Virus record (IMG/VR): IMGVR_UViG_3300049893_000289
Coordinates: 1-42,172 of that record
Reading direction: 5' to 3' (one strand)
Origin: a virus
Length of the DNA: 42,172 bases
The notes beneath the pieces are model-generated. The model made no database searches. It saw only the letters and a list, made by a program, of their open reading frames with translations, and was not told where the DNA came from. This document shows positions 1 through 42,172 of the stretch, piece by piece. A program made the translations under genes and the position numbers. Position 1 is the stretch's first letter. Each line of letters opens with the position of its first letter.

Positions 1-161
1 TAGATACCTTAAAGGAACTAGCCCAGCAGATGGATAATCTGCGGAATAATAAAACAGTTCCTTATCTTAACCCCTATAAAGGTATAGATGATTGTGTTGA
101 ACTAGTTAACCGCAAAATACGTGAGCTTGAAAGAAGTAAAGTTAATCAAGAGAGTAACTAG
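1..161 (+). CDS. C-terminal fragment of an unrecognised protein (cut by window edge)
   Basis: An open frame enters from the left edge and ends at TAG 159-161, giving about 52 residues (first full codon at 3). The visible part is charged and probably helical, ending in a K/R/E-rich stretch (NRKIRELERSKVNQESN). The next start codon lies 12 bases downstream on the same strand, so it fits the operon spacing here. Nothing in the fragment identifies a family. It is called because of the clean frame, typical composition and tight spacing. Confidence 0.6.
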   Translation, partial: DTLKELAQQMDNLRNNKTVPYLNPYKGIDDCVELVNRKIRELERSKVNQESN

Positions 162-173
162 AAAATAAAAACT

Positions 174-314
174 ATGATAATACTAAAATACATAATACTG
201 AGTGTATTAGGTTTAACACTTGCAGCTTTGGTTACAGCAGGTTTATATCTAGTATTGTTTAAAATGCTACCAGATATTTATAAAAACATTAAAGAAACAT
301 GGTTGAAAAAGTAA
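174..314 (+). CDS. Small single-span membrane protein
   Basis: A 46-residue frame runs from ATG 174 to TAA 312-314. Residues about 2-31 form one long hydrophobic segment (IILSVLGLTLAALVTAGLYL is its core), followed by a short basic tail ending KETWLKK. It starts 12 bases after the preceding stop and overlaps the next gene by 16 bases, the tight packing seen throughout this strand. No family is recognised. It could be a small inner-membrane protein made early in infection. The alternative, a chance frame, is less likely because it exactly fills the gap between two genes. Confidence 0.6.
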   Translation: MIILKYIILSVLGLTLAALVTAGLYLVLFKMLPDIYKNIKETWLKK

Positions 315-1174
315 CCAGAAAGCAGTTAAAGATTACTGAATCTGGCCGAAGCACGGACTTTATAGCTCCTAGCTTTGGCCACGGTTGTCTTTATAACTGT
401 AGTTACTGTTATATGAAACGCCACCGTCCTACGGGATTACAGGTGGCAGATAATGTAGATGATGTATTAGCTGCTATAGAGGATCATTACTTAGATTATG
501 CTTTTAATGATAACAATAATTGGTATGCAGAGAATAAGCCTAACCAAACAGATGAGTACTTTATAACCTATGATATAGGTAGTAATGAAGATCTTGCTTT
601 GCATGCTAAGTACTATGATATAAACAAGATCTTTAGTATTGTATGGGGAAGATCCATGCTTAAACTATCTTTTGCAACCAAGTATGTAAACTATGATCTA
701 CCTGATGTTGTTGATCACATTAGAATTAGGTTTAGTCTTATGCCGCAGAAGTACTCAGATGTGCTAGAGCCCGAGACCAGTTCTATTATAGAAAGGATCC
801 AGGCTATAGATAAGTTTATAGATAAGGGTTATGAGGTTCACATTAACTTCAGTCCTGTAATTGTAACAGATACTTGGATAGATGACTACCGGGATTTGTT
901 TATGCTTGTAGATAAGCATGTTACAAATAAGGATAAAGTAAAGTGTGAGGTTATATTTCTTACCCATAATGAGAAGAAGCATACTTATAACCTACTGAAT
1001 AATATCTCCGGTGAGGATATGCTATGGACTCCTGAGATTCAGGAAGAAAAGATATCTAGTAATGGAGAGAAGAACATCCGGTATAAGCATGTGTTAAAGA
1101 GGGAGTATATCAATGAGTTTAAAGCACTACATGAGATACTAATCCCTTGGTGTACAATACGTTATATTTTTTAA
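299..1174 (+). CDS. Radical SAM protein, spore photoproduct lyase-like
   Basis: This 291-residue protein has the radical SAM cluster motif C30-x3-C34-x2-C37, which binds a [4Fe-4S] cluster and S-adenosylmethionine. The downstream pattern resembles spore photoproduct lyase (SPL): a run around 250-270 containing PEIQEEK, then NIRYKH, and a C terminus of PWCTIRYIF, which matches how SPL proteins end. SPL reverses the thymine dimer 5-thyminyl-5,6-dihydrothymine by radical chemistry. The cysteine that returns a hydrogen atom in bacterial SPL lies roughly 45 residues after the cluster; here no cysteine occurs between C37 and about residue 218, so the reaction or substrate may differ. It is shorter than typical bacterial SPL (about 340 aa), mostly at the N terminus. 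It overlaps the small membrane gene upstream and abuts the next gene. Family membership is fairly secure; the DNA-repair role is inference. Confidence 0.8.
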   Translation: MVEKVTRKQLKITESGRSTDFIAPSFGHGCLYNCSYCYMKRHRPTGLQVADNVDDVLAAIEDHYLDYAFNDNNNWYAENKPNQTDEYFITYDIGSNEDLALHAKYYDINKIFSIVWGRSMLKLSFATKYVNYDLPDVVDHIRIRFSLMPQKYSDVLEPETSSIIERIQAIDKFIDKGYEVHINFSPVIVTDTWIDDYRDLFMLVDKHVTNKDKVKCEVIFLTHNEKKHTYNLLNNISGEDMLWTPEIQEEKISSNGEKNIRYKHVLKREYINEFKALHEILIPWCTIRYIF

Positions 1175-1175
1175 T

Positions 1176-1487
1176 ATGAAGACAAGTTATAGAAACAGGT
1201 ACGGTGATATAATCACCTTTGAAAAGAAAGGAGATGTAATAGAGATGACTGGATTTACTGAGCACTTCCGTGTAGGAGGATGGCCCGGTGAAACAGATAT
1301 GCCTAACTATAAGTTCTCTATGATAGACCCTAGCGGTGGACCATATATTACTGCACAAGCAGAATGGCATGGTGAAGAGACAAGCGGTACGGATATGGGA
1401 GAATTCCTATATGACTGGCAAGGTCTTAAGATAGAATACATAACCGTTGAAGACGGTGTAGCAACTTTACATTTATTAACTAATTAA
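1176..1487 (+). CDS. Hypothetical protein, 103 aa
   Basis: It starts one base after the SPL-like stop, so it is almost certainly co-transcribed. The protein looks like a small beta-rich domain, with alternating strands and turns (GDIITFEKKGDVIEMTGF, GLKIEYITVEDGVATLHLL). It has no signal peptide, membrane segment or recognised motif. Residues 30-60 are rich in G, P and W (RVGGWPGETDMP, IDPSGGPYI). No function can be assigned. Composition and spacing match its neighbours. Confidence 0.7.
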   Translation: MKTSYRNRYGDIITFEKKGDVIEMTGFTEHFRVGGWPGETDMPNYKFSMIDPSGGPYITAQAEWHGEETSGTDMGEFLYDWQGLKIEYITVEDGVATLHLLTN

Positions 1488-1496
1488 AAAAAAGAA

Positions 1497-1799
1497 ATGG
1501 TAACATTATTTGACATTTGTGTATTAACAGGTGCTGGTCTAATAGGCGGTATCTGTACAGGATTACTTATAAGAAGTAAGAAAATTAAAAATCTTAAAGA
1601 AGAGATTGAAGCTGGAGACAGATCATATATGAATCTATTAGATAGATATATGGAACTGTACAGTTCACATCGTAATCTTAAGTTTGTTGCTAGAGAAAAA
1701 TCTAGTAAGCCTTTAGCTAAAAAGCGTGGACCTGGTAGACCAAAAGGTTCTAAGAATAAACCTACTGCTGCAAAGACAGGACCTAAAAAGAGAAAGTAA
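1497..1799 (+). CDS. Membrane-anchored protein with an AT-hook-like tail
   Basis: This 100-residue protein has an N-terminal hydrophobic segment (about 5-24), then a charged, probably coiled helix (28-60), then a basic tail. The tail contains an AT-hook-like core RGPGRPKG (about 77-84) followed by KNK and a lysine-rich end. AT-hooks bind the minor groove of AT-rich DNA. The combination suggests a membrane-attached DNA-binding protein, which is inference. The start at 1497 follows an A-rich tract after the previous stop. The last base of its stop codon is the first base of the next start. A reverse-strand frame over the same bases (1484-1810) is judged a shadow. Confidence 0.7.
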   Translation: MVTLFDICVLTGAGLIGGICTGLLIRSKKIKNLKEEIEAGDRSYMNLLDRYMELYSSHRNLKFVAREKSSKPLAKKRGPGRPKGSKNKPTAAKTGPKKRK

Positions 1800-2173
1800 T
1801 GGCAGATCAATTACCTATAAGTATTAAGGTAACCTATAAAGATGGCGAGCTTAAGATGGATCCTTTAGGATCTGCTAAGCTCGGTCTCTTTATTAAAGGA
1901 TTATCAGATGGAGAAAGTGTCATTATTACTTATGAGGTTCAAACTAATGATGGTAGCTATGCTCAGATGAGTAAGCTACATAAACACATTAGAGAACTTG
2001 CTAACTATACCGGGGATAGCTTTGAAGATATGAAGCTTCAGGTAAAACTCCGTGCAGGTTTATGTAATAATAGCGATTGTAAATCCTTTGCGGATTGCAG
2101 CAAAGAAGAACTAAGTCTAGCTATACAAGCCAGTATAGAGATAGGCGAGCTAGTAGGATTCAGTCTGTATTAA
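1799..2173 (+). CDS. Possible NinB/Orf-like phage recombination protein
   Basis: This 124-residue protein has a beta-rich N-terminal part (1-50) and a helical part from about 52. The second part follows a pattern seen in the lambda NinB (Orf) type family of phage recombination mediators: a short S-x-x-Q-x-x-x-L-H-x-x-I helix (YAQMSKLHKHIREL), a Y-T-G-D-S-F-E-D-M-K segment, then a helix beginning after a short loop (CSKEELSLAIQASIEIGELVG). The match is to overall pattern, not to a diagnostic motif, so confidence is low to moderate. It lies near a Sak4-like annealing ATPase and an exonuclease, which fits recombination. Its stop overlaps the stop of the convergent minus-strand gene by four bases. 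Confidence 0.5.
   Translation: MADQLPISIKVTYKDGELKMDPLGSAKLGLFIKGLSDGESVIITYEVQTNDGSYAQMSKLHKHIRELANYTGDSFEDMKLQVKLRAGLCNNSDCKSFADCSKEELSLAIQASIEIGELVGFSLY
1846..1883 (+). other. Nested stem-loop inside a coding sequence
   Basis: Bases 1846-1853 (CGAGCTTA) are the exact reverse complement of 1876-1883. Nested inside, 1859-1863 (GATCC) pairs with 1868-1872 around a 4-base loop, giving 13 base pairs in 38 bases. It begins 47 bases after the ATG at 1799. It may be an RNA structure affecting translation or mRNA stability, or it may be chance. Confidence 0.4.
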
Positions 2174-2481
2174 GACTCTATCTTGTTACCGGTCTCAGGA
2201 TCAATTTCTACTTCTTCCAGTAGACCCTGTTTTCTAGCAGATTCTTCCACTAAAACAAGAAATGATAATAGCGTTGTAGTGTGGTAACTAAAGGCATCAT
2301 CCTGTTCATTCTTCTGAATTTTATCCATAGTAGTTTTGAAGTGTTCTTCATTCTCAAATGGAATAAACTCTAGCATGAACTGGTTAAACCTTTCTACATA
2401 TGCTACAGGAAGATCTACTTTAATAGTAGTATCTTTCTTAAACACTTCAACCTTTATCGGAGATTTTTTCTCTTCAGACAT
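2170..2481 (-). CDS. Hypothetical protein, isolated minus-strand gene
   Basis: This is the only minus-strand gene in the left half. Starting at the ATG at 2481 it gives 103 residues (MSEEKKSPIKVEVF...). A longer frame from 2514 is possible, but it would add a hydrophobic 11-residue leader and overlap the UDG start. The protein has a beta-like N-terminal part (IKVEVFKKDTTIKVDLP) and a helical remainder (FNQFMLEFIPF..., then TTTLLSFLVLVEESARKQG), with an acidic C terminus. No family is recognised. A good Bacteroidota-type promoter lies just upstream (2499-2529), so it is probably transcribed on its own, perhaps at a different time from its neighbours. Its 3' end overlaps the convergent gene by four bases. 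Confidence 0.7.
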   Translation of the reverse strand: MSEEKKSPIKVEVFKKDTTIKVDLPVAYVERFNQFMLEFIPFENEEHFKTTMDKIQKNEQDDAFSYHTTTLLSFLVLVEESARKQGLLEEVEIDPETGNKIES

Positions 2482-2498
2482 AATGTAAATTTTATAAG

Positions 2499-2529
2499 CA
2501 AATATAACATGCAAGAAGTTAACTTACAA
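2499..2529 (-). promoter_or_regulatory. Bacteroidota-type promoter for the minus-strand gene
   Basis: Read on the minus strand, TTG (2529-2527) is followed after exactly 20 bases by TATATTTG (2506-2499). This fits the Bacteroidota primary sigma consensus TTG-N19-21-TAnnTTTG. The -7 element ends 17 bases before the ATG at 2481, so the leader would be very short. Part of the promoter lies inside the first codons of the uracil-DNA glycosylase gene on the other strand. Confidence 0.6.
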
Positions 2530-3210
2530 GAAGTTAAAGAAAAACTATATGAAAGATTAAAAGACTCAGGCTGGTCTAAGCCTTTGTTTAATTTTATTAT
2601 GACATCAGACTTCGACGATATCTTGTCCTTCCTACTACGTGACGCACAAGATGGTAAACGTTTTACTCCAAAGATAAAAGATTTATTTAGGGCGTTCGAG
2701 GAATGTCCTGTAGATAAAACAAGAGTTGTAGTAATAGGGCAAGATCCTTACCCACAGATTGGTGTAGCTGATGGCATTGCTTTTAGCTGTAGCAACAAGG
2801 GTAAGATAGAGAAGTCCTTGGAGTATATGTATAAGTCTATACAAGATACTACATCTGTTACTATCACTGATCCTGACCTCTCACGCTGGAGTCATCAAGG
2901 CATGCTGATGTTAAACAGCGCATTAACTACTACAATCGGTAAACCTGGTAGTCACCAACTGTTATGGAAACCGTTTATGGCTTATCTCATAGATTATCTA
3001 GTATGGAACAAACAAGATCTTATATATGTGTTTTTAGGTAAGAAGGCCCAAGAATTTGCGGACCTAGTACCTGATAATAACCATAAGATCTTAGTAGCTC
3101 ATCCTGCTAGTGCTGTTTACGAGAAAGGAACCGTATGGGACTGTAACGATATGTGGAATAAGATTAATAAATACCTAGAACAAAATGGACAAGAGAGAAT
3201 TTCCTGGTAA
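2509..3210 (+). CDS. ung: Uracil-DNA glycosylase, family 1
   Basis: The enzyme cuts uracil bases from DNA, starting base-excision repair. The 233-residue length fits family 1. Visible motifs are the water-activating loop GQDPYP (77-82, catalytic Asp79; usual form GQDPYH), the wall of the uracil pocket F-S-C (92-94), the MLMLNSALTT strand (132-141, matching the LLLN motif) and the minor-groove loop HPAS (198-201; usual form HPSP). The first codons hold a short repeat (QEVNLQEVKEKL). It starts 27 bases from the divergent minus-strand gene and its last 26 bases overlap the next gene. Phage UDG may protect DNA or tune dUTP-related defence. The fold call is secure; variation at two motif ends may alter kinetics. 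Confidence 0.92.
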   Translation: MQEVNLQEVKEKLYERLKDSGWSKPLFNFIMTSDFDDILSFLLRDAQDGKRFTPKIKDLFRAFEECPVDKTRVVVIGQDPYPQIGVADGIAFSCSNKGKIEKSLEYMYKSIQDTTSVTITDPDLSRWSHQGMLMLNSALTTTIGKPGSHQLLWKPFMAYLIDYLVWNKQDLIYVFLGKKAQEFADLVPDNNHKILVAHPASAVYEKGTVWDCNDMWNKINKYLEQNGQERISW

Positions 3211-3463
3211 AATAAGGGTATCTGCTAAGCTTGATGTTAAGTTTGGAGAAATGTTATTTACTATATCTGCATCTGGCAGATCGGATGTAGAAAACAAATG
3301 TCTTTATGACGGATTATCCATATTTGGAATCAAGATGGACGCCGCTAAAAAGATTGTAGAAGAAATGAGTAATGACCTTAGACATGGACGTTACTTTAAG
3401 ATTCACTTAACAGAATATAGAAAATATGAAAAAGAGGAAGAGCAAGAAGAAAGACTTATCTAA
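3185..3463 (+). CDS. Hypothetical protein, 92 aa
   Basis: It starts inside the last 26 bases of the UDG gene and runs 38 bases into the next gene, so the three are translationally linked. The protein is probably an alpha/beta mix: a short strand segment (KIRVSAKLDVKFGEMLFTISASG), a helix (KMDAAKKIVEEMSNDL), then a strand and a very acidic tail (YEKEEEQEERLI). No motif, signal peptide or membrane segment is visible and no family is recognised. The use of two long overlaps makes it a credible gene. Confidence 0.65.
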   Translation: MDKREFPGKIRVSAKLDVKFGEMLFTISASGRSDVENKCLYDGLSIFGIKMDAAKKIVEEMSNDLRHGRYFKIHLTEYRKYEKEEEQEERLI

Positions 3464-3971
3464 TTTAAGATCAGCTATTAATGATGATTTACTTAAGTTA
3501 AACTATGAGCTTAATAGTGCCATTAATAAGTTCTTTAATAACATACTCAAAAATATGAGTGATCATGAAGGCACTACTTTATCATTTAATAAACTTGTAG
3601 TTGGTATAACTGACTTCAATGAGCTTATAGATACAGTAGAAGGTTTATTCCCTATAGATGCTGCATTTAGTAAGAACATTAGGTATCGTGGTCAGCGGAC
3701 TGTAGCTATAAGGCAAGTTACTTATACAATAGGTAGTCAACTAGGCCTTAGCTATTCTCATATGGTAAGAACTTTAAATAACAGACATGGTGCTAAAGTA
3801 TCTCATCATGCTACAATGATCCATTCTACAAATGTAGTAGCATCGGCAATAGAGATTGGCGATAAGGTTATATTATCCGTATGGAATAAAATTATGGATG
3901 CTTTAAACTCTAGGAAAGAAAAGTTTGTAAATTTGATTATACACGATCTAGAAAATGAAAGAGCTATTTGA
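3426..3971 (+). CDS. Orphan DnaA domain IV-like DNA-binding protein
   Basis: This 181-residue protein begins with a basic stretch (KKRKSKKKD). Residues about 84-140 resemble the C-terminal DNA-binding domain (IV) of the bacterial initiator DnaA: RYRGQRTVAIRQVTY matches the helix holding the DnaA VxxRQ pattern, and KVSHHATMIHS (about 124-134) lines up with the DnaA signature GGRDHTTVLHA that contacts DnaA boxes. There is no Walker motif, so the AAA+ part of DnaA is absent. The likely role is sequence-specific DNA binding, possibly at the phage origin or as a decoy for host DnaA boxes; this is inference. The gene overlaps both neighbours (38 and 17 bases) and precedes a winged-helix protein and the helicase. 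Confidence 0.6.
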   Translation: MKKRKSKKKDLSNLRSAINDDLLKLNYELNSAINKFFNNILKNMSDHEGTTLSFNKLVVGITDFNELIDTVEGLFPIDAAFSKNIRYRGQRTVAIRQVTYTIGSQLGLSYSHMVRTLNNRHGAKVSHHATMIHSTNVVASAIEIGDKVILSVWNKIMDALNSRKEKFVNLIIHDLENERAI

Positions 3972-4548
3972 TTACCTAGCTAGTAACGGACTTACACCTA
4001 ATGGTTTTTATGTACTGTGGGGTATTGCTAATAAATCTAGACCACTGTTAATTAATGTCCATACTGAACTTAGGCTGCTAGAATCTGATAAATTTATTGA
4101 AGATGCTACTAAGGGTATTCTTACACCTAAGGGTAAAGAAATACTCGAGAAAGCCGAGATTATGTTTGGTAATCTTAAGTTTAATAAGAAACCGGAAACT
4201 ACTCTTAGTCTAGATGATGATGTACATATTATTGCATATTTAGATATGTTCCCTAAAGGTAAACTGCCTAGTGGTAAACCTGCTAGATTACCTAAGAACG
4301 ACATAAAAAAAAGCTTTCAGTGGTTTTTTAATAACTATGAGTATAGTTGGGATACTATACTTAAAGCTACCGCCTATTATCTAGACACATATGAGAAGAC
4401 AAACTTCTTGTATATGAAGAACTCTCAGTATTTTATCCGTAAACAAAATTCAGATAAAAGTTGGGACTCAGAACTAGCCGGTTATTGTGAAATTATATTA
4501 AACGGTGGCGATCTAAATGAAGACCACATTAAAGAAAAAGTAGTATGA
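3955..4548 (+). CDS. Winged-helix-like protein, candidate helicase loader
   Basis: In this 197-residue protein, residues 1-70 look like a winged helix: GLTPNGFYVLWGIANKS, then a recognition-like helix (VHTELRLLESDKFIED) and a wing ending ILTPKGKEILEKAE. The C-terminal half is helical and contains a run around 140-185 (ATAYYLDTYEK..., FLYMKNSQYFIRK, then SWDSELAGYCE) of a kind common in phage replication proteins. It overlaps the DnaA-IV-like gene by 17 bases and lies two genes before the DnaB-like helicase. By position it could be an initiator partner or helicase loader, but no diagnostic motif proves this. Confidence 0.55.
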   Translation: MKELFDYLASNGLTPNGFYVLWGIANKSRPLLINVHTELRLLESDKFIEDATKGILTPKGKEILEKAEIMFGNLKFNKKPETTLSLDDDVHIIAYLDMFPKGKLPSGKPARLPKNDIKKSFQWFFNNYEYSWDTILKATAYYLDTYEKTNFLYMKNSQYFIRKQNSDKSWDSELAGYCEIILNGGDLNEDHIKEKVV

Positions 4549-4754
4549 GAGAACTCATCGGAGACAAAACAGAACGTAAAATATTTATGTTCTTAGTTAG
4601 CATTTTATTTTCAGTATTAGCGTGGCAAATTGTGGATAAATTTATAGTTACTGTTAGTTATTTTCAGTCACTTTTTATAGAATTTTTCTTTGTTATTCTA
4701 CTGATTTTGTATACCTTTATCTCCCGAAAAGTCAATAGTGCTTATCGGGATTAA
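4545..4754 (+). CDS. Small two-span membrane protein
   Basis: This 69-residue protein overlaps the previous stop by four bases (ATGA). Two hydrophobic segments are evident, about 13-35 and 42-59, with a charged start and a short basic end (SRKVNSAYRD). Nothing identifies a family. It lies just before the replicative helicase, so a role attaching replication to the membrane is conceivable but unsupported. The ATGA junction and the hydrophobic pattern support a real gene. Confidence 0.6.
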   Translation: MRELIGDKTERKIFMFLVSILFSVLAWQIVDKFIVTVSYFQSLFIEFFFVILLILYTFISRKVNSAYRD

Positions 4755-4765
4755 TATCCAAGCAC

Positions 4766-5761
4766 ATGTCAGAAACTAACAAGCTCTGGAAAGGGCAGAA
4801 AGATGGCTTTGTCCAAGCTCTTCAGTACATGAAGGGTCGTAAAGACGGAGTTATTAAGAGTATAAAGACTCCTTGGACAAGATTTAATGATGCAGGTACT
4901 GATGGAATTGAATGGAACACTTTAACCGTTATTGCTGGTAGATCTGGTGCAGGTAAAACTCTAGTAAAAGATAACATTATCAATAAAGCTTTTGTCCTGA
5001 ATAAAGGAGAAAACTTTAGAGTTTTAGAATTTCAGTTTGAAATGTTAGCCCGGGTAACTGCAATACGGGAGTTCTCAAGTGTTGTAGGAAAATCCTATAA
5101 GTATTTGTGTAGTGCTAATGGCGTATTAGCAGATGATGATTTACAAGCATGTTACGACTATGCTAAAGAAAGAGTACGCTATCCTATTGATGTAGTAGAA
5201 AAACCTATATCGTCAATAGAGATGAAACAAGTTATTATGGAATATATGGAAGACCACAAGTATCGCGATGACGATGGTGTGGAACACTATACTAAAACCA
5301 TAGTTACTCTGGATCACTCTTACTTAGTAAAGTTGGCTCCCTTTGAGAAGGATAAACACGAGATGTTATTTAATCTAGCTGAGATATTCACTGAGCTAAA
5401 AAGAATGTATCCTATGTCGTTTATTATCTTAAGTCAGCTTAACAGAAATATTGATACTCCAGAAAGAAACGAGGATGGTAAAGCTGGAAACTACATCCTT
5501 TCTTCTGACTTATTTGGAGCAGATGCTCTGTTGCAACATGCCGATATGGTTGTTGGCCTAAACCGTCCAGGTTATTATAAGATACGGTATTATGGACCCG
5601 ACAGGTATATTATTAATGATGAAACTGTTATGGTAATGCACTTCCTGAAATGTAGGAATGGTGATGTCCGTATGAGTTTCTTTAAGGGTAATTTTGAAAA
5701 AATGACGGTAGACGAGATACCTGCTCCACCTACCCAAGAAAAACGTATAAACACAAGGTAA
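4766..5761 (+). CDS. DnaB-like replicative helicase (RecA-fold ATPase)
   Basis: This protein unwinds the replication fork. The 331-residue chain covers mainly the RecA-like C-terminal domain of DnaB; the N-terminal primase-interaction domain of bacterial DnaB is missing or very small. The Walker A motif is GRSGAGKT (58-65). FQFEMLARV (89-97) corresponds to the DnaB motif 'SLEM'. Walker B is IVTLDHS (Asp183). The polar sensor segment is ILSQLNR (221-227), as in the DnaB motif 'SQLNR'. After it come S-D-L-F-G-A-D and an antiparallel pair of strands typical of the fold (VMVMHFLKCRNGD). It lies downstream of the DnaA-like and winged-helix genes and before the Sak4-like, SSB-like and primase genes. 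Confidence 0.85.
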   Translation: MSETNKLWKGQKDGFVQALQYMKGRKDGVIKSIKTPWTRFNDAGTDGIEWNTLTVIAGRSGAGKTLVKDNIINKAFVLNKGENFRVLEFQFEMLARVTAIREFSSVVGKSYKYLCSANGVLADDDLQACYDYAKERVRYPIDVVEKPISSIEMKQVIMEYMEDHKYRDDDGVEHYTKTIVTLDHSYLVKLAPFEKDKHEMLFNLAEIFTELKRMYPMSFIILSQLNRNIDTPERNEDGKAGNYILSSDLFGADALLQHADMVVGLNRPGYYKIRYYGPDRYIINDETVMVMHFLKCRNGDVRMSFFKGNFEKMTVDEIPAPPTQEKRINTR

Positions 5762-5762
5762 A

Positions 5763-6299
5763 ATGAGTATTAAAACTACAGAAAAACTAGACCGTAGAGC
5801 TCGTACACAAGAGTTACGAGAGTATCACCAAGAAACTTTTGAGAGTCTAGGAATTCCTGAAGCTTTTTATGTTCCAACAATGGTGTATAAACCTATTGGA
5901 AAAGATAGCAAGCACTTCAGTTTATTTCCTAGCCAGCTTAAAAGAAAAGAAGACATTTATGTAGAGTTTGTGAGTAAAGAAATGGAATCGGAAGATCCTA
6001 CTCGTACACTATATAAGTGGAAATTTAATCCATTCTGGAATGAGGAGTATGAAGAAGTAGAAAGCGACAGACCTGAGGTAAGTGAGAGATATCTTATACC
6101 TGTATCTGAGCTTGTTAAAGTAACTACTTCTGATAAGTCGCAACCGGCTAAACAATTAGAGTTTAATGGTTTTGATGAGATAATGAATCCTGATCAGGAT
6201 GCACCATTTGATCAACTAACCGTTAGAGATCTTGCTGCTATTCTACTAAAGAAACCGGTGAGTCAAAAGAAATGGTTAAACGATTTAATTAAAGGCTAA
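5763..6299 (+). CDS. Hypothetical protein in the replication operon, 178 aa
   Basis: It starts one base after the helicase stop and ends one base before the next start, so co-transcription is near certain. The protein is mixed, with a charged helical N terminus (KLDRRARTQELREYHQ), a beta-rich middle (YVEFVSKEMESE..., LYKWKFNPFW) and an acidic, Pro/Asp-containing C-terminal part that ends in a basic helix (RDLAAILLKKPVSQKKWLND). It has no recognised family motif. Its place between a helicase and a recombination ATPase suggests an accessory replication role, which is inference from position only. Confidence 0.7.
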   Translation: MSIKTTEKLDRRARTQELREYHQETFESLGIPEAFYVPTMVYKPIGKDSKHFSLFPSQLKRKEDIYVEFVSKEMESEDPTRTLYKWKFNPFWNEEYEEVESDRPEVSERYLIPVSELVKVTTSDKSQPAKQLEFNGFDEIMNPDQDAPFDQLTVRDLAAILLKKPVSQKKWLNDLIKG

Positions 6300-6300
6300 T

Positions 6301-7041
6301 ATGGAAATTGTATTACCTACTAGCAAGGTTCCGGCTGCTCATAAGAGCCCAAAGAATCTTATCATTTTCAGTAAGCCTAAAGTGGGTAAAACTTCTGTGC
6401 TTTCTCAACTTGATAACTGTTTAATACTAGACTTAGAAAGTGGCAGCGACTATGTAGATGCTGTTAAACTTAAAGCTACTAGTATTGAAGATATTAAGCA
6501 TATTGGTAAAGCTATTAAAGAAGCTAACAATCCTTATGGTATTATTGCTGTGGACACCATCACCGCATTAGAAGAGATGTGTATTCCCTATGCTGAGGAA
6601 TTATATATGCGCTCTCCTATGGGTAAAAACTGGCTAACAGATGGTAAACCAAAGTATGGTAGCATACTTAACTTACCTAATGGTGCTGGCTATCCGTGGT
6701 TAAGAGAAGCCTTTACTAAAGTAATTGATTATATTAAGACGTGGGCACCAAGAACTATTCTTGTGGGTCACGTTAAAGATACATTACTAGAAAAAAATGG
6801 ATCAGAATTTAACGCTTTAGACTTAGATTTGACGGGCAAACTAAAACGTATTGCTAGTTCTAACTCTGATGCAATAGGCTATCTATTTCGTAGAGGTACT
6901 AAAAATATATTAAGTTTCAAAACCACTGATGAAATATCTTGTGGTGCAAGACCTGATCATCTAAGAAATAAAGAGATAGAATTATCTGATTTAGTAGATG
7001 ACGTGGTTGTTGCCGATTGGAGTAAAATTTACATTGATTAA
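6301..7041 (+). CDS. Sak4-like RecA-fold ATPase (phage recombination)
   Basis: This 246-residue single-domain ATPase belongs to the phage AAA_24/Sak4 type. Walker A is SKPKVGKT (24-31) in the context NLIIFSKPKVGKTSVLSQL. It is followed by LILDLESGSDYVD, the 'DxExG' segment typical of this family, and Walker B IIAVDTIT (around 80-87). ILVGHVKD further on corresponds to the sensor strand. Sak4 proteins stimulate single-strand annealing together with an SSB protein; here the SSB-like gene follows directly, 12 bases downstream. The C terminus (LSDLVDDVVVADWSKIYID) is acidic. The alternative, a general phage nucleotide-binding protein, is the same family. Confidence 0.8.
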   Translation: MEIVLPTSKVPAAHKSPKNLIIFSKPKVGKTSVLSQLDNCLILDLESGSDYVDAVKLKATSIEDIKHIGKAIKEANNPYGIIAVDTITALEEMCIPYAEELYMRSPMGKNWLTDGKPKYGSILNLPNGAGYPWLREAFTKVIDYIKTWAPRTILVGHVKDTLLEKNGSEFNALDLDLTGKLKRIASSNSDAIGYLFRRGTKNILSFKTTDEISCGARPDHLRNKEIELSDLVDDVVVADWSKIYID

Positions 7042-7053
7042 TAAAAAATAGAA

Positions 7054-7752
7054 ATGGCTATTAGCACAAAAAACATCGACAGTGGTTCTGGATCCGGATC
7101 ATCTGTCCCTAAAACATTGTCTCCAGGAGTACAAGTGTTTAAAATTAACAGCATCAGTTTAGAAACTGTACCCTATAAGCAGGAAGCTTATAACATTGTA
7201 CTTAATGTAGAAGGTCCAGATATGGGTGAAGACTTCGAAGGCTTCTTCATTGATAAGGATAATCCTACACTAGGTCGTTATAAAGGTCAGGTTGGTAAGA
7301 TCCGTCTTACTGAATATCCTTTAGCTGATGGCACTACTAAAACAGGTATTGTTATTAAGCGTGATGCAGAAATCCTAAGACAAGTAGATATGATTTGTAA
7401 GAATCTTGAGATGAAGGACTGGTTGGAAGCACAAGATAACTTACATAACACCATCGAAGATTTAGTAAAGGCTTTAGATAGAGATCGTCCGTTTGCTAAC
7501 AAGTTTGTAAGAGCATGTGTAGCAGGCCGCGAGTATATTAACAAGCAGAACTATACTAACTTTGATTTGTATCTACCGAAGTGGTCTAAGAACGGATCTG
7601 CTTATGAGCTAGCATCTGTAGATGAGGCTGTAAGTAAGGTAGTTAAATTTGATCCAGAAGTTCACGTGAGAAAAGCTAAGACTGAGACTGTAAGTTCTTT
7701 TGGAAATGCTACACCAACTACTAACGATGTAGCTGGTGATTTTGTTCTATAA
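7054..7752 (+). CDS. Single-stranded DNA-binding-like protein
   Basis: This 232-residue protein has a low-complexity N terminus (STKNIDSGSGSGSS), then a predicted beta-barrel-like core (VQVFKINSISLETV, YNIVLNVEGPDMGEDFEGFFID, GQVGKIRLTEYPL) and a helical insertion. It ends in a flexible tail closing with DVAGDFVL. SSB proteins commonly end in an acidic tail with a terminal hydrophobic residue that recruits partners, and this one is similar. It directly follows the Sak4-like gene, the usual partner arrangement, and is followed by a strong terminator, as expected for an abundant protein at the end of a unit. The OB-fold is inferred; sequence alone gives no signature. Confidence 0.65.
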   Translation: MAISTKNIDSGSGSGSSVPKTLSPGVQVFKINSISLETVPYKQEAYNIVLNVEGPDMGEDFEGFFIDKDNPTLGRYKGQVGKIRLTEYPLADGTTKTGIVIKRDAEILRQVDMICKNLEMKDWLEAQDNLHNTIEDLVKALDRDRPFANKFVRACVAGREYINKQNYTNFDLYLPKWSKNGSAYELASVDEAVSKVVKFDPEVHVRKAKTETVSSFGNATPTTNDVAGDFVL

Positions 7753-7756
7753 TTAA

Positions 7757-7797
7757 ATTAAAGGGGGAGTAGAAATATTCCCCCTTAATTTTATAGT
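7757..7797 (+). terminator. Intrinsic terminator after the SSB-like gene
   Basis: AAGGGGGA (7761-7768) pairs with TCCCCCTT (7779-7786), with a 10-base loop, followed by AATTTTAT. A bulged extension with TTA/TAA is possible. It fills the 46-base gap between two genes, so transcription of the first replication block probably stops or thins here. Confidence 0.75.
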
Positions 7798-7798
7798 T

Positions 7799-8776
7799 AT
7801 GATTAGTACAAGACTTTTAATTTCAGACATCTCGGAAGTTCCTAGTGTCTGGGCATTTGAATATTACTGTAATCTTTCGGAGAAACTAGTAGGTCAGCAG
7901 TTAAAGATAAAGTCTCTGTTTAATCCAACAGAAAGAACACCAAGTTTTGTTCTTTATTGTAATAACGGAACCTATTTATTTAATGACTTTTCTACTGGCC
8001 GTAAAGGTAATTTTGTAAAACTTGTTGCAGACTTACATAATCTAGAATATTTTGAGGCTATACTAAAAATTATAGGAGACTATAATACTTTCTTATTACA
8101 AAATAATGGAGAGTATTCTGTAGGAGAATTTAAAAAACATTCTAAGTATGAAGTGGCTAAGCACACTGTAAGAAACTGGAATAATCTGGATGCTAAATAC
8201 TGGATGCAGTTTGGTATAGACTCTAAAACATTAGAGCATTTTAAAGTAGTAGCGCTAGATAATTATACTATGGAAAAGAGAGGTGAGGGTGAAACTGATG
8301 AGCTAACTATTAGCGGTCAGTATATTTATGGTTATTTACGTGAGGATAATAGCTTATATAAAATCTACCAACCTAAAGTAAAGGATCATAAGTTTCTTAA
8401 AGTAAAGAACTATGTACAAGGTACCGATCAGTTAACGTTTGAAAAACCTAATCTTGTTATCTGTAGTTCTCTAAAAGACGCAATGTGTCTTACTAAGTTT
8501 GGTTACAATGTAGAAGTTGTAGCTCCAGATAGTGAGAACACTGCTATTAGACGTGAGGTAATAGATATCTATAAGATTAAGTACCAGAGTATCTGTACTT
8601 TATTTGATAACGATGACGCCGGTGTAAAAGCAATGCATAAGTATAAGGATAACTTTAATATTCCTTATGTGCATTTAAAATTAGAGAAGGATCTATCCGA
8701 CTCTGTAAAAACTTATGGCGTGGAAGGAGTAAGAAAATTCCTACACCCTTTATTAAAAGAAGCATTAAAGAAATGA
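7799..8776 (+). CDS. DnaG-type Toprim primase, zinc ligands lost
   Basis: The primase makes RNA primers for replication. The N-terminal part of this 325-residue protein keeps the shape of the DnaG zinc-binding region (SLFNPTERTPSFVLY ... GTYLFNDFSTGRKGNFVKLV, about 40-80), but the Cys/His ligands are absent. The Toprim domain starts about 220: LVICSSLKDAMCL corresponds to the 'EGxxDxxxL' motif with SS in place of EG. VVAPDSEN follows, and LFDNDDAG supplies the metal-binding DxDxxG. The SSLKD variant resembles that in many phage primases. It stands after a terminator and overlaps the next gene by four bases (ATGA). The family call is strong; how it primes without zinc is open. Confidence 0.82.
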   Translation: MISTRLLISDISEVPSVWAFEYYCNLSEKLVGQQLKIKSLFNPTERTPSFVLYCNNGTYLFNDFSTGRKGNFVKLVADLHNLEYFEAILKIIGDYNTFLLQNNGEYSVGEFKKHSKYEVAKHTVRNWNNLDAKYWMQFGIDSKTLEHFKVVALDNYTMEKRGEGETDELTISGQYIYGYLREDNSLYKIYQPKVKDHKFLKVKNYVQGTDQLTFEKPNLVICSSLKDAMCLTKFGYNVEVVAPDSENTAIRREVIDIYKIKYQSICTLFDNDDAGVKAMHKYKDNFNIPYVHLKLEKDLSDSVKTYGVEGVRKFLHPLLKEALKK

Positions 8777-9192
8777 GTTGGATATATCAACATAGAGATT
8801 TTACCGAGGACATGATTCCTGATGGTGCTGTAGGCTTTGTATACCAGATGGATGTTATCATAGATGGTGAACGCAAGTCTTATATAGGTAAGAAGAACTT
8901 TTTTGCTGATGTCAAGACCAAGCTCAGTAAGAAGGCTATGCCTACTGACAAACGTAAGAAGACTTACAAGCGTGTAAGAAAAACTGTATATCAAAATTAC
9001 TATAGTAGTAATGAAACACTTAAGGCAGCTCACAAAGCTGGAGTACCTATCAAAAGGACTATCCTAAAGATATGTTACTCTAAGACAGAGCTCTCTTATC
9101 AAGAAGTTAAATACCAGTTTATGTGTGAAGTACTAGAAAAAGATTTCTGGTTAAACGCAAATATCCTGGGGAGATTTTATAAACAAAAGTAA
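8773..9192 (+). CDS. SegE-like GIY-YIG nuclease domain protein
   Basis: This 139-residue protein opens with GAVGFVYQMDVIIDGERKSYIGKKNF (about 19-44), where the FVY strand and SYIGKK strand match the GIY and YIG elements of the SegE-type GIY-YIG nuclease fold. Further on, YQNYYSSNETLKAA matches the 'YxGSS..L' segment of the same family, and EVKYQF carries the likely metal-binding Glu. SegE-like proteins include homing endonucleases, but this copy sits in frame with the operon (ATGA overlap upstream, one base gap downstream) and does not interrupt another gene. A structural or recombination endonuclease role is therefore as likely as homing. Confidence 0.7.
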   Translation: MSWIYQHRDFTEDMIPDGAVGFVYQMDVIIDGERKSYIGKKNFFADVKTKLSKKAMPTDKRKKTYKRVRKTVYQNYYSSNETLKAAHKAGVPIKRTILKICYSKTELSYQEVKYQFMCEVLEKDFWLNANILGRFYKQK

Positions 9193-9193
9193 T

Positions 9194-9544
9194 ATGGCAA
9201 GTACTAAAGTAGCAGCGCTAATGTCTCGTCTAAGAGACTTAGATATTCAGCGTGTAGAAATAAGATATGATGGCTCTGGAGATTCTGGATCCATAGAAGA
9301 TGTAGATTTTTATAAAGAAAAATGGGAAAGTGTAGATGATATAGCTGAAGATCTACGCGGACTATGTGAAGATTTAGGTTATCATATATTAAACCAACAC
9401 TATAACTGGGACTGGTATAATAATGATGGTGGATACGGTACCGTTATTATAACACCTGGTACAGACAATATTACTATTGATGGTTATGTTAGGGAGGTTA
9501 CTGAGGCAGGTGATTCAGTATCTTTAGAGAACATAGAATTCTAA
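9194..9544 (+). CDS. DUF6878-like protein
   Basis: This 116-residue acidic protein has the pattern of the DUF6878 family: a first strand with IRYDGSGDSGSIEDV (about 23-37), then a helical middle, then WDWYNNDGGYGTVIITPG (about 74-91) and a final strand set DNITIDGYVREV. The YDGSGDSG and NNDGGYG blocks are the recognisable features. No biochemical role is known to me. It is followed immediately by a DUF6915-like gene and lies upstream of the metallopeptidase/VWA and MoxR genes, suggesting one functional group. Its stop overlaps the next start by one base. Confidence 0.7.
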   Translation: MASTKVAALMSRLRDLDIQRVEIRYDGSGDSGSIEDVDFYKEKWESVDDIAEDLRGLCEDLGYHILNQHYNWDWYNNDGGYGTVIITPGTDNITIDGYVREVTEAGDSVSLENIEF

Positions 9545-9885
9545 TGGCTCATCCATATGATCATGCCCGCAGCTCCGTTAAGAAATGGGGCGGGGAGATT
9601 GGAGATTACCTACCTATACATGAATGGTTTGATGATACTAAAGGTTGGCTAGGAGATAGCCGTCACAGATTATTTAGACATCATAGTGAAGGTATCTTCC
9701 AATGTGAAGAAATATTTGGTATCTATATTACTAACTCAGCCGGTAAAAAGGTTATGGTTAGATATATAGGTGAACAACATGTAAAAGAAGATTGCAATGG
9801 TTATATACCAAGTGCAAAAGAATGGATTACTAACTTAGACAAGCCACCCTTGTGGATGCTAAAAACCCAAAAGATAAATGACTGA
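9544..9885 (+). CDS. DUF6915-like protein
   Basis: This 113-residue protein is rich in His, Trp and Asp: HPYDHARSSVKKWGGE (3-18), YLPIHEWFDDTKGW (22-35), RHRLFRHHSEGIF (40-52), then RYIGEQHVKEDCNGYIPS and EWI. This ordered set matches the DUF6915 family as I know it. The many conserved His/Asp/Glu residues suggest metal binding, but no activity is known. It is linked to the DUF6878-like gene by a one-base overlap and to the next gene by an eight-base overlap, so the three are probably made together. Confidence 0.7.
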   Translation: MAHPYDHARSSVKKWGGEIGDYLPIHEWFDDTKGWLGDSRHRLFRHHSEGIFQCEEIFGIYITNSAGKKVMVRYIGEQHVKEDCNGYIPSAKEWITNLDKPPLWMLKTQKIND

Positions 9886-10294
9886 AGTGCATAAACTTAC
9901 AGAGCAAAATTATTTTAACTTGCAGGATATGATTAACTCATCTGATACTGAGAATCATACCGTTGCAAAGGCTTTGATATCTAACCTAGATGTTAAAGAG
10001 AACCTTGTATATCTAATCCTATTGTATAAAGAGTTATCTTCTGCAAATAAAAGAAAAGACTTCTTTGGTGAGAAAGTAATGGCGGATCTTAAGTTATACT
10101 TTGATGTAGACTTAAGTTATGCCCATGTAGATTGGGATAACATAATAAACTATTTCTCTGCACCTAATCAAGATCCTTTACACTTAGGATTTTGTTTAAG
10201 CAGATTTTGTGCTGAGGTAACTAACCGCTTAAATGATGCGGGGTTTACGTTTATTAAGAACTATAAAATTAATCTAGTGCCTAAACATGGATAA
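9878..10294 (+). CDS. Hypothetical helical protein, 138 aa
   Basis: The protein is probably all-helical (NYFNLQDMINSS, AKALISNLDVKENLVYLILLYKEL, FFGEKVMADLKLYF, CLSRFCAEVTNRLNDAG). It has no catalytic motif, signal peptide or membrane span, and no family is recognised. It overlaps the DUF6915-like gene by eight bases and the metallopeptidase/VWA gene by eight bases. That placement suggests it acts with the MoxR/VWA pair, perhaps as an adaptor, but only position supports this. Confidence 0.65.
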   Translation: MTEVHKLTEQNYFNLQDMINSSDTENHTVAKALISNLDVKENLVYLILLYKELSSANKRKDFFGEKVMADLKLYFDVDLSYAHVDWDNIINYFSAPNQDPLHLGFCLSRFCAEVTNRLNDAGFTFIKNYKINLVPKHG

Positions 10295-11492
10295 ACATGA
10301 AAGTCTAGCCAAGACCGGTAAAGAACTAATGTTGAAGGAGCCTTTTTACGGGCTCTTTCTCATTGGTCTAAACAAGGTATGGCAGAAGAGAGTTCCTACC
10401 GCAGGTGTGAGTAAGAACAGTATTAATTATCAGCTTACTATAAATGAAGATTTCTGGAATAGCTTAAGCTCTGATCATAGACTAGGTCTACTAAAGCATG
10501 AGCTTTTGCATATTGCCTTCTTCCATTTAACTATGCATGATAACTTTGCAGATAAGCGCCTAGCTAACATAGCTATGGACTTAGAGATCAACCAGTATAT
10601 TGATCCACAGTATCTTCCTGAAGGAGGTTGTACTATAGATAGTGAAGCTTTTAAACAATATGACTTACCTGTTAAGGCCGGTTGTAGAGAGTATTATGAT
10701 ATCCTATCTAAAGAGAAAGAGAAACAGGAGCAAGAAGGTGGTGGATCTAAAAGTAAACTTCAAAAGATTCTAGAAGCTATGGCTAAAGGAGATAGTCACG
10801 ATGAAGATGGTGACCCGGTTCCTGACCATAACACATGGAAAGATTTTGAAGATATGCCTGAAGCTGAGAAGAAGCTTATGGAAAAGCAATTAGAGCATAT
10901 TCTTAAGGAGGTAGCGCAACAAGTTAAAGGTCGCGGTACTGTACCTGGAGAGATGCAAGGATTGCTTGATAAGATTAATAGTAAGGAACCACCAAAGTTT
11001 GACTGGCGTGGTTATCTTAGAAGATTTGCTGGGGGTTCCCAGAAAGTGTATACTAAAAAGCTTAGAAGAAAATATAATAAGCGTTTTGAAGAGATGGCAG
11101 GTTTAAAGATTAAACCAAGAAAACATATTCTTGTTGCCATAGATACTAGTGGTTCAGTATCAGATGATGAGCTCCGCGAGTTCTTTCATGAGATAGACCA
11201 TATTAATAAGACCGGTGCTGAGATTACTGTATTACAATGTGATACAAAGATTAATAGCATAAAGAAATATTCTGCCGGTGATACTGTAGAAATTTTTGGT
11301 AGAGGTGGGACCGAGTTTGATCCCGTAATAGAGTATTATAACGAGAATGTTAGAAACTATAGTTGTATGGTATATCTAACTGACGGAGAATGCTATTGTA
11401 GTGTAAAGCCAAGAGGCAAAATGTTGTGGGTAATTTCTTCTCGTTCACAGATGAATGAAGACTTACCAGGACCAAAGATCAAGTTAAATTAA
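10287..11492 (+). CDS. Putative metallopeptidase with VWA domain (DUF2201-like)
   Basis: The N-terminal domain of this 401-residue protein carries a zincin motif, HELLH (71-75, HExxH), in LGLLKHELLHIAFFH, followed by DKRLANIAMDLEINQYI, whose Asp/Glu may supply the third ligand. A charged linker spans about 150-230. The C-terminal domain is VWA-like with a complete MIDAS start DTSGS (286-290) and later GGTEFDP and YLTDGECY. This matches the DUF2201 metallopeptidase-VWA family, which is normally encoded beside a MoxR ATPase, as here. Such pairs are thought to remodel or activate partner complexes. In a phage it may act on host or virion assembly factors; this is inference. Confidence 0.82.
   Translation: MDKHESLAKTGKELMLKEPFYGLFLIGLNKVWQKRVPTAGVSKNSINYQLTINEDFWNSLSSDHRLGLLKHELLHIAFFHLTMHDNFADKRLANIAMDLEINQYIDPQYLPEGGCTIDSEAFKQYDLPVKAGCREYYDILSKEKEKQEQEGGGSKSKLQKILEAMAKGDSHDEDGDPVPDHNTWKDFEDMPEAEKKLMEKQLEHILKEVAQQVKGRGTVPGEMQGLLDKINSKEPPKFDWRGYLRRFAGGSQKVYTKKLRRKYNKRFEEMAGLKIKPRKHILVAIDTSGSVSDDELREFFHEIDHINKTGAEITVLQCDTKINSIKKYSAGDTVEIFGRGGTEFDPVIEYYNENVRNYSCMVYLTDGECYCSVKPRGKMLWVISSRSQMNEDLPGPKIKLN
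10334..10359 (+). other. Stem-loop near the start of the VWA gene
   Basis: GAAGGAGCC (10334-10342) pairs with GGCTCTTTC (10351-10359) with one G-U pair and an 8-base loop. It begins 47 bases after the ATG. No U-run follows, so it is not a usual terminator. A 9-bp stem of this kind can arise by chance; it is listed because similar hairpins lie at similar distances in other genes. Confidence 0.3.
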
Positions 11493-11504
11493 TAATTAAA
11501 GAAA

Positions 11505-12701
11505 ATGAGCAATCAAGTAAATCTTAACACAGACGAGTTAAAAACATTTGTAAATCACATTGTAAATAATAACCGCTATCTTCAAGAGAACGGTAAAATC
11601 CCTGTAGCAATTGCTGTAGAGGGTGAGGCCGGTATCGGTAAGACAAGTACTATATTGGAGATTGGTAAAGACCTAGGTCTTAATGTTGTTAAGATTAATC
11701 TTTCTCAGATTGAGGAGATTGGTGACTTAACCGGTTTTCCAGTTAAAGAATTTGAAGTAGTTAAGACTACTGAGGATGGAGCTAAGGTAACCAAGTGGGT
11801 ACCTGAGAATACCATGCCTATGTATATCCAAAATAAATATGTTCCAACTGGAGAAAAGCGTATGACACATGCTACTCCAGAGTGGATCCAAGGTAAAGAA
11901 GAAGGCGGTATCTTAATCCTTGATGACTATACTCGTGCTGACAGCAGATTCTTGCAGGCGTGTATGGAGTTAATTGACCGTCAAACGTATATCTCTTGGA
12001 AGCTACCAAAAGACTGGCACATCATCTTGACTACTAATCCTGATAATGGTGACTATAATGTTACTAGTATTGACGTAGCTCAGAAGACTCGTTTCATCAC
12101 TACTTATCTTAAGTTTGATGCAGAATGCTGGGCACGTTGGGCAGAGCAAAATGATATTGACTCTCGTTGTATTAACTTCTTGTTGATGCACCCTGAGACA
12201 GTAACACAAAAGACTAATGCTCGTAGTATTACCACTTTCTTTAACTCTATCTCTAGTGTAGAGAACTTTGAGGAGAGCTTACCACTAATCCAAATGATTG
12301 GTGAGGGTAGTGTAGGAGCAGAGTTTGCTACTTTGTTTACCACATTTATTCACAACAAGTTAGATAAGATGGTGTCTCCTAAAGACATGCTTACTAACGC
12401 AAGTTGGGAATATGTGAAAGGACAAATGGGATCAGCTATGGGTAAGGTAACAGATGATGGATACCGCGCAGATATTGCCAGCGTGTTAGCTCACCGTTTG
12501 ATTAACTTCACTGTAGTTTATTCTGAGAAGAATACTGTAGACCAAAAGATCTTAGATCGCATTACTAGCTTTATTACCGATAAGGACATCTTTAACAATG
12601 ACCTTAAGTATGCAATTATTAAAGGTATTGTAAATGGTAACAAAGCCAAGTTTACTAAGCTAATGATGAATGCTGAGATTGCTAAAATCGCTGTAAAATA
12701 A
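11505..12701 (+). CDS. MoxR-family AAA+ ATPase
   Basis: This 398-residue AAA+ protein has Walker A GEAGIGKT (40-47) and Walker B ILILDD (136-141). The pattern after Walker B (YTRADSRFLQACMELIDRQ) and the sensor-1 strand IILTTNPDNGDYNV are typical of MoxR/AAA_5 proteins. DVAQKTRF supplies the arginine-finger region. MoxR proteins work with VWA-domain partners; the gene just upstream encodes one. The start is preceded by an A-rich tract (TTAAAGAAA). Its last base is the first base of the next gene. The likely role is ATP-driven remodelling of a complex with the VWA protein as adaptor, target unknown. Confidence 0.85.
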   Translation: MSNQVNLNTDELKTFVNHIVNNNRYLQENGKIPVAIAVEGEAGIGKTSTILEIGKDLGLNVVKINLSQIEEIGDLTGFPVKEFEVVKTTEDGAKVTKWVPENTMPMYIQNKYVPTGEKRMTHATPEWIQGKEEGGILILDDYTRADSRFLQACMELIDRQTYISWKLPKDWHIILTTNPDNGDYNVTSIDVAQKTRFITTYLKFDAECWARWAEQNDIDSRCINFLLMHPETVTQKTNARSITTFFNSISSVENFEESLPLIQMIGEGSVGAEFATLFTTFIHNKLDKMVSPKDMLTNASWEYVKGQMGSAMGKVTDDGYRADIASVLAHRLINFTVVYSEKNTVDQKILDRITSFITDKDIFNNDLKYAIIKGIVNGNKAKFTKLMMNAEIAKIAVK

Positions 12702-13831
12702 TGAAAGGTAACCTTCTTAAAAACAATGTTACTCCTGAGATGCTTGCACAACTCCCCTTCATTGAGGGGGAGCTGCAAGTTATCATGACCAGGGGTAGTA
12801 GAACAGGGCTTGTATATAAACTATACAATGTAACTGAAGAAAATATAAAGAAAGCTGAGAAGCTTTTAGTTGGTGGTGATCTACCTACTCTACCAAAAAA
12901 GAGTAAGGTTTATATACTACCTAATTGTATATATACACAGGTGCAGATAAGAGAGATATGTAAAGTTCATGGGTTTACTATTACTCATGATATTAGTAAG
13001 GCAGACTTATTTGTAGGTAATGCTAATTGTATATTCCCTAGCATGGTTAATCAAGAATTCCCAGATGGACTAGGTAGTCATAGAACTACACTTTATAAGT
13101 ATGCTATGACTGATGACTTTGCTAAAGTAGCATTTACTACAAGGTATCCAGACTTTATAGAGCCTGCTACCAACACTGATACAGATGTTTACTTTAGTAG
13201 TTATTACTATGGCAACATAGATTTTTGGCCTGTTCTATATGGTACAGATGAATACTATGCATTACTTAGCGGAGAAGCTGTAGAAATTCTGCATAGAATT
13301 CTTTCTGGTAAAGTACCCGTTGTAAATGAAGAGAAGATGTTTAACTCCATTGACCGTCTAATTATAGATGATGATATGTTTAACACGCTACAGTTAATGT
13401 TTAACTCTAATAGAGAAGATAAGACTATAGCTTGTGAGTTACTCTTTAATGCTAATTATGAAAAGTCTTATTATAGAATCTATAAACTTATTCAAGAGAA
13501 TTACTATGAGATAGAATCTTATATGAATAGAAAGAACAAAGAGATTTTCTATAAGACATTTCCTGCTAGAGAAATCCGCAGTAATACCTATGAAGAAGAT
13601 CTTAATCACTTGTATAACGTAGGTCATCTTACTGAAGATGCATATATGGATATTTTATATACCAAAGCTGCTGAGGAGATTGAGAGCTTTACTAGAAATA
13701 TGGGAAATCTTAGAAAGTTCTTTGCTGTAGATATGTTTATATCCAAGAACTATGATGAGTTTATAGAATCTAAAAAACCAAAAGTAAATGAAGAAAATGT
13801 TGAAAGTACTACAGCTAACAGTCCCTTCTAA
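12701..13831 (+). CDS. Unknown protein, first of a tandem paralogue pair
   Basis: This 376-residue protein starts on the last base of the MoxR stop codon. Residues about 65-105 (KVYILPNCIY..., ICKVHGFTITHDISKADLF) look like the first half of a BRCT-like or Rossmann-like alpha/beta unit. A helical C-terminal part holds MFNSNREDKTIACELLFNAN then YEKS. The protein encoded next shows both elements in the same order (GIKIIRDADKAD; MFNSTDKSNH..., NANYEQS), so the two are paralogues. Function is unknown. Linkage to the MoxR/VWA pair suggests they are substrates or partners. A strong hairpin lies 42 bases after the start. Confidence 0.75.
   Translation: MKGNLLKNNVTPEMLAQLPFIEGELQVIMTRGSRTGLVYKLYNVTEENIKKAEKLLVGGDLPTLPKKSKVYILPNCIYTQVQIREICKVHGFTITHDISKADLFVGNANCIFPSMVNQEFPDGLGSHRTTLYKYAMTDDFAKVAFTTRYPDFIEPATNTDTDVYFSSYYYGNIDFWPVLYGTDEYYALLSGEAVEILHRILSGKVPVVNEEKMFNSIDRLIIDDDMFNTLQLMFNSNREDKTIACELLFNANYEKSYYRIYKLIQENYYEIESYMNRKNKEIFYKTFPAREIRSNTYEEDLNHLYNVGHLTEDAYMDILYTKAAEEIESFTRNMGNLRKFFAVDMFISKNYDEFIESKKPKVNEENVESTTANSPF
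12743..12779 (+). other. Strong stem-loop near the start of the first paralogue
   Basis: CTTGCA (12743-12748) pairs with TGCAAG (12774-12779). Inside, CTCCCCTTC (12752-12760) pairs with GAGGGGGAG (12764-12772) with one G-U pair and a 3-base loop. This gives 15 pairs in 37 bases, well above the local GC content. It encodes LAQLPFIEGELQ, so it must also serve coding. No U-run follows. Confidence 0.45.
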
Positions 13832-14954
13832 TAGTAACACGTTTGAGTTAGAAGTAACGCATGTTATTCCAGATGCATCTGGTAATATTACTAAAGGTTG
13901 GGGTCGTCAGACACCAGCTAATCCTGTAGATAAAACCAAAGAGTTAGACATTAACTCAATTAAAACTATATACTTTGCTTCTAAAGTAAATGTACCTAGA
14001 GAAAGAGTAAGACCTTTCTTGGAAGAAAAGGGTATTAAGATCATTAGAGATGCAGATAAAGCTGATGCTGTAATTATTTCAGATGATACGTATGACTATA
14101 ACGTAACTAACTGGTGGGGTAATGCATGTGGTGCAACATCTATGTTACATTTTTTAAGAAGTTTCAATGGTGCTCTAAATACTAACGAAATTATAATACA
14201 GCTAGAGGCTCATGTAAACTCAGGTGTACTTGATTCTAATTATGTAATCTATAATATGAATCAACTTGATGGTGTCTATAGGCATAATCCTAATTGTGTT
14301 AAATCAAACGCAAGCTGGGGTGTTCATCATACTAGTCCGGGTAAATCTGATTTTGGTGGAGATGCTCAAGCTGTAGATAGAGGTTACATATCTCAAGTTA
14401 AAGATCATACTATTTATGATCCTACCTATGTTTCTAGATGCTATGACCAAGCCGCAATTCTTAAACACCTTGGTGAAAATATTATAGATAAAGAATCATA
14501 TGAAAGTATTAGAACCATGTTTAATAGTACTGATAAGAGTAACCATCTTATTGCTATGACCATTATGGCTAATGCTAACTATGAGCAAAGCTTTATGTAT
14601 TTAGCATTCTTACTAGAGGAGTTTGGTAGAGGTCCTATCTATAATCACAGTTATAGAAATACTGTAGGGTTTAAGTCTCTAACTAAATGGATGGGGTATA
14701 ATAAATATCGTTTTGATAAAGATACCATCCTGGACATAAGTTTGGAGAAGAAGTTACTTACACGTGAACTATTGGCAATAGTTAAAGATTATTATCTTAA
14801 AGGTGCTAATGCTTATAGTTCTAACTTTGACGTATCTGAGATTAAGCTAAATGCTGAGTCACAAGAAAAGATTGATAAATATTTTAACGAGAAAGAGAAT
14901 GGTAACAGACTTCCAAGCGGAGGAGAACTTCTACAAGAAGAAGTATCACTTTAG
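13788..14954 (+). CDS. Unknown protein, second of a tandem paralogue pair
   Basis: This 388-residue protein overlaps the preceding gene by 44 bases; a second in-frame ATG at 13797 would shorten the overlap. Residues about 58-100 (IKTIYFASKVNVPRERVRPF..., KGIKIIRDADKADAVIIS) align in pattern with the first paralogue, as does the later block (IID, MFNS, NANYEQS, LLEE). Between them is an insertion rich in G, W and H (NWWGNACGATSM, WGVHHTSPGKSDFGGDAQ). No enzymatic motif was recognised. The divergence between copies suggests distinct, perhaps heteromeric, roles. Confidence 0.75.
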   Translation: MKKMLKVLQLTVPSNSNTFELEVTHVIPDASGNITKGWGRQTPANPVDKTKELDINSIKTIYFASKVNVPRERVRPFLEEKGIKIIRDADKADAVIISDDTYDYNVTNWWGNACGATSMLHFLRSFNGALNTNEIIIQLEAHVNSGVLDSNYVIYNMNQLDGVYRHNPNCVKSNASWGVHHTSPGKSDFGGDAQAVDRGYISQVKDHTIYDPTYVSRCYDQAAILKHLGENIIDKESYESIRTMFNSTDKSNHLIAMTIMANANYEQSFMYLAFLLEEFGRGPIYNHSYRNTVGFKSLTKWMGYNKYRFDKDTILDISLEKKLLTRELLAIVKDYYLKGANAYSSNFDVSEIKLNAESQEKIDKYFNEKENGNRLPSGGELLQEEVSL

Positions 14955-15876
14955 TTATTCCGGGCTAAACAAGTTATTGTATAGCCCAAGATCATTTTAT
15001 AGTCATTATATTCTTAATCAAAGAGAAGATAAAATGGAGCAGCATCTGATTGAGGGCAGACTGCTTCATTGCCTTCTTTTAGAAGAAGAAAATTTTGATC
15101 AACAATTTATTGTATCTTTAGGTAAATTACCTGGAGATAGCGCTAAGAAAGTTTTAGATAAAGTATTTGTAAGAGCATTAATAGATGGTTATACAGAACT
15201 ATCTTTGGAAGATCTTTCTAGTGATATCTTACTGGTATTACAGGAAATAAATCTTCATCAAAGTCTTAAGACTGATGAACAACGTGTAGAGAAAGTACTA
15301 ACTGATGAAAATAAAAGTTACTATGATTTTCTACGCACTAAGGGTGATAAGCTTGTCATTGACAACGAGACCCTGGAGAGAGTAAAAATATCTGTAGATG
15401 AAGTAAAAGGTAATAGTAAAGCTTGGGGCTTGCTTGGTATCGGTAACCCGGATACAAAGAGCGAGGTGCCACTCCAGATTGATTTGCTTAACTATGGCTT
15501 TGGACTTAAAGGTATAGTAGATAACATCCGTGTAGCCCACGATGAAAAGACTATCTACATCAATGACCTGAAAACTACAGGAAAGCTGATTCAGGATTTT
15601 CCTGAGACTGTAGAGTATTACAAGTACTGGCTACAAGCTGCTGTATATGTAAGACTCGTTAGAGCATCTATGCCGGAGTTAAGTAATTACAAAATTAAGT
15701 TTCATTTCGTAGTGGTTGATAAGATTAACCAGTGTTACGCATTTGAAGTTAGTCAAGTAACACTTAACAAGTGGTCAGATGATCTAGATGATGTGCTAAA
15801 AATAGCGGCGTATCATTACGATTCCCGCAATTATGACTTACCTTATATTTATAAGGAAGGTAACGTAATATTGTAA
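14899..15876 (+). CDS. PD-(D/E)XK exonuclease (RecE/Cas4-like, DUF3799 type)
   Basis: The start at 14899 gives 325 residues; an upstream ATG at 14851 is open but would overlap the previous gene by 104 bases and adds a basic leader not expected for the family. The N terminus YHFSYSGLNKLLYSPRSFY is the typical opening of this family, followed by GRLLHCLLLEEENF (the G-x-x-x-H motif). The catalytic core is GFGLKGIVDNI (Asp), IYINDLKTT (D-x-K) and YWLQAAVYV (Q-x3-Y). Such nucleases resect double-stranded ends to make substrates for single-strand annealing, so it should work with the Sak4-like ATPase and the SSB-like protein. Confidence 0.8.
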   Translation: MVTDFQAEENFYKKKYHFSYSGLNKLLYSPRSFYSHYILNQREDKMEQHLIEGRLLHCLLLEEENFDQQFIVSLGKLPGDSAKKVLDKVFVRALIDGYTELSLEDLSSDILLVLQEINLHQSLKTDEQRVEKVLTDENKSYYDFLRTKGDKLVIDNETLERVKISVDEVKGNSKAWGLLGIGNPDTKSEVPLQIDLLNYGFGLKGIVDNIRVAHDEKTIYINDLKTTGKLIQDFPETVEYYKYWLQAAVYVRLVRASMPELSNYKIKFHFVVVDKINQCYAFEVSQVTLNKWSDDLDDVLKIAAYHYDSRNYDLPYIYKEGNVIL

Positions 15877-15880
15877 ATTT

Positions 15881-16441
15881 ATGATTAAATCCCTCACAAA
15901 AGAATACATTCAAAAATCTAGGATATTTCTATATCCGTTGTTAGGTATTAAGAAATCATTTGGTCCTACACCCACCGAGAGTTATATTTCGTGGGATGGA
16001 AACTATTTGATGAACGAATGTAAACTTATATGTATTTATCCTACTATAAATACGGAAGAATTTAAAAAGTTTGAGCGTACTCGTTTATTTGCTAATAAAT
16101 ACTTTCATGTCTATTATGAATTAGAGAATGGAACAAGCGCTTATATTTTTAATCTTAGAGATTATGAACAAGACTGGTCTAATTTTCTGATGGGTAAATA
16201 CTCTAAGTTTACTAAAGACTCAAAGGATAAAGTGTTGGACTTCTTTGCACATAAACCGGCCGGTAGGGAGTATATAAATTCTTACTTCTATCCCGAAAAG
16301 TATTATGTTAACTATGCTGATCTATTGGACGTTCCTGTAGAATTACTAAAACAAGTTGGAGAAGTATGTAGTCCTCCTGACCTTACAAAAGAAAATCTAA
16401 AAACATCTATAAAAGATGTGCAAATATTTAAGTATATTTGA
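15881..16441 (+). CDS. Hypothetical protein, 186 aa
   Basis: It starts four bases after the exonuclease stop. The protein looks globular alpha/beta, rich in Tyr, Phe and Lys, with segments such as KLICIYPTINTEEFKKFER, YFHVYYELENGTSAYIFNL and GREYINSYFYPEKYYVNY. There is no signal peptide, membrane span or recognised catalytic motif. Position between the exonuclease and the polymerase suggests a replication-linked accessory. The last bases include a TATATTTG element that may serve the next gene. Confidence 0.7.
   Translation: MIKSLTKEYIQKSRIFLYPLLGIKKSFGPTPTESYISWDGNYLMNECKLICIYPTINTEEFKKFERTRLFANKYFHVYYELENGTSAYIFNLRDYEQDWSNFLMGKYSKFTKDSKDKVLDFFAHKPAGREYINSYFYPEKYYVNYADLLDVPVELLKQVGEVCSPPDLTKENLKTSIKDVQIFKYI
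16433..16440 (+). promoter_or_regulatory. Possible promoter -7 element
   Basis: TATATTTG matches the Bacteroidota -7 consensus TAnnTTTG and ends 18 bases before the ATG at 16459. No TTG lies at the usual distance upstream, so it is weak. It also forms a 7-bp inverted repeat with CAAATAT at 16421-16427. Confidence 0.25.
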
Positions 16442-16458
16442 AACCTTAAAAATCAACT

Positions 16459-16827
16459 ATGAATAACATGATGTTAATCCACTCTCAGTGGAAAGATGGT
16501 AAAACTTTTAAAATGATTCCGATTGCAGAAGACTGCCCATACTTGGAATGTATTTATGATAATCAAGTAAACGTATTAGCTGTAGTAAGTACTTTAAGTA
16601 AAGATACTTTCCACATGGTACCGAAACTAGATGCTAATGGTGATCCAGAATTACGTAAGACTCCAGGTCGTGATGGTCTTCCTTATAAGCAAGAGCGTAG
16701 AACTCTAGAAACTTATAACGAATACTATCTAGAAAACGAGCAGGATATTAATGAGTTTATTAAACGCTTTGCTGTTAATGCAGATAAGTTTGATTTTGCT
16801 CAATATATGGTAGCCGAAAAGAAATAA
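16459..16827 (+). CDS. Hypothetical protein before the DNA polymerase, 122 aa
   Basis: This 122-residue protein has a beta-rich first half (MMLIHSQWKDGKTFKMIPIAEDCP, VNVLAVVSTLSKDTFHMVPKLD) and a charged second half that ends in a helix (EQDINEFIKRFAVNADKFDF). No family is recognised. It is bounded by a possible promoter element upstream and a clear terminator directly after its stop, so it may form its own short transcript or end the preceding unit, which could indicate higher expression. Confidence 0.7.
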   Translation: MNNMMLIHSQWKDGKTFKMIPIAEDCPYLECIYDNQVNVLAVVSTLSKDTFHMVPKLDANGDPELRKTPGRDGLPYKQERRTLETYNEYYLENEQDINEFIKRFAVNADKFDFAQYMVAEKK

Positions 16828-16832
16828 TTAAA

Positions 16833-16860
16833 AGGGGGAGAAATCCCCCTACTTACTTTT
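16833..16860 (+). terminator. Intrinsic terminator before the DNA polymerase gene
   Basis: AGGGGGA (16833-16839) pairs with TCCCCCT (16844-16850) around a GAAA tetraloop, followed by ACTTACTTTT. It lies six bases after the stop of the preceding gene. It shares the G5/C5 stem of the terminator at 7757-7797. Confidence 0.75.
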
Positions 16861-16885
16861 ACGGGGGAACAGCTTAACTGAACAC

Positions 16886-18883
16886 ATGTATATGAAGCAC
16901 TGGGTAATGGACTATGAAACACTGATCAACTGTTTTGTTGCTGTGTTTGAACATTATAAAGAAGAGGAGACTAAAGTATTTGTAGTATCTAAACTACGAG
17001 ATGACTATGAGCAGCTCCTCAGATTCCTGAACGATAATAAAGATAATAAAGAGTGGCATATATCTTTTAACGGTATAAACTTCGACTCTCAGATTACAGA
17101 ATTTATTATAAGAGAAGGCTCCGACATTTTAGGATTTGATCCTGAGAGGATTGCATATATCTTATATCTTCAGGCACAAGAAACTATATCTCGTGCTAAC
17201 AATGAAGAGTTTCCAGCATATTCTGAAAGAGATTTAAGTATACCACAGATCGATGTATATAAATTAAACCACTGGGATAATAACGCTAAAAGATCTAGTC
17301 TTAAGTGGATTCAGTATTCTATGGATTGGCATAACATCCAAGAGATGCCTATACACCATAGTACTATGATTGAAACACAGGACCAGTTAGATACTGTTGT
17401 TTCCTACTGTATTAATGACGTTAAGTCTACTAAGGCTATTCTAAATCTGAGTAAAGAGCAGATTGCTTTAAGAAAAAGCTTAACTAATGAGTATGGTATT
17501 AATCTTTATAGCGCATCTGAACCTAGAATATCTAAAGAACTGTTTCTCTATTTCTTAAGCAATAAGCTTGGAATCAGAAAGTATGACCTAAAACAATTAC
17601 GGACTAATAGAGAAACGATTATTGTAAAAGATATTATACTCCCATATGTAAACTTTAAACGTAAAGAGTTTAACAATATACTTGAGAAGTTTAAATCTTT
17701 AGAAATAAACACTGGAGAGACAAAAGGCGGATTTAAATATTCTGTCACACATAAAGGTGTTAAAACTGATTATGGCCTTGGTGGTCTGCATGGTGCTGCT
17801 AAGTCTGGTGTTTATGAAGCCAAAGAGGGTATGATTATAATGACGTCTGACGTTACTAGTTTCTATCCTAATCTGGCTATTAGAAATAAATGGGCTCCAG
17901 CACATTTGTCTAAACAAGAATTCTGTGATCAATATGAATGGTTCTTTGAAGAGAGAAAGAAGATTCCTAAGAAAGATCCAAGAAACTATGTATACAAGAT
18001 TATTCTTAACAGTACTTATGGTTTAAGTAATGATGAGAATAGCTTTCTATATGATCCAGAATTTACTATGCGGATTACTATTAACGGTCAGCTTAGTCTA
18101 ACTATGTTGTATGAAATGCTATCTGACGGCATACCAGGAAGTGTTCCTATTATGCAAAATACTGACGGTCTTGAGATGATGATTCCAGCCGGCTATCGAG
18201 ATAAGTATTTTGAGATATGCAAGAAGTGGGAAGATATGACTATGCTGCAGTTAGAGCATGATCAGTACCAGAAATTAATTCTTGCTGATGTTAATAACTA
18301 CATCGCTGTATATAATTACAAGGAAGTTTCCAAAGAAGAATGGGATAGTCTTAAAAAGAAGAACCCGCATCATCTGTTCAAAGAAATTTCTGGTAAGTAT
18401 TTATATGCGCCGACTAAGTGTAAAGGTAGGTTTGAGTTTACTGATCTAGCCCTGCATAAGAACAAAAGCTTTCTAATTATACCTAAAGCTATTTATCACT
18501 TCTTTGTTAAGGATGAAATGCCTGAAAAATTTCTACAGGCAAATAGAAATATCTTTGACTACTGTGGAGGTGTTAAGGCTAAAGGGGATTGGAAGTTTAT
18601 ACAAACATGCTTTAGTAAGGGCACAAGAACGGATACCGTACTACAAAAAATCGTAAGGTATTATATATCTAATAAAGGTTGTAAAATTATTAAACGTAAT
18701 GTTGTAGATGCTAGAGAGATTCAGCTAGAATCTGGTAAGTGGATGCAGACTATTATGGATAAATATGAAGATAAACCTTGGCTAGAATATGATATCAACG
18801 AGGATTATTATTTAGAGAACATTTATAAAGAAATAGAGAATGTTCTTAAGAAAAAGAATGAATCACAACTAAGTTTATTTTAG
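16886..18883 (+). CDS. Family B DNA polymerase
   Basis: This 665-residue replicative polymerase has an N-terminal 3'-5' exonuclease domain: Exo I MDYETL (Asp9, Glu11), Exo II FNGINFDSQ (Asp67) and Exo III YCINDVKSTKA (about 174-184). The polymerase domain has motif A SDVTSFYPNLAI (metal-binding Asp322), motif B KIILNSTYG (Lys371 to Gly379) and motif C QNTDGLEM (Asp427). Motif C is usually DTDS; here the first Asp is Asn, while the second, the essential metal ligand, is kept. Spacing between A and B is short, implying compact fingers. A second ATG at 16892 is possible. The gene follows a terminator, so a promoter must lie nearby or transcription reads through. Confidence 0.92.
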   Translation: MYMKHWVMDYETLINCFVAVFEHYKEEETKVFVVSKLRDDYEQLLRFLNDNKDNKEWHISFNGINFDSQITEFIIREGSDILGFDPERIAYILYLQAQETISRANNEEFPAYSERDLSIPQIDVYKLNHWDNNAKRSSLKWIQYSMDWHNIQEMPIHHSTMIETQDQLDTVVSYCINDVKSTKAILNLSKEQIALRKSLTNEYGINLYSASEPRISKELFLYFLSNKLGIRKYDLKQLRTNRETIIVKDIILPYVNFKRKEFNNILEKFKSLEINTGETKGGFKYSVTHKGVKTDYGLGGLHGAAKSGVYEAKEGMIIMTSDVTSFYPNLAIRNKWAPAHLSKQEFCDQYEWFFEERKKIPKKDPRNYVYKIILNSTYGLSNDENSFLYDPEFTMRITINGQLSLTMLYEMLSDGIPGSVPIMQNTDGLEMMIPAGYRDKYFEICKKWEDMTMLQLEHDQYQKLILADVNNYIAVYNYKEVSKEEWDSLKKKNPHHLFKEISGKYLYAPTKCKGRFEFTDLALHKNKSFLIIPKAIYHFFVKDEMPEKFLQANRNIFDYCGGVKAKGDWKFIQTCFSKGTRTDTVLQKIVRYYISNKGCKIIKRNVVDAREIQLESGKWMQTIMDKYEDKPWLEYDINEDYYLENIYKEIENVLKKKNESQLSLF

Positions 18884-18884
18884 T

Positions 18885-19844
18885 ATGAGTAAGAGAATTC
18901 CAACGGGTATTACCCGAGATTATTTGGAGTCTGTAGCGCTACCTAACCACGGTGGGCGTTACACTCCTATTAGCCATAAATCTATTATAGATAAGGTGCA
19001 TGCAGAACTTGCGGCCCGTGGCTTTAATGTAGAAGCAGAATTATATCGTGCTAGTGTGCACGGTAATGTTGCAAATGGGATGTATATCCTAGACCAGGGT
19101 ACAGATCCCGATATGAAGATGATGTTTGTATGGGGTAACTCTTACGACAAGTCTATGAGATTTAAGTGTGGTGTTGGGGTATATATTCCTAAGACTGGTA
19201 ACTATATCTTTCATGGTAATCTAGCTAACTATGCTCGTAAGCATACGGGTACTGCAGATCAAGATGCATTAGAAATGATTCAGACACACTTGAATAAGGC
19301 TAATGCTCACTATACCGAATTACTAGATGCAAAAGATAAATTAATTAACTCTAGTGTATCTGTAAGACAAGCGTCTGAACTTGTGGGCCGTATGTTTATT
19401 GAAGAGCAGTGTATTAATAAAGAGCAAGCATCCTCTGTAAGAGACCGTATTATAAATGAGGTAGAGTTATTTGATAATCTAGCCTGGAATAATGGTTGGA
19501 ACTTTTATAACTCTGTAGCTACGGCGATAAGAATGTCCCATCCTAAGTCTTGGTTTGAAGACCAATCTAAGATGCACAAGCTTATATTAGAGGAAGTAGT
19601 AGATATTAATACAGATGTAATAGCTACTGATTTACCAGAAGTTACTACCCCTGAACCTACTAATCAGTTAGATATATTTGCGGTTATTGAGGAAGTTGAA
19701 AATACAGAAGTTGTTGTAGAGTTTGAGGAGAAGCCTGAGATTAAATTAAACTCTCCTACAGATGTTATTGTTGATGAAATTCCAGAAGAATTATTTATCT
19801 TTGATGAGCCAAAAACAACAACATTTGATTTACCTGACCTATGA
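18885..19844 (+). CDS. DUF932-like phage protein
   Basis: The first 230 residues of this 319-residue protein follow the pattern of DUF932 / phage-plasmid-related proteins: TPISHKSIIDKVHAEL near the start, a core with GMYILDQG, MRFKCGVGVYI and YIFHGNLANYARKHTG, and a long helical part with SELVGRMFIEEQ and WNFYNSVATAI. The last 80 residues are acidic and low complexity (TPEPTNQLDIF..., EEVENTEVVVEFEEKPE). DUF932 proteins are widespread near phage replication and recombination genes, but their activity is unclear. It starts one base after the polymerase stop. Family assignment is moderate. Confidence 0.6.
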   Translation: MSKRIPTGITRDYLESVALPNHGGRYTPISHKSIIDKVHAELAARGFNVEAELYRASVHGNVANGMYILDQGTDPDMKMMFVWGNSYDKSMRFKCGVGVYIPKTGNYIFHGNLANYARKHTGTADQDALEMIQTHLNKANAHYTELLDAKDKLINSSVSVRQASELVGRMFIEEQCINKEQASSVRDRIINEVELFDNLAWNNGWNFYNSVATAIRMSHPKSWFEDQSKMHKLILEEVVDINTDVIATDLPEVTTPEPTNQLDIFAVIEEVENTEVVVEFEEKPEIKLNSPTDVIVDEIPEELFIFDEPKTTTFDLPDL

Positions 19845-20335
19845 ATAAAAAAGACTTTAACGAGCTAGTAGAAAAGCGTATTAGTCTTATCAGAAGTACC
19901 CTCGCCTCTAAAGGCGGGGAGTACACTTCTGATGAAGATGTTCTTGAAAGTTTTAAAACAATTGCTCAAGGATTATCATTACATGATGATTCTACCAAAG
20001 TACTATGGGAGCTTTTAACTAAGCACTTGTATTCTGTAAAAAGACTAGTAGAATCTCCTGTAATTCCAGATGAAGCTCTTGTTAAAGAAAAGATTGGGGA
20101 CGCTATCAACTATCTCATCCTACTAGAAGGTTTACTCATGGAGGATATAGAGTTTGATAAGATTGTATATAAGGAGCTAGAAAAAACTGAAGAAAGATTA
20201 TCTCGCTGGTCTAGTGAGTATCCTCAGGGTACAGACCAACTAGGCTTACCTAAGATGCCTTCTTATTCTTATACTGCAACTGCAGAACCATGTCGTGTTA
20301 AGTATAACATAGATGCCGGAGAAAACGGCTATTAA
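19841..20335 (+). CDS. DUF1599-like (nucleotide-modification-associated) protein
   Basis: This 164-residue helical protein shows the pattern of DUF1599 (Nmad1): an early helix with STLASKGGEYTSDEDVLESFK, then LWELLTKHLYSVKRL, then ALVKEKIGDAINYLILLEGLLMED. The K-x-x-E-Y, K-H and D-x-x-N-Y elements are the recognisable ones. The family has been linked with nucleotide or DNA-base modification, though its reaction is not established. It overlaps the previous gene by four bases and precedes a MazG-like gene, which supports a role in nucleotide handling. A strong hairpin lies 51 bases after its start. Confidence 0.6.
   Translation: MNKKDFNELVEKRISLIRSTLASKGGEYTSDEDVLESFKTIAQGLSLHDDSTKVLWELLTKHLYSVKRLVESPVIPDEALVKEKIGDAINYLILLEGLLMEDIEFDKIVYKELEKTEERLSRWSSEYPQGTDQLGLPKMPSYSYTATAEPCRVKYNIDAGENGY
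19892..19930 (+). other. Strong bulged stem-loop near the start of the DUF1599-like gene
   Basis: AGAA (19892-19895) pairs with TTCT (19927-19930). GTAC (19896-19899) pairs with GTAC (19921-19924). CCTCGCCT (19900-19907) pairs with AGGCGGGG (19912-19919), with one T-G pair and a 4-base loop. In all there are 16 pairs with two small bulges. It begins 51 bases after the ATG and no U-run follows. Confidence 0.45.
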
Positions 20336-20347
20336 TTGTAAATTTAT

Positions 20348-20731
20348 ATGAGGGACTTTGTAGACTTAGTGGCAGAATTCCACTATTTATTTGATCAGAA
20401 AGATGCTAAAACTCCAACATCTGGAAATAAAAAGCAAGGAGAGTTACGCTACTCTTTACTTGCTGAAGAAAATGCTGAATACCTTGAGGCAGTTACTGCT
20501 GGTGATTTGGTGGGTATCGCTGATGCTCTTGGTGATCAGCTATACATTATCTATGGGACGATTCTTAAACATGGTCTCCAAGATAAAATCGAAGATGTAT
20601 TTAAAGAAATACACAGATCAAACCTGAGTAAGCTAGGTGCTAACGGAAAACCTATCTACCGTGAAGACGGTAAAATTCTAAAAGGTCCTGATTATTTTAA
20701 ACCCAATATTGCCAAGATACTAGATCTCTAG
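20348..20731 (+). CDS. MazG-like nucleotide pyrophosphohydrolase
   Basis: This 127-residue protein is of the all-alpha NTP pyrophosphohydrolase type. The metal-binding helices are LLAEENAEYLEA (Glu40, Glu41, Glu44) and GIADALGDQLYIIYG (Asp59, Asp63). It hydrolyses a nucleoside triphosphate to monophosphate and pyrophosphate. Phage MazG-like enzymes may recycle host nucleotides or remove unwanted dNTPs; with UDG and the DUF1599-like protein it fits a nucleotide-quality group. It is the last plus-strand gene. Its TAG overlaps the stop of the convergent minus-strand gene by four bases. Confidence 0.82.
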   Translation: MRDFVDLVAEFHYLFDQKDAKTPTSGNKKQGELRYSLLAEENAEYLEAVTAGDLVGIADALGDQLYIIYGTILKHGLQDKIEDVFKEIHRSNLSKLGANGKPIYREDGKILKGPDYFKPNIAKILDL

Positions 20732-20868
20732 CCTTGGCCACGATAAGCCTTCTTGTAGTTCTTACTAGATTTAAGTCGGCTTGTTTTACTTTTTGCTATA
20801 ACCCCTGGGCGACTAACTTTAGTACGCTTAGGGGCATAGCTACTTTTTGCTACGTTTACTTTTGCCAT
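20728..20868 (-). CDS. Small basic protein, crAss-like conserved type
   Basis: The 46-residue frame starts at the ATG at 20868 and ends at the TAG at 20728-20730. The sequence is strongly basic; its second half (SRPGVIAKSKTSRL, then KSSKNYKKAYRGQG) resembles small proteins I associate with crAss-like phages, where a K-T-S-K...SKNYKK..RGQG ending recurs. It overlaps the upstream gene by 29 bases. It may be a virion or DNA-associated protein; that is inference from charge and position at the end of the late strand. Confidence 0.7.
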   Translation of the reverse strand: MAKVNVAKSSYAPKRTKVSRPGVIAKSKTSRLKSSKNYKKAYRGQG

Positions 20869-21094
20869 TTGGTTTTGGATAAGGGTTTTCTCTATGCCAT
20901 TTTTTAGTTGCTGCTACTCCTTGTTGAATAGTTTTAGCACCCGCTTTTTTAGTTAAGTCTATAGTATCCCATACACCTTTATCTTTGGTAGGGTGATTAA
21001 CCATAATATTACCTACCTTACCTTCACCTCTTTTAGTTGTCTTCTTATAGATTACATGTTTCTCTCCACCAGCAGATACCTTAACCTTTTTCAT
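20840..21094 (-). CDS. Small basic protein, 84 aa
   Basis: This lysine-rich 84-residue protein starts with a strand-like part (KKVKVSAGGEKHVIYKKTTK), has a central segment KDKGVWDTIDLTKKAGAKTI (about 38-57) and ends in a basic Pro-containing tail (KWHRENPYPKPNGKSKRSKK). The central segment seems typical of crAss-like phages, but I cannot confirm this by search. It overlaps the preceding gene's stop by one base and the following gene by 29 bases, showing one operon. Likely virion-associated or nucleic-acid-binding. Confidence 0.75.
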   Translation of the reverse strand: MKKVKVSAGGEKHVIYKKTTKRGEGKVGNIMVNHPTKDKGVWDTIDLTKKAGAKTIQQGVAATKKWHRENPYPKPNGKSKRSKK

Positions 21095-21426
21095 TACTTT
21101 TTCTTGTATTTAGCTTTATACATTTTATCTACTTGATCAAGTGCTGTAACTGGACCACCTTTTTTATAAGGGTATATTGCTTGATCCATTAGTCGACGAC
21201 GCTGCTCATTTTCTTGTTTAGCGCGTTTAGCTTTAATTATATCTTCAGCAACTCGTTGTTGTCTTCTTGATAACTCTAAGTTTTCTCTATATTGACTCTC
21301 AGCATCAGTAGCTTTATTACCGTGATTACGATCTTGTGCTTGCTGCATTAGAAACGCATTCATAGCACTAACAGGATCTACGCTACTTTTACCGGTATCA
21401 CCCTGGTATTTTTTTATTTTAGCCAT
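21094..21426 (-). CDS. Helical basic protein, 110 aa
   Basis: This mostly helical, charged protein has a long helix rich in R, Q, E and K (about 42-85: ESQYRENLELSRRQQRVAED..., AKQENEQRRRLMD) that may form a coiled coil, and a C-terminal YPYKKGGPVTALDQVDKMYKAKYKKK-type tail. The YKKGG element resembles the KKGG elements in two neighbouring small proteins. The function is unknown; a scaffold or virion component is plausible. It is joined to both neighbours by one-base overlaps. Confidence 0.75.
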   Translation of the reverse strand: MAKIKKYQGDTGKSSVDPVSAMNAFLMQQAQDRNHGNKATDAESQYRENLELSRRQQRVAEDIIKAKRAKQENEQRRRLMDQAIYPYKKGGPVTALDQVDKMYKAKYKKK

Positions 21427-21779
21427 TATTTTTTCTTTTTAATTGATCCGCCTTTTTTTATTGTTTTCTTAATGGTCCCACCTTTTTTCATAGGTCCATT
21501 AGCTGGCATTTTATAAGGACCATCTCCGCTATTATCTGTTTTAATAGGAGCTGTCCTATTTATCCTATCTTTATCAATTAATCGCATTTGTCTATTCTCA
21601 AGTCTATTATATTTATCATTAAGTCTATTGACTTTATTTTGATTTGGAGAACTTGAAATCATTTCAGCCAATTGTTTAGAAGCTATTTTGTTAGTGCGAT
21701 CATTTAAGTTATCGATTCTTCTTCTTCTGATGCTATAAGTACTTGTGCCTGTTTGGGCTTTTGCTAATTTCTTTGCCAT
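21426..21779 (-). CDS. Lysine-rich small protein with KKGG repeats, 117 aa
   Basis: This basic protein opens with KKLAKAQTG, has an Arg/Asn-rich helical middle (RRRRIDNLNDRTNKIASKQL; RLNDKYNRLENRQMRLIDKD) and ends in a repeat-like tail MKKGGTIKKTIKKGGSIKKKK (two KKGG units, about 98-117). There is no recognised family. The composition suggests binding of nucleic acid or of an acidic surface, possibly within the capsid. It is the first of the overlapping chain that ends at 20728. Confidence 0.75.
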   Translation of the reverse strand: MAKKLAKAQTGTSTYSIRRRRIDNLNDRTNKIASKQLAEMISSSPNQNKVNRLNDKYNRLENRQMRLIDKDRINRTAPIKTDNSGDGPYKMPANGPMKKGGTIKKTIKKGGSIKKKK

Positions 21780-21795
21780 TGTTTTATATTTTTAT

Positions 21796-21942
21796 TTAAG
21801 ATCCGCAGTATAAACAGCCGTCATCTGCGTCTTCGCTTTCGCCAGCTAGTATTTTTTTTATCTCAGCATCTACTTGCTCATCATTCCAGTTAGGGTGAAA
21901 TGCTTTAACCTGAGACTTTAGGAATAAGTAATTATTATCCAT
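21796..21942 (-). CDS. Small acidic protein with C-terminal CxxC, 48 aa
   Basis: The frame starts at the ATG 21942-21940, which shares one base with the upstream TAA, and ends at TAA 21798-21796. The 48-residue protein has one helix (NDEQVDAEIKKILAGESED) and ends DDGCLYCGS, giving a Cys-x-x-Cys pair at the very C terminus that could bind metal or form a disulphide. It is acidic, unlike its lysine-rich neighbours. The TAATG junction is good evidence for translation. Confidence 0.65.
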   Translation of the reverse strand: MDNNYLFLKSQVKAFHPNWNDEQVDAEIKKILAGESEDADDGCLYCGS

Positions 21943-22073
21943 TACTTTTTACCCATTTTTTTCATAGTCATTTTAGACTTAGTAGTTCCGCCTTTAGCAA
22001 AGTTTTTTTGGAACTTTCTAGTTACTGCACTCATTGTAGCAGCTACTACTGGATTTTTTTTCTTTTCTGCCAT
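21942..22073 (-). CDS. Tiny lysine-rich protein, 43 aa
   Basis: The frame starts at the ATG 22073-22071 and ends at TAA 21944-21942. The 43 residues (MAEKKKNPVVAATMSAVTRK..., KGGTTKSKMTMKKMGKK) are very basic, with a short helix and an AKGGTTK element resembling the KKGG elements downstream. Function is unknown; a small virion or DNA-binding protein is plausible. It follows the spanin-like gene by 11 bases and is coupled to the next gene through TAATG. Confidence 0.65.
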   Translation of the reverse strand: MAEKKKNPVVAATMSAVTRKFQKNFAKGGTTKSKMTMKKMGKK

Positions 22074-22084
22074 TGTATTATAGT

Positions 22085-22540
22085 TTAATGTGTTATAGTA
22101 TATATAAGACTACTGAATAAAAATACGCCAATTCCTCCAAATATCCAATTATTTTTTCTAGCAGTATGAAGTTTATCTTGGGTATCAGCTAATGAATCCC
22201 TTGATGCTTCTAGGCTTACATGTAAAGCAGAGTTTTTATTGACGCACTCTGTTGTTCTTTCATTTGCCAAAGTGATTTGTTCACTAGCCTTCTTGATCTC
22301 GTACTCCTTATCAAGGATCCTGAGATTAAGGGTGTTGATGATTTCATCTTTGCGCTTAACGCTAGCTTTGACATAGTCATAGTCCACAATGATTTTGAGG
22401 AGTTGCTCCTCTTGCTTATCGGTAAAGAAGATCCCTTTAGTACCATCCCAGTTAATTCTTTGGGGTGTAAGTTGTCCATAGTTGGTCCCGTTGCTTATCA
22501 TCAGCAGTAGGGATAAGAGCAATAGTTTGATCGCGTTCAT
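22085..22540 (-). CDS. Coiled-coil envelope protein, spanin-like
   Basis: This 151-residue protein has an N-terminal signal-like segment (about 1-22, KLLLLSLLLMIS), a long helical, probably coiled-coil body (about 42-128) and a C-terminal membrane span (about 131-149, WIFGGIGVFLFSSLIYTI). No lipobox cysteine follows the signal, so it is not a classical outer-membrane spanin lipoprotein. Its 5' end overlaps the upstream TM/coiled-coil gene by 89 bases, the nested layout typical of Rz/Rz1 spanin pairs. It may join inner and outer membranes at lysis; an unusual unimolecular or paired spanin is the inference. Confidence 0.65.
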   Translation of the reverse strand: MNAIKLLLLSLLLMISNGTNYGQLTPQRINWDGTKGIFFTDKQEEQLLKIIVDYDYVKASVKRKDEIINTLNLRILDKEYEIKKASEQITLANERTTECVNKNSALHVSLEASRDSLADTQDKLHTARKNNWIFGGIGVFLFSSLIYTITH

Positions 22541-22817
22541 CTTTATCTTGTTTATCTTGTTGATTAATTACGTTAATCTGGTTAATTCTCTGAAGATCTA
22601 CAATCTTTAAACTGTCTTGTACAAGCTTAAACTTTAGAGAGTCTATTTCCATAGCATGTTTGGTATCTTTAGCAAAGGCTTTAGATTTTAAATCTTCTAT
22701 ATTAGCCTCCTTAACTTTTATTTTATACAAAAGTACAGCTATCCATATACCTATTGCTAATATACCTGCAAATACTAATATCTCAATTAGTAGATTCTTC
22801 TGTTTCCGGTTTGGCAT
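22452..22817 (-). CDS. Rz-like inner-membrane spanin candidate
   Basis: This 121-residue protein has a short basic N terminus (PNRKQKN), one membrane span (about 9-31, LLIEILVFAGILAIGIWIAV) and a periplasm-facing helical, coiled-coil domain (about 34-105, rich in K, D, Q), the topology of an i-spanin (Rz). It overlaps the holin gene upstream by 35 bases and the spanin-like partner downstream by 89 bases. In lysis, such proteins bring the outer membrane to the inner after the endolysin has cut the wall. Sequence homology to known spanins is not evident, as usual for the class. Confidence 0.65.
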   Translation of the reverse strand: MPNRKQKNLLIEILVFAGILAIGIWIAVLLYKIKVKEANIEDLKSKAFAKDTKHAMEIDSLKFKLVQDSLKIVDLQRINQINVINQQDKQDKDERDQTIALIPTADDKQRDQLWTTYTPKN

Positions 22818-23055
22818 TTTCTTCAGGTTTAGGTAAATTCATTTTTTGGGTAAATACTCCCTCAATCATAGTTCCTACAAATACTCCACCTCCTATAAAC
22901 ATAATAGTGTTATACATATACTCCGGGGTTTTATACTCTGAGAATGTAGCTATCCATGCTAAGGCTGACCCTGTTAAGATACAGTAAAGACCTACAAGTC
23001 TTTTAGAACTTTGGTCTCCGTCTTTACTTAGTATAGATAGTATCCACTTCTTCAT
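22783..23055 (-). CDS. Putative holin
   Basis: This 90-residue protein starts basic (MKKWILSILSKDGDQSSKR), has two membrane spans (about 20-39 and 46-68) and ends in a hydrophilic acidic tail (PKPEENAKPETEESTN). The size, topology and place directly after the endolysin gene (one-base overlap) fit a class II holin that opens or depolarises the inner membrane at lysis time. Function is inferred from context. Confidence 0.7.
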   Translation of the reverse strand: MKKWILSILSKDGDQSSKRLVGLYCILTGSALAWIATFSEYKTPEYMYNTIMFIGGGVFVGTMIEGVFTQKMNLPKPEENAKPETEESTN

Positions 23056-23600
23056 TAGAACTCTCTTAATAGGGTGTATGTAAAGTTAGTTAACCCTGAA
23101 TCTTTACAAGCTTGTATAAGACTGGCAAATTCTTTAGGGTTGTTTAGTACTTGACAACCAGCTGACCATTTCTCTATAAGACTTGAGATAGCATTAGGGT
23201 TAGCACGGTGTATGTTAATACCAAATAGACCGGTATCTTCTTTACCCTGCTCTTCTGCAGTCTCGTCTTTATCATTGTCTCTATATACTGTAACAGGCTT
23301 AGCTTGAACTAAAGCTTCATACTGCCCTTTGTGTTTACCTAGTTTCCAACTATCTACATATTGTCCAGGTTTAAGAACAGCTGTACCTTTAGGGTTCATC
23401 ATGTTTAGTAACCAGTGTCTTCCTGGATTTGTAGTACAAGAATATGGTGTAGTACCAGGACCATTTACCACATAGATTATATCATCAAACTTGTTATTGA
23501 TGTTATCTTTAGACCTAATACCAATCAAATGAAATTTAGGCCATGCATAACCTAGTCTAGCAAACTCTGCTTCTAGTTCTGTGTAAGAATATTTTTTCAT
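23055..23600 (-). CDS. Endolysin with L,D-transpeptidase-like catalytic motif
   Basis: The start at 23600 (MKKYSYTELEAEFARLGYAW) gives 181 residues; an upstream ATG at 23627 would add nine residues and overlap the giant gene. The catalytic signature is in the C-terminal half: GINIHRAN followed after a gap by KWSAGCQVL, a His ... S-x-G-C arrangement as in YkuD-type L,D-transpeptidases (catalytic Cys in SAGC). The N-terminal part (IGIRSKDN..., FDDIIYVVNGPG, CTTNPGRHWL) fits phage lysins of this kind. It probably cuts or remodels peptidoglycan. No signal peptide is seen, so it would rely on the holin downstream. Confidence 0.75.
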   Translation of the reverse strand: MKKYSYTELEAEFARLGYAWPKFHLIGIRSKDNINNKFDDIIYVVNGPGTTPYSCTTNPGRHWLLNMMNPKGTAVLKPGQYVDSWKLGKHKGQYEALVQAKPVTVYRDNDKDETAEEQGKEDTGLFGINIHRANPNAISSLIEKWSAGCQVLNNPKEFASLIQACKDSGLTNFTYTLLREF

Positions 23601-23617
23601 ATAGCGAATATAATTAA

Positions 23618-26600
23618 TTATCTCCAATTTTGTCCTTTAACCCAGTTAGTAATAGCCATATCTGGGGATAAAGTTTTACCTGTTAATCCTAGTGAGCGAG
23701 CTAAGTAAGTTAATACTTTAGAACCTTCGCCCCAATCTTCTCCTTTTTCTTGCATCCAGAAATAAGGTCCTTCACGTTGATCAAAGTATGCCTTAGAATC
23801 ATCTATTCCAAATAAACTGTTACCAGCATGTAATGCTAATCCACCGATAATCTTTTTATAGTTATCCCATGTATTATTCATAGATACAGACTCCATACTA
23901 AGTAAGTCGATATAGTTATCTGCGCCGTATCCTGGGATAGGTAACCACTGCATCTGTTCATTTTTTAATTGCATAGTTAAATAAAGAGCATGGTTTGTTA
24001 ACCAACCACCTAGTTTAAACGGCTCTTCATTATCACTTACTCCAAAAAATGGTAATGGGCCTGACCGCTCTCTTAGTTTTCTAAATTTATCTTCATCAGC
24101 GTCATCAAATCCAAATATTAAAGAGATAGCCATACTAAATGCTACTACGTAAGCTACGTCCATAATGGTTTTTAATACAGCTGCCTTTTCGCTATCTGAT
24201 ACAAATCTGGCGTATTCCCCTCTGGTTTTGATTGTTCTGCCAAAAGCTCTTAATGCCTCTACGTAATAACCCATAGCTACATCGCCTACTGCTGCGTCAA
24301 ACCTATATCTTGGGTCTCTCCATGAACCGCGGTATTGTACACGATTTAAGAACATACGTAGGAACCAGCGTTTGAATGCTATAGCAAATCGGAATGCTAC
24401 ATATCTATCTGCTTCTGCGTAGTCAAACTTAGCAAAAGAACCGGCTAGATTATTTGTAACACCCTGTACTTTATTTTTAAACTGTTTAAACTTACTTCCG
24501 CCTATACCCCATTCTGGATCTACCCCTTCCTTTAATCTAATCTGACCATCTACAGTTTCCCAAGCATCTATATAAGCTATACGTTTTGTAACACCATCTA
24601 TAGTTTGCTCTACGGATTTCTCATGGTTCATCATGGCGCCGAAGATGGATAATGTTGAATTTAATTCTGTCCATTTACGGAAGCTTGTCATCCAGCTTAA
24701 TCCTCCTAAGGCATCTTTAGTTAAAGATCTTGATCCATGTTCTACAAACTTATCTTGGAAGCGGCCTTGATATGCATCAAAGATTTCTACCAGCTGAGTA
24801 TTGTGAGACTTAGGTCCAAACTTATAAAGCTCTAAACTAATTTCCCAAGATACTTTATTAGACCATGCTACACCTTTTGCATAGTTAGCATGGTTAAAGT
24901 ATTTACCAGCAGCAGATTCAATTAATGTTTGTACTCTTAAGCCAAATGAGTTCTTTAATGCTGATGGAATATCCATAGCAAAGTATCCAAAAGCTGACGC
25001 AGACATAATGTTATCTGCTAGCTTATGAACCCATACGTTATCAGAGTCTGCTCCGATAACACCTTTGTTCATCTTACCCTCAAACTCTCTTTCTACAAAG
25101 TTGTCTATAGCTTTTTGTCTTACCGATTTTTCTCCTTTCTTAATAAGCTTAGCACCTCTCTCAAACATATTATTTATAGAATAATTAGAGAGCATGCTTT
25201 TACTTAAGCCTTTTACTTCACGCACTGTATTAGCAGGATCTGATAATACTGTTTGTAAAGCTCTGGCCATAGGATTCATTTCTATAAGAGCTCTTTGTTT
25301 TTCTGCAGATATCATGTATCTAAGCATTCCGTGAGAAAGATCTAAAGAAGTTTCCTCAATTGGAATATTTGAAAGACCTGTAATAGGTACTCCGGCAAAC
25401 TGATCATCAAACAAGTCCGTTTTAATCATCTCTTGACTAGTCTGGAAGTTGTAACCTCTGTCGTAGTCATCTGCTGATCCAACAAATAATGCCTTAATAC
25501 GTTTTACCCAACTGCTTATAGGATTTTCCATTTTACCCTCTCCGTCAAACATATTACGCTTAGCTTCATAACCACTACGCATAAATCTTGGGATGTCTAA
25601 GAATAACTTAGATGGGTTAGGATTTCCTTCTTGAAATTGTAAATGCCACTTCATTAAAGCAAGTAATGCTCTATGTAAAGTAGGGTCGTTTTTAGCTACA
25701 TCAAAATACTGTTGATTAACAAAACGCTTATCTTCTATGTCCAGTCTTGGTAACCATTGACCTTTGTTATCCATATTAGCTAGAGTTGGATCTCCCTTCT
25801 CTAATGCCTCTAACATAGTAACTGGTTTTGTTACGTACTCATCTTTTACGATTCTCTCATAATAGTTCATATTAGGTAAAGCAGGAATAGTTTCTTCTTC
25901 ACCACTAGAGTTAATAAACGTATGAGTTTCAAGGTACTCTGCAGATCTAGGTCTTGTTACACTCCAGGCTTTAACGCGTTCTATTTTAATATAAGCATCA
26001 CCTTCTTTAGTAAATGCTTTTTTCATAGTATGGTTTTTCTCAAACCAGGCTTTAAATTCTGGGCTCTGCTCACCTAAGAAATCTAAGAATTCTTCGTTAA
26101 GGATTTGACTAGCATTATCCTTATCTATGTCTTTAAATCCGAAACGAGACTCCATTTCATCTAGATCTACTAAGCTCATGTAGTTATTAACTACGTCTAA
26201 GTAATAATCTGTAGGAATTGACTGTTGTAAATCAGCAAGTTCATCATAGAGTTCATATAATCTTTTTTTATCTGCAGGAGATAATCCTTCCTTTTCTTTT
26301 TTTAATAGGAGTTCGTTTGCCTCAAATCTTTCTTCTGCAGTAACCTCTTCACCATTTTTAATTTTTGCAAAGTAGTTACTTAGTTTAGCATGTTCAATAG
26401 CTGTTAGACCAGAAGCTTTTGCAATGTCTTGCTTCATTATATCTATAAGCTCCTGAGATCTTTTAATTTCAGCAATGTTTTTAACATCCATAGCTGTAGC
26501 CTCTGGCTGCATGTCGTCATCCCTGTAAGGATTCATCAGCTGTGCTAGTTTCTCATACTGCTTAGCAATATCTAATTCTAGATCTGGATCTTTAGGTAGC

Positions 26601-29371
26601 TTAGCTGTAAGAGATTTGATTTCCTCAAGTATTTCTTTTTGTCTCTCGTAGAAACTATCTTTAATCTTGATGCGGGTATTCTCCAACATCCACTTATTTC
26701 TTAATTTAAGGAAATGAGCTGTACCCTTTTTAAATCCTCGACCAACTAAATATTCTTCATGAGCAGCAAGTGCGTTTCTAAATAGATCAGGAATAAGCTC
26801 TTCTCTATATAGTTCTCTAGATTTATTTCTAAACTCTCTAAGTCTTTCCGCAATAGCTACATCCTCTGGATTTTTTAATTGTCCAGTCACAGTATAGTTA
26901 CTATGAAGCTGTCTGTATTCTCTCCATAGAGTTTCTAGCTCTTCTGCAGCGTCTAGCCTTTCGGGAGTAGTTTGCACACCCATACCCGTTGTAAGGTTCT
27001 GGATTTTAGCAAGTATCTCATTTCTAGCAGCTTCTGCCTTAGCACCTATAGTATCATTATCTCCTTTTCTAAATATTTCGTATCTCTCATAATACTCTTT
27101 AGTATACGGCGCATGGAAATAAGTTCTTTCAAATCTCTGAAATTCTACTTTTAACTTAAGAACTTCAGTAGTATCTCCTGATTCTAGCGCTGCTTCTGTA
27201 GCTATTCTAATATCTTCACGCATCTTTTCCATTACAGAACGGTAGTCCTTAAATGGATTTAAGAATGTGTAAACTTCCTTTTCTTCAAATAACCCTGTGT
27301 CAGGATTTTTTCCTCCCTTCTTATCTCTAAATGTAGCTCTTTTTCCAAACTCTGCAGGATTAGATTGCTTATAACCAGCTGCCTCGAGCAAAGGTTTTAC
27401 TTCAGTTAAAAACTTGTTACCCTTATTCTGTGCAGTAGTAAATACATCTGTCATTTTATTTTTAACAAATGTGGCAAAACCAAATACTACTGGATCCTGG
27501 TTATAGATGTAACCTTCTAAGAATGAGTTAAGAGCATGTGCATCTCCTAACTTACCAGTCATTAAGTACTCTATCTTCTCGTCAGTTAGATATGCTCCAT
27601 CCTTATAGCTAATCATTTTTAAAGTCTCATAGCTATTCTTCTCTGCAGATGTAAGCGTTGTTCCAGAATCCATCTTAGCTTTAAGGCCTAAGAATGTTCT
27701 AAGAGGTTCTCCACTTAATCCCCAGTAATCTTTCTGGCGCATCTCAATAATATCCTGAGGTGCATTTCTTTTCTTTAAGTCATCCATAAGCTCGGCAAAT
27801 CTTTTATCTATTTGCTCGCGCATAGGACCGATTGTATCTTTAATAATTTCAGAGGTACCCGCCAAGTAAATTTTACTTGTGTGGTTTCTAGAAGTCATAA
27901 TCTCACTATTGATAGACCCTACTAATTCATATATAGGGTTATCGGTAGTAATGTTTCCTTCAGCTACTTCATTGTCTAACTTCTGTTGGAAATCATCTAA
28001 GAAGTTCTCCCAGTAATTAATTACGTTATTATAATAAAATACAGTGGCTACATTATCCTTTGAGTTAGGATCCTTAATAAGTTTAACTAACTCAGAGTTA
28101 AGACGGCGTACCATATATTTAGTACGTAGTAAACTATTTATAAATGCTTCGGTATGCTTCTTAGCAAACTCGGCATCTTTTCTTAGCTCAGCCATTTCAT
28201 TTGTAAGTACTTGACTTATATCTTGGTACGGCGCTAAGTTTTTATATATTTCTTGTAAGTCAGATCTTTGGAATGAGTCCTTTAGAATCTGCTTCATCCC
28301 CTCATAGTCCTTATTCTTTTCTAAAAGACGGATTTGTTTCTTAATCATCTCAAAGAAAAGGTTAGTGCTTTTCTGGAGTTCTCCTTGAGAGTAAGACTTC
28401 ATAGCTTCTACGTAGTCGTTAACTTCACTAATATAAGCTACTACATCCTCATCACTTACCTCACTTAAGTCTAACTGAAACTCTTTAAGCATTAACATGT
28501 CGGCAAGTTCAGCAATAGTAGTATCAGCATTAAGCTTTTCTACTTTTACTTTAGCTCCTTCTCTGTTTCCAAATAGCTGACGTAAGATCTGACGTAATGC
28601 AAATAAGAAGTTTTTAATAAAATTATTAAATGCTGAGTCTTCTCTTGTTTCTGCAGAATGAGTTAAAGCCATTACTAAAGCTTCCTCCATAATTACTGGA
28701 TCATTTTCAGCTAATTCAGGATATCCCTGTCTAGCCTGCTCCATTATTACAGTACCCCTTCCTGAACTCATCAACTCTTGAGTAAGTTTAGTGAAAAGCT
28801 TAGGATTGTTAATTCTTATAGACCTAACCAGCGGGTGAGCAAATTCGTGGAATACGGTTTTTTCTGTTACTAATTCGGGTAACATATAAACCTTACCACC
28901 AAAGAAGAAAGCAGCTTGCCCTCTCCAAGGGTTTTGAGAATTCTTTGTAATCTCTTGGGCTTCTTGCGGCGTAATAAATACTGCAGGTACATCTAAGTTT
29001 GTACTTAGTTTTTCTGCCAAAAGATTAACAGTAGACCTTGCTTTAGCTTTAGCTTGAGATATAGTATCTAGTTTTATAGGATTCTTTAAAACACGATACT
29101 CAGGGAAAGCGTTCATGTTATCCGCAAAGCCGCTAAGCTCTTCAGTCATTACCACTTGTCTTTTATCAGAGTTCATCCAGACATCATTGTCTTCTAGCAT
29201 TTGCTCAAACTCTTCTATAGTAGGGACTTGTGGAGCTTCTCCTAGCATTAATGAGCTATTCTTCATCATGTAGGCACGCATAACTTCTTTGCGTGATCTA
29301 GCTCCTAACCCTAGCTTTTCAGCATGCTGGATTAGTTCATCTAGTGTATTGGGTAGTGGGCAAGCGGTCAT
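23618..29371 (-). CDS. Giant virion-type protein with zincin motif (1,917 aa)
   Basis: Its ATG overlaps the stop of the larger giant gene (ATGA), so the two are translationally coupled. Near the N terminus, VFHEFAHPLVRS contains HEFAH (His175, Glu176, His179), a zinc-metallopeptidase HExxH motif. The centre (about 350-1150) is largely helical, with many charged coiled-coil-like stretches. Late in the chain, a hydrophobic segment (about 1732-1752, DVAYVVAFSMAISLIFGF) may insert in membrane. The C terminus is rich in W, G and Y. Giant proteins at this position in crAss-like phages are virion cargo delivered to the host; a protease active in maturation or ejection is the inference. No RNA polymerase motif was found in this chain. 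Confidence 0.75.
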   Translation of the reverse strand: MTACPLPNTLDELIQHAEKLGLGARSRKEVMRAYMMKNSSLMLGEAPQVPTIEEFEQMLEDNDVWMNSDKRQVVMTEELSGFADNMNAFPEYRVLKNPIKLDTISQAKAKARSTVNLLAEKLSTNLDVPAVFITPQEAQEITKNSQNPWRGQAAFFFGGKVYMLPELVTEKTVFHEFAHPLVRSIRINNPKLFTKLTQELMSSGRGTVIMEQARQGYPELAENDPVIMEEALVMALTHSAETREDSAFNNFIKNFLFALRQILRQLFGNREGAKVKVEKLNADTTIAELADMLMLKEFQLDLSEVSDEDVVAYISEVNDYVEAMKSYSQGELQKSTNLFFEMIKKQIRLLEKNKDYEGMKQILKDSFQRSDLQEIYKNLAPYQDISQVLTNEMAELRKDAEFAKKHTEAFINSLLRTKYMVRRLNSELVKLIKDPNSKDNVATVFYYNNVINYWENFLDDFQQKLDNEVAEGNITTDNPIYELVGSINSEIMTSRNHTSKIYLAGTSEIIKDTIGPMREQIDKRFAELMDDLKKRNAPQDIIEMRQKDYWGLSGEPLRTFLGLKAKMDSGTTLTSAEKNSYETLKMISYKDGAYLTDEKIEYLMTGKLGDAHALNSFLEGYIYNQDPVVFGFATFVKNKMTDVFTTAQNKGNKFLTEVKPLLEAAGYKQSNPAEFGKRATFRDKKGGKNPDTGLFEEKEVYTFLNPFKDYRSVMEKMREDIRIATEAALESGDTTEVLKLKVEFQRFERTYFHAPYTKEYYERYEIFRKGDNDTIGAKAEAARNEILAKIQNLTTGMGVQTTPERLDAAEELETLWREYRQLHSNYTVTGQLKNPEDVAIAERLREFRNKSRELYREELIPDLFRNALAAHEEYLVGRGFKKGTAHFLKLRNKWMLENTRIKIKDSFYERQKEILEEIKSLTAKLPKDPDLELDIAKQYEKLAQLMNPYRDDDMQPEATAMDVKNIAEIKRSQELIDIMKQDIAKASGLTAIEHAKLSNYFAKIKNGEEVTAEERFEANELLLKKEKEGLSPADKKRLYELYDELADLQQSIPTDYYLDVVNNYMSLVDLDEMESRFGFKDIDKDNASQILNEEFLDFLGEQSPEFKAWFEKNHTMKKAFTKEGDAYIKIERVKAWSVTRPRSAEYLETHTFINSSGEEETIPALPNMNYYERIVKDEYVTKPVTMLEALEKGDPTLANMDNKGQWLPRLDIEDKRFVNQQYFDVAKNDPTLHRALLALMKWHLQFQEGNPNPSKLFLDIPRFMRSGYEAKRNMFDGEGKMENPISSWVKRIKALFVGSADDYDRGYNFQTSQEMIKTDLFDDQFAGVPITGLSNIPIEETSLDLSHGMLRYMISAEKQRALIEMNPMARALQTVLSDPANTVREVKGLSKSMLSNYSINNMFERGAKLIKKGEKSVRQKAIDNFVEREFEGKMNKGVIGADSDNVWVHKLADNIMSASAFGYFAMDIPSALKNSFGLRVQTLIESAAGKYFNHANYAKGVAWSNKVSWEISLELYKFGPKSHNTQLVEIFDAYQGRFQDKFVEHGSRSLTKDALGGLSWMTSFRKWTELNSTLSIFGAMMNHEKSVEQTIDGVTKRIAYIDAWETVDGQIRLKEGVDPEWGIGGSKFKQFKNKVQGVTNNLAGSFAKFDYAEADRYVAFRFAIAFKRWFLRMFLNRVQYRGSWRDPRYRFDAAVGDVAMGYYVEALRAFGRTIKTRGEYARFVSDSEKAAVLKTIMDVAYVVAFSMAISLIFGFDDADEDKFRKLRERSGPLPFFGVSDNEEPFKLGGWLTNHALYLTMQLKNEQMQWLPIPGYGADNYIDLLSMESVSMNNTWDNYKKIIGGLALHAGNSLFGIDDSKAYFDQREGPYFWMQEKGEDWGEGSKVLTYLARSLGLTGKTLSPDMAITNWVKGQNWR

Positions 29372-32300
29372 TTCTTAGAAAAGCATTTTTTAATTTGTTC
29401 CAATATTTCGTCATCTGTGACAGGCTGAGTCTTTTGTATTTCTCTTCTTCCTTCCACATAATCTAAATAGTGGGGGTTTACATATCCAAAGTTACTAAAT
29501 AATTGTTGTGAAAGGTATAAGAAAGTATCTGGAGCCACAGGAGTACCGTCAAGTTTTTGACCTGTAGTTTCGTTATAACCAATCATATACTGGCCATATC
29601 CGTTAGCATCAAATACTAAAATTTTACCTTTTGCTTGAGCATCTAATAGTTGCGCTATAGCATTATCAATGTTCTTTTTATTTTCATCTATTGTCTCATC
29701 TGTAAGAGCATCTTTACCAAGTAGTTCTGTTTTATCAGCTTTGGTAGGACGAGCTCCTTTCTTTGTAGGGATGCCAATACCTAGTCCGGTTTCTCTCCAG
29801 ACAGTATTTGTTCCAGCAATATTTGTATCTAGAGTAGTAGTTTCATTATATACAGGAACAGCATTTGGGTAGTCTATTGCAAACAATTTTGCTGTTTCTT
29901 CTGTAAGTACTCCTTTAGCAGGCGCTCCCTTTTCTTTAGCGTAAGTAAAAGTTTTTACTCCAGACTTAACATCTTCCATTACGGCCATAGTGTCTAAAGT
30001 AAGTAGCTCTTCTTCAGTTTTAGCAGAAAGTTTAACCTGAGTGGTTCTACCTGCAACAACTTTTTGTTCTCCAAAAGATGAATTCCAATCTACTGAAGGA
30101 GGTGTACCTATGGTTGATCCAGAATAAGTGTAAGCAATATTGGTGGCTCTTGATAAAGCTACGTAGCGCATTTGATTTCTTTCTTCTACGTCCTTAGATA
30201 TATTAATAGAACCATAATCTACAAACACATTAGTGTAAGTAGCTCCTTGAGACTTGTGTATAGTATGAGCATATCCATAGTCTATACCCTTTTTAATCAC
30301 CGTTCTACCGCCAACTTTAACTGCACGACTGCTTATGAAAGATCGTATAAATGGATAATAGTATCTAGCCCACATCTCAGCACCACCTGCTTTAGACTTA
30401 GCTTGTATAGCTTCTACGGTTTGTGCTAACTGATCAAATATAGCGTCATCATTAGTTTTATCTACTATAAATATAGTTTCTTTTACTGATGTGTCTGTTA
30501 GATCTTGAACAGTTACGTTATAACCTGATACTGTTACAGGGTCAATACCTAAATCTGAAAGATTAGATCCTAATACTTTACTACTTACGTATTCTGAATC
30601 TACTATAACATAGTCTGCAGAATTGCTAATAGCATAAGAACCATCTTTCTTTTGATTAAAGTTATCATAGCCCATAAGAATTTCACCAGGAGTATACTCT
30701 TGAGAAAAACCTAATCCTTCTCTAATTGCAGCATTAAGGGTTGATACTGAAGAAGCACCGCTACCTTTTACTGGTTCGTTTATGTAGGTAATAGCTCTAA
30801 CAAAGTTTTTGTTTTTCTTAAAGTTATCAGACTTAAATGCGGCTATTAGATTTTTCATAAATTCTTTACCGCTATCTGTAAACGCTATACCCTCGTTTCC
30901 TGAAATATTTGACTCATGTGCAAACACTTCTGCAGTAGCCTGTAGATTAGAACGTAATGAATCTAGAATTGGTCCCAAAGGATTACCTGTAGCCTGACGT
31001 TCTACTTTAGTTAACTCTGAATAGTTATCTATAGTTTCAAATACAGGTGAATTCTTTTTAGATGTAACTTCTACACCATCTTTAGTTTCTTCAACAGGTT
31101 TAATCTGAGCAGGATCACCAATGAATAAGATCTTAACGCCTTCATCTTGTGCAAATCTTTTAATGTATTTAAATAAGCTGTCCCCAATAAATGATGACTC
31201 ATCTATTACCAAAATATCGGGAACTATCAGTTTATCCTTATCCCCTTGAATCATGTTTAACTTACTTAGATCTAGGGGTTTAGAAATATCAATATTAGGT
31301 TTAAGATTTAAAGCCTTATGTATAGTGCTAACTTTTCTTTGGATAGCATTTCTAATTACACCTTTTGCTTTATGTGTAGTAGCTGTTACTTCTACTTTCT
31401 TACCTATAGCATCTAAATAGTTCAAAAGAATTTTAGTAATGCTGGTTTTACCTGTGCCTGCATAACCCATAAGGGTATACATGTTATCGACCTCTTCAGC
31501 ATCATAATCGTACTCATCAGTTAAAAACTTTGCAATTTTATCTAGTGCTTCAATCTGCTGATCGTTAGGTTGGAAGTTAATGCCTAATTCATCTAAGTTA
31601 ACACTTACACCATTAACATTAACTACACGAGCATTTACTTCTTCTTGGTCTACAGCGTCTACTGTTTCTACTTCTTCAGCAAGATTGATTAATTTCTTTT
31701 GCTTAGGATCAGTTGGAGTGCTTAAAACTTTACCAATTAAGAAGTTCTTAAACTTACTCTTTAAATAATTTCCTTTATCGTACTGCTCTTTAAACTTAGT
31801 GAAGTATCTACCAAGAGTATGGTACTTTTCATCAGTAGTAGAATCAAGGTATTCGTTAACTCCTTTTTCTAGTAATGGTACTGTTACTGACGGAGGCATA
31901 GCTCTTAATAAGCTGTAGGTACTCTTAGTATCTCCGGCAGATTGTAACATTGCAAAGATTGGAAGCTTTTGGAATAGCTCAGAAATCTTTCTATTTTCCT
32001 CACCATTCTCTACTTTCTGAACGCTAGGGTTCATTAAGTCTAGTAAGTTCTCGTGGTATATATTAAGATCACTAGCTGTATAAAGAGTGTTAGAGAACTT
32101 AAGATTAGTCATATCTGAAGAACCGTACTTTCTTGTAAAGGACTCAAGGTTATTCAGTATTGCATAAGTATTAAATAGCTGCGGATACTTTGCTTTAAGC
32201 TGAAGTATCTGTTTACCATATGCCTTTTCACCAAAGAACATATAGCCTGGGATATTTAAATTGCCTAAAGCTTTATCTCTAAGTACAGACTCGTATGATT

Positions 32301-35300
32301 TATATCTACGGTTTTCATCTGTCTCTTCGTTTTTAAATGATGCATAGTAATTTTTAAACTCTTCTGTTTTCTCTATATTCTCTACAGAGTTTTCAGCAAA
32401 AGTTCTAATTACCTCACGCTCATAAATAAACTTAGTGAATAGATCTAATCCTACGGATTTAGTTTCCGGCGTATTGTACATATCAAATACATACGCGGGT
32501 ACTGGAGCCATTCTGCTAGACCATGCTCTGTTAGAACTATAGGCCTTAGAGTTATATAAGGTTTCTATTTGTTTTTTGTCAACGTATAGCTTGCCTTCTT
32601 TTACTCTAGCTGCAGCTACTAAGTTCTCTAGTTCACTAACTTCTATATTAAGTGTTCCGTATGTTTTAGTATTACGGTCAAACTTATAGTAATCATTTTG
32701 GAACAAGAAGCTAGCAAAGTCATTTCTAAATGTTCTTTGGAACTGCTCGTCATCCATTCCTAAAAGTTTTTTAACACTCATAATAGGAGTAACGCCGTCA
32801 TCATTTTTACTATAAAGACTTTCCATTGCTCTTACTAAAGCAGGATTATCTCTAAGTGGAAACAAGTCTCCATATAATTCTAAGATGAAGTCTTGTATCT
32901 TAAATGCGGCAATAGGAGATTCTTCAGAAATCTTTCGGATAGACTCCTCAGATATACCGTTAGCTAATTCCCCTACCTTAGCTAGTTTAGCTCTTGCGTC
33001 AAACAAGGTAGTTGTCTTATCATTATCAAATTTAAGAGCTTGGGTAACTGCAGTAATGTGATTAGCAATTTCTTGTATTTGTAGGAAGTGTGAGAATACA
33101 GCTCTATCTGTATCTGTGTAAGGGCCTTCATTTGTTAGATTTTTTTCTAAATTATCCTGAGTAAACAGATCAGCATTTTCTCCAATATTAGCCCATTGGT
33201 CAAATAGATCAAACACTTTAGTTTTATCTACACGTCCCTTTTTATTATAAAGTGCTTGAGGGTCAGATGTAAACGCATTATTAGGATCTGTAACAATAGC
33301 ATCACGTGCATGTATTCTGTAAAACATTCCTGCGTCAGCTAGGCCAATAGGTTGTGCAAACTGGCTCTTTAATAAACGCTGAGATTTAATGTAGTCTTGA
33401 ATAATAGGTTGTGATACAAAGTATACTGCTTGTCTTACAGGAACACCGGCTTGAATCATAAATAATAAAGAAGGAATAATTTCTTTATTACCTTGAATAT
33501 CAAAGATCCAAGCATCTTTAGCTACGTCTACCGCACCATTAATCATCTGGTTAATTACGTCAGATATCTTTGTACCTAACTTCTCATTGGTATATAATGA
33601 GGATAAGGAGATATTACCATTAACTGTGTTATGTGGTAAACGTAACGTTTGGCGCATAAATGTTGCACCATCTTCAGTTTCAGCAATAGTTCTGAAGGTA
33701 TCCAATACTAAACCTGTGCGGCTAAATAATGTATTAAATGTATTATTTACGGCAATGATACCAAGTACTGCTTTACCAATACTGTTAGACTGGTGCTTAT
33801 ATAAGTTACGTCCTATCTCAAAGATCTCTGTAGGAGATACTTTACCAGTGTCGCCGCGTAATGTTTTAGCCATGTCGCTGGCAATAGGCTTAACGATATC
33901 TGTACCGTTAGGTGTAATCAAACTAGTGAAGTTAGACTCCATAGATAAGATATCTACGCTAGATCTAATAAGGTCATTCTCAATAGCCTTAACGTTATCA
34001 CCTTTAACTAAGCCTATCTTTACTTCTTCAGTGCTGAAGTTATCTACATAGTCTAAGATCTTTTGGTCATCTTCTGTTAGTGGAAATTCATTCTCACGTA
34101 AGTTAATAGCGTTAAGAATTTCTTTTTTACCAACCTTTCTACCAAGCATTTCTGATATTTCTTCAACAGCAGTTTTACCAATCTCTTTTACCTGACGTTT
34201 AATGTTAGGCATAAGAGTGTACATCTTATCGATATCAAAGTCACCACCTGATTTAGCTACGATCTCTGCAGGAAGAATTACGATGTTACCCGCATTCTCT
34301 GGCAAGAATTCAAATACCTCCATGAATTCCATAGAGTTAAGACCTTGTACAGGAATACGTGCAGCTACCATTGTAACCATCTGACGGTTATCTCCCTGGT
34401 TTAACCACTCTTCATTTTGAATAAGATTATTAAGAGCTTGTAAAGGTGTTACTGTATCACTTGTAGCAGCTACTACCTCAGGTAATTCTAAAAGATTCTT
34501 GAATGATCCCTGTAAAGCAATCTTAATTTTCATAGCAGATGTAGTACCATCAGCTTTCTTCTTATAGAATTTTAGGCCGTTAGTACCATATTGCTTTTGC
34601 TCTTCTTCAGTAGCATTTCTAAGATTAGTGTTAGCCTTTTCAAATCCTACGCCAGACACTTGTACAAGTGCCTCACCGTTAATTTTCTGGTTAATTAATC
34701 TCTTCTGTACTACTGCCACAAGCATTTTCTCTATCTTATCTGCAGATAAAGAAAGCTCTATACTATAACGTAAGTCTCCGTGCTCGCTAACAAAATCTAA
34801 TTCATGTTCTGCTAGTTCTTGACGGCTAAGTTCTTTCTTAACAAAGTTTAATAGTTTACTTAAGTCAGATCCTACTTCTTGTTTTAGTTTATCTTTCTTA
34901 AGCTGAACCAATCTGTTAAGTAAGCCTTCGTATGCAATAAGCTTTTTGTAATTCTCTGATTCGTTCTTCTCCTCTGCTGTAGCATTATCCCAAGCTTCGA
35001 TTCTAGCTTCTGGAGATTTAATATCTAGTCTCCAGTCTGTAGGAACACCGTGTTCCATAAGACCATCTTCGATAAGCTTACGCAACTGTGTAGAGAATGT
35101 AACTTTGTCAGAGTAGTGATCATGTACTTCTAACTGATCTTTAAAATACTTTAAGAAGATCTCGTTATTAGTAAACTCATAGTTATCGTCAGCAAATGCT
35201 ACAGTCTTATCTTTATTAGAGTTAGCCTCATTATAGAACTTATCAGCCTTACCATTTTTAGTAAGAGTATTGATCTTAGAACCTGACTGCAGTAAAGCAT

Positions 35301-38300
35301 AGTCGATACCTTGCTCCAACATCTTACGTTGTAAAGTCTCTAAGTTAGTATTTTCTATTACGTTAGGAATAAGAGGCATCAAAGAATACTTATGGAAACC
35401 ATACACAGGAAGGCCGCTTGTTTTAAGAGGTCCCCAGTACTGCATCTTTTTAACAGGGAAGAACTGATATACTTCCTCTATAGATACATCTTCTCCATTA
35501 ACAATCTTTGCATATAACTCTTCTTGATAAGGACTCCATTTATTAAGAGACATAAGAAGTGCACGGTATGCGTCAAAGTTTATCCAACCTTGACCATCCC
35601 CTTCTGTCATTTCCTCATATGGCTCGAATAATTTTTTTATTCTTGCCATAGCTTGTTCTATTTCTTTTTTAGAAGCCTTAAGTTCTTTAAGTCTTTTTCT
35701 TTCGGTGTCTTGAGCTGCTTTTAAATACTCATCGTAATATACCGATTTAGTTATAGCATCACCCATAACTGCAGAATTCATAGTAGTACCAAAGCGTTTA
35801 GGAGTTAATCCATACTTGGTATTAGCGTAACTGATTCCACTAAGTCTTGAGTTAATGTAATCCTGCATGTATAGGTCAGTTCTAGGAATAGTTCCTGTAG
35901 CACTAACCCCGGCATTACGCTTAAAGAATTCATCTTTAGCGTGGTTATATAAACCAGGATCACCATAGAACATAATTACTGTCTCGTAATTTTGTACCCA
36001 GCTGTTAGCTACATAAGCTTCAGCAATACTTTCCATGATATCCAGCTCTCTTTCTAAAGAAAGACTATTAAAGAACTCGCCGTCTTTAAGCATAGTTCTT
36101 ATAATAGGATTAGTAAGATTAGAATTACCATAAAATCCTATTTCGTTAAGTCTCTGAGTAAACTCTTTTGTTTGTTCAGTAAGGTAGTTACCTATTTGCT
36201 CTTCTACTTTATCACGTATTGGTGAATCCTGTAGTTTCTTATAGAACTGCTCTGCAGTAATAATAGGCTCGGCCAAAGAAGAAGATCTAAATTTCTTAAG
36301 AGCTTCTTTAGTTTTCTCATCTAAGATTTTGTCAAAGATTACAAACTCAGCACCTTCTTTAGCATAGGTACTCTTACCTACTGTAGCATTACCGGCTACT
36401 TCTTCTTCTTTAACTTTCTGAATTCTTTCGTACTCACTAGCTAAATATCCCTTAAGGATGTTAATGAATTTTTCTTTACCTTTAGATATAGGTCGGCCAT
36501 CTACATCCAAATTTTCTGTGAATGTATTTAGCTGGATTAAGTGTTTGTTCTTACTCTTAGTAGCTTGAATAAGTCTGTACAAATATGTTGTGCTCTTATC
36601 AGCGTGACGAGTAGCTTCCGATACCCCGTAGAGCATCATCATATAAAAGTCTTCTAAAAGCTTGGTAGTTTCATCAGCATTAGCTGAAGCAATACCGCTT
36701 TCATCTATAATACCTCTAACGTTTTGTTTAGTTAAGCTAGCACCAGACATATTCAAAAGTTCTATGGCTGCTTCTACTCTATCTCCATATTCGTTAGAGA
36801 ATACTCTTTTATTTCCTTCCTTATCAAAAAGCTTATTCATGAATAATGAAGTCTTCATGAAAGGATTACGAGAAGGAGATAAGTGATTCATAGATAAATC
36901 ATCCGCATCTTCTACGCCCTCCTGTGTTAAAGCAGTTAAGGTAGGTGCATTATTAATGTCATCTATCTGGTTAATAACCGTACTACGTAATGATTTCTCA
37001 TACTGGTTTTCTCCTTCGGCGTTACTTACTGTAGTATCTGAGAAATCATCAGACCACGCTAAGTGAAACTTTTGTATAGTAGCAAACTCTTTGGATCTTC
37101 CAGAGAGTGTAACATTCATACTTCTATTGCTAGTATTTACTTTATACTCGGCAAACAACTGACTAGGAGCGGTAATGATAATAGGATTACTAATACCATC
37201 TCCGTTGTTATAGGCTACAATACCATTCTTACTTGTAATAGTACGGTGTAAGTCTTTAATAGCTTTCATCACACCATTCTCGGTATTCTGTAAAGCTTTA
37301 AGAACTGTAGGATTATCCTCAAGCGGCATACCTATAGCCTCCATAAACTGGAATACATTCTTCATATCTACCGCCGGGAAGTCTTCCGTTACAGCAAGGA
37401 TGTTAAGAGTATTAACATTATCATCTGTAACTGTGATGTATGGACCCGGTGCTGCTACACGGAAAAAGTTATCCCACTTACTTCCTACTTTACGAAACTC
37501 TCCACCAGCACGGCTAGGAGTAAATGTAACTGCAGTAGATATAGTTCTATCTTCATTACGTGTCTGAACAACATTAGCGTGTAACTCTACAAGAGGAATA
37601 CGCTTCATAGTGAAGATCTTAGTAATCTCGGTCCAAAGCTCTTGAGAAGAACGCTCCATATTAGAAGGAGCACCTATCTTAGATAAGAACTGAGCTACTA
37701 CTGGGTAATCTACTGAGGCAGCGGATAACTTGTTATAAATATCATCGATAGTCTTAGAACCCTCGGTAATATTCATCATGCGGTTCCATGCTCTATTAAA
37801 ATCCATGAGCATAGGATAACCAAGAGAGTTAAGCTTAACACTACCATCTTTGTTATAGTCATTAAGACTGCGAAGAGTGTAGATAAGGTTAGGGCTTGCT
37901 AGGGACTTCTGTGCAGTTTCATTACCTGACTTTGCTTCAAACTCGTTCTTCTGGTATAGTTTACTATCATCTTTCACCTCTGTAGTTCTGTCTTCAAACT
38001 CTAGTAAACCGCTGTTCTCCATGTGGAACTTAATCACACCTTGTGGGTTAGACAAGTCGTTAGTGTCTCCAAAGTTAGCTAACGCCCATGATAAGGTATC
38101 TATCTCCTTATCTATAGCTACTGTATCTAATCTTTGGTTATACATTTCGTTACGGTCTAGTAACGCATTATATAGACTGTTGGTTAACGCAGCTTCCGCA
38201 TATTTGTATGCTGTCTTACGTCCCTCGTCTGTTTTAATTACCGCAGTAGTATAAGCCTTAGTATTGTTACCTCTGTTTAAGAAGTCAATAGCCTCTGAGA

Positions 38301-41300
38301 ATAATGCATCTACTGTAGTAGAGATTAATCTTGAGGTCTCCGCTGATATCTGTGGTAAGAATCTCGGGTTACTAGGATCTATGCTATCCATTTTAGTCTT
38401 ATTCAGACCTCCTGGAAACTGTGCATTCTCCTGGTTAAATGTGTACTCAGTAAGATCTCCTACACGTAACTTGTTGTATAGCTCCTGTATCTTAGGATTA
38501 CTCATACCATTAGTTACACCATCTTGGTAACTAACGCCGGTAAATAAGTATCTAAGTACATCTAGTATCTTTTGGAAAATGTTCTTCTTAACTGGAGTTT
38601 TATCAAGTACTTTCTTTCCGTTACCTAACATGTACTCACGGAAGTCTTCCGCCAAATATTCTTCTAATTGCTCATCTGTAGCTTTAGAAAACTCTATAAT
38701 CTTACCGTCAAATGATTTAAACTTACCGCTAGTCTTTCTAGCCTCACTATATAAGTCTGCTCTTTCTTTTTCAGATAAGAACATTTGTGTGAATCCGTGC
38801 CATGCTTCGTGGTAGATATCAGAGAAATCCGATCCTTTAAATAATGTGATACCATTAACATCCCAGCGAGCTACACCGTTAGGTACTGCTGTATTAATTG
38901 CATTAAACATTATGTTAAGCTTTATATGCTTAGACAAAGGACTCTTAGCATACCATTCCTTAGCTAGACGGATTTGTTCCTTAGTAGCCTCGATGTTAGT
39001 CTGCTTATCTAACTTATTCTTATATCTATTTAAGAAGTCCTTATTATTAAGGAAGTTATTTAGAATAGGGTCATCCGCTGAAGTTCTACCTCTACGCTGG
39101 AACAGTTGGTTAGTAGCCTCATTAATAGCTTGCGCCTTTACTTCCTGGATAGGGGCTTCTTTAGCTGCTTTTGTAGTAAGCTTATTCCAACTACCTTGGG
39201 ACTCAACATTAAACCCTTTGCTTTTTAAATAATCTGTTGCTAGGCTATCTATACCTGTTGCTGTACCGATATTAAAAGTAGTTACACCTGCTGCTAGAGC
39301 ATTATCGATAGCTGGTTTATAATAACTTTCAAAATCTGAATTAATATTTTCTTTAGTAGCGCTCCATGCTCCAGCTCCAAATACCCATACAGAATCACTG
39401 TTTGTAAATTCTGTAGATGCACCACCAATAGCTGCTAAATATGCTTTAGTCGAACTCTTGTATGTAGCGCTTTTTGGTGTAGTAAATTTAGCAATTGCTT
39501 TTGTGGAAGCATTAGCCATGGCTTCATCTTTCTTCCAGTGAGGTTCTTTCTTTACTTCTGACTCAGCAATTGATAAATTAGGCGTAGTAGCAACTTGTTG
39601 TTGACTAGAATCTTTAACTACTTCAAACTCTATAGCATACGGGTAATTTCCTACATGTTTATCAGTTACTTCTTTTACCCAACCTTCTTTCTGCCATGTA
39701 GCATCTTGGTACTCTTGAGTAAATGGAGTTACTTTAGTAATTTTTGTATAAACTTGTCTGCCTGATTTATCAGTCATTCTAATAACCATACCCTCAAGCT
39801 CAGATATATTCTTTAGACCATAGTCTTTAAGCATTCTAGCTATATCAGTCTTAGCTCTAGTAGTTCTAGTTCTATCTCCTGAAATAATTAAATCCATAGT
39901 AGACTTGCCTGCAAACTGTGGTTGCATCTTTCTGCCACCATCCCCATCTTTAAAATTCTGAGCAATCGGCTCTAATGAATCTGCTTTAGCAAATAAATCT
40001 GTAGTGCTAGTAGTCTCAGCTTTACCTTCTTTAGCAGCTAGTTCTGCATTGTATTTACTATCTAACCATTTTTGACCTTCAGCATAACTGTCAAAAGTTT
40101 TTTGTTCTCCATAGTTATCTACAATATATGCCTTCTGGCCAACCGGTCTTATGTTATCTAACTCGTTATAATCAAAAGGTCTTACATAAGTAAAAGTAAA
40201 TCTATTTCTTTCATAAGAAGATTGACTTCCTGGCTCTAATGAATAGCTTATTTTTTTTCTTCTTTCTATATCAGCTCTAGCATCTGTAGAAATAGTAGGT
40301 TGTATATTAGAAATTATACCTTTACTTGCAGTATTAGCATCTTCTGTTAAAGCAACAACATCTCTAATCCAAGAATCAGCTGAACCTTTACCATCGTTAA
40401 CTACATTTTTAGGATTTAAACCTGTCCTATCTGCAACAAATTGCTCTTCTGTGTATTTATTATCTTTTTGTCTATCAAAATCTACAAACCACGATTCATA
40501 TTTTACATGCTTAGATATATCATAGAAAACTTTATCTGGATTTACAGGAGTACCTTTACCATTAGTTATTTGTCCAAACTGAGTAAAGAATTTAGCTGGT
40601 ATTCTAAAATTATCATTTAGCAATTTTTGTACTTGAGAAATTTTTTCAGAATATTCCATTTCACCTTTCTTGCCAACACTTCCTTTTACAAGCCAATTAT
40701 TATATCCAAAGAAAGGATACCACTCTCCTTCATTTTTACCTGATGTTCCTGCACTTGAAATGTAAAAAGGTAAATAAAAATTACCAACTTTTGCAATAAC
40801 AAAAAATCTACCTTGCATTGCTCTAAAAAGATAATTACCATTTCTAGCAAGAATAACCCCTTGTAGTTTTGGATTATTAATATAAACTTCTATCCAATTT
40901 CCATCTTTATCTTGAGCAATACTTTCTTCAACTACTTCATTAGGTAAAACAGCTTCTTCTAATTTTCCTGTATTTATTTCTCCTTGAGCAGATGATAACT
41001 TTTTATTTGATAATCTTTCTATCTCAGCTTTAGCATCTGTAGTAGTTTTAGTAACTGGTGTTTTTGGAGCAACTGCTGCAGGAGCAATAACTTTTAAAGC
41101 CTGAGCCATAATTGGAGCAAGAGCAAAGTATGGATTATACTGAGCAATAGTTCCGTCCTTAGCCAAATTAGTTACAATAGTCGCATACTCTTTTAGATAA
41201 TCTAAGTAAGGTACTTCTGTAGTATTAACTACTGGCTTTGCACCTGGGGTAATAGTAAATAAAGTTACCTTTTCATTAGAGTTAGCTTTATTAGTATTAA

Positions 41301-42172
41301 ATACAAGTTGTCTAGGATAGCCACTCTTATCTTTTAATAATGCTTCTTTAAGTAATTCCTTAGCCTTTGCTTTATCGCCTAATTTAATTTTCTCTCCTTG
41401 GTATCTAATACTAATAGCTCCAGTGGATTTATCTACACTATACGCAAAATCCTTAATAGAGTTTAACACGTATGTTCCAATAAGCTTCACTTTAGTTTCA
41501 TTACTTATTGCTTTACCGGAACTATCTACTACATTTTCTGTTAAAAGTGTAATGATATTATCTACAATTTCTTCGGAAATCTTTCCATTAAATATAAGAC
41601 TTGATGCAGAAGACTTATCTGTAGTCATATATATACCGGCACTTGATCCTTTAAATACGGTATCTTTAGCTAGGAACTTAAAAGTTAAAGTTGAATTTTC
41701 TAAGTTAACTGAATTAAAAGGTACTGATTTATTATTTGATGTAATTGGTGCACCGTAGCTACCACCCATAATAAAATAGGTAATTCTATTACCAGCAGTC
41801 TCATTAATATATTTATATGCTGCTTCCAACATTTGGAACTCAGCATTTAGTTTAGCTGTAGCTTCTTCTACAGTAATGTTTAAACCTTTAGCTATTTCTT
41901 CAGGAGTCTGGGTATTTGTAACGTTTTTTACATTAAAGGTACCGTCAGAATTCTTTTGAGGTAAATATCTAGAATTATAATAAACAGGTTTACCATCGTC
42001 AGCTACTTTATAGTCTTCATTAAATCTAACAATGTTACCGTCTTTGTCCGTAATTACATATACAAAAGCATTATTATAATCCTCGATTATATAATCTTTC
42101 TCCATACCAGACATGAGTACATCCTTTACATGAGGATAAGTATCTTCAATATCTAGCTCTCTATATTTAATA
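29368..42172 (-). CDS. Giant polyvalent protein: RNA polymerase plus SF1B helicase (5' end off window)
   Basis: From the first ATG (42114) the chain is 4,248 aa, but the frame stays open to the edge (at least 19 more codons), so it is probably partial. Residue numbers count from that ATG. Regions: ASCH/PUA-like about 710-838 (GDRTRTTRAKTD, then KITKVTPFTQEY); SLOG-like about 902-975 (VWVFGAGAW, GTATGIDSLATDYLKS); zincin motif HEAWH 1102-1106; RNA polymerase beta-prime-like barrel ending SGGDFDIDKMY with metal-binding Asp2625, 2627 and 2629, preceded by a RIPVQG segment as in the RxP motif before the barrel; SF1B helicase about 3515-4000 with GYAGTGKT (Lys3556), VIDES (Asp3638, Glu3639), HTIHKSQGATY and YVALSRAT. 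Single-chain RNA polymerases of this type in crAss-like phages are injected to transcribe early genes. The helicase fusion is notable. Confidence 0.85.
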   Translation of the reverse strand, partial: IKYRELDIEDTYPHVKDVLMSGMEKDYIIEDYNNAFVYVITDKDGNIVRFNEDYKVADDGKPVYYNSRYLPQKNSDGTFNVKNVTNTQTPEEIAKGLNITVEEATAKLNAEFQMLEAAYKYINETAGNRITYFIMGGSYGAPITSNNKSVPFNSVNLENSTLTFKFLAKDTVFKGSSAGIYMTTDKSSASSLIFNGKISEEIVDNIITLLTENVVDSSGKAISNETKVKLIGTYVLNSIKDFAYSVDKSTGAISIRYQGEKIKLGDKAKAKELLKEALLKDKSGYPRQLVFNTNKANSNEKVTLFTITPGAKPVVNTTEVPYLDYLKEYATIVTNLAKDGTIAQYNPYFALAPIMAQALKVIAPAAVAPKTPVTKTTTDAKAEIERLSNKKLSSAQGEINTGKLEEAVLPNEVVEESIAQDKDGNWIEVYINNPKLQGVILARNGNYLFRAMQGRFFVIAKVGNFYLPFYISSAGTSGKNEGEWYPFFGYNNWLVKGSVGKKGEMEYSEKISQVQKLLNDNFRIPAKFFTQFGQITNGKGTPVNPDKVFYDISKHVKYESWFVDFDRQKDNKYTEEQFVADRTGLNPKNVVNDGKGSADSWIRDVVALTEDANTASKGIISNIQPTISTDARADIERRKKISYSLEPGSQSSYERNRFTFTYVRPFDYNELDNIRPVGQKAYIVDNYGEQKTFDSYAEGQKWLDSKYNAELAAKEGKAETTSTTDLFAKADSLEPIAQNFKDGDGGRKMQPQFAGKSTMDLIISGDRTRTTRAKTDIARMLKDYGLKNISELEGMVIRMTDKSGRQVYTKITKVTPFTQEYQDATWQKEGWVKEVTDKHVGNYPYAIEFEVVKDSSQQQVATTPNLSIAESEVKKEPHWKKDEAMANASTKAIAKFTTPKSATYKSSTKAYLAAIGGASTEFTNSDSVWVFGAGAWSATKENINSDFESYYKPAIDNALAAGVTTFNIGTATGIDSLATDYLKSKGFNVESQGSWNKLTTKAAKEAPIQEVKAQAINEATNQLFQRRGRTSADDPILNNFLNNKDFLNRYKNKLDKQTNIEATKEQIRLAKEWYAKSPLSKHIKLNIMFNAINTAVPNGVARWDVNGITLFKGSDFSDIYHEAWHGFTQMFLSEKERADLYSEARKTSGKFKSFDGKIIEFSKATDEQLEEYLAEDFREYMLGNGKKVLDKTPVKKNIFQKILDVLRYLFTGVSYQDGVTNGMSNPKIQELYNKLRVGDLTEYTFNQENAQFPGGLNKTKMDSIDPSNPRFLPQISAETSRLISTTVDALFSEAIDFLNRGNNTKAYTTAVIKTDEGRKTAYKYAEAALTNSLYNALLDRNEMYNQRLDTVAIDKEIDTLSWALANFGDTNDLSNPQGVIKFHMENSGLLEFEDRTTEVKDDSKLYQKNEFEAKSGNETAQKSLASPNLIYTLRSLNDYNKDGSVKLNSLGYPMLMDFNRAWNRMMNITEGSKTIDDIYNKLSAASVDYPVVAQFLSKIGAPSNMERSSQELWTEITKIFTMKRIPLVELHANVVQTRNEDRTISTAVTFTPSRAGGEFRKVGSKWDNFFRVAAPGPYITVTDDNVNTLNILAVTEDFPAVDMKNVFQFMEAIGMPLEDNPTVLKALQNTENGVMKAIKDLHRTITSKNGIVAYNNGDGISNPIIITAPSQLFAEYKVNTSNRSMNVTLSGRSKEFATIQKFHLAWSDDFSDTTVSNAEGENQYEKSLRSTVINQIDDINNAPTLTALTQEGVEDADDLSMNHLSPSRNPFMKTSLFMNKLFDKEGNKRVFSNEYGDRVEAAIELLNMSGASLTKQNVRGIIDESGIASANADETTKLLEDFYMMMLYGVSEATRHADKSTTYLYRLIQATKSKNKHLIQLNTFTENLDVDGRPISKGKEKFINILKGYLASEYERIQKVKEEEVAGNATVGKSTYAKEGAEFVIFDKILDEKTKEALKKFRSSSLAEPIITAEQFYKKLQDSPIRDKVEEQIGNYLTEQTKEFTQRLNEIGFYGNSNLTNPIIRTMLKDGEFFNSLSLERELDIMESIAEAYVANSWVQNYETVIMFYGDPGLYNHAKDEFFKRNAGVSATGTIPRTDLYMQDYINSRLSGISYANTKYGLTPKRFGTTMNSAVMGDAITKSVYYDEYLKAAQDTERKRLKELKASKKEIEQAMARIKKLFEPYEEMTEGDGQGWINFDAYRALLMSLNKWSPYQEELYAKIVNGEDVSIEEVYQFFPVKKMQYWGPLKTSGLPVYGFHKYSLMPLIPNVIENTNLETLQRKMLEQGIDYALLQSGSKINTLTKNGKADKFYNEANSNKDKTVAFADDNYEFTNNEIFLKYFKDQLEVHDHYSDKVTFSTQLRKLIEDGLMEHGVPTDWRLDIKSPEARIEAWDNATAEEKNESENYKKLIAYEGLLNRLVQLKKDKLKQEVGSDLSKLLNFVKKELSRQELAEHELDFVSEHGDLRYSIELSLSADKIEKMLVAVVQKRLINQKINGEALVQVSGVGFEKANTNLRNATEEEQKQYGTNGLKFYKKKADGTTSAMKIKIALQGSFKNLLELPEVVAATSDTVTPLQALNNLIQNEEWLNQGDNRQMVTMVAARIPVQGLNSMEFMEVFEFLPENAGNIVILPAEIVAKSGGDFDIDKMYTLMPNIKRQVKEIGKTAVEEISEMLGRKVGKKEILNAINLRENEFPLTEDDQKILDYVDNFSTEEVKIGLVKGDNVKAIENDLIRSSVDILSMESNFTSLITPNGTDIVKPIASDMAKTLRGDTGKVSPTEIFEIGRNLYKHQSNSIGKAVLGIIAVNNTFNTLFSRTGLVLDTFRTIAETEDGATFMRQTLRLPHNTVNGNISLSSLYTNEKLGTKISDVINQMINGAVDVAKDAWIFDIQGNKEIIPSLLFMIQAGVPVRQAVYFVSQPIIQDYIKSQRLLKSQFAQPIGLADAGMFYRIHARDAIVTDPNNAFTSDPQALYNKKGRVDKTKVFDLFDQWANIGENADLFTQDNLEKNLTNEGPYTDTDRAVFSHFLQIQEIANHITAVTQALKFDNDKTTTLFDARAKLAKVGELANGISEESIRKISEESPIAAFKIQDFILELYGDLFPLRDNPALVRAMESLYSKNDDGVTPIMSVKKLLGMDDEQFQRTFRNDFASFLFQNDYYKFDRNTKTYGTLNIEVSELENLVAAARVKEGKLYVDKKQIETLYNSKAYSSNRAWSSRMAPVPAYVFDMYNTPETKSVGLDLFTKFIYEREVIRTFAENSVENIEKTEEFKNYYASFKNEETDENRRYKSYESVLRDKALGNLNIPGYMFFGEKAYGKQILQLKAKYPQLFNTYAILNNLESFTRKYGSSDMTNLKFSNTLYTASDLNIYHENLLDLMNPSVQKVENGEENRKISELFQKLPIFAMLQSAGDTKSTYSLLRAMPPSVTVPLLEKGVNEYLDSTTDEKYHTLGRYFTKFKEQYDKGNYLKSKFKNFLIGKVLSTPTDPKQKKLINLAEEVETVDAVDQEEVNARVVNVNGVSVNLDELGINFQPNDQQIEALDKIAKFLTDEYDYDAEEVDNMYTLMGYAGTGKTSITKILLNYLDAIGKKVEVTATTHKAKGVIRNAIQRKVSTIHKALNLKPNIDISKPLDLSKLNMIQGDKDKLIVPDILVIDESSFIGDSLFKYIKRFAQDEGVKILFIGDPAQIKPVEETKDGVEVTSKKNSPVFETIDNYSELTKVERQATGNPLGPILDSLRSNLQATAEVFAHESNISGNEGIAFTDSGKEFMKNLIAAFKSDNFKKNKNFVRAITYINEPVKGSGASSVSTLNAAIREGLGFSQEYTPGEILMGYDNFNQKKDGSYAISNSADYVIVDSEYVSSKVLGSNLSDLGIDPVTVSGYNVTVQDLTDTSVKETIFIVDKTNDDAIFDQLAQTVEAIQAKSKAGGAEMWARYYYPFIRSFISSRAVKVGGRTVIKKGIDYGYAHTIHKSQGATYTNVFVDYGSINISKDVEERNQMRYVALSRATNIAYTYSGSTIGTPPSVDWNSSFGEQKVVAGRTTQVKLSAKTEEELLTLDTMAVMEDVKSGVKTFTYAKEKGAPAKGVLTEETAKLFAIDYPNAVPVYNETTTLDTNIAGTNTVWRETGLGIGIPTKKGARPTKADKTELLGKDALTDETIDENKKNIDNAIAQLLDAQAKGKILVFDANGYGQYMIGYNETTGQKLDGTPVAPDTFLYLSQQLFSNFGYVNPHYLDYVEGRREIQKTQPVTDDEILEQIKKCFSKK
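30080..31600 (-). other. SF1B (RecD2/Dda-like) helicase region of the giant protein
   Basis: This is the C-terminal helicase domain within the giant gene. In order along the minus strand: a Q-motif-like NDQQIEALDKI, Walker A GYAGTGKT, motif Ia VEVTATTHKAKG, Walker B VIDESSF, motif III FIGDPAQIKPV, then motif V GYAHTIHKSQGATY and motif VI RYVALSRAT. All canonical motifs are present, so it should be an active 5'-3' translocase. Confidence 0.85.
34200..34300 (-). other. RNA polymerase catalytic loop (DxDxD) in the giant protein
   Basis: The segment IVLPAEIVAKSGGDFDIDKM matches, in order and spacing, the bacterial beta-prime segment ending NADFDGDQM. The three Asp that hold Mg2+ are present; the Gly between the last two is Ile here. 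An R-x-P element lies about 40 residues upstream, as in cellular beta-prime. Confidence 0.8.

Follow-up and report, generated by a model that had tools for sequence, protein, structure and literature searches.

The stretch of DNA analysed here (the window) comprises the 42,172 nt of record IMGVR_UViG_3300049893_000289, from an uncultured crAss-like phage. Between positions 9194 and 14954 it carries seven ORFs, all on the + strand, which lie inside a DNA-replication gene cluster encoding a helicase, Sak4, primase, nuclease, and PolB. Neighbouring ORFs overlap by 1, 8, 8, 1, and 44 nt, and the single gap is 12 nt. On its homologous RNAP and primase (1e-17 and 1e-18, respectively, against the phi14:2/crAss001 homologues) and on TerL and MCP, which are present in 8/9 related contigs, the source phage would fall within Crassvirales. 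Like N4, these phages encode giant virion-type RNA polymerase polyproteins; the module is on the strand opposite to these giant genes. The features of the locus are as follows.

9194..9544, + strand: DUF6878 protein, 116 aa, optional accessory outside the core (Pfam PF21798, E=5e-13)
9544..9885, + strand: DUF6915 protein, 113 aa, optional accessory outside the core (Pfam PF21866, E=3e-42)
9878..10294, + strand: orf138, 138 aa, stand-alone shared helical domain (residues about 3-122)
10287..11492, + strand: zincin metallopeptidase-VWA fusion, 401 aa (DUF2201_N, PF13203, E=2e-18; DUF2201, PF09967, E=4e-18)
10497..10511, + strand: HELLH zinc-binding motif, residues 71-75 (H71, E72, and H75 at least 97% conserved)
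10578..10592, + strand: D98-x-E100-x-N102, candidate third zinc ligand region (at least 97% conserved)
11142..11156, + strand: MIDAS DTSGS, D286-S290 (D286, S288, and S290 in 83/83 sequences)
11310-11312 and 11382-11384, + strand: T342 (83/83) and D366 (at least 97%), which complete the MIDAS
11505..12701, + strand: MoxR/midasin-type AAA+ ATPase, 398 aa, N4 gp24-like (phrog_1297, E=1.4e-36)
11622..11645, + strand: Walker A GEAGIGKT, residues 40-47 (G40, G43, G45, K46, and T47 in 74/74)
11922..11939, + strand: Walker B DD (140-141) and R144-A145 (invariant in 74/74 or at least 97%)
12090-12092, + strand: arginine-finger candidate R196 (invariant in 74/74 or at least 97%)
12701..13831, + strand: para1, 376 aa; BRCT-like head with insert (about 12899-13366) and shared helical domain (about 13355-13705)
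13788..14954, + strand: para2, 388 aa; BRCT-like head (about 13950-14471) and shared helical domain (about 14481-14786)
14899..15876, + strand: flanking PD-(D/E)XK exonuclease (PF12705, 2e-10; ORF listed from 14851)

A preliminary description of this DNA named these genes and their span correctly and described them as linked by overlaps or very short gaps, as they are; its count of six, however, omitted orf138 (9878-10294). The "paralogue pair" that it noted is a real relationship, but profile comparison brings orf138 into the family as a third member. The exonuclease is the boundary of the module and not a member. Its start at 14899 is conserved, as is its N-terminus TDFQAEENF, and it lies 3' of the module in 54/56 relatives.

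The metallopeptidase-VWA protein and its ATPase

The VWA-zincin protein is N4 gp25-like (phrog_1314, E=1e-66), and its VWA domain is fused to a zincin and to no other effector. E72 and H75 are found in 83/83 sequences of the lineage, and an HExxH motif is also present in 6/6 of the distant phage homologues examined. The D98-x-E100-x-N102 region is a candidate for the remaining zinc ligand. With its catalytic motif intact, the protein is predicted to be able to cut.

By sequence, the ATPase matches midasin best among PDB entries (E=4e-7), and its matches to the generic Pfam families AAA_3 (MoxR) and AAA_5 are below cut-off. Walker A, Walker B, the sensor 1 TxNP motif, and the candidate arginine finger, all expected of a MoxR AAA+ protein, are invariant or at least 97% conserved among 74 sequences; the Walker B acidic pair is D-D, not D-E. 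More than 100 positions of this protein are at least 97% conserved. A search of bacterial genomes for close relatives of the MoxR protein found none.

Thus the HExxH, the MIDAS, and Walker A and B are all conserved in the lineage. Self-splicing or homing insertions occur within HE-L|LH, the D98/E100 motif, the MIDAS, and Walker A, and also after Walker B. Such sites are consistent with functionally constrained motifs, and the placement of homing introns inside the catalytic motifs of the pair is new here. The earlier proposal of a conserved MoxR-like ATPase with a HELLH-bearing VWA partner, situated in a crAss-like replication cluster, is borne out.

A three-member family flanking the pair

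orf138, para1, and para2 form one family that flanks the VWA-MoxR pair. In profile comparisons by hhalign, para2 matches para1 at 99.7% (E=3e-26), and orf138 matches the para2 family at 97% (E=1.6e-11) and para1 at 93% (E=4e-7). para1 and para2 arose by a single ancient duplication, after which their order was fixed. A single paralogue is present at 23/56 loci; single paralogues are mostly para2-type and sometimes para1-type (55 vs 9). The family, its duplication with fixed order, and the BRCT-like head described below are new here.

Searches with these proteins returned little. No significant family was found for para1, para2, or orf138 in Pfam, NCBIfam, or PADLOC, orf138 had no match in PHROG, para2 had none by tblastn in GenBank phages, and the para family had none by sequence among solved structures. 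Isolated weak matches of single members to Doc toxin (0.0066), sigma70 r1.1 (0.042), and UPF0004 (0.0016, one member) were judged to be chance because relatives do not share them. No cofactor-binding or catalytic motif was seen in the paralogues.

Predicted structures provide moderate support for a head resembling BRCT in para1 and para2, the large members of the family. For para2 (AF2 model, pLDDT 81), the best PDB fold match is the PARP1 BRCT (prob 0.96, E=0.059). For para1 (pLDDT 85, pTM 0.74), Foldseek matches the PARP1 BRCT (prob 0.87) and a single BRCT, 7scy (prob 0.94, rmsd 0.9 over 40 columns). These BRCT fold matches have E values above 0.05, and para1 is similarly matched by the MiaB alpha/beta domain (prob 0.97). 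The BRCT family PF00533 is the most recurrent sub-threshold Pfam match (5/20 members; best single-member E 0.02-0.04). Run directly on the window, PF00533 finds nothing over its curated cut-off, and for this reason the head is called only "BRCT-like".

The conserved para2 tail, SGGELLQEEVSL, was considered as a docking peptide. However, the same nucleotides encode, in a different frame, the conserved start of the exonuclease, and the tail is missing where the para2/exonuclease overlap is short. Its conservation is therefore attributed to dual coding, and the docking-peptide reading was dropped.

Linkage and distribution of the module

Three non-redundant sets of relatives, assembled from different anchors, were compared. 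All testable loci (56/56, 57/57, and 50/50) have VWA and MoxR together with one or more paralogues, the para family lies directly 3' of MoxR at every one, and MoxR adjoins VWA in all relatives in which both sides are covered. Conversely, when loci are anchored on a paralogue, VWA and MoxR are also present in 54/55. In 14 contigs of 110-124 kb, family members are confined to the module interval. The relationship is asymmetric: many other phages have VWA and MoxR without the family, but the family apart from the pair was not seen in the sample. Upstream of VWA, orf138 is present in 41/56 relatives and DUF6878 in 31/56; DUF6915 is present in 34/56. The core unit is thus the VWA-zincin, the MoxR-like ATPase, and the three-member family, and DUF6878 and DUF6915 are optional. 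The preliminary idea that the whole gene set is conserved together holds for VWA, MoxR, and paralogue but not for the two DUF genes.

Such linkage far exceeds what chance would give: MoxR identity falls to 55%, and paralogue identity to about 24%, among the dozens of contigs that retain this order. By itself, however, it is no proof of a complex, because gene order is conserved throughout the whole region, and clients would be expected to show the same linkage as adaptors.

Neither cultured crAss001 nor the searched half of phi14:2 contains VWA, MoxR, or a paralogue, so the set is lineage-specific and not general to crAss-like phages. In those two phages other genes occupy the primase-exonuclease interval: JAB/ThiF in crAss001 and an amidoligase set in phi14:2. 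Nor is the system "undescribed", as had been suggested. The locus has both a fused DUF2201_N zincin-VWA protein and an adjacent AAA+ ATPase, as does the metallopeptidase-vWA + MoxR pair described in group 2.2 jumbo phages and proposed for virion assembly (PMC7824862), of which many GenBank phages have homologues. The pair is likewise homologous to N4 gp24/gp25, a core pair of Schitoviridae encoded near helicase and DNA polymerase genes, although in N4 the ATPase precedes the VWA, and N4 gp24 is remote from the ATPase here (22-25% identity).

What separates the locus from the jumbo phage and N4 pairs is the third-component family. No para/orf138 homologue lies near the N4 pair, and the loci of Moorella phage MTATph1, Vibrio SBP1, phiKT1024, AR9, nACB1, and Pollock yielded none next to the corresponding pair (hhalign probability <6). 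In the search of these six phages, the positive controls succeeded with para2 and orf138. The control of para1 against the orf138 profile failed, so a remote homologue may have escaped notice.

Possible functions of the module

The pair resembles NorQ/NorD, RavA/ViaA, and midasin (Rea1), in which an AAA+ ring and a MIDAS-bearing VWA carry out remodelling. The clients of these systems are respiratory enzymes or pre-ribosomes, and their VWA partners are not known to carry a zincin. The MIDAS of NorQD makes its contact with the client at an acidic residue (PMC9976466). For the phage MoxR + metallopeptidase-vWA pair, neither client nor function was found in the literature searched.

Tentatively, we favour a reading in which the module is an ATP-driven AAA+/MIDAS remodelling protease of early to middle infection, with the flanking paralogues as dedicated adaptors and a replication-linked, DNA-bound target. 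The AAA+ ring would bind the VWA-zincin subunit and drive it, the MIDAS would grip a partner through one of its acidic residues, in the manner of NorQD and midasin, and the zincin would be able to cut. The paralogues would dock on this machine through their shared helical domain, and para1 and para2 would use the BRCT-like head to recruit it to its target, probably a protein bound to DNA in or close to the replication machinery. As a headless docking domain, orf138 may be a regulator, a competitor, or a co-adaptor. The site of action would then be phage replication and not a host complex. The adaptor model draws on the strict and asymmetric linkage, the confinement of the family to the module, the shared helical domain, the BRCT matches, the conserved catalytic motifs with their insertions, the MIDAS contact in NorQD, the position in the replication cluster, and the expression of homologous pairs: in AR9, an early promoter is annotated just upstream of the ATPase gene in the homologous operon, and N4 gp24/25 are middle genes. 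Against it, four virion proteins are encoded near the gp24/25 homologues of roseophage RPP1, a neighbourhood that points to assembly.

A broader form of this idea, possible but unlikely, is that the module corresponds, in phages, to the vWA-MoxR ternary systems (VMAP, iSTAND, FtsH; PMC7159879), with an AAA+/zincin machine aimed by BRCT-headed adaptors at DNA-bound complexes. Such a machine might, for example, remove proteins by stripping or cleavage from the host nucleoid or from phage DNA during replication. There is a works-like parallel in the constant MoxR-vWA pair with a lineage-specific third component and, as in EAD logic, in the small non-enzymatic domains common to neighbouring genes. 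Unlike those systems, the module has a zincin and lies in a phage replication cluster, not a bacterial conflict locus, and Pfam and NCBIfam revealed neither a VMAP or iSTAND domain nor an effector fusion in the seven proteins.

Alternatively, the paralogues could be the client, with MoxR and the VWA-zincin as assembly chaperone or processing protease of a para1/para2/orf138 complex that would serve as a DNA-binding replication or recombination factor. MoxR-VWA pairs usually adjoin the gene of the complex that they mature (NorQD/cNOR, RavA/ViaA), in the contigs searched the family always accompanies the pair, and the fixed order of para1 and para2 is what might be expected of hetero-oligomer subunits. 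Loci with one paralogue indicate, however, that no fixed para1/para2 heterodimer is needed, and the lack of a recognizable cofactor-binding or catalytic motif also counts against a client, leaving this explanation rather doubtful.

A role of the pair in virion assembly or in the proteolytic maturation of virion proteins, which has been proposed for the homologous jumbo phage pair, is distinctly unlikely. The RPP1 neighbourhood and the giant polymerase polyproteins shared with N4 would fit such a role, but the module belongs to the replication cluster and lies on the strand opposite to the giant RNAP genes, N4 gp24/25 are middle genes, and the early promoter in AR9 contrasts with the late class of 41/43 AR9 virion proteins (PMC5312081). 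A tie between the pair and phages with a virion RNAP (N4, AR9, crAss) is tempting; since crAss001 has the same type of polymerase without the pair, the tie was not used as evidence. Least probable is a role in host takeover or counter-defence, as the preliminary description suggested, in which the machine would act on a host complex by stripping, remodelling, or cleaving it. In favour are the early expression in AR9 and the different cassettes that other crAss-like phages have in the primase-exonuclease interval, as might be expected of lineage-specific interaction genes. Against it, the defence library gave no match beyond weak, ATPase-only hits, and the very strong constraint on MoxR and the total retention across the lineage suit an essential gene of replication better than one in an arms race.

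If the ternary-type reading is true, the module would be a replication-fork remodelling protease without a known phage equivalent. MoxR and metallopeptidase-vWA are a core pair in N4-like phages and recur in jumbo and crAss-like phages. The three-member family supplies concrete partner candidates, two of them with a possible head of the DNA-repair (BRCT-like) type, and a partner found here would correct the label "HNH endonuclease", which PHROG gives to the zincin-VWA protein in many records, and could give a function to a pair conserved in several phage families.

Gene content and surroundings of the module

The module (9194-14954, + strand) consists of seven ORFs, DUF6878, DUF6915, orf138, metallopeptidase-VWA, MoxR-like ATPase, para1, and para2, in which neighbours overlap or abut. 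The preliminary description was right about such linked genes over this span, but counted six, having omitted orf138 (9878-10294). The module lies within a replication cluster that occupies the + strand of the 42 kb virus record to about 20.7 kb.

Replication genes around the module
4766 (+), DnaB-like helicase
6301 (+), Sak4-like protein
7799 (+), primase
8773-9192 (+), SegE-like GIY-YIG endonuclease, immediately preceding the module
after the module, before PolB (+), PD-(D/E)XK exonuclease
16886 (+), PolB
20348 (+), MazG-like pyrophosphohydrolase

The - strand carries ORFs of 1917 and 4248 aa. The latter (29368-42114) has a core homologous to phi14:2 gp66 and crAss001 Gp50, and its single frame unites an HExxH motif, a DFDID motif of RNA-polymerase type, and, at the C-terminus, an SF1 helicase domain of RecD/PIF1 type. 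Because of this core homology, and because 8 of 9 related contigs tested (110-124 kb) encode crAss-type TerL and MCP, the window is assigned by sequence to a crAss-like phage lineage known from uncultured sources only. Upstream of gene starts, the sequence is A-rich and lacks a Shine-Dalgarno motif.

Relatives were drawn from IMG/VR using VWA, MoxR, and para2 queries together with the para profile. A first count took in 56 non-redundant loci for which both flanks were covered. In all of them the paralogue family lies behind MoxR, as a pair in 33 and singly in 23; the exonuclease comes next in 54. orf138 is present in 41, DUF6915 in 34, and DUF6878 in 31. In wider samples, which include several short fragments, a paralogue follows MoxR in 57/57 MoxR-anchored and 50/50 paralogue-anchored loci, and VWA plus MoxR are found in 54/55 paralogue-anchored loci. 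In addition, when 14 contigs (110-124 kb) were scanned with a profile, para family members turned up solely within each contig's module interval. Thus, the conserved core is VWA-MoxR-para, mostly with orf138, and DUF6878 and DUF6915 are optional members. Such linkage is not in itself proof of a complex, since the whole primase-to-PolB order is kept throughout the lineage.

The paralogue family

Iterated HMM searches started from orf138, para1, or para2 each recover the other two, and independent hhalign-type profile-profile comparisons of orthologue-only alignments link orf138 to para2 (97%, E=1.6e-11), orf138 to para1 (93%, E=4e-7), and para2 to para1 (99.7%, E=3e-26). These searches confirm, at the sequence level, a three-member family. 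A helical domain, marked by the motif S-x-D-K-x-N...A..I....N...S..YL, is common to all three; in para1 and para2 an alpha/beta head precedes it at the N-terminus. A quick maximum-likelihood tree of 152 sequences places 44/44 "first of two" copies on one side and 44/44 "second of two" copies on the other (SH-aLRT 100); of the single copies, 55 group with para2 and 9 with para1. This split indicates one ancient duplication with fixed order, either copy having been lost later.

AlphaFold2 models of the paralogues are good (para2, pLDDT 81; para1, pLDDT 85, pTM 0.74). Of all PDB entries, para2 matches the BRCT domain of PARP1 best (prob 0.96, E=0.059), and further BRCTs rank lower. The para1 model matches the BRCTs of 7scy (prob 0.94, rmsd 0.9 over 40 columns), PARP1 (0.87), and REV1 (0.72), and also MiaB (0.97). 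BRCT is the most recurrent Pfam family among relatives (5/20 para1, 3/22 para2), every match being below the cut-off, and in the window itself no BRCT match exceeds it. The head is called BRCT-like here, with moderate support. Viral structure matches are solely uncharacterised proteins (crAss-like virus, podovirus, uncultured phage); the podovirus has two such paralogues.

The para2 and exonuclease genes overlap at 14851-14954, the conserved exonuclease start probably being 14899; the stretch that encodes the conserved para2 tail, SGGELLQEEVSL, also encodes the N-terminus of the exonuclease, TDFQAEENF.

Catalytic motifs and homing insertions

Among 83 VWA proteins, HExxH, D98/E100/N102, and every MIDAS residue are conserved; the 74 ATPases compared show no variation in Walker A, Walker B (D-D), sensor TxNP, or R196. 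HExxH and the MIDAS D-x-S-x-S are also retained in distant homologues, from a Moorella phage, AR9, phiKT1024, and three Schitoviridae. PHROGs labels this VWA-zincin family (phrog_1314) "HNH endonuclease", as do many phage records; the label looks wrong, because the domains are metallopeptidase and VWA.

Several relatives have Rfam-confirmed group I introns in MoxR. VWA genes contain homing-endonuclease-sized insertions that bear long ORFs but stayed below the threshold of Rfam.

Interrupted VWA/MoxR loci (compared locus: coordinates)
L279:688-3937
L044:8645-14236, up to three insertions within one module
L012:2407-4632
L062:11146-12888
L067:7694-9913
L270:424-3724

Insertions fall inside active-site codons: Walker A (after residue 44), 74/75, after Walker B (146/147), HE-L|LH, 99/100 in the D98/E100 motif, and MIDAS 341/342. 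Since homing elements and group I introns prefer invariant codons, these sites independently mark constraint on the catalytic motifs. The SegE-like gene, present in 26/56 relatives, is possibly a free-standing homing endonuclease tied to this intron load. In the N4-like Escherichia phage Pollock (L091:3199-4987), an HNH homing endonuclease gene follows the N4 gp24-like ATPase annotation, apparently splitting the ATPase gene, which parallels the interrupted MoxR genes of the relatives.

Related systems and possible function

The metallopeptidase-vWA/MoxR pair is already known: it occurs in jumbo phages (PMC7824862) and is N4 gp24/gp25. VWA-zincin occurs in 260 GenBank phage records (best at 26-30% identity). 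Back in 2007, phage 0305phi8-36 was noted to have a two-subunit chaperonin of MoxR type. No para/orf138 homologue was found adjoining the pair in six distant phages, nor any para2 homologue by tblastn against GenBank phages. The module resembles vWA-MoxR "ternary" systems (PMC7159879) in logic, but lacks their defining third components.

By analogy with NorQD, the AAA+ ATPase would drive remodelling as a ring, and the MIDAS would contact the client. The paralogues may serve as adaptors, possibly with DNA targeting, and the zincin may carry out proteolysis; the strongest rival is that the paralogues are themselves clients of MoxR/VWA. A role in virion assembly, suggested by virion genes near gp24/25 in RPP1, is less likely as a late function: timing in relatives argues against it, because in AR9 an early promoter immediately precedes the ATPase gene and nearly all virion proteins are late (PMC5312081), and N4 gp24/25 are middle genes.

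No member of the set was found in crAss001 or in positions 1-50000 (the replication half) of phi14:2, whose primase-exonuclease intervals carry other cassettes. That of crAss001 (MH675552 gp75-gp79, L159:27583-32805) includes a JAB-like gene (sub-threshold) and ThiF, and that of phi14:2 (g037-g041, L158:22025-27669) a gamma-glutamyl cyclotransferase/RimK-like/amidoligase set. Judged from these sequences, the primase-exonuclease interval is a slot whose cassette varies among crAss-like phages, the occupant here being zincin-VWA/MoxR/para.
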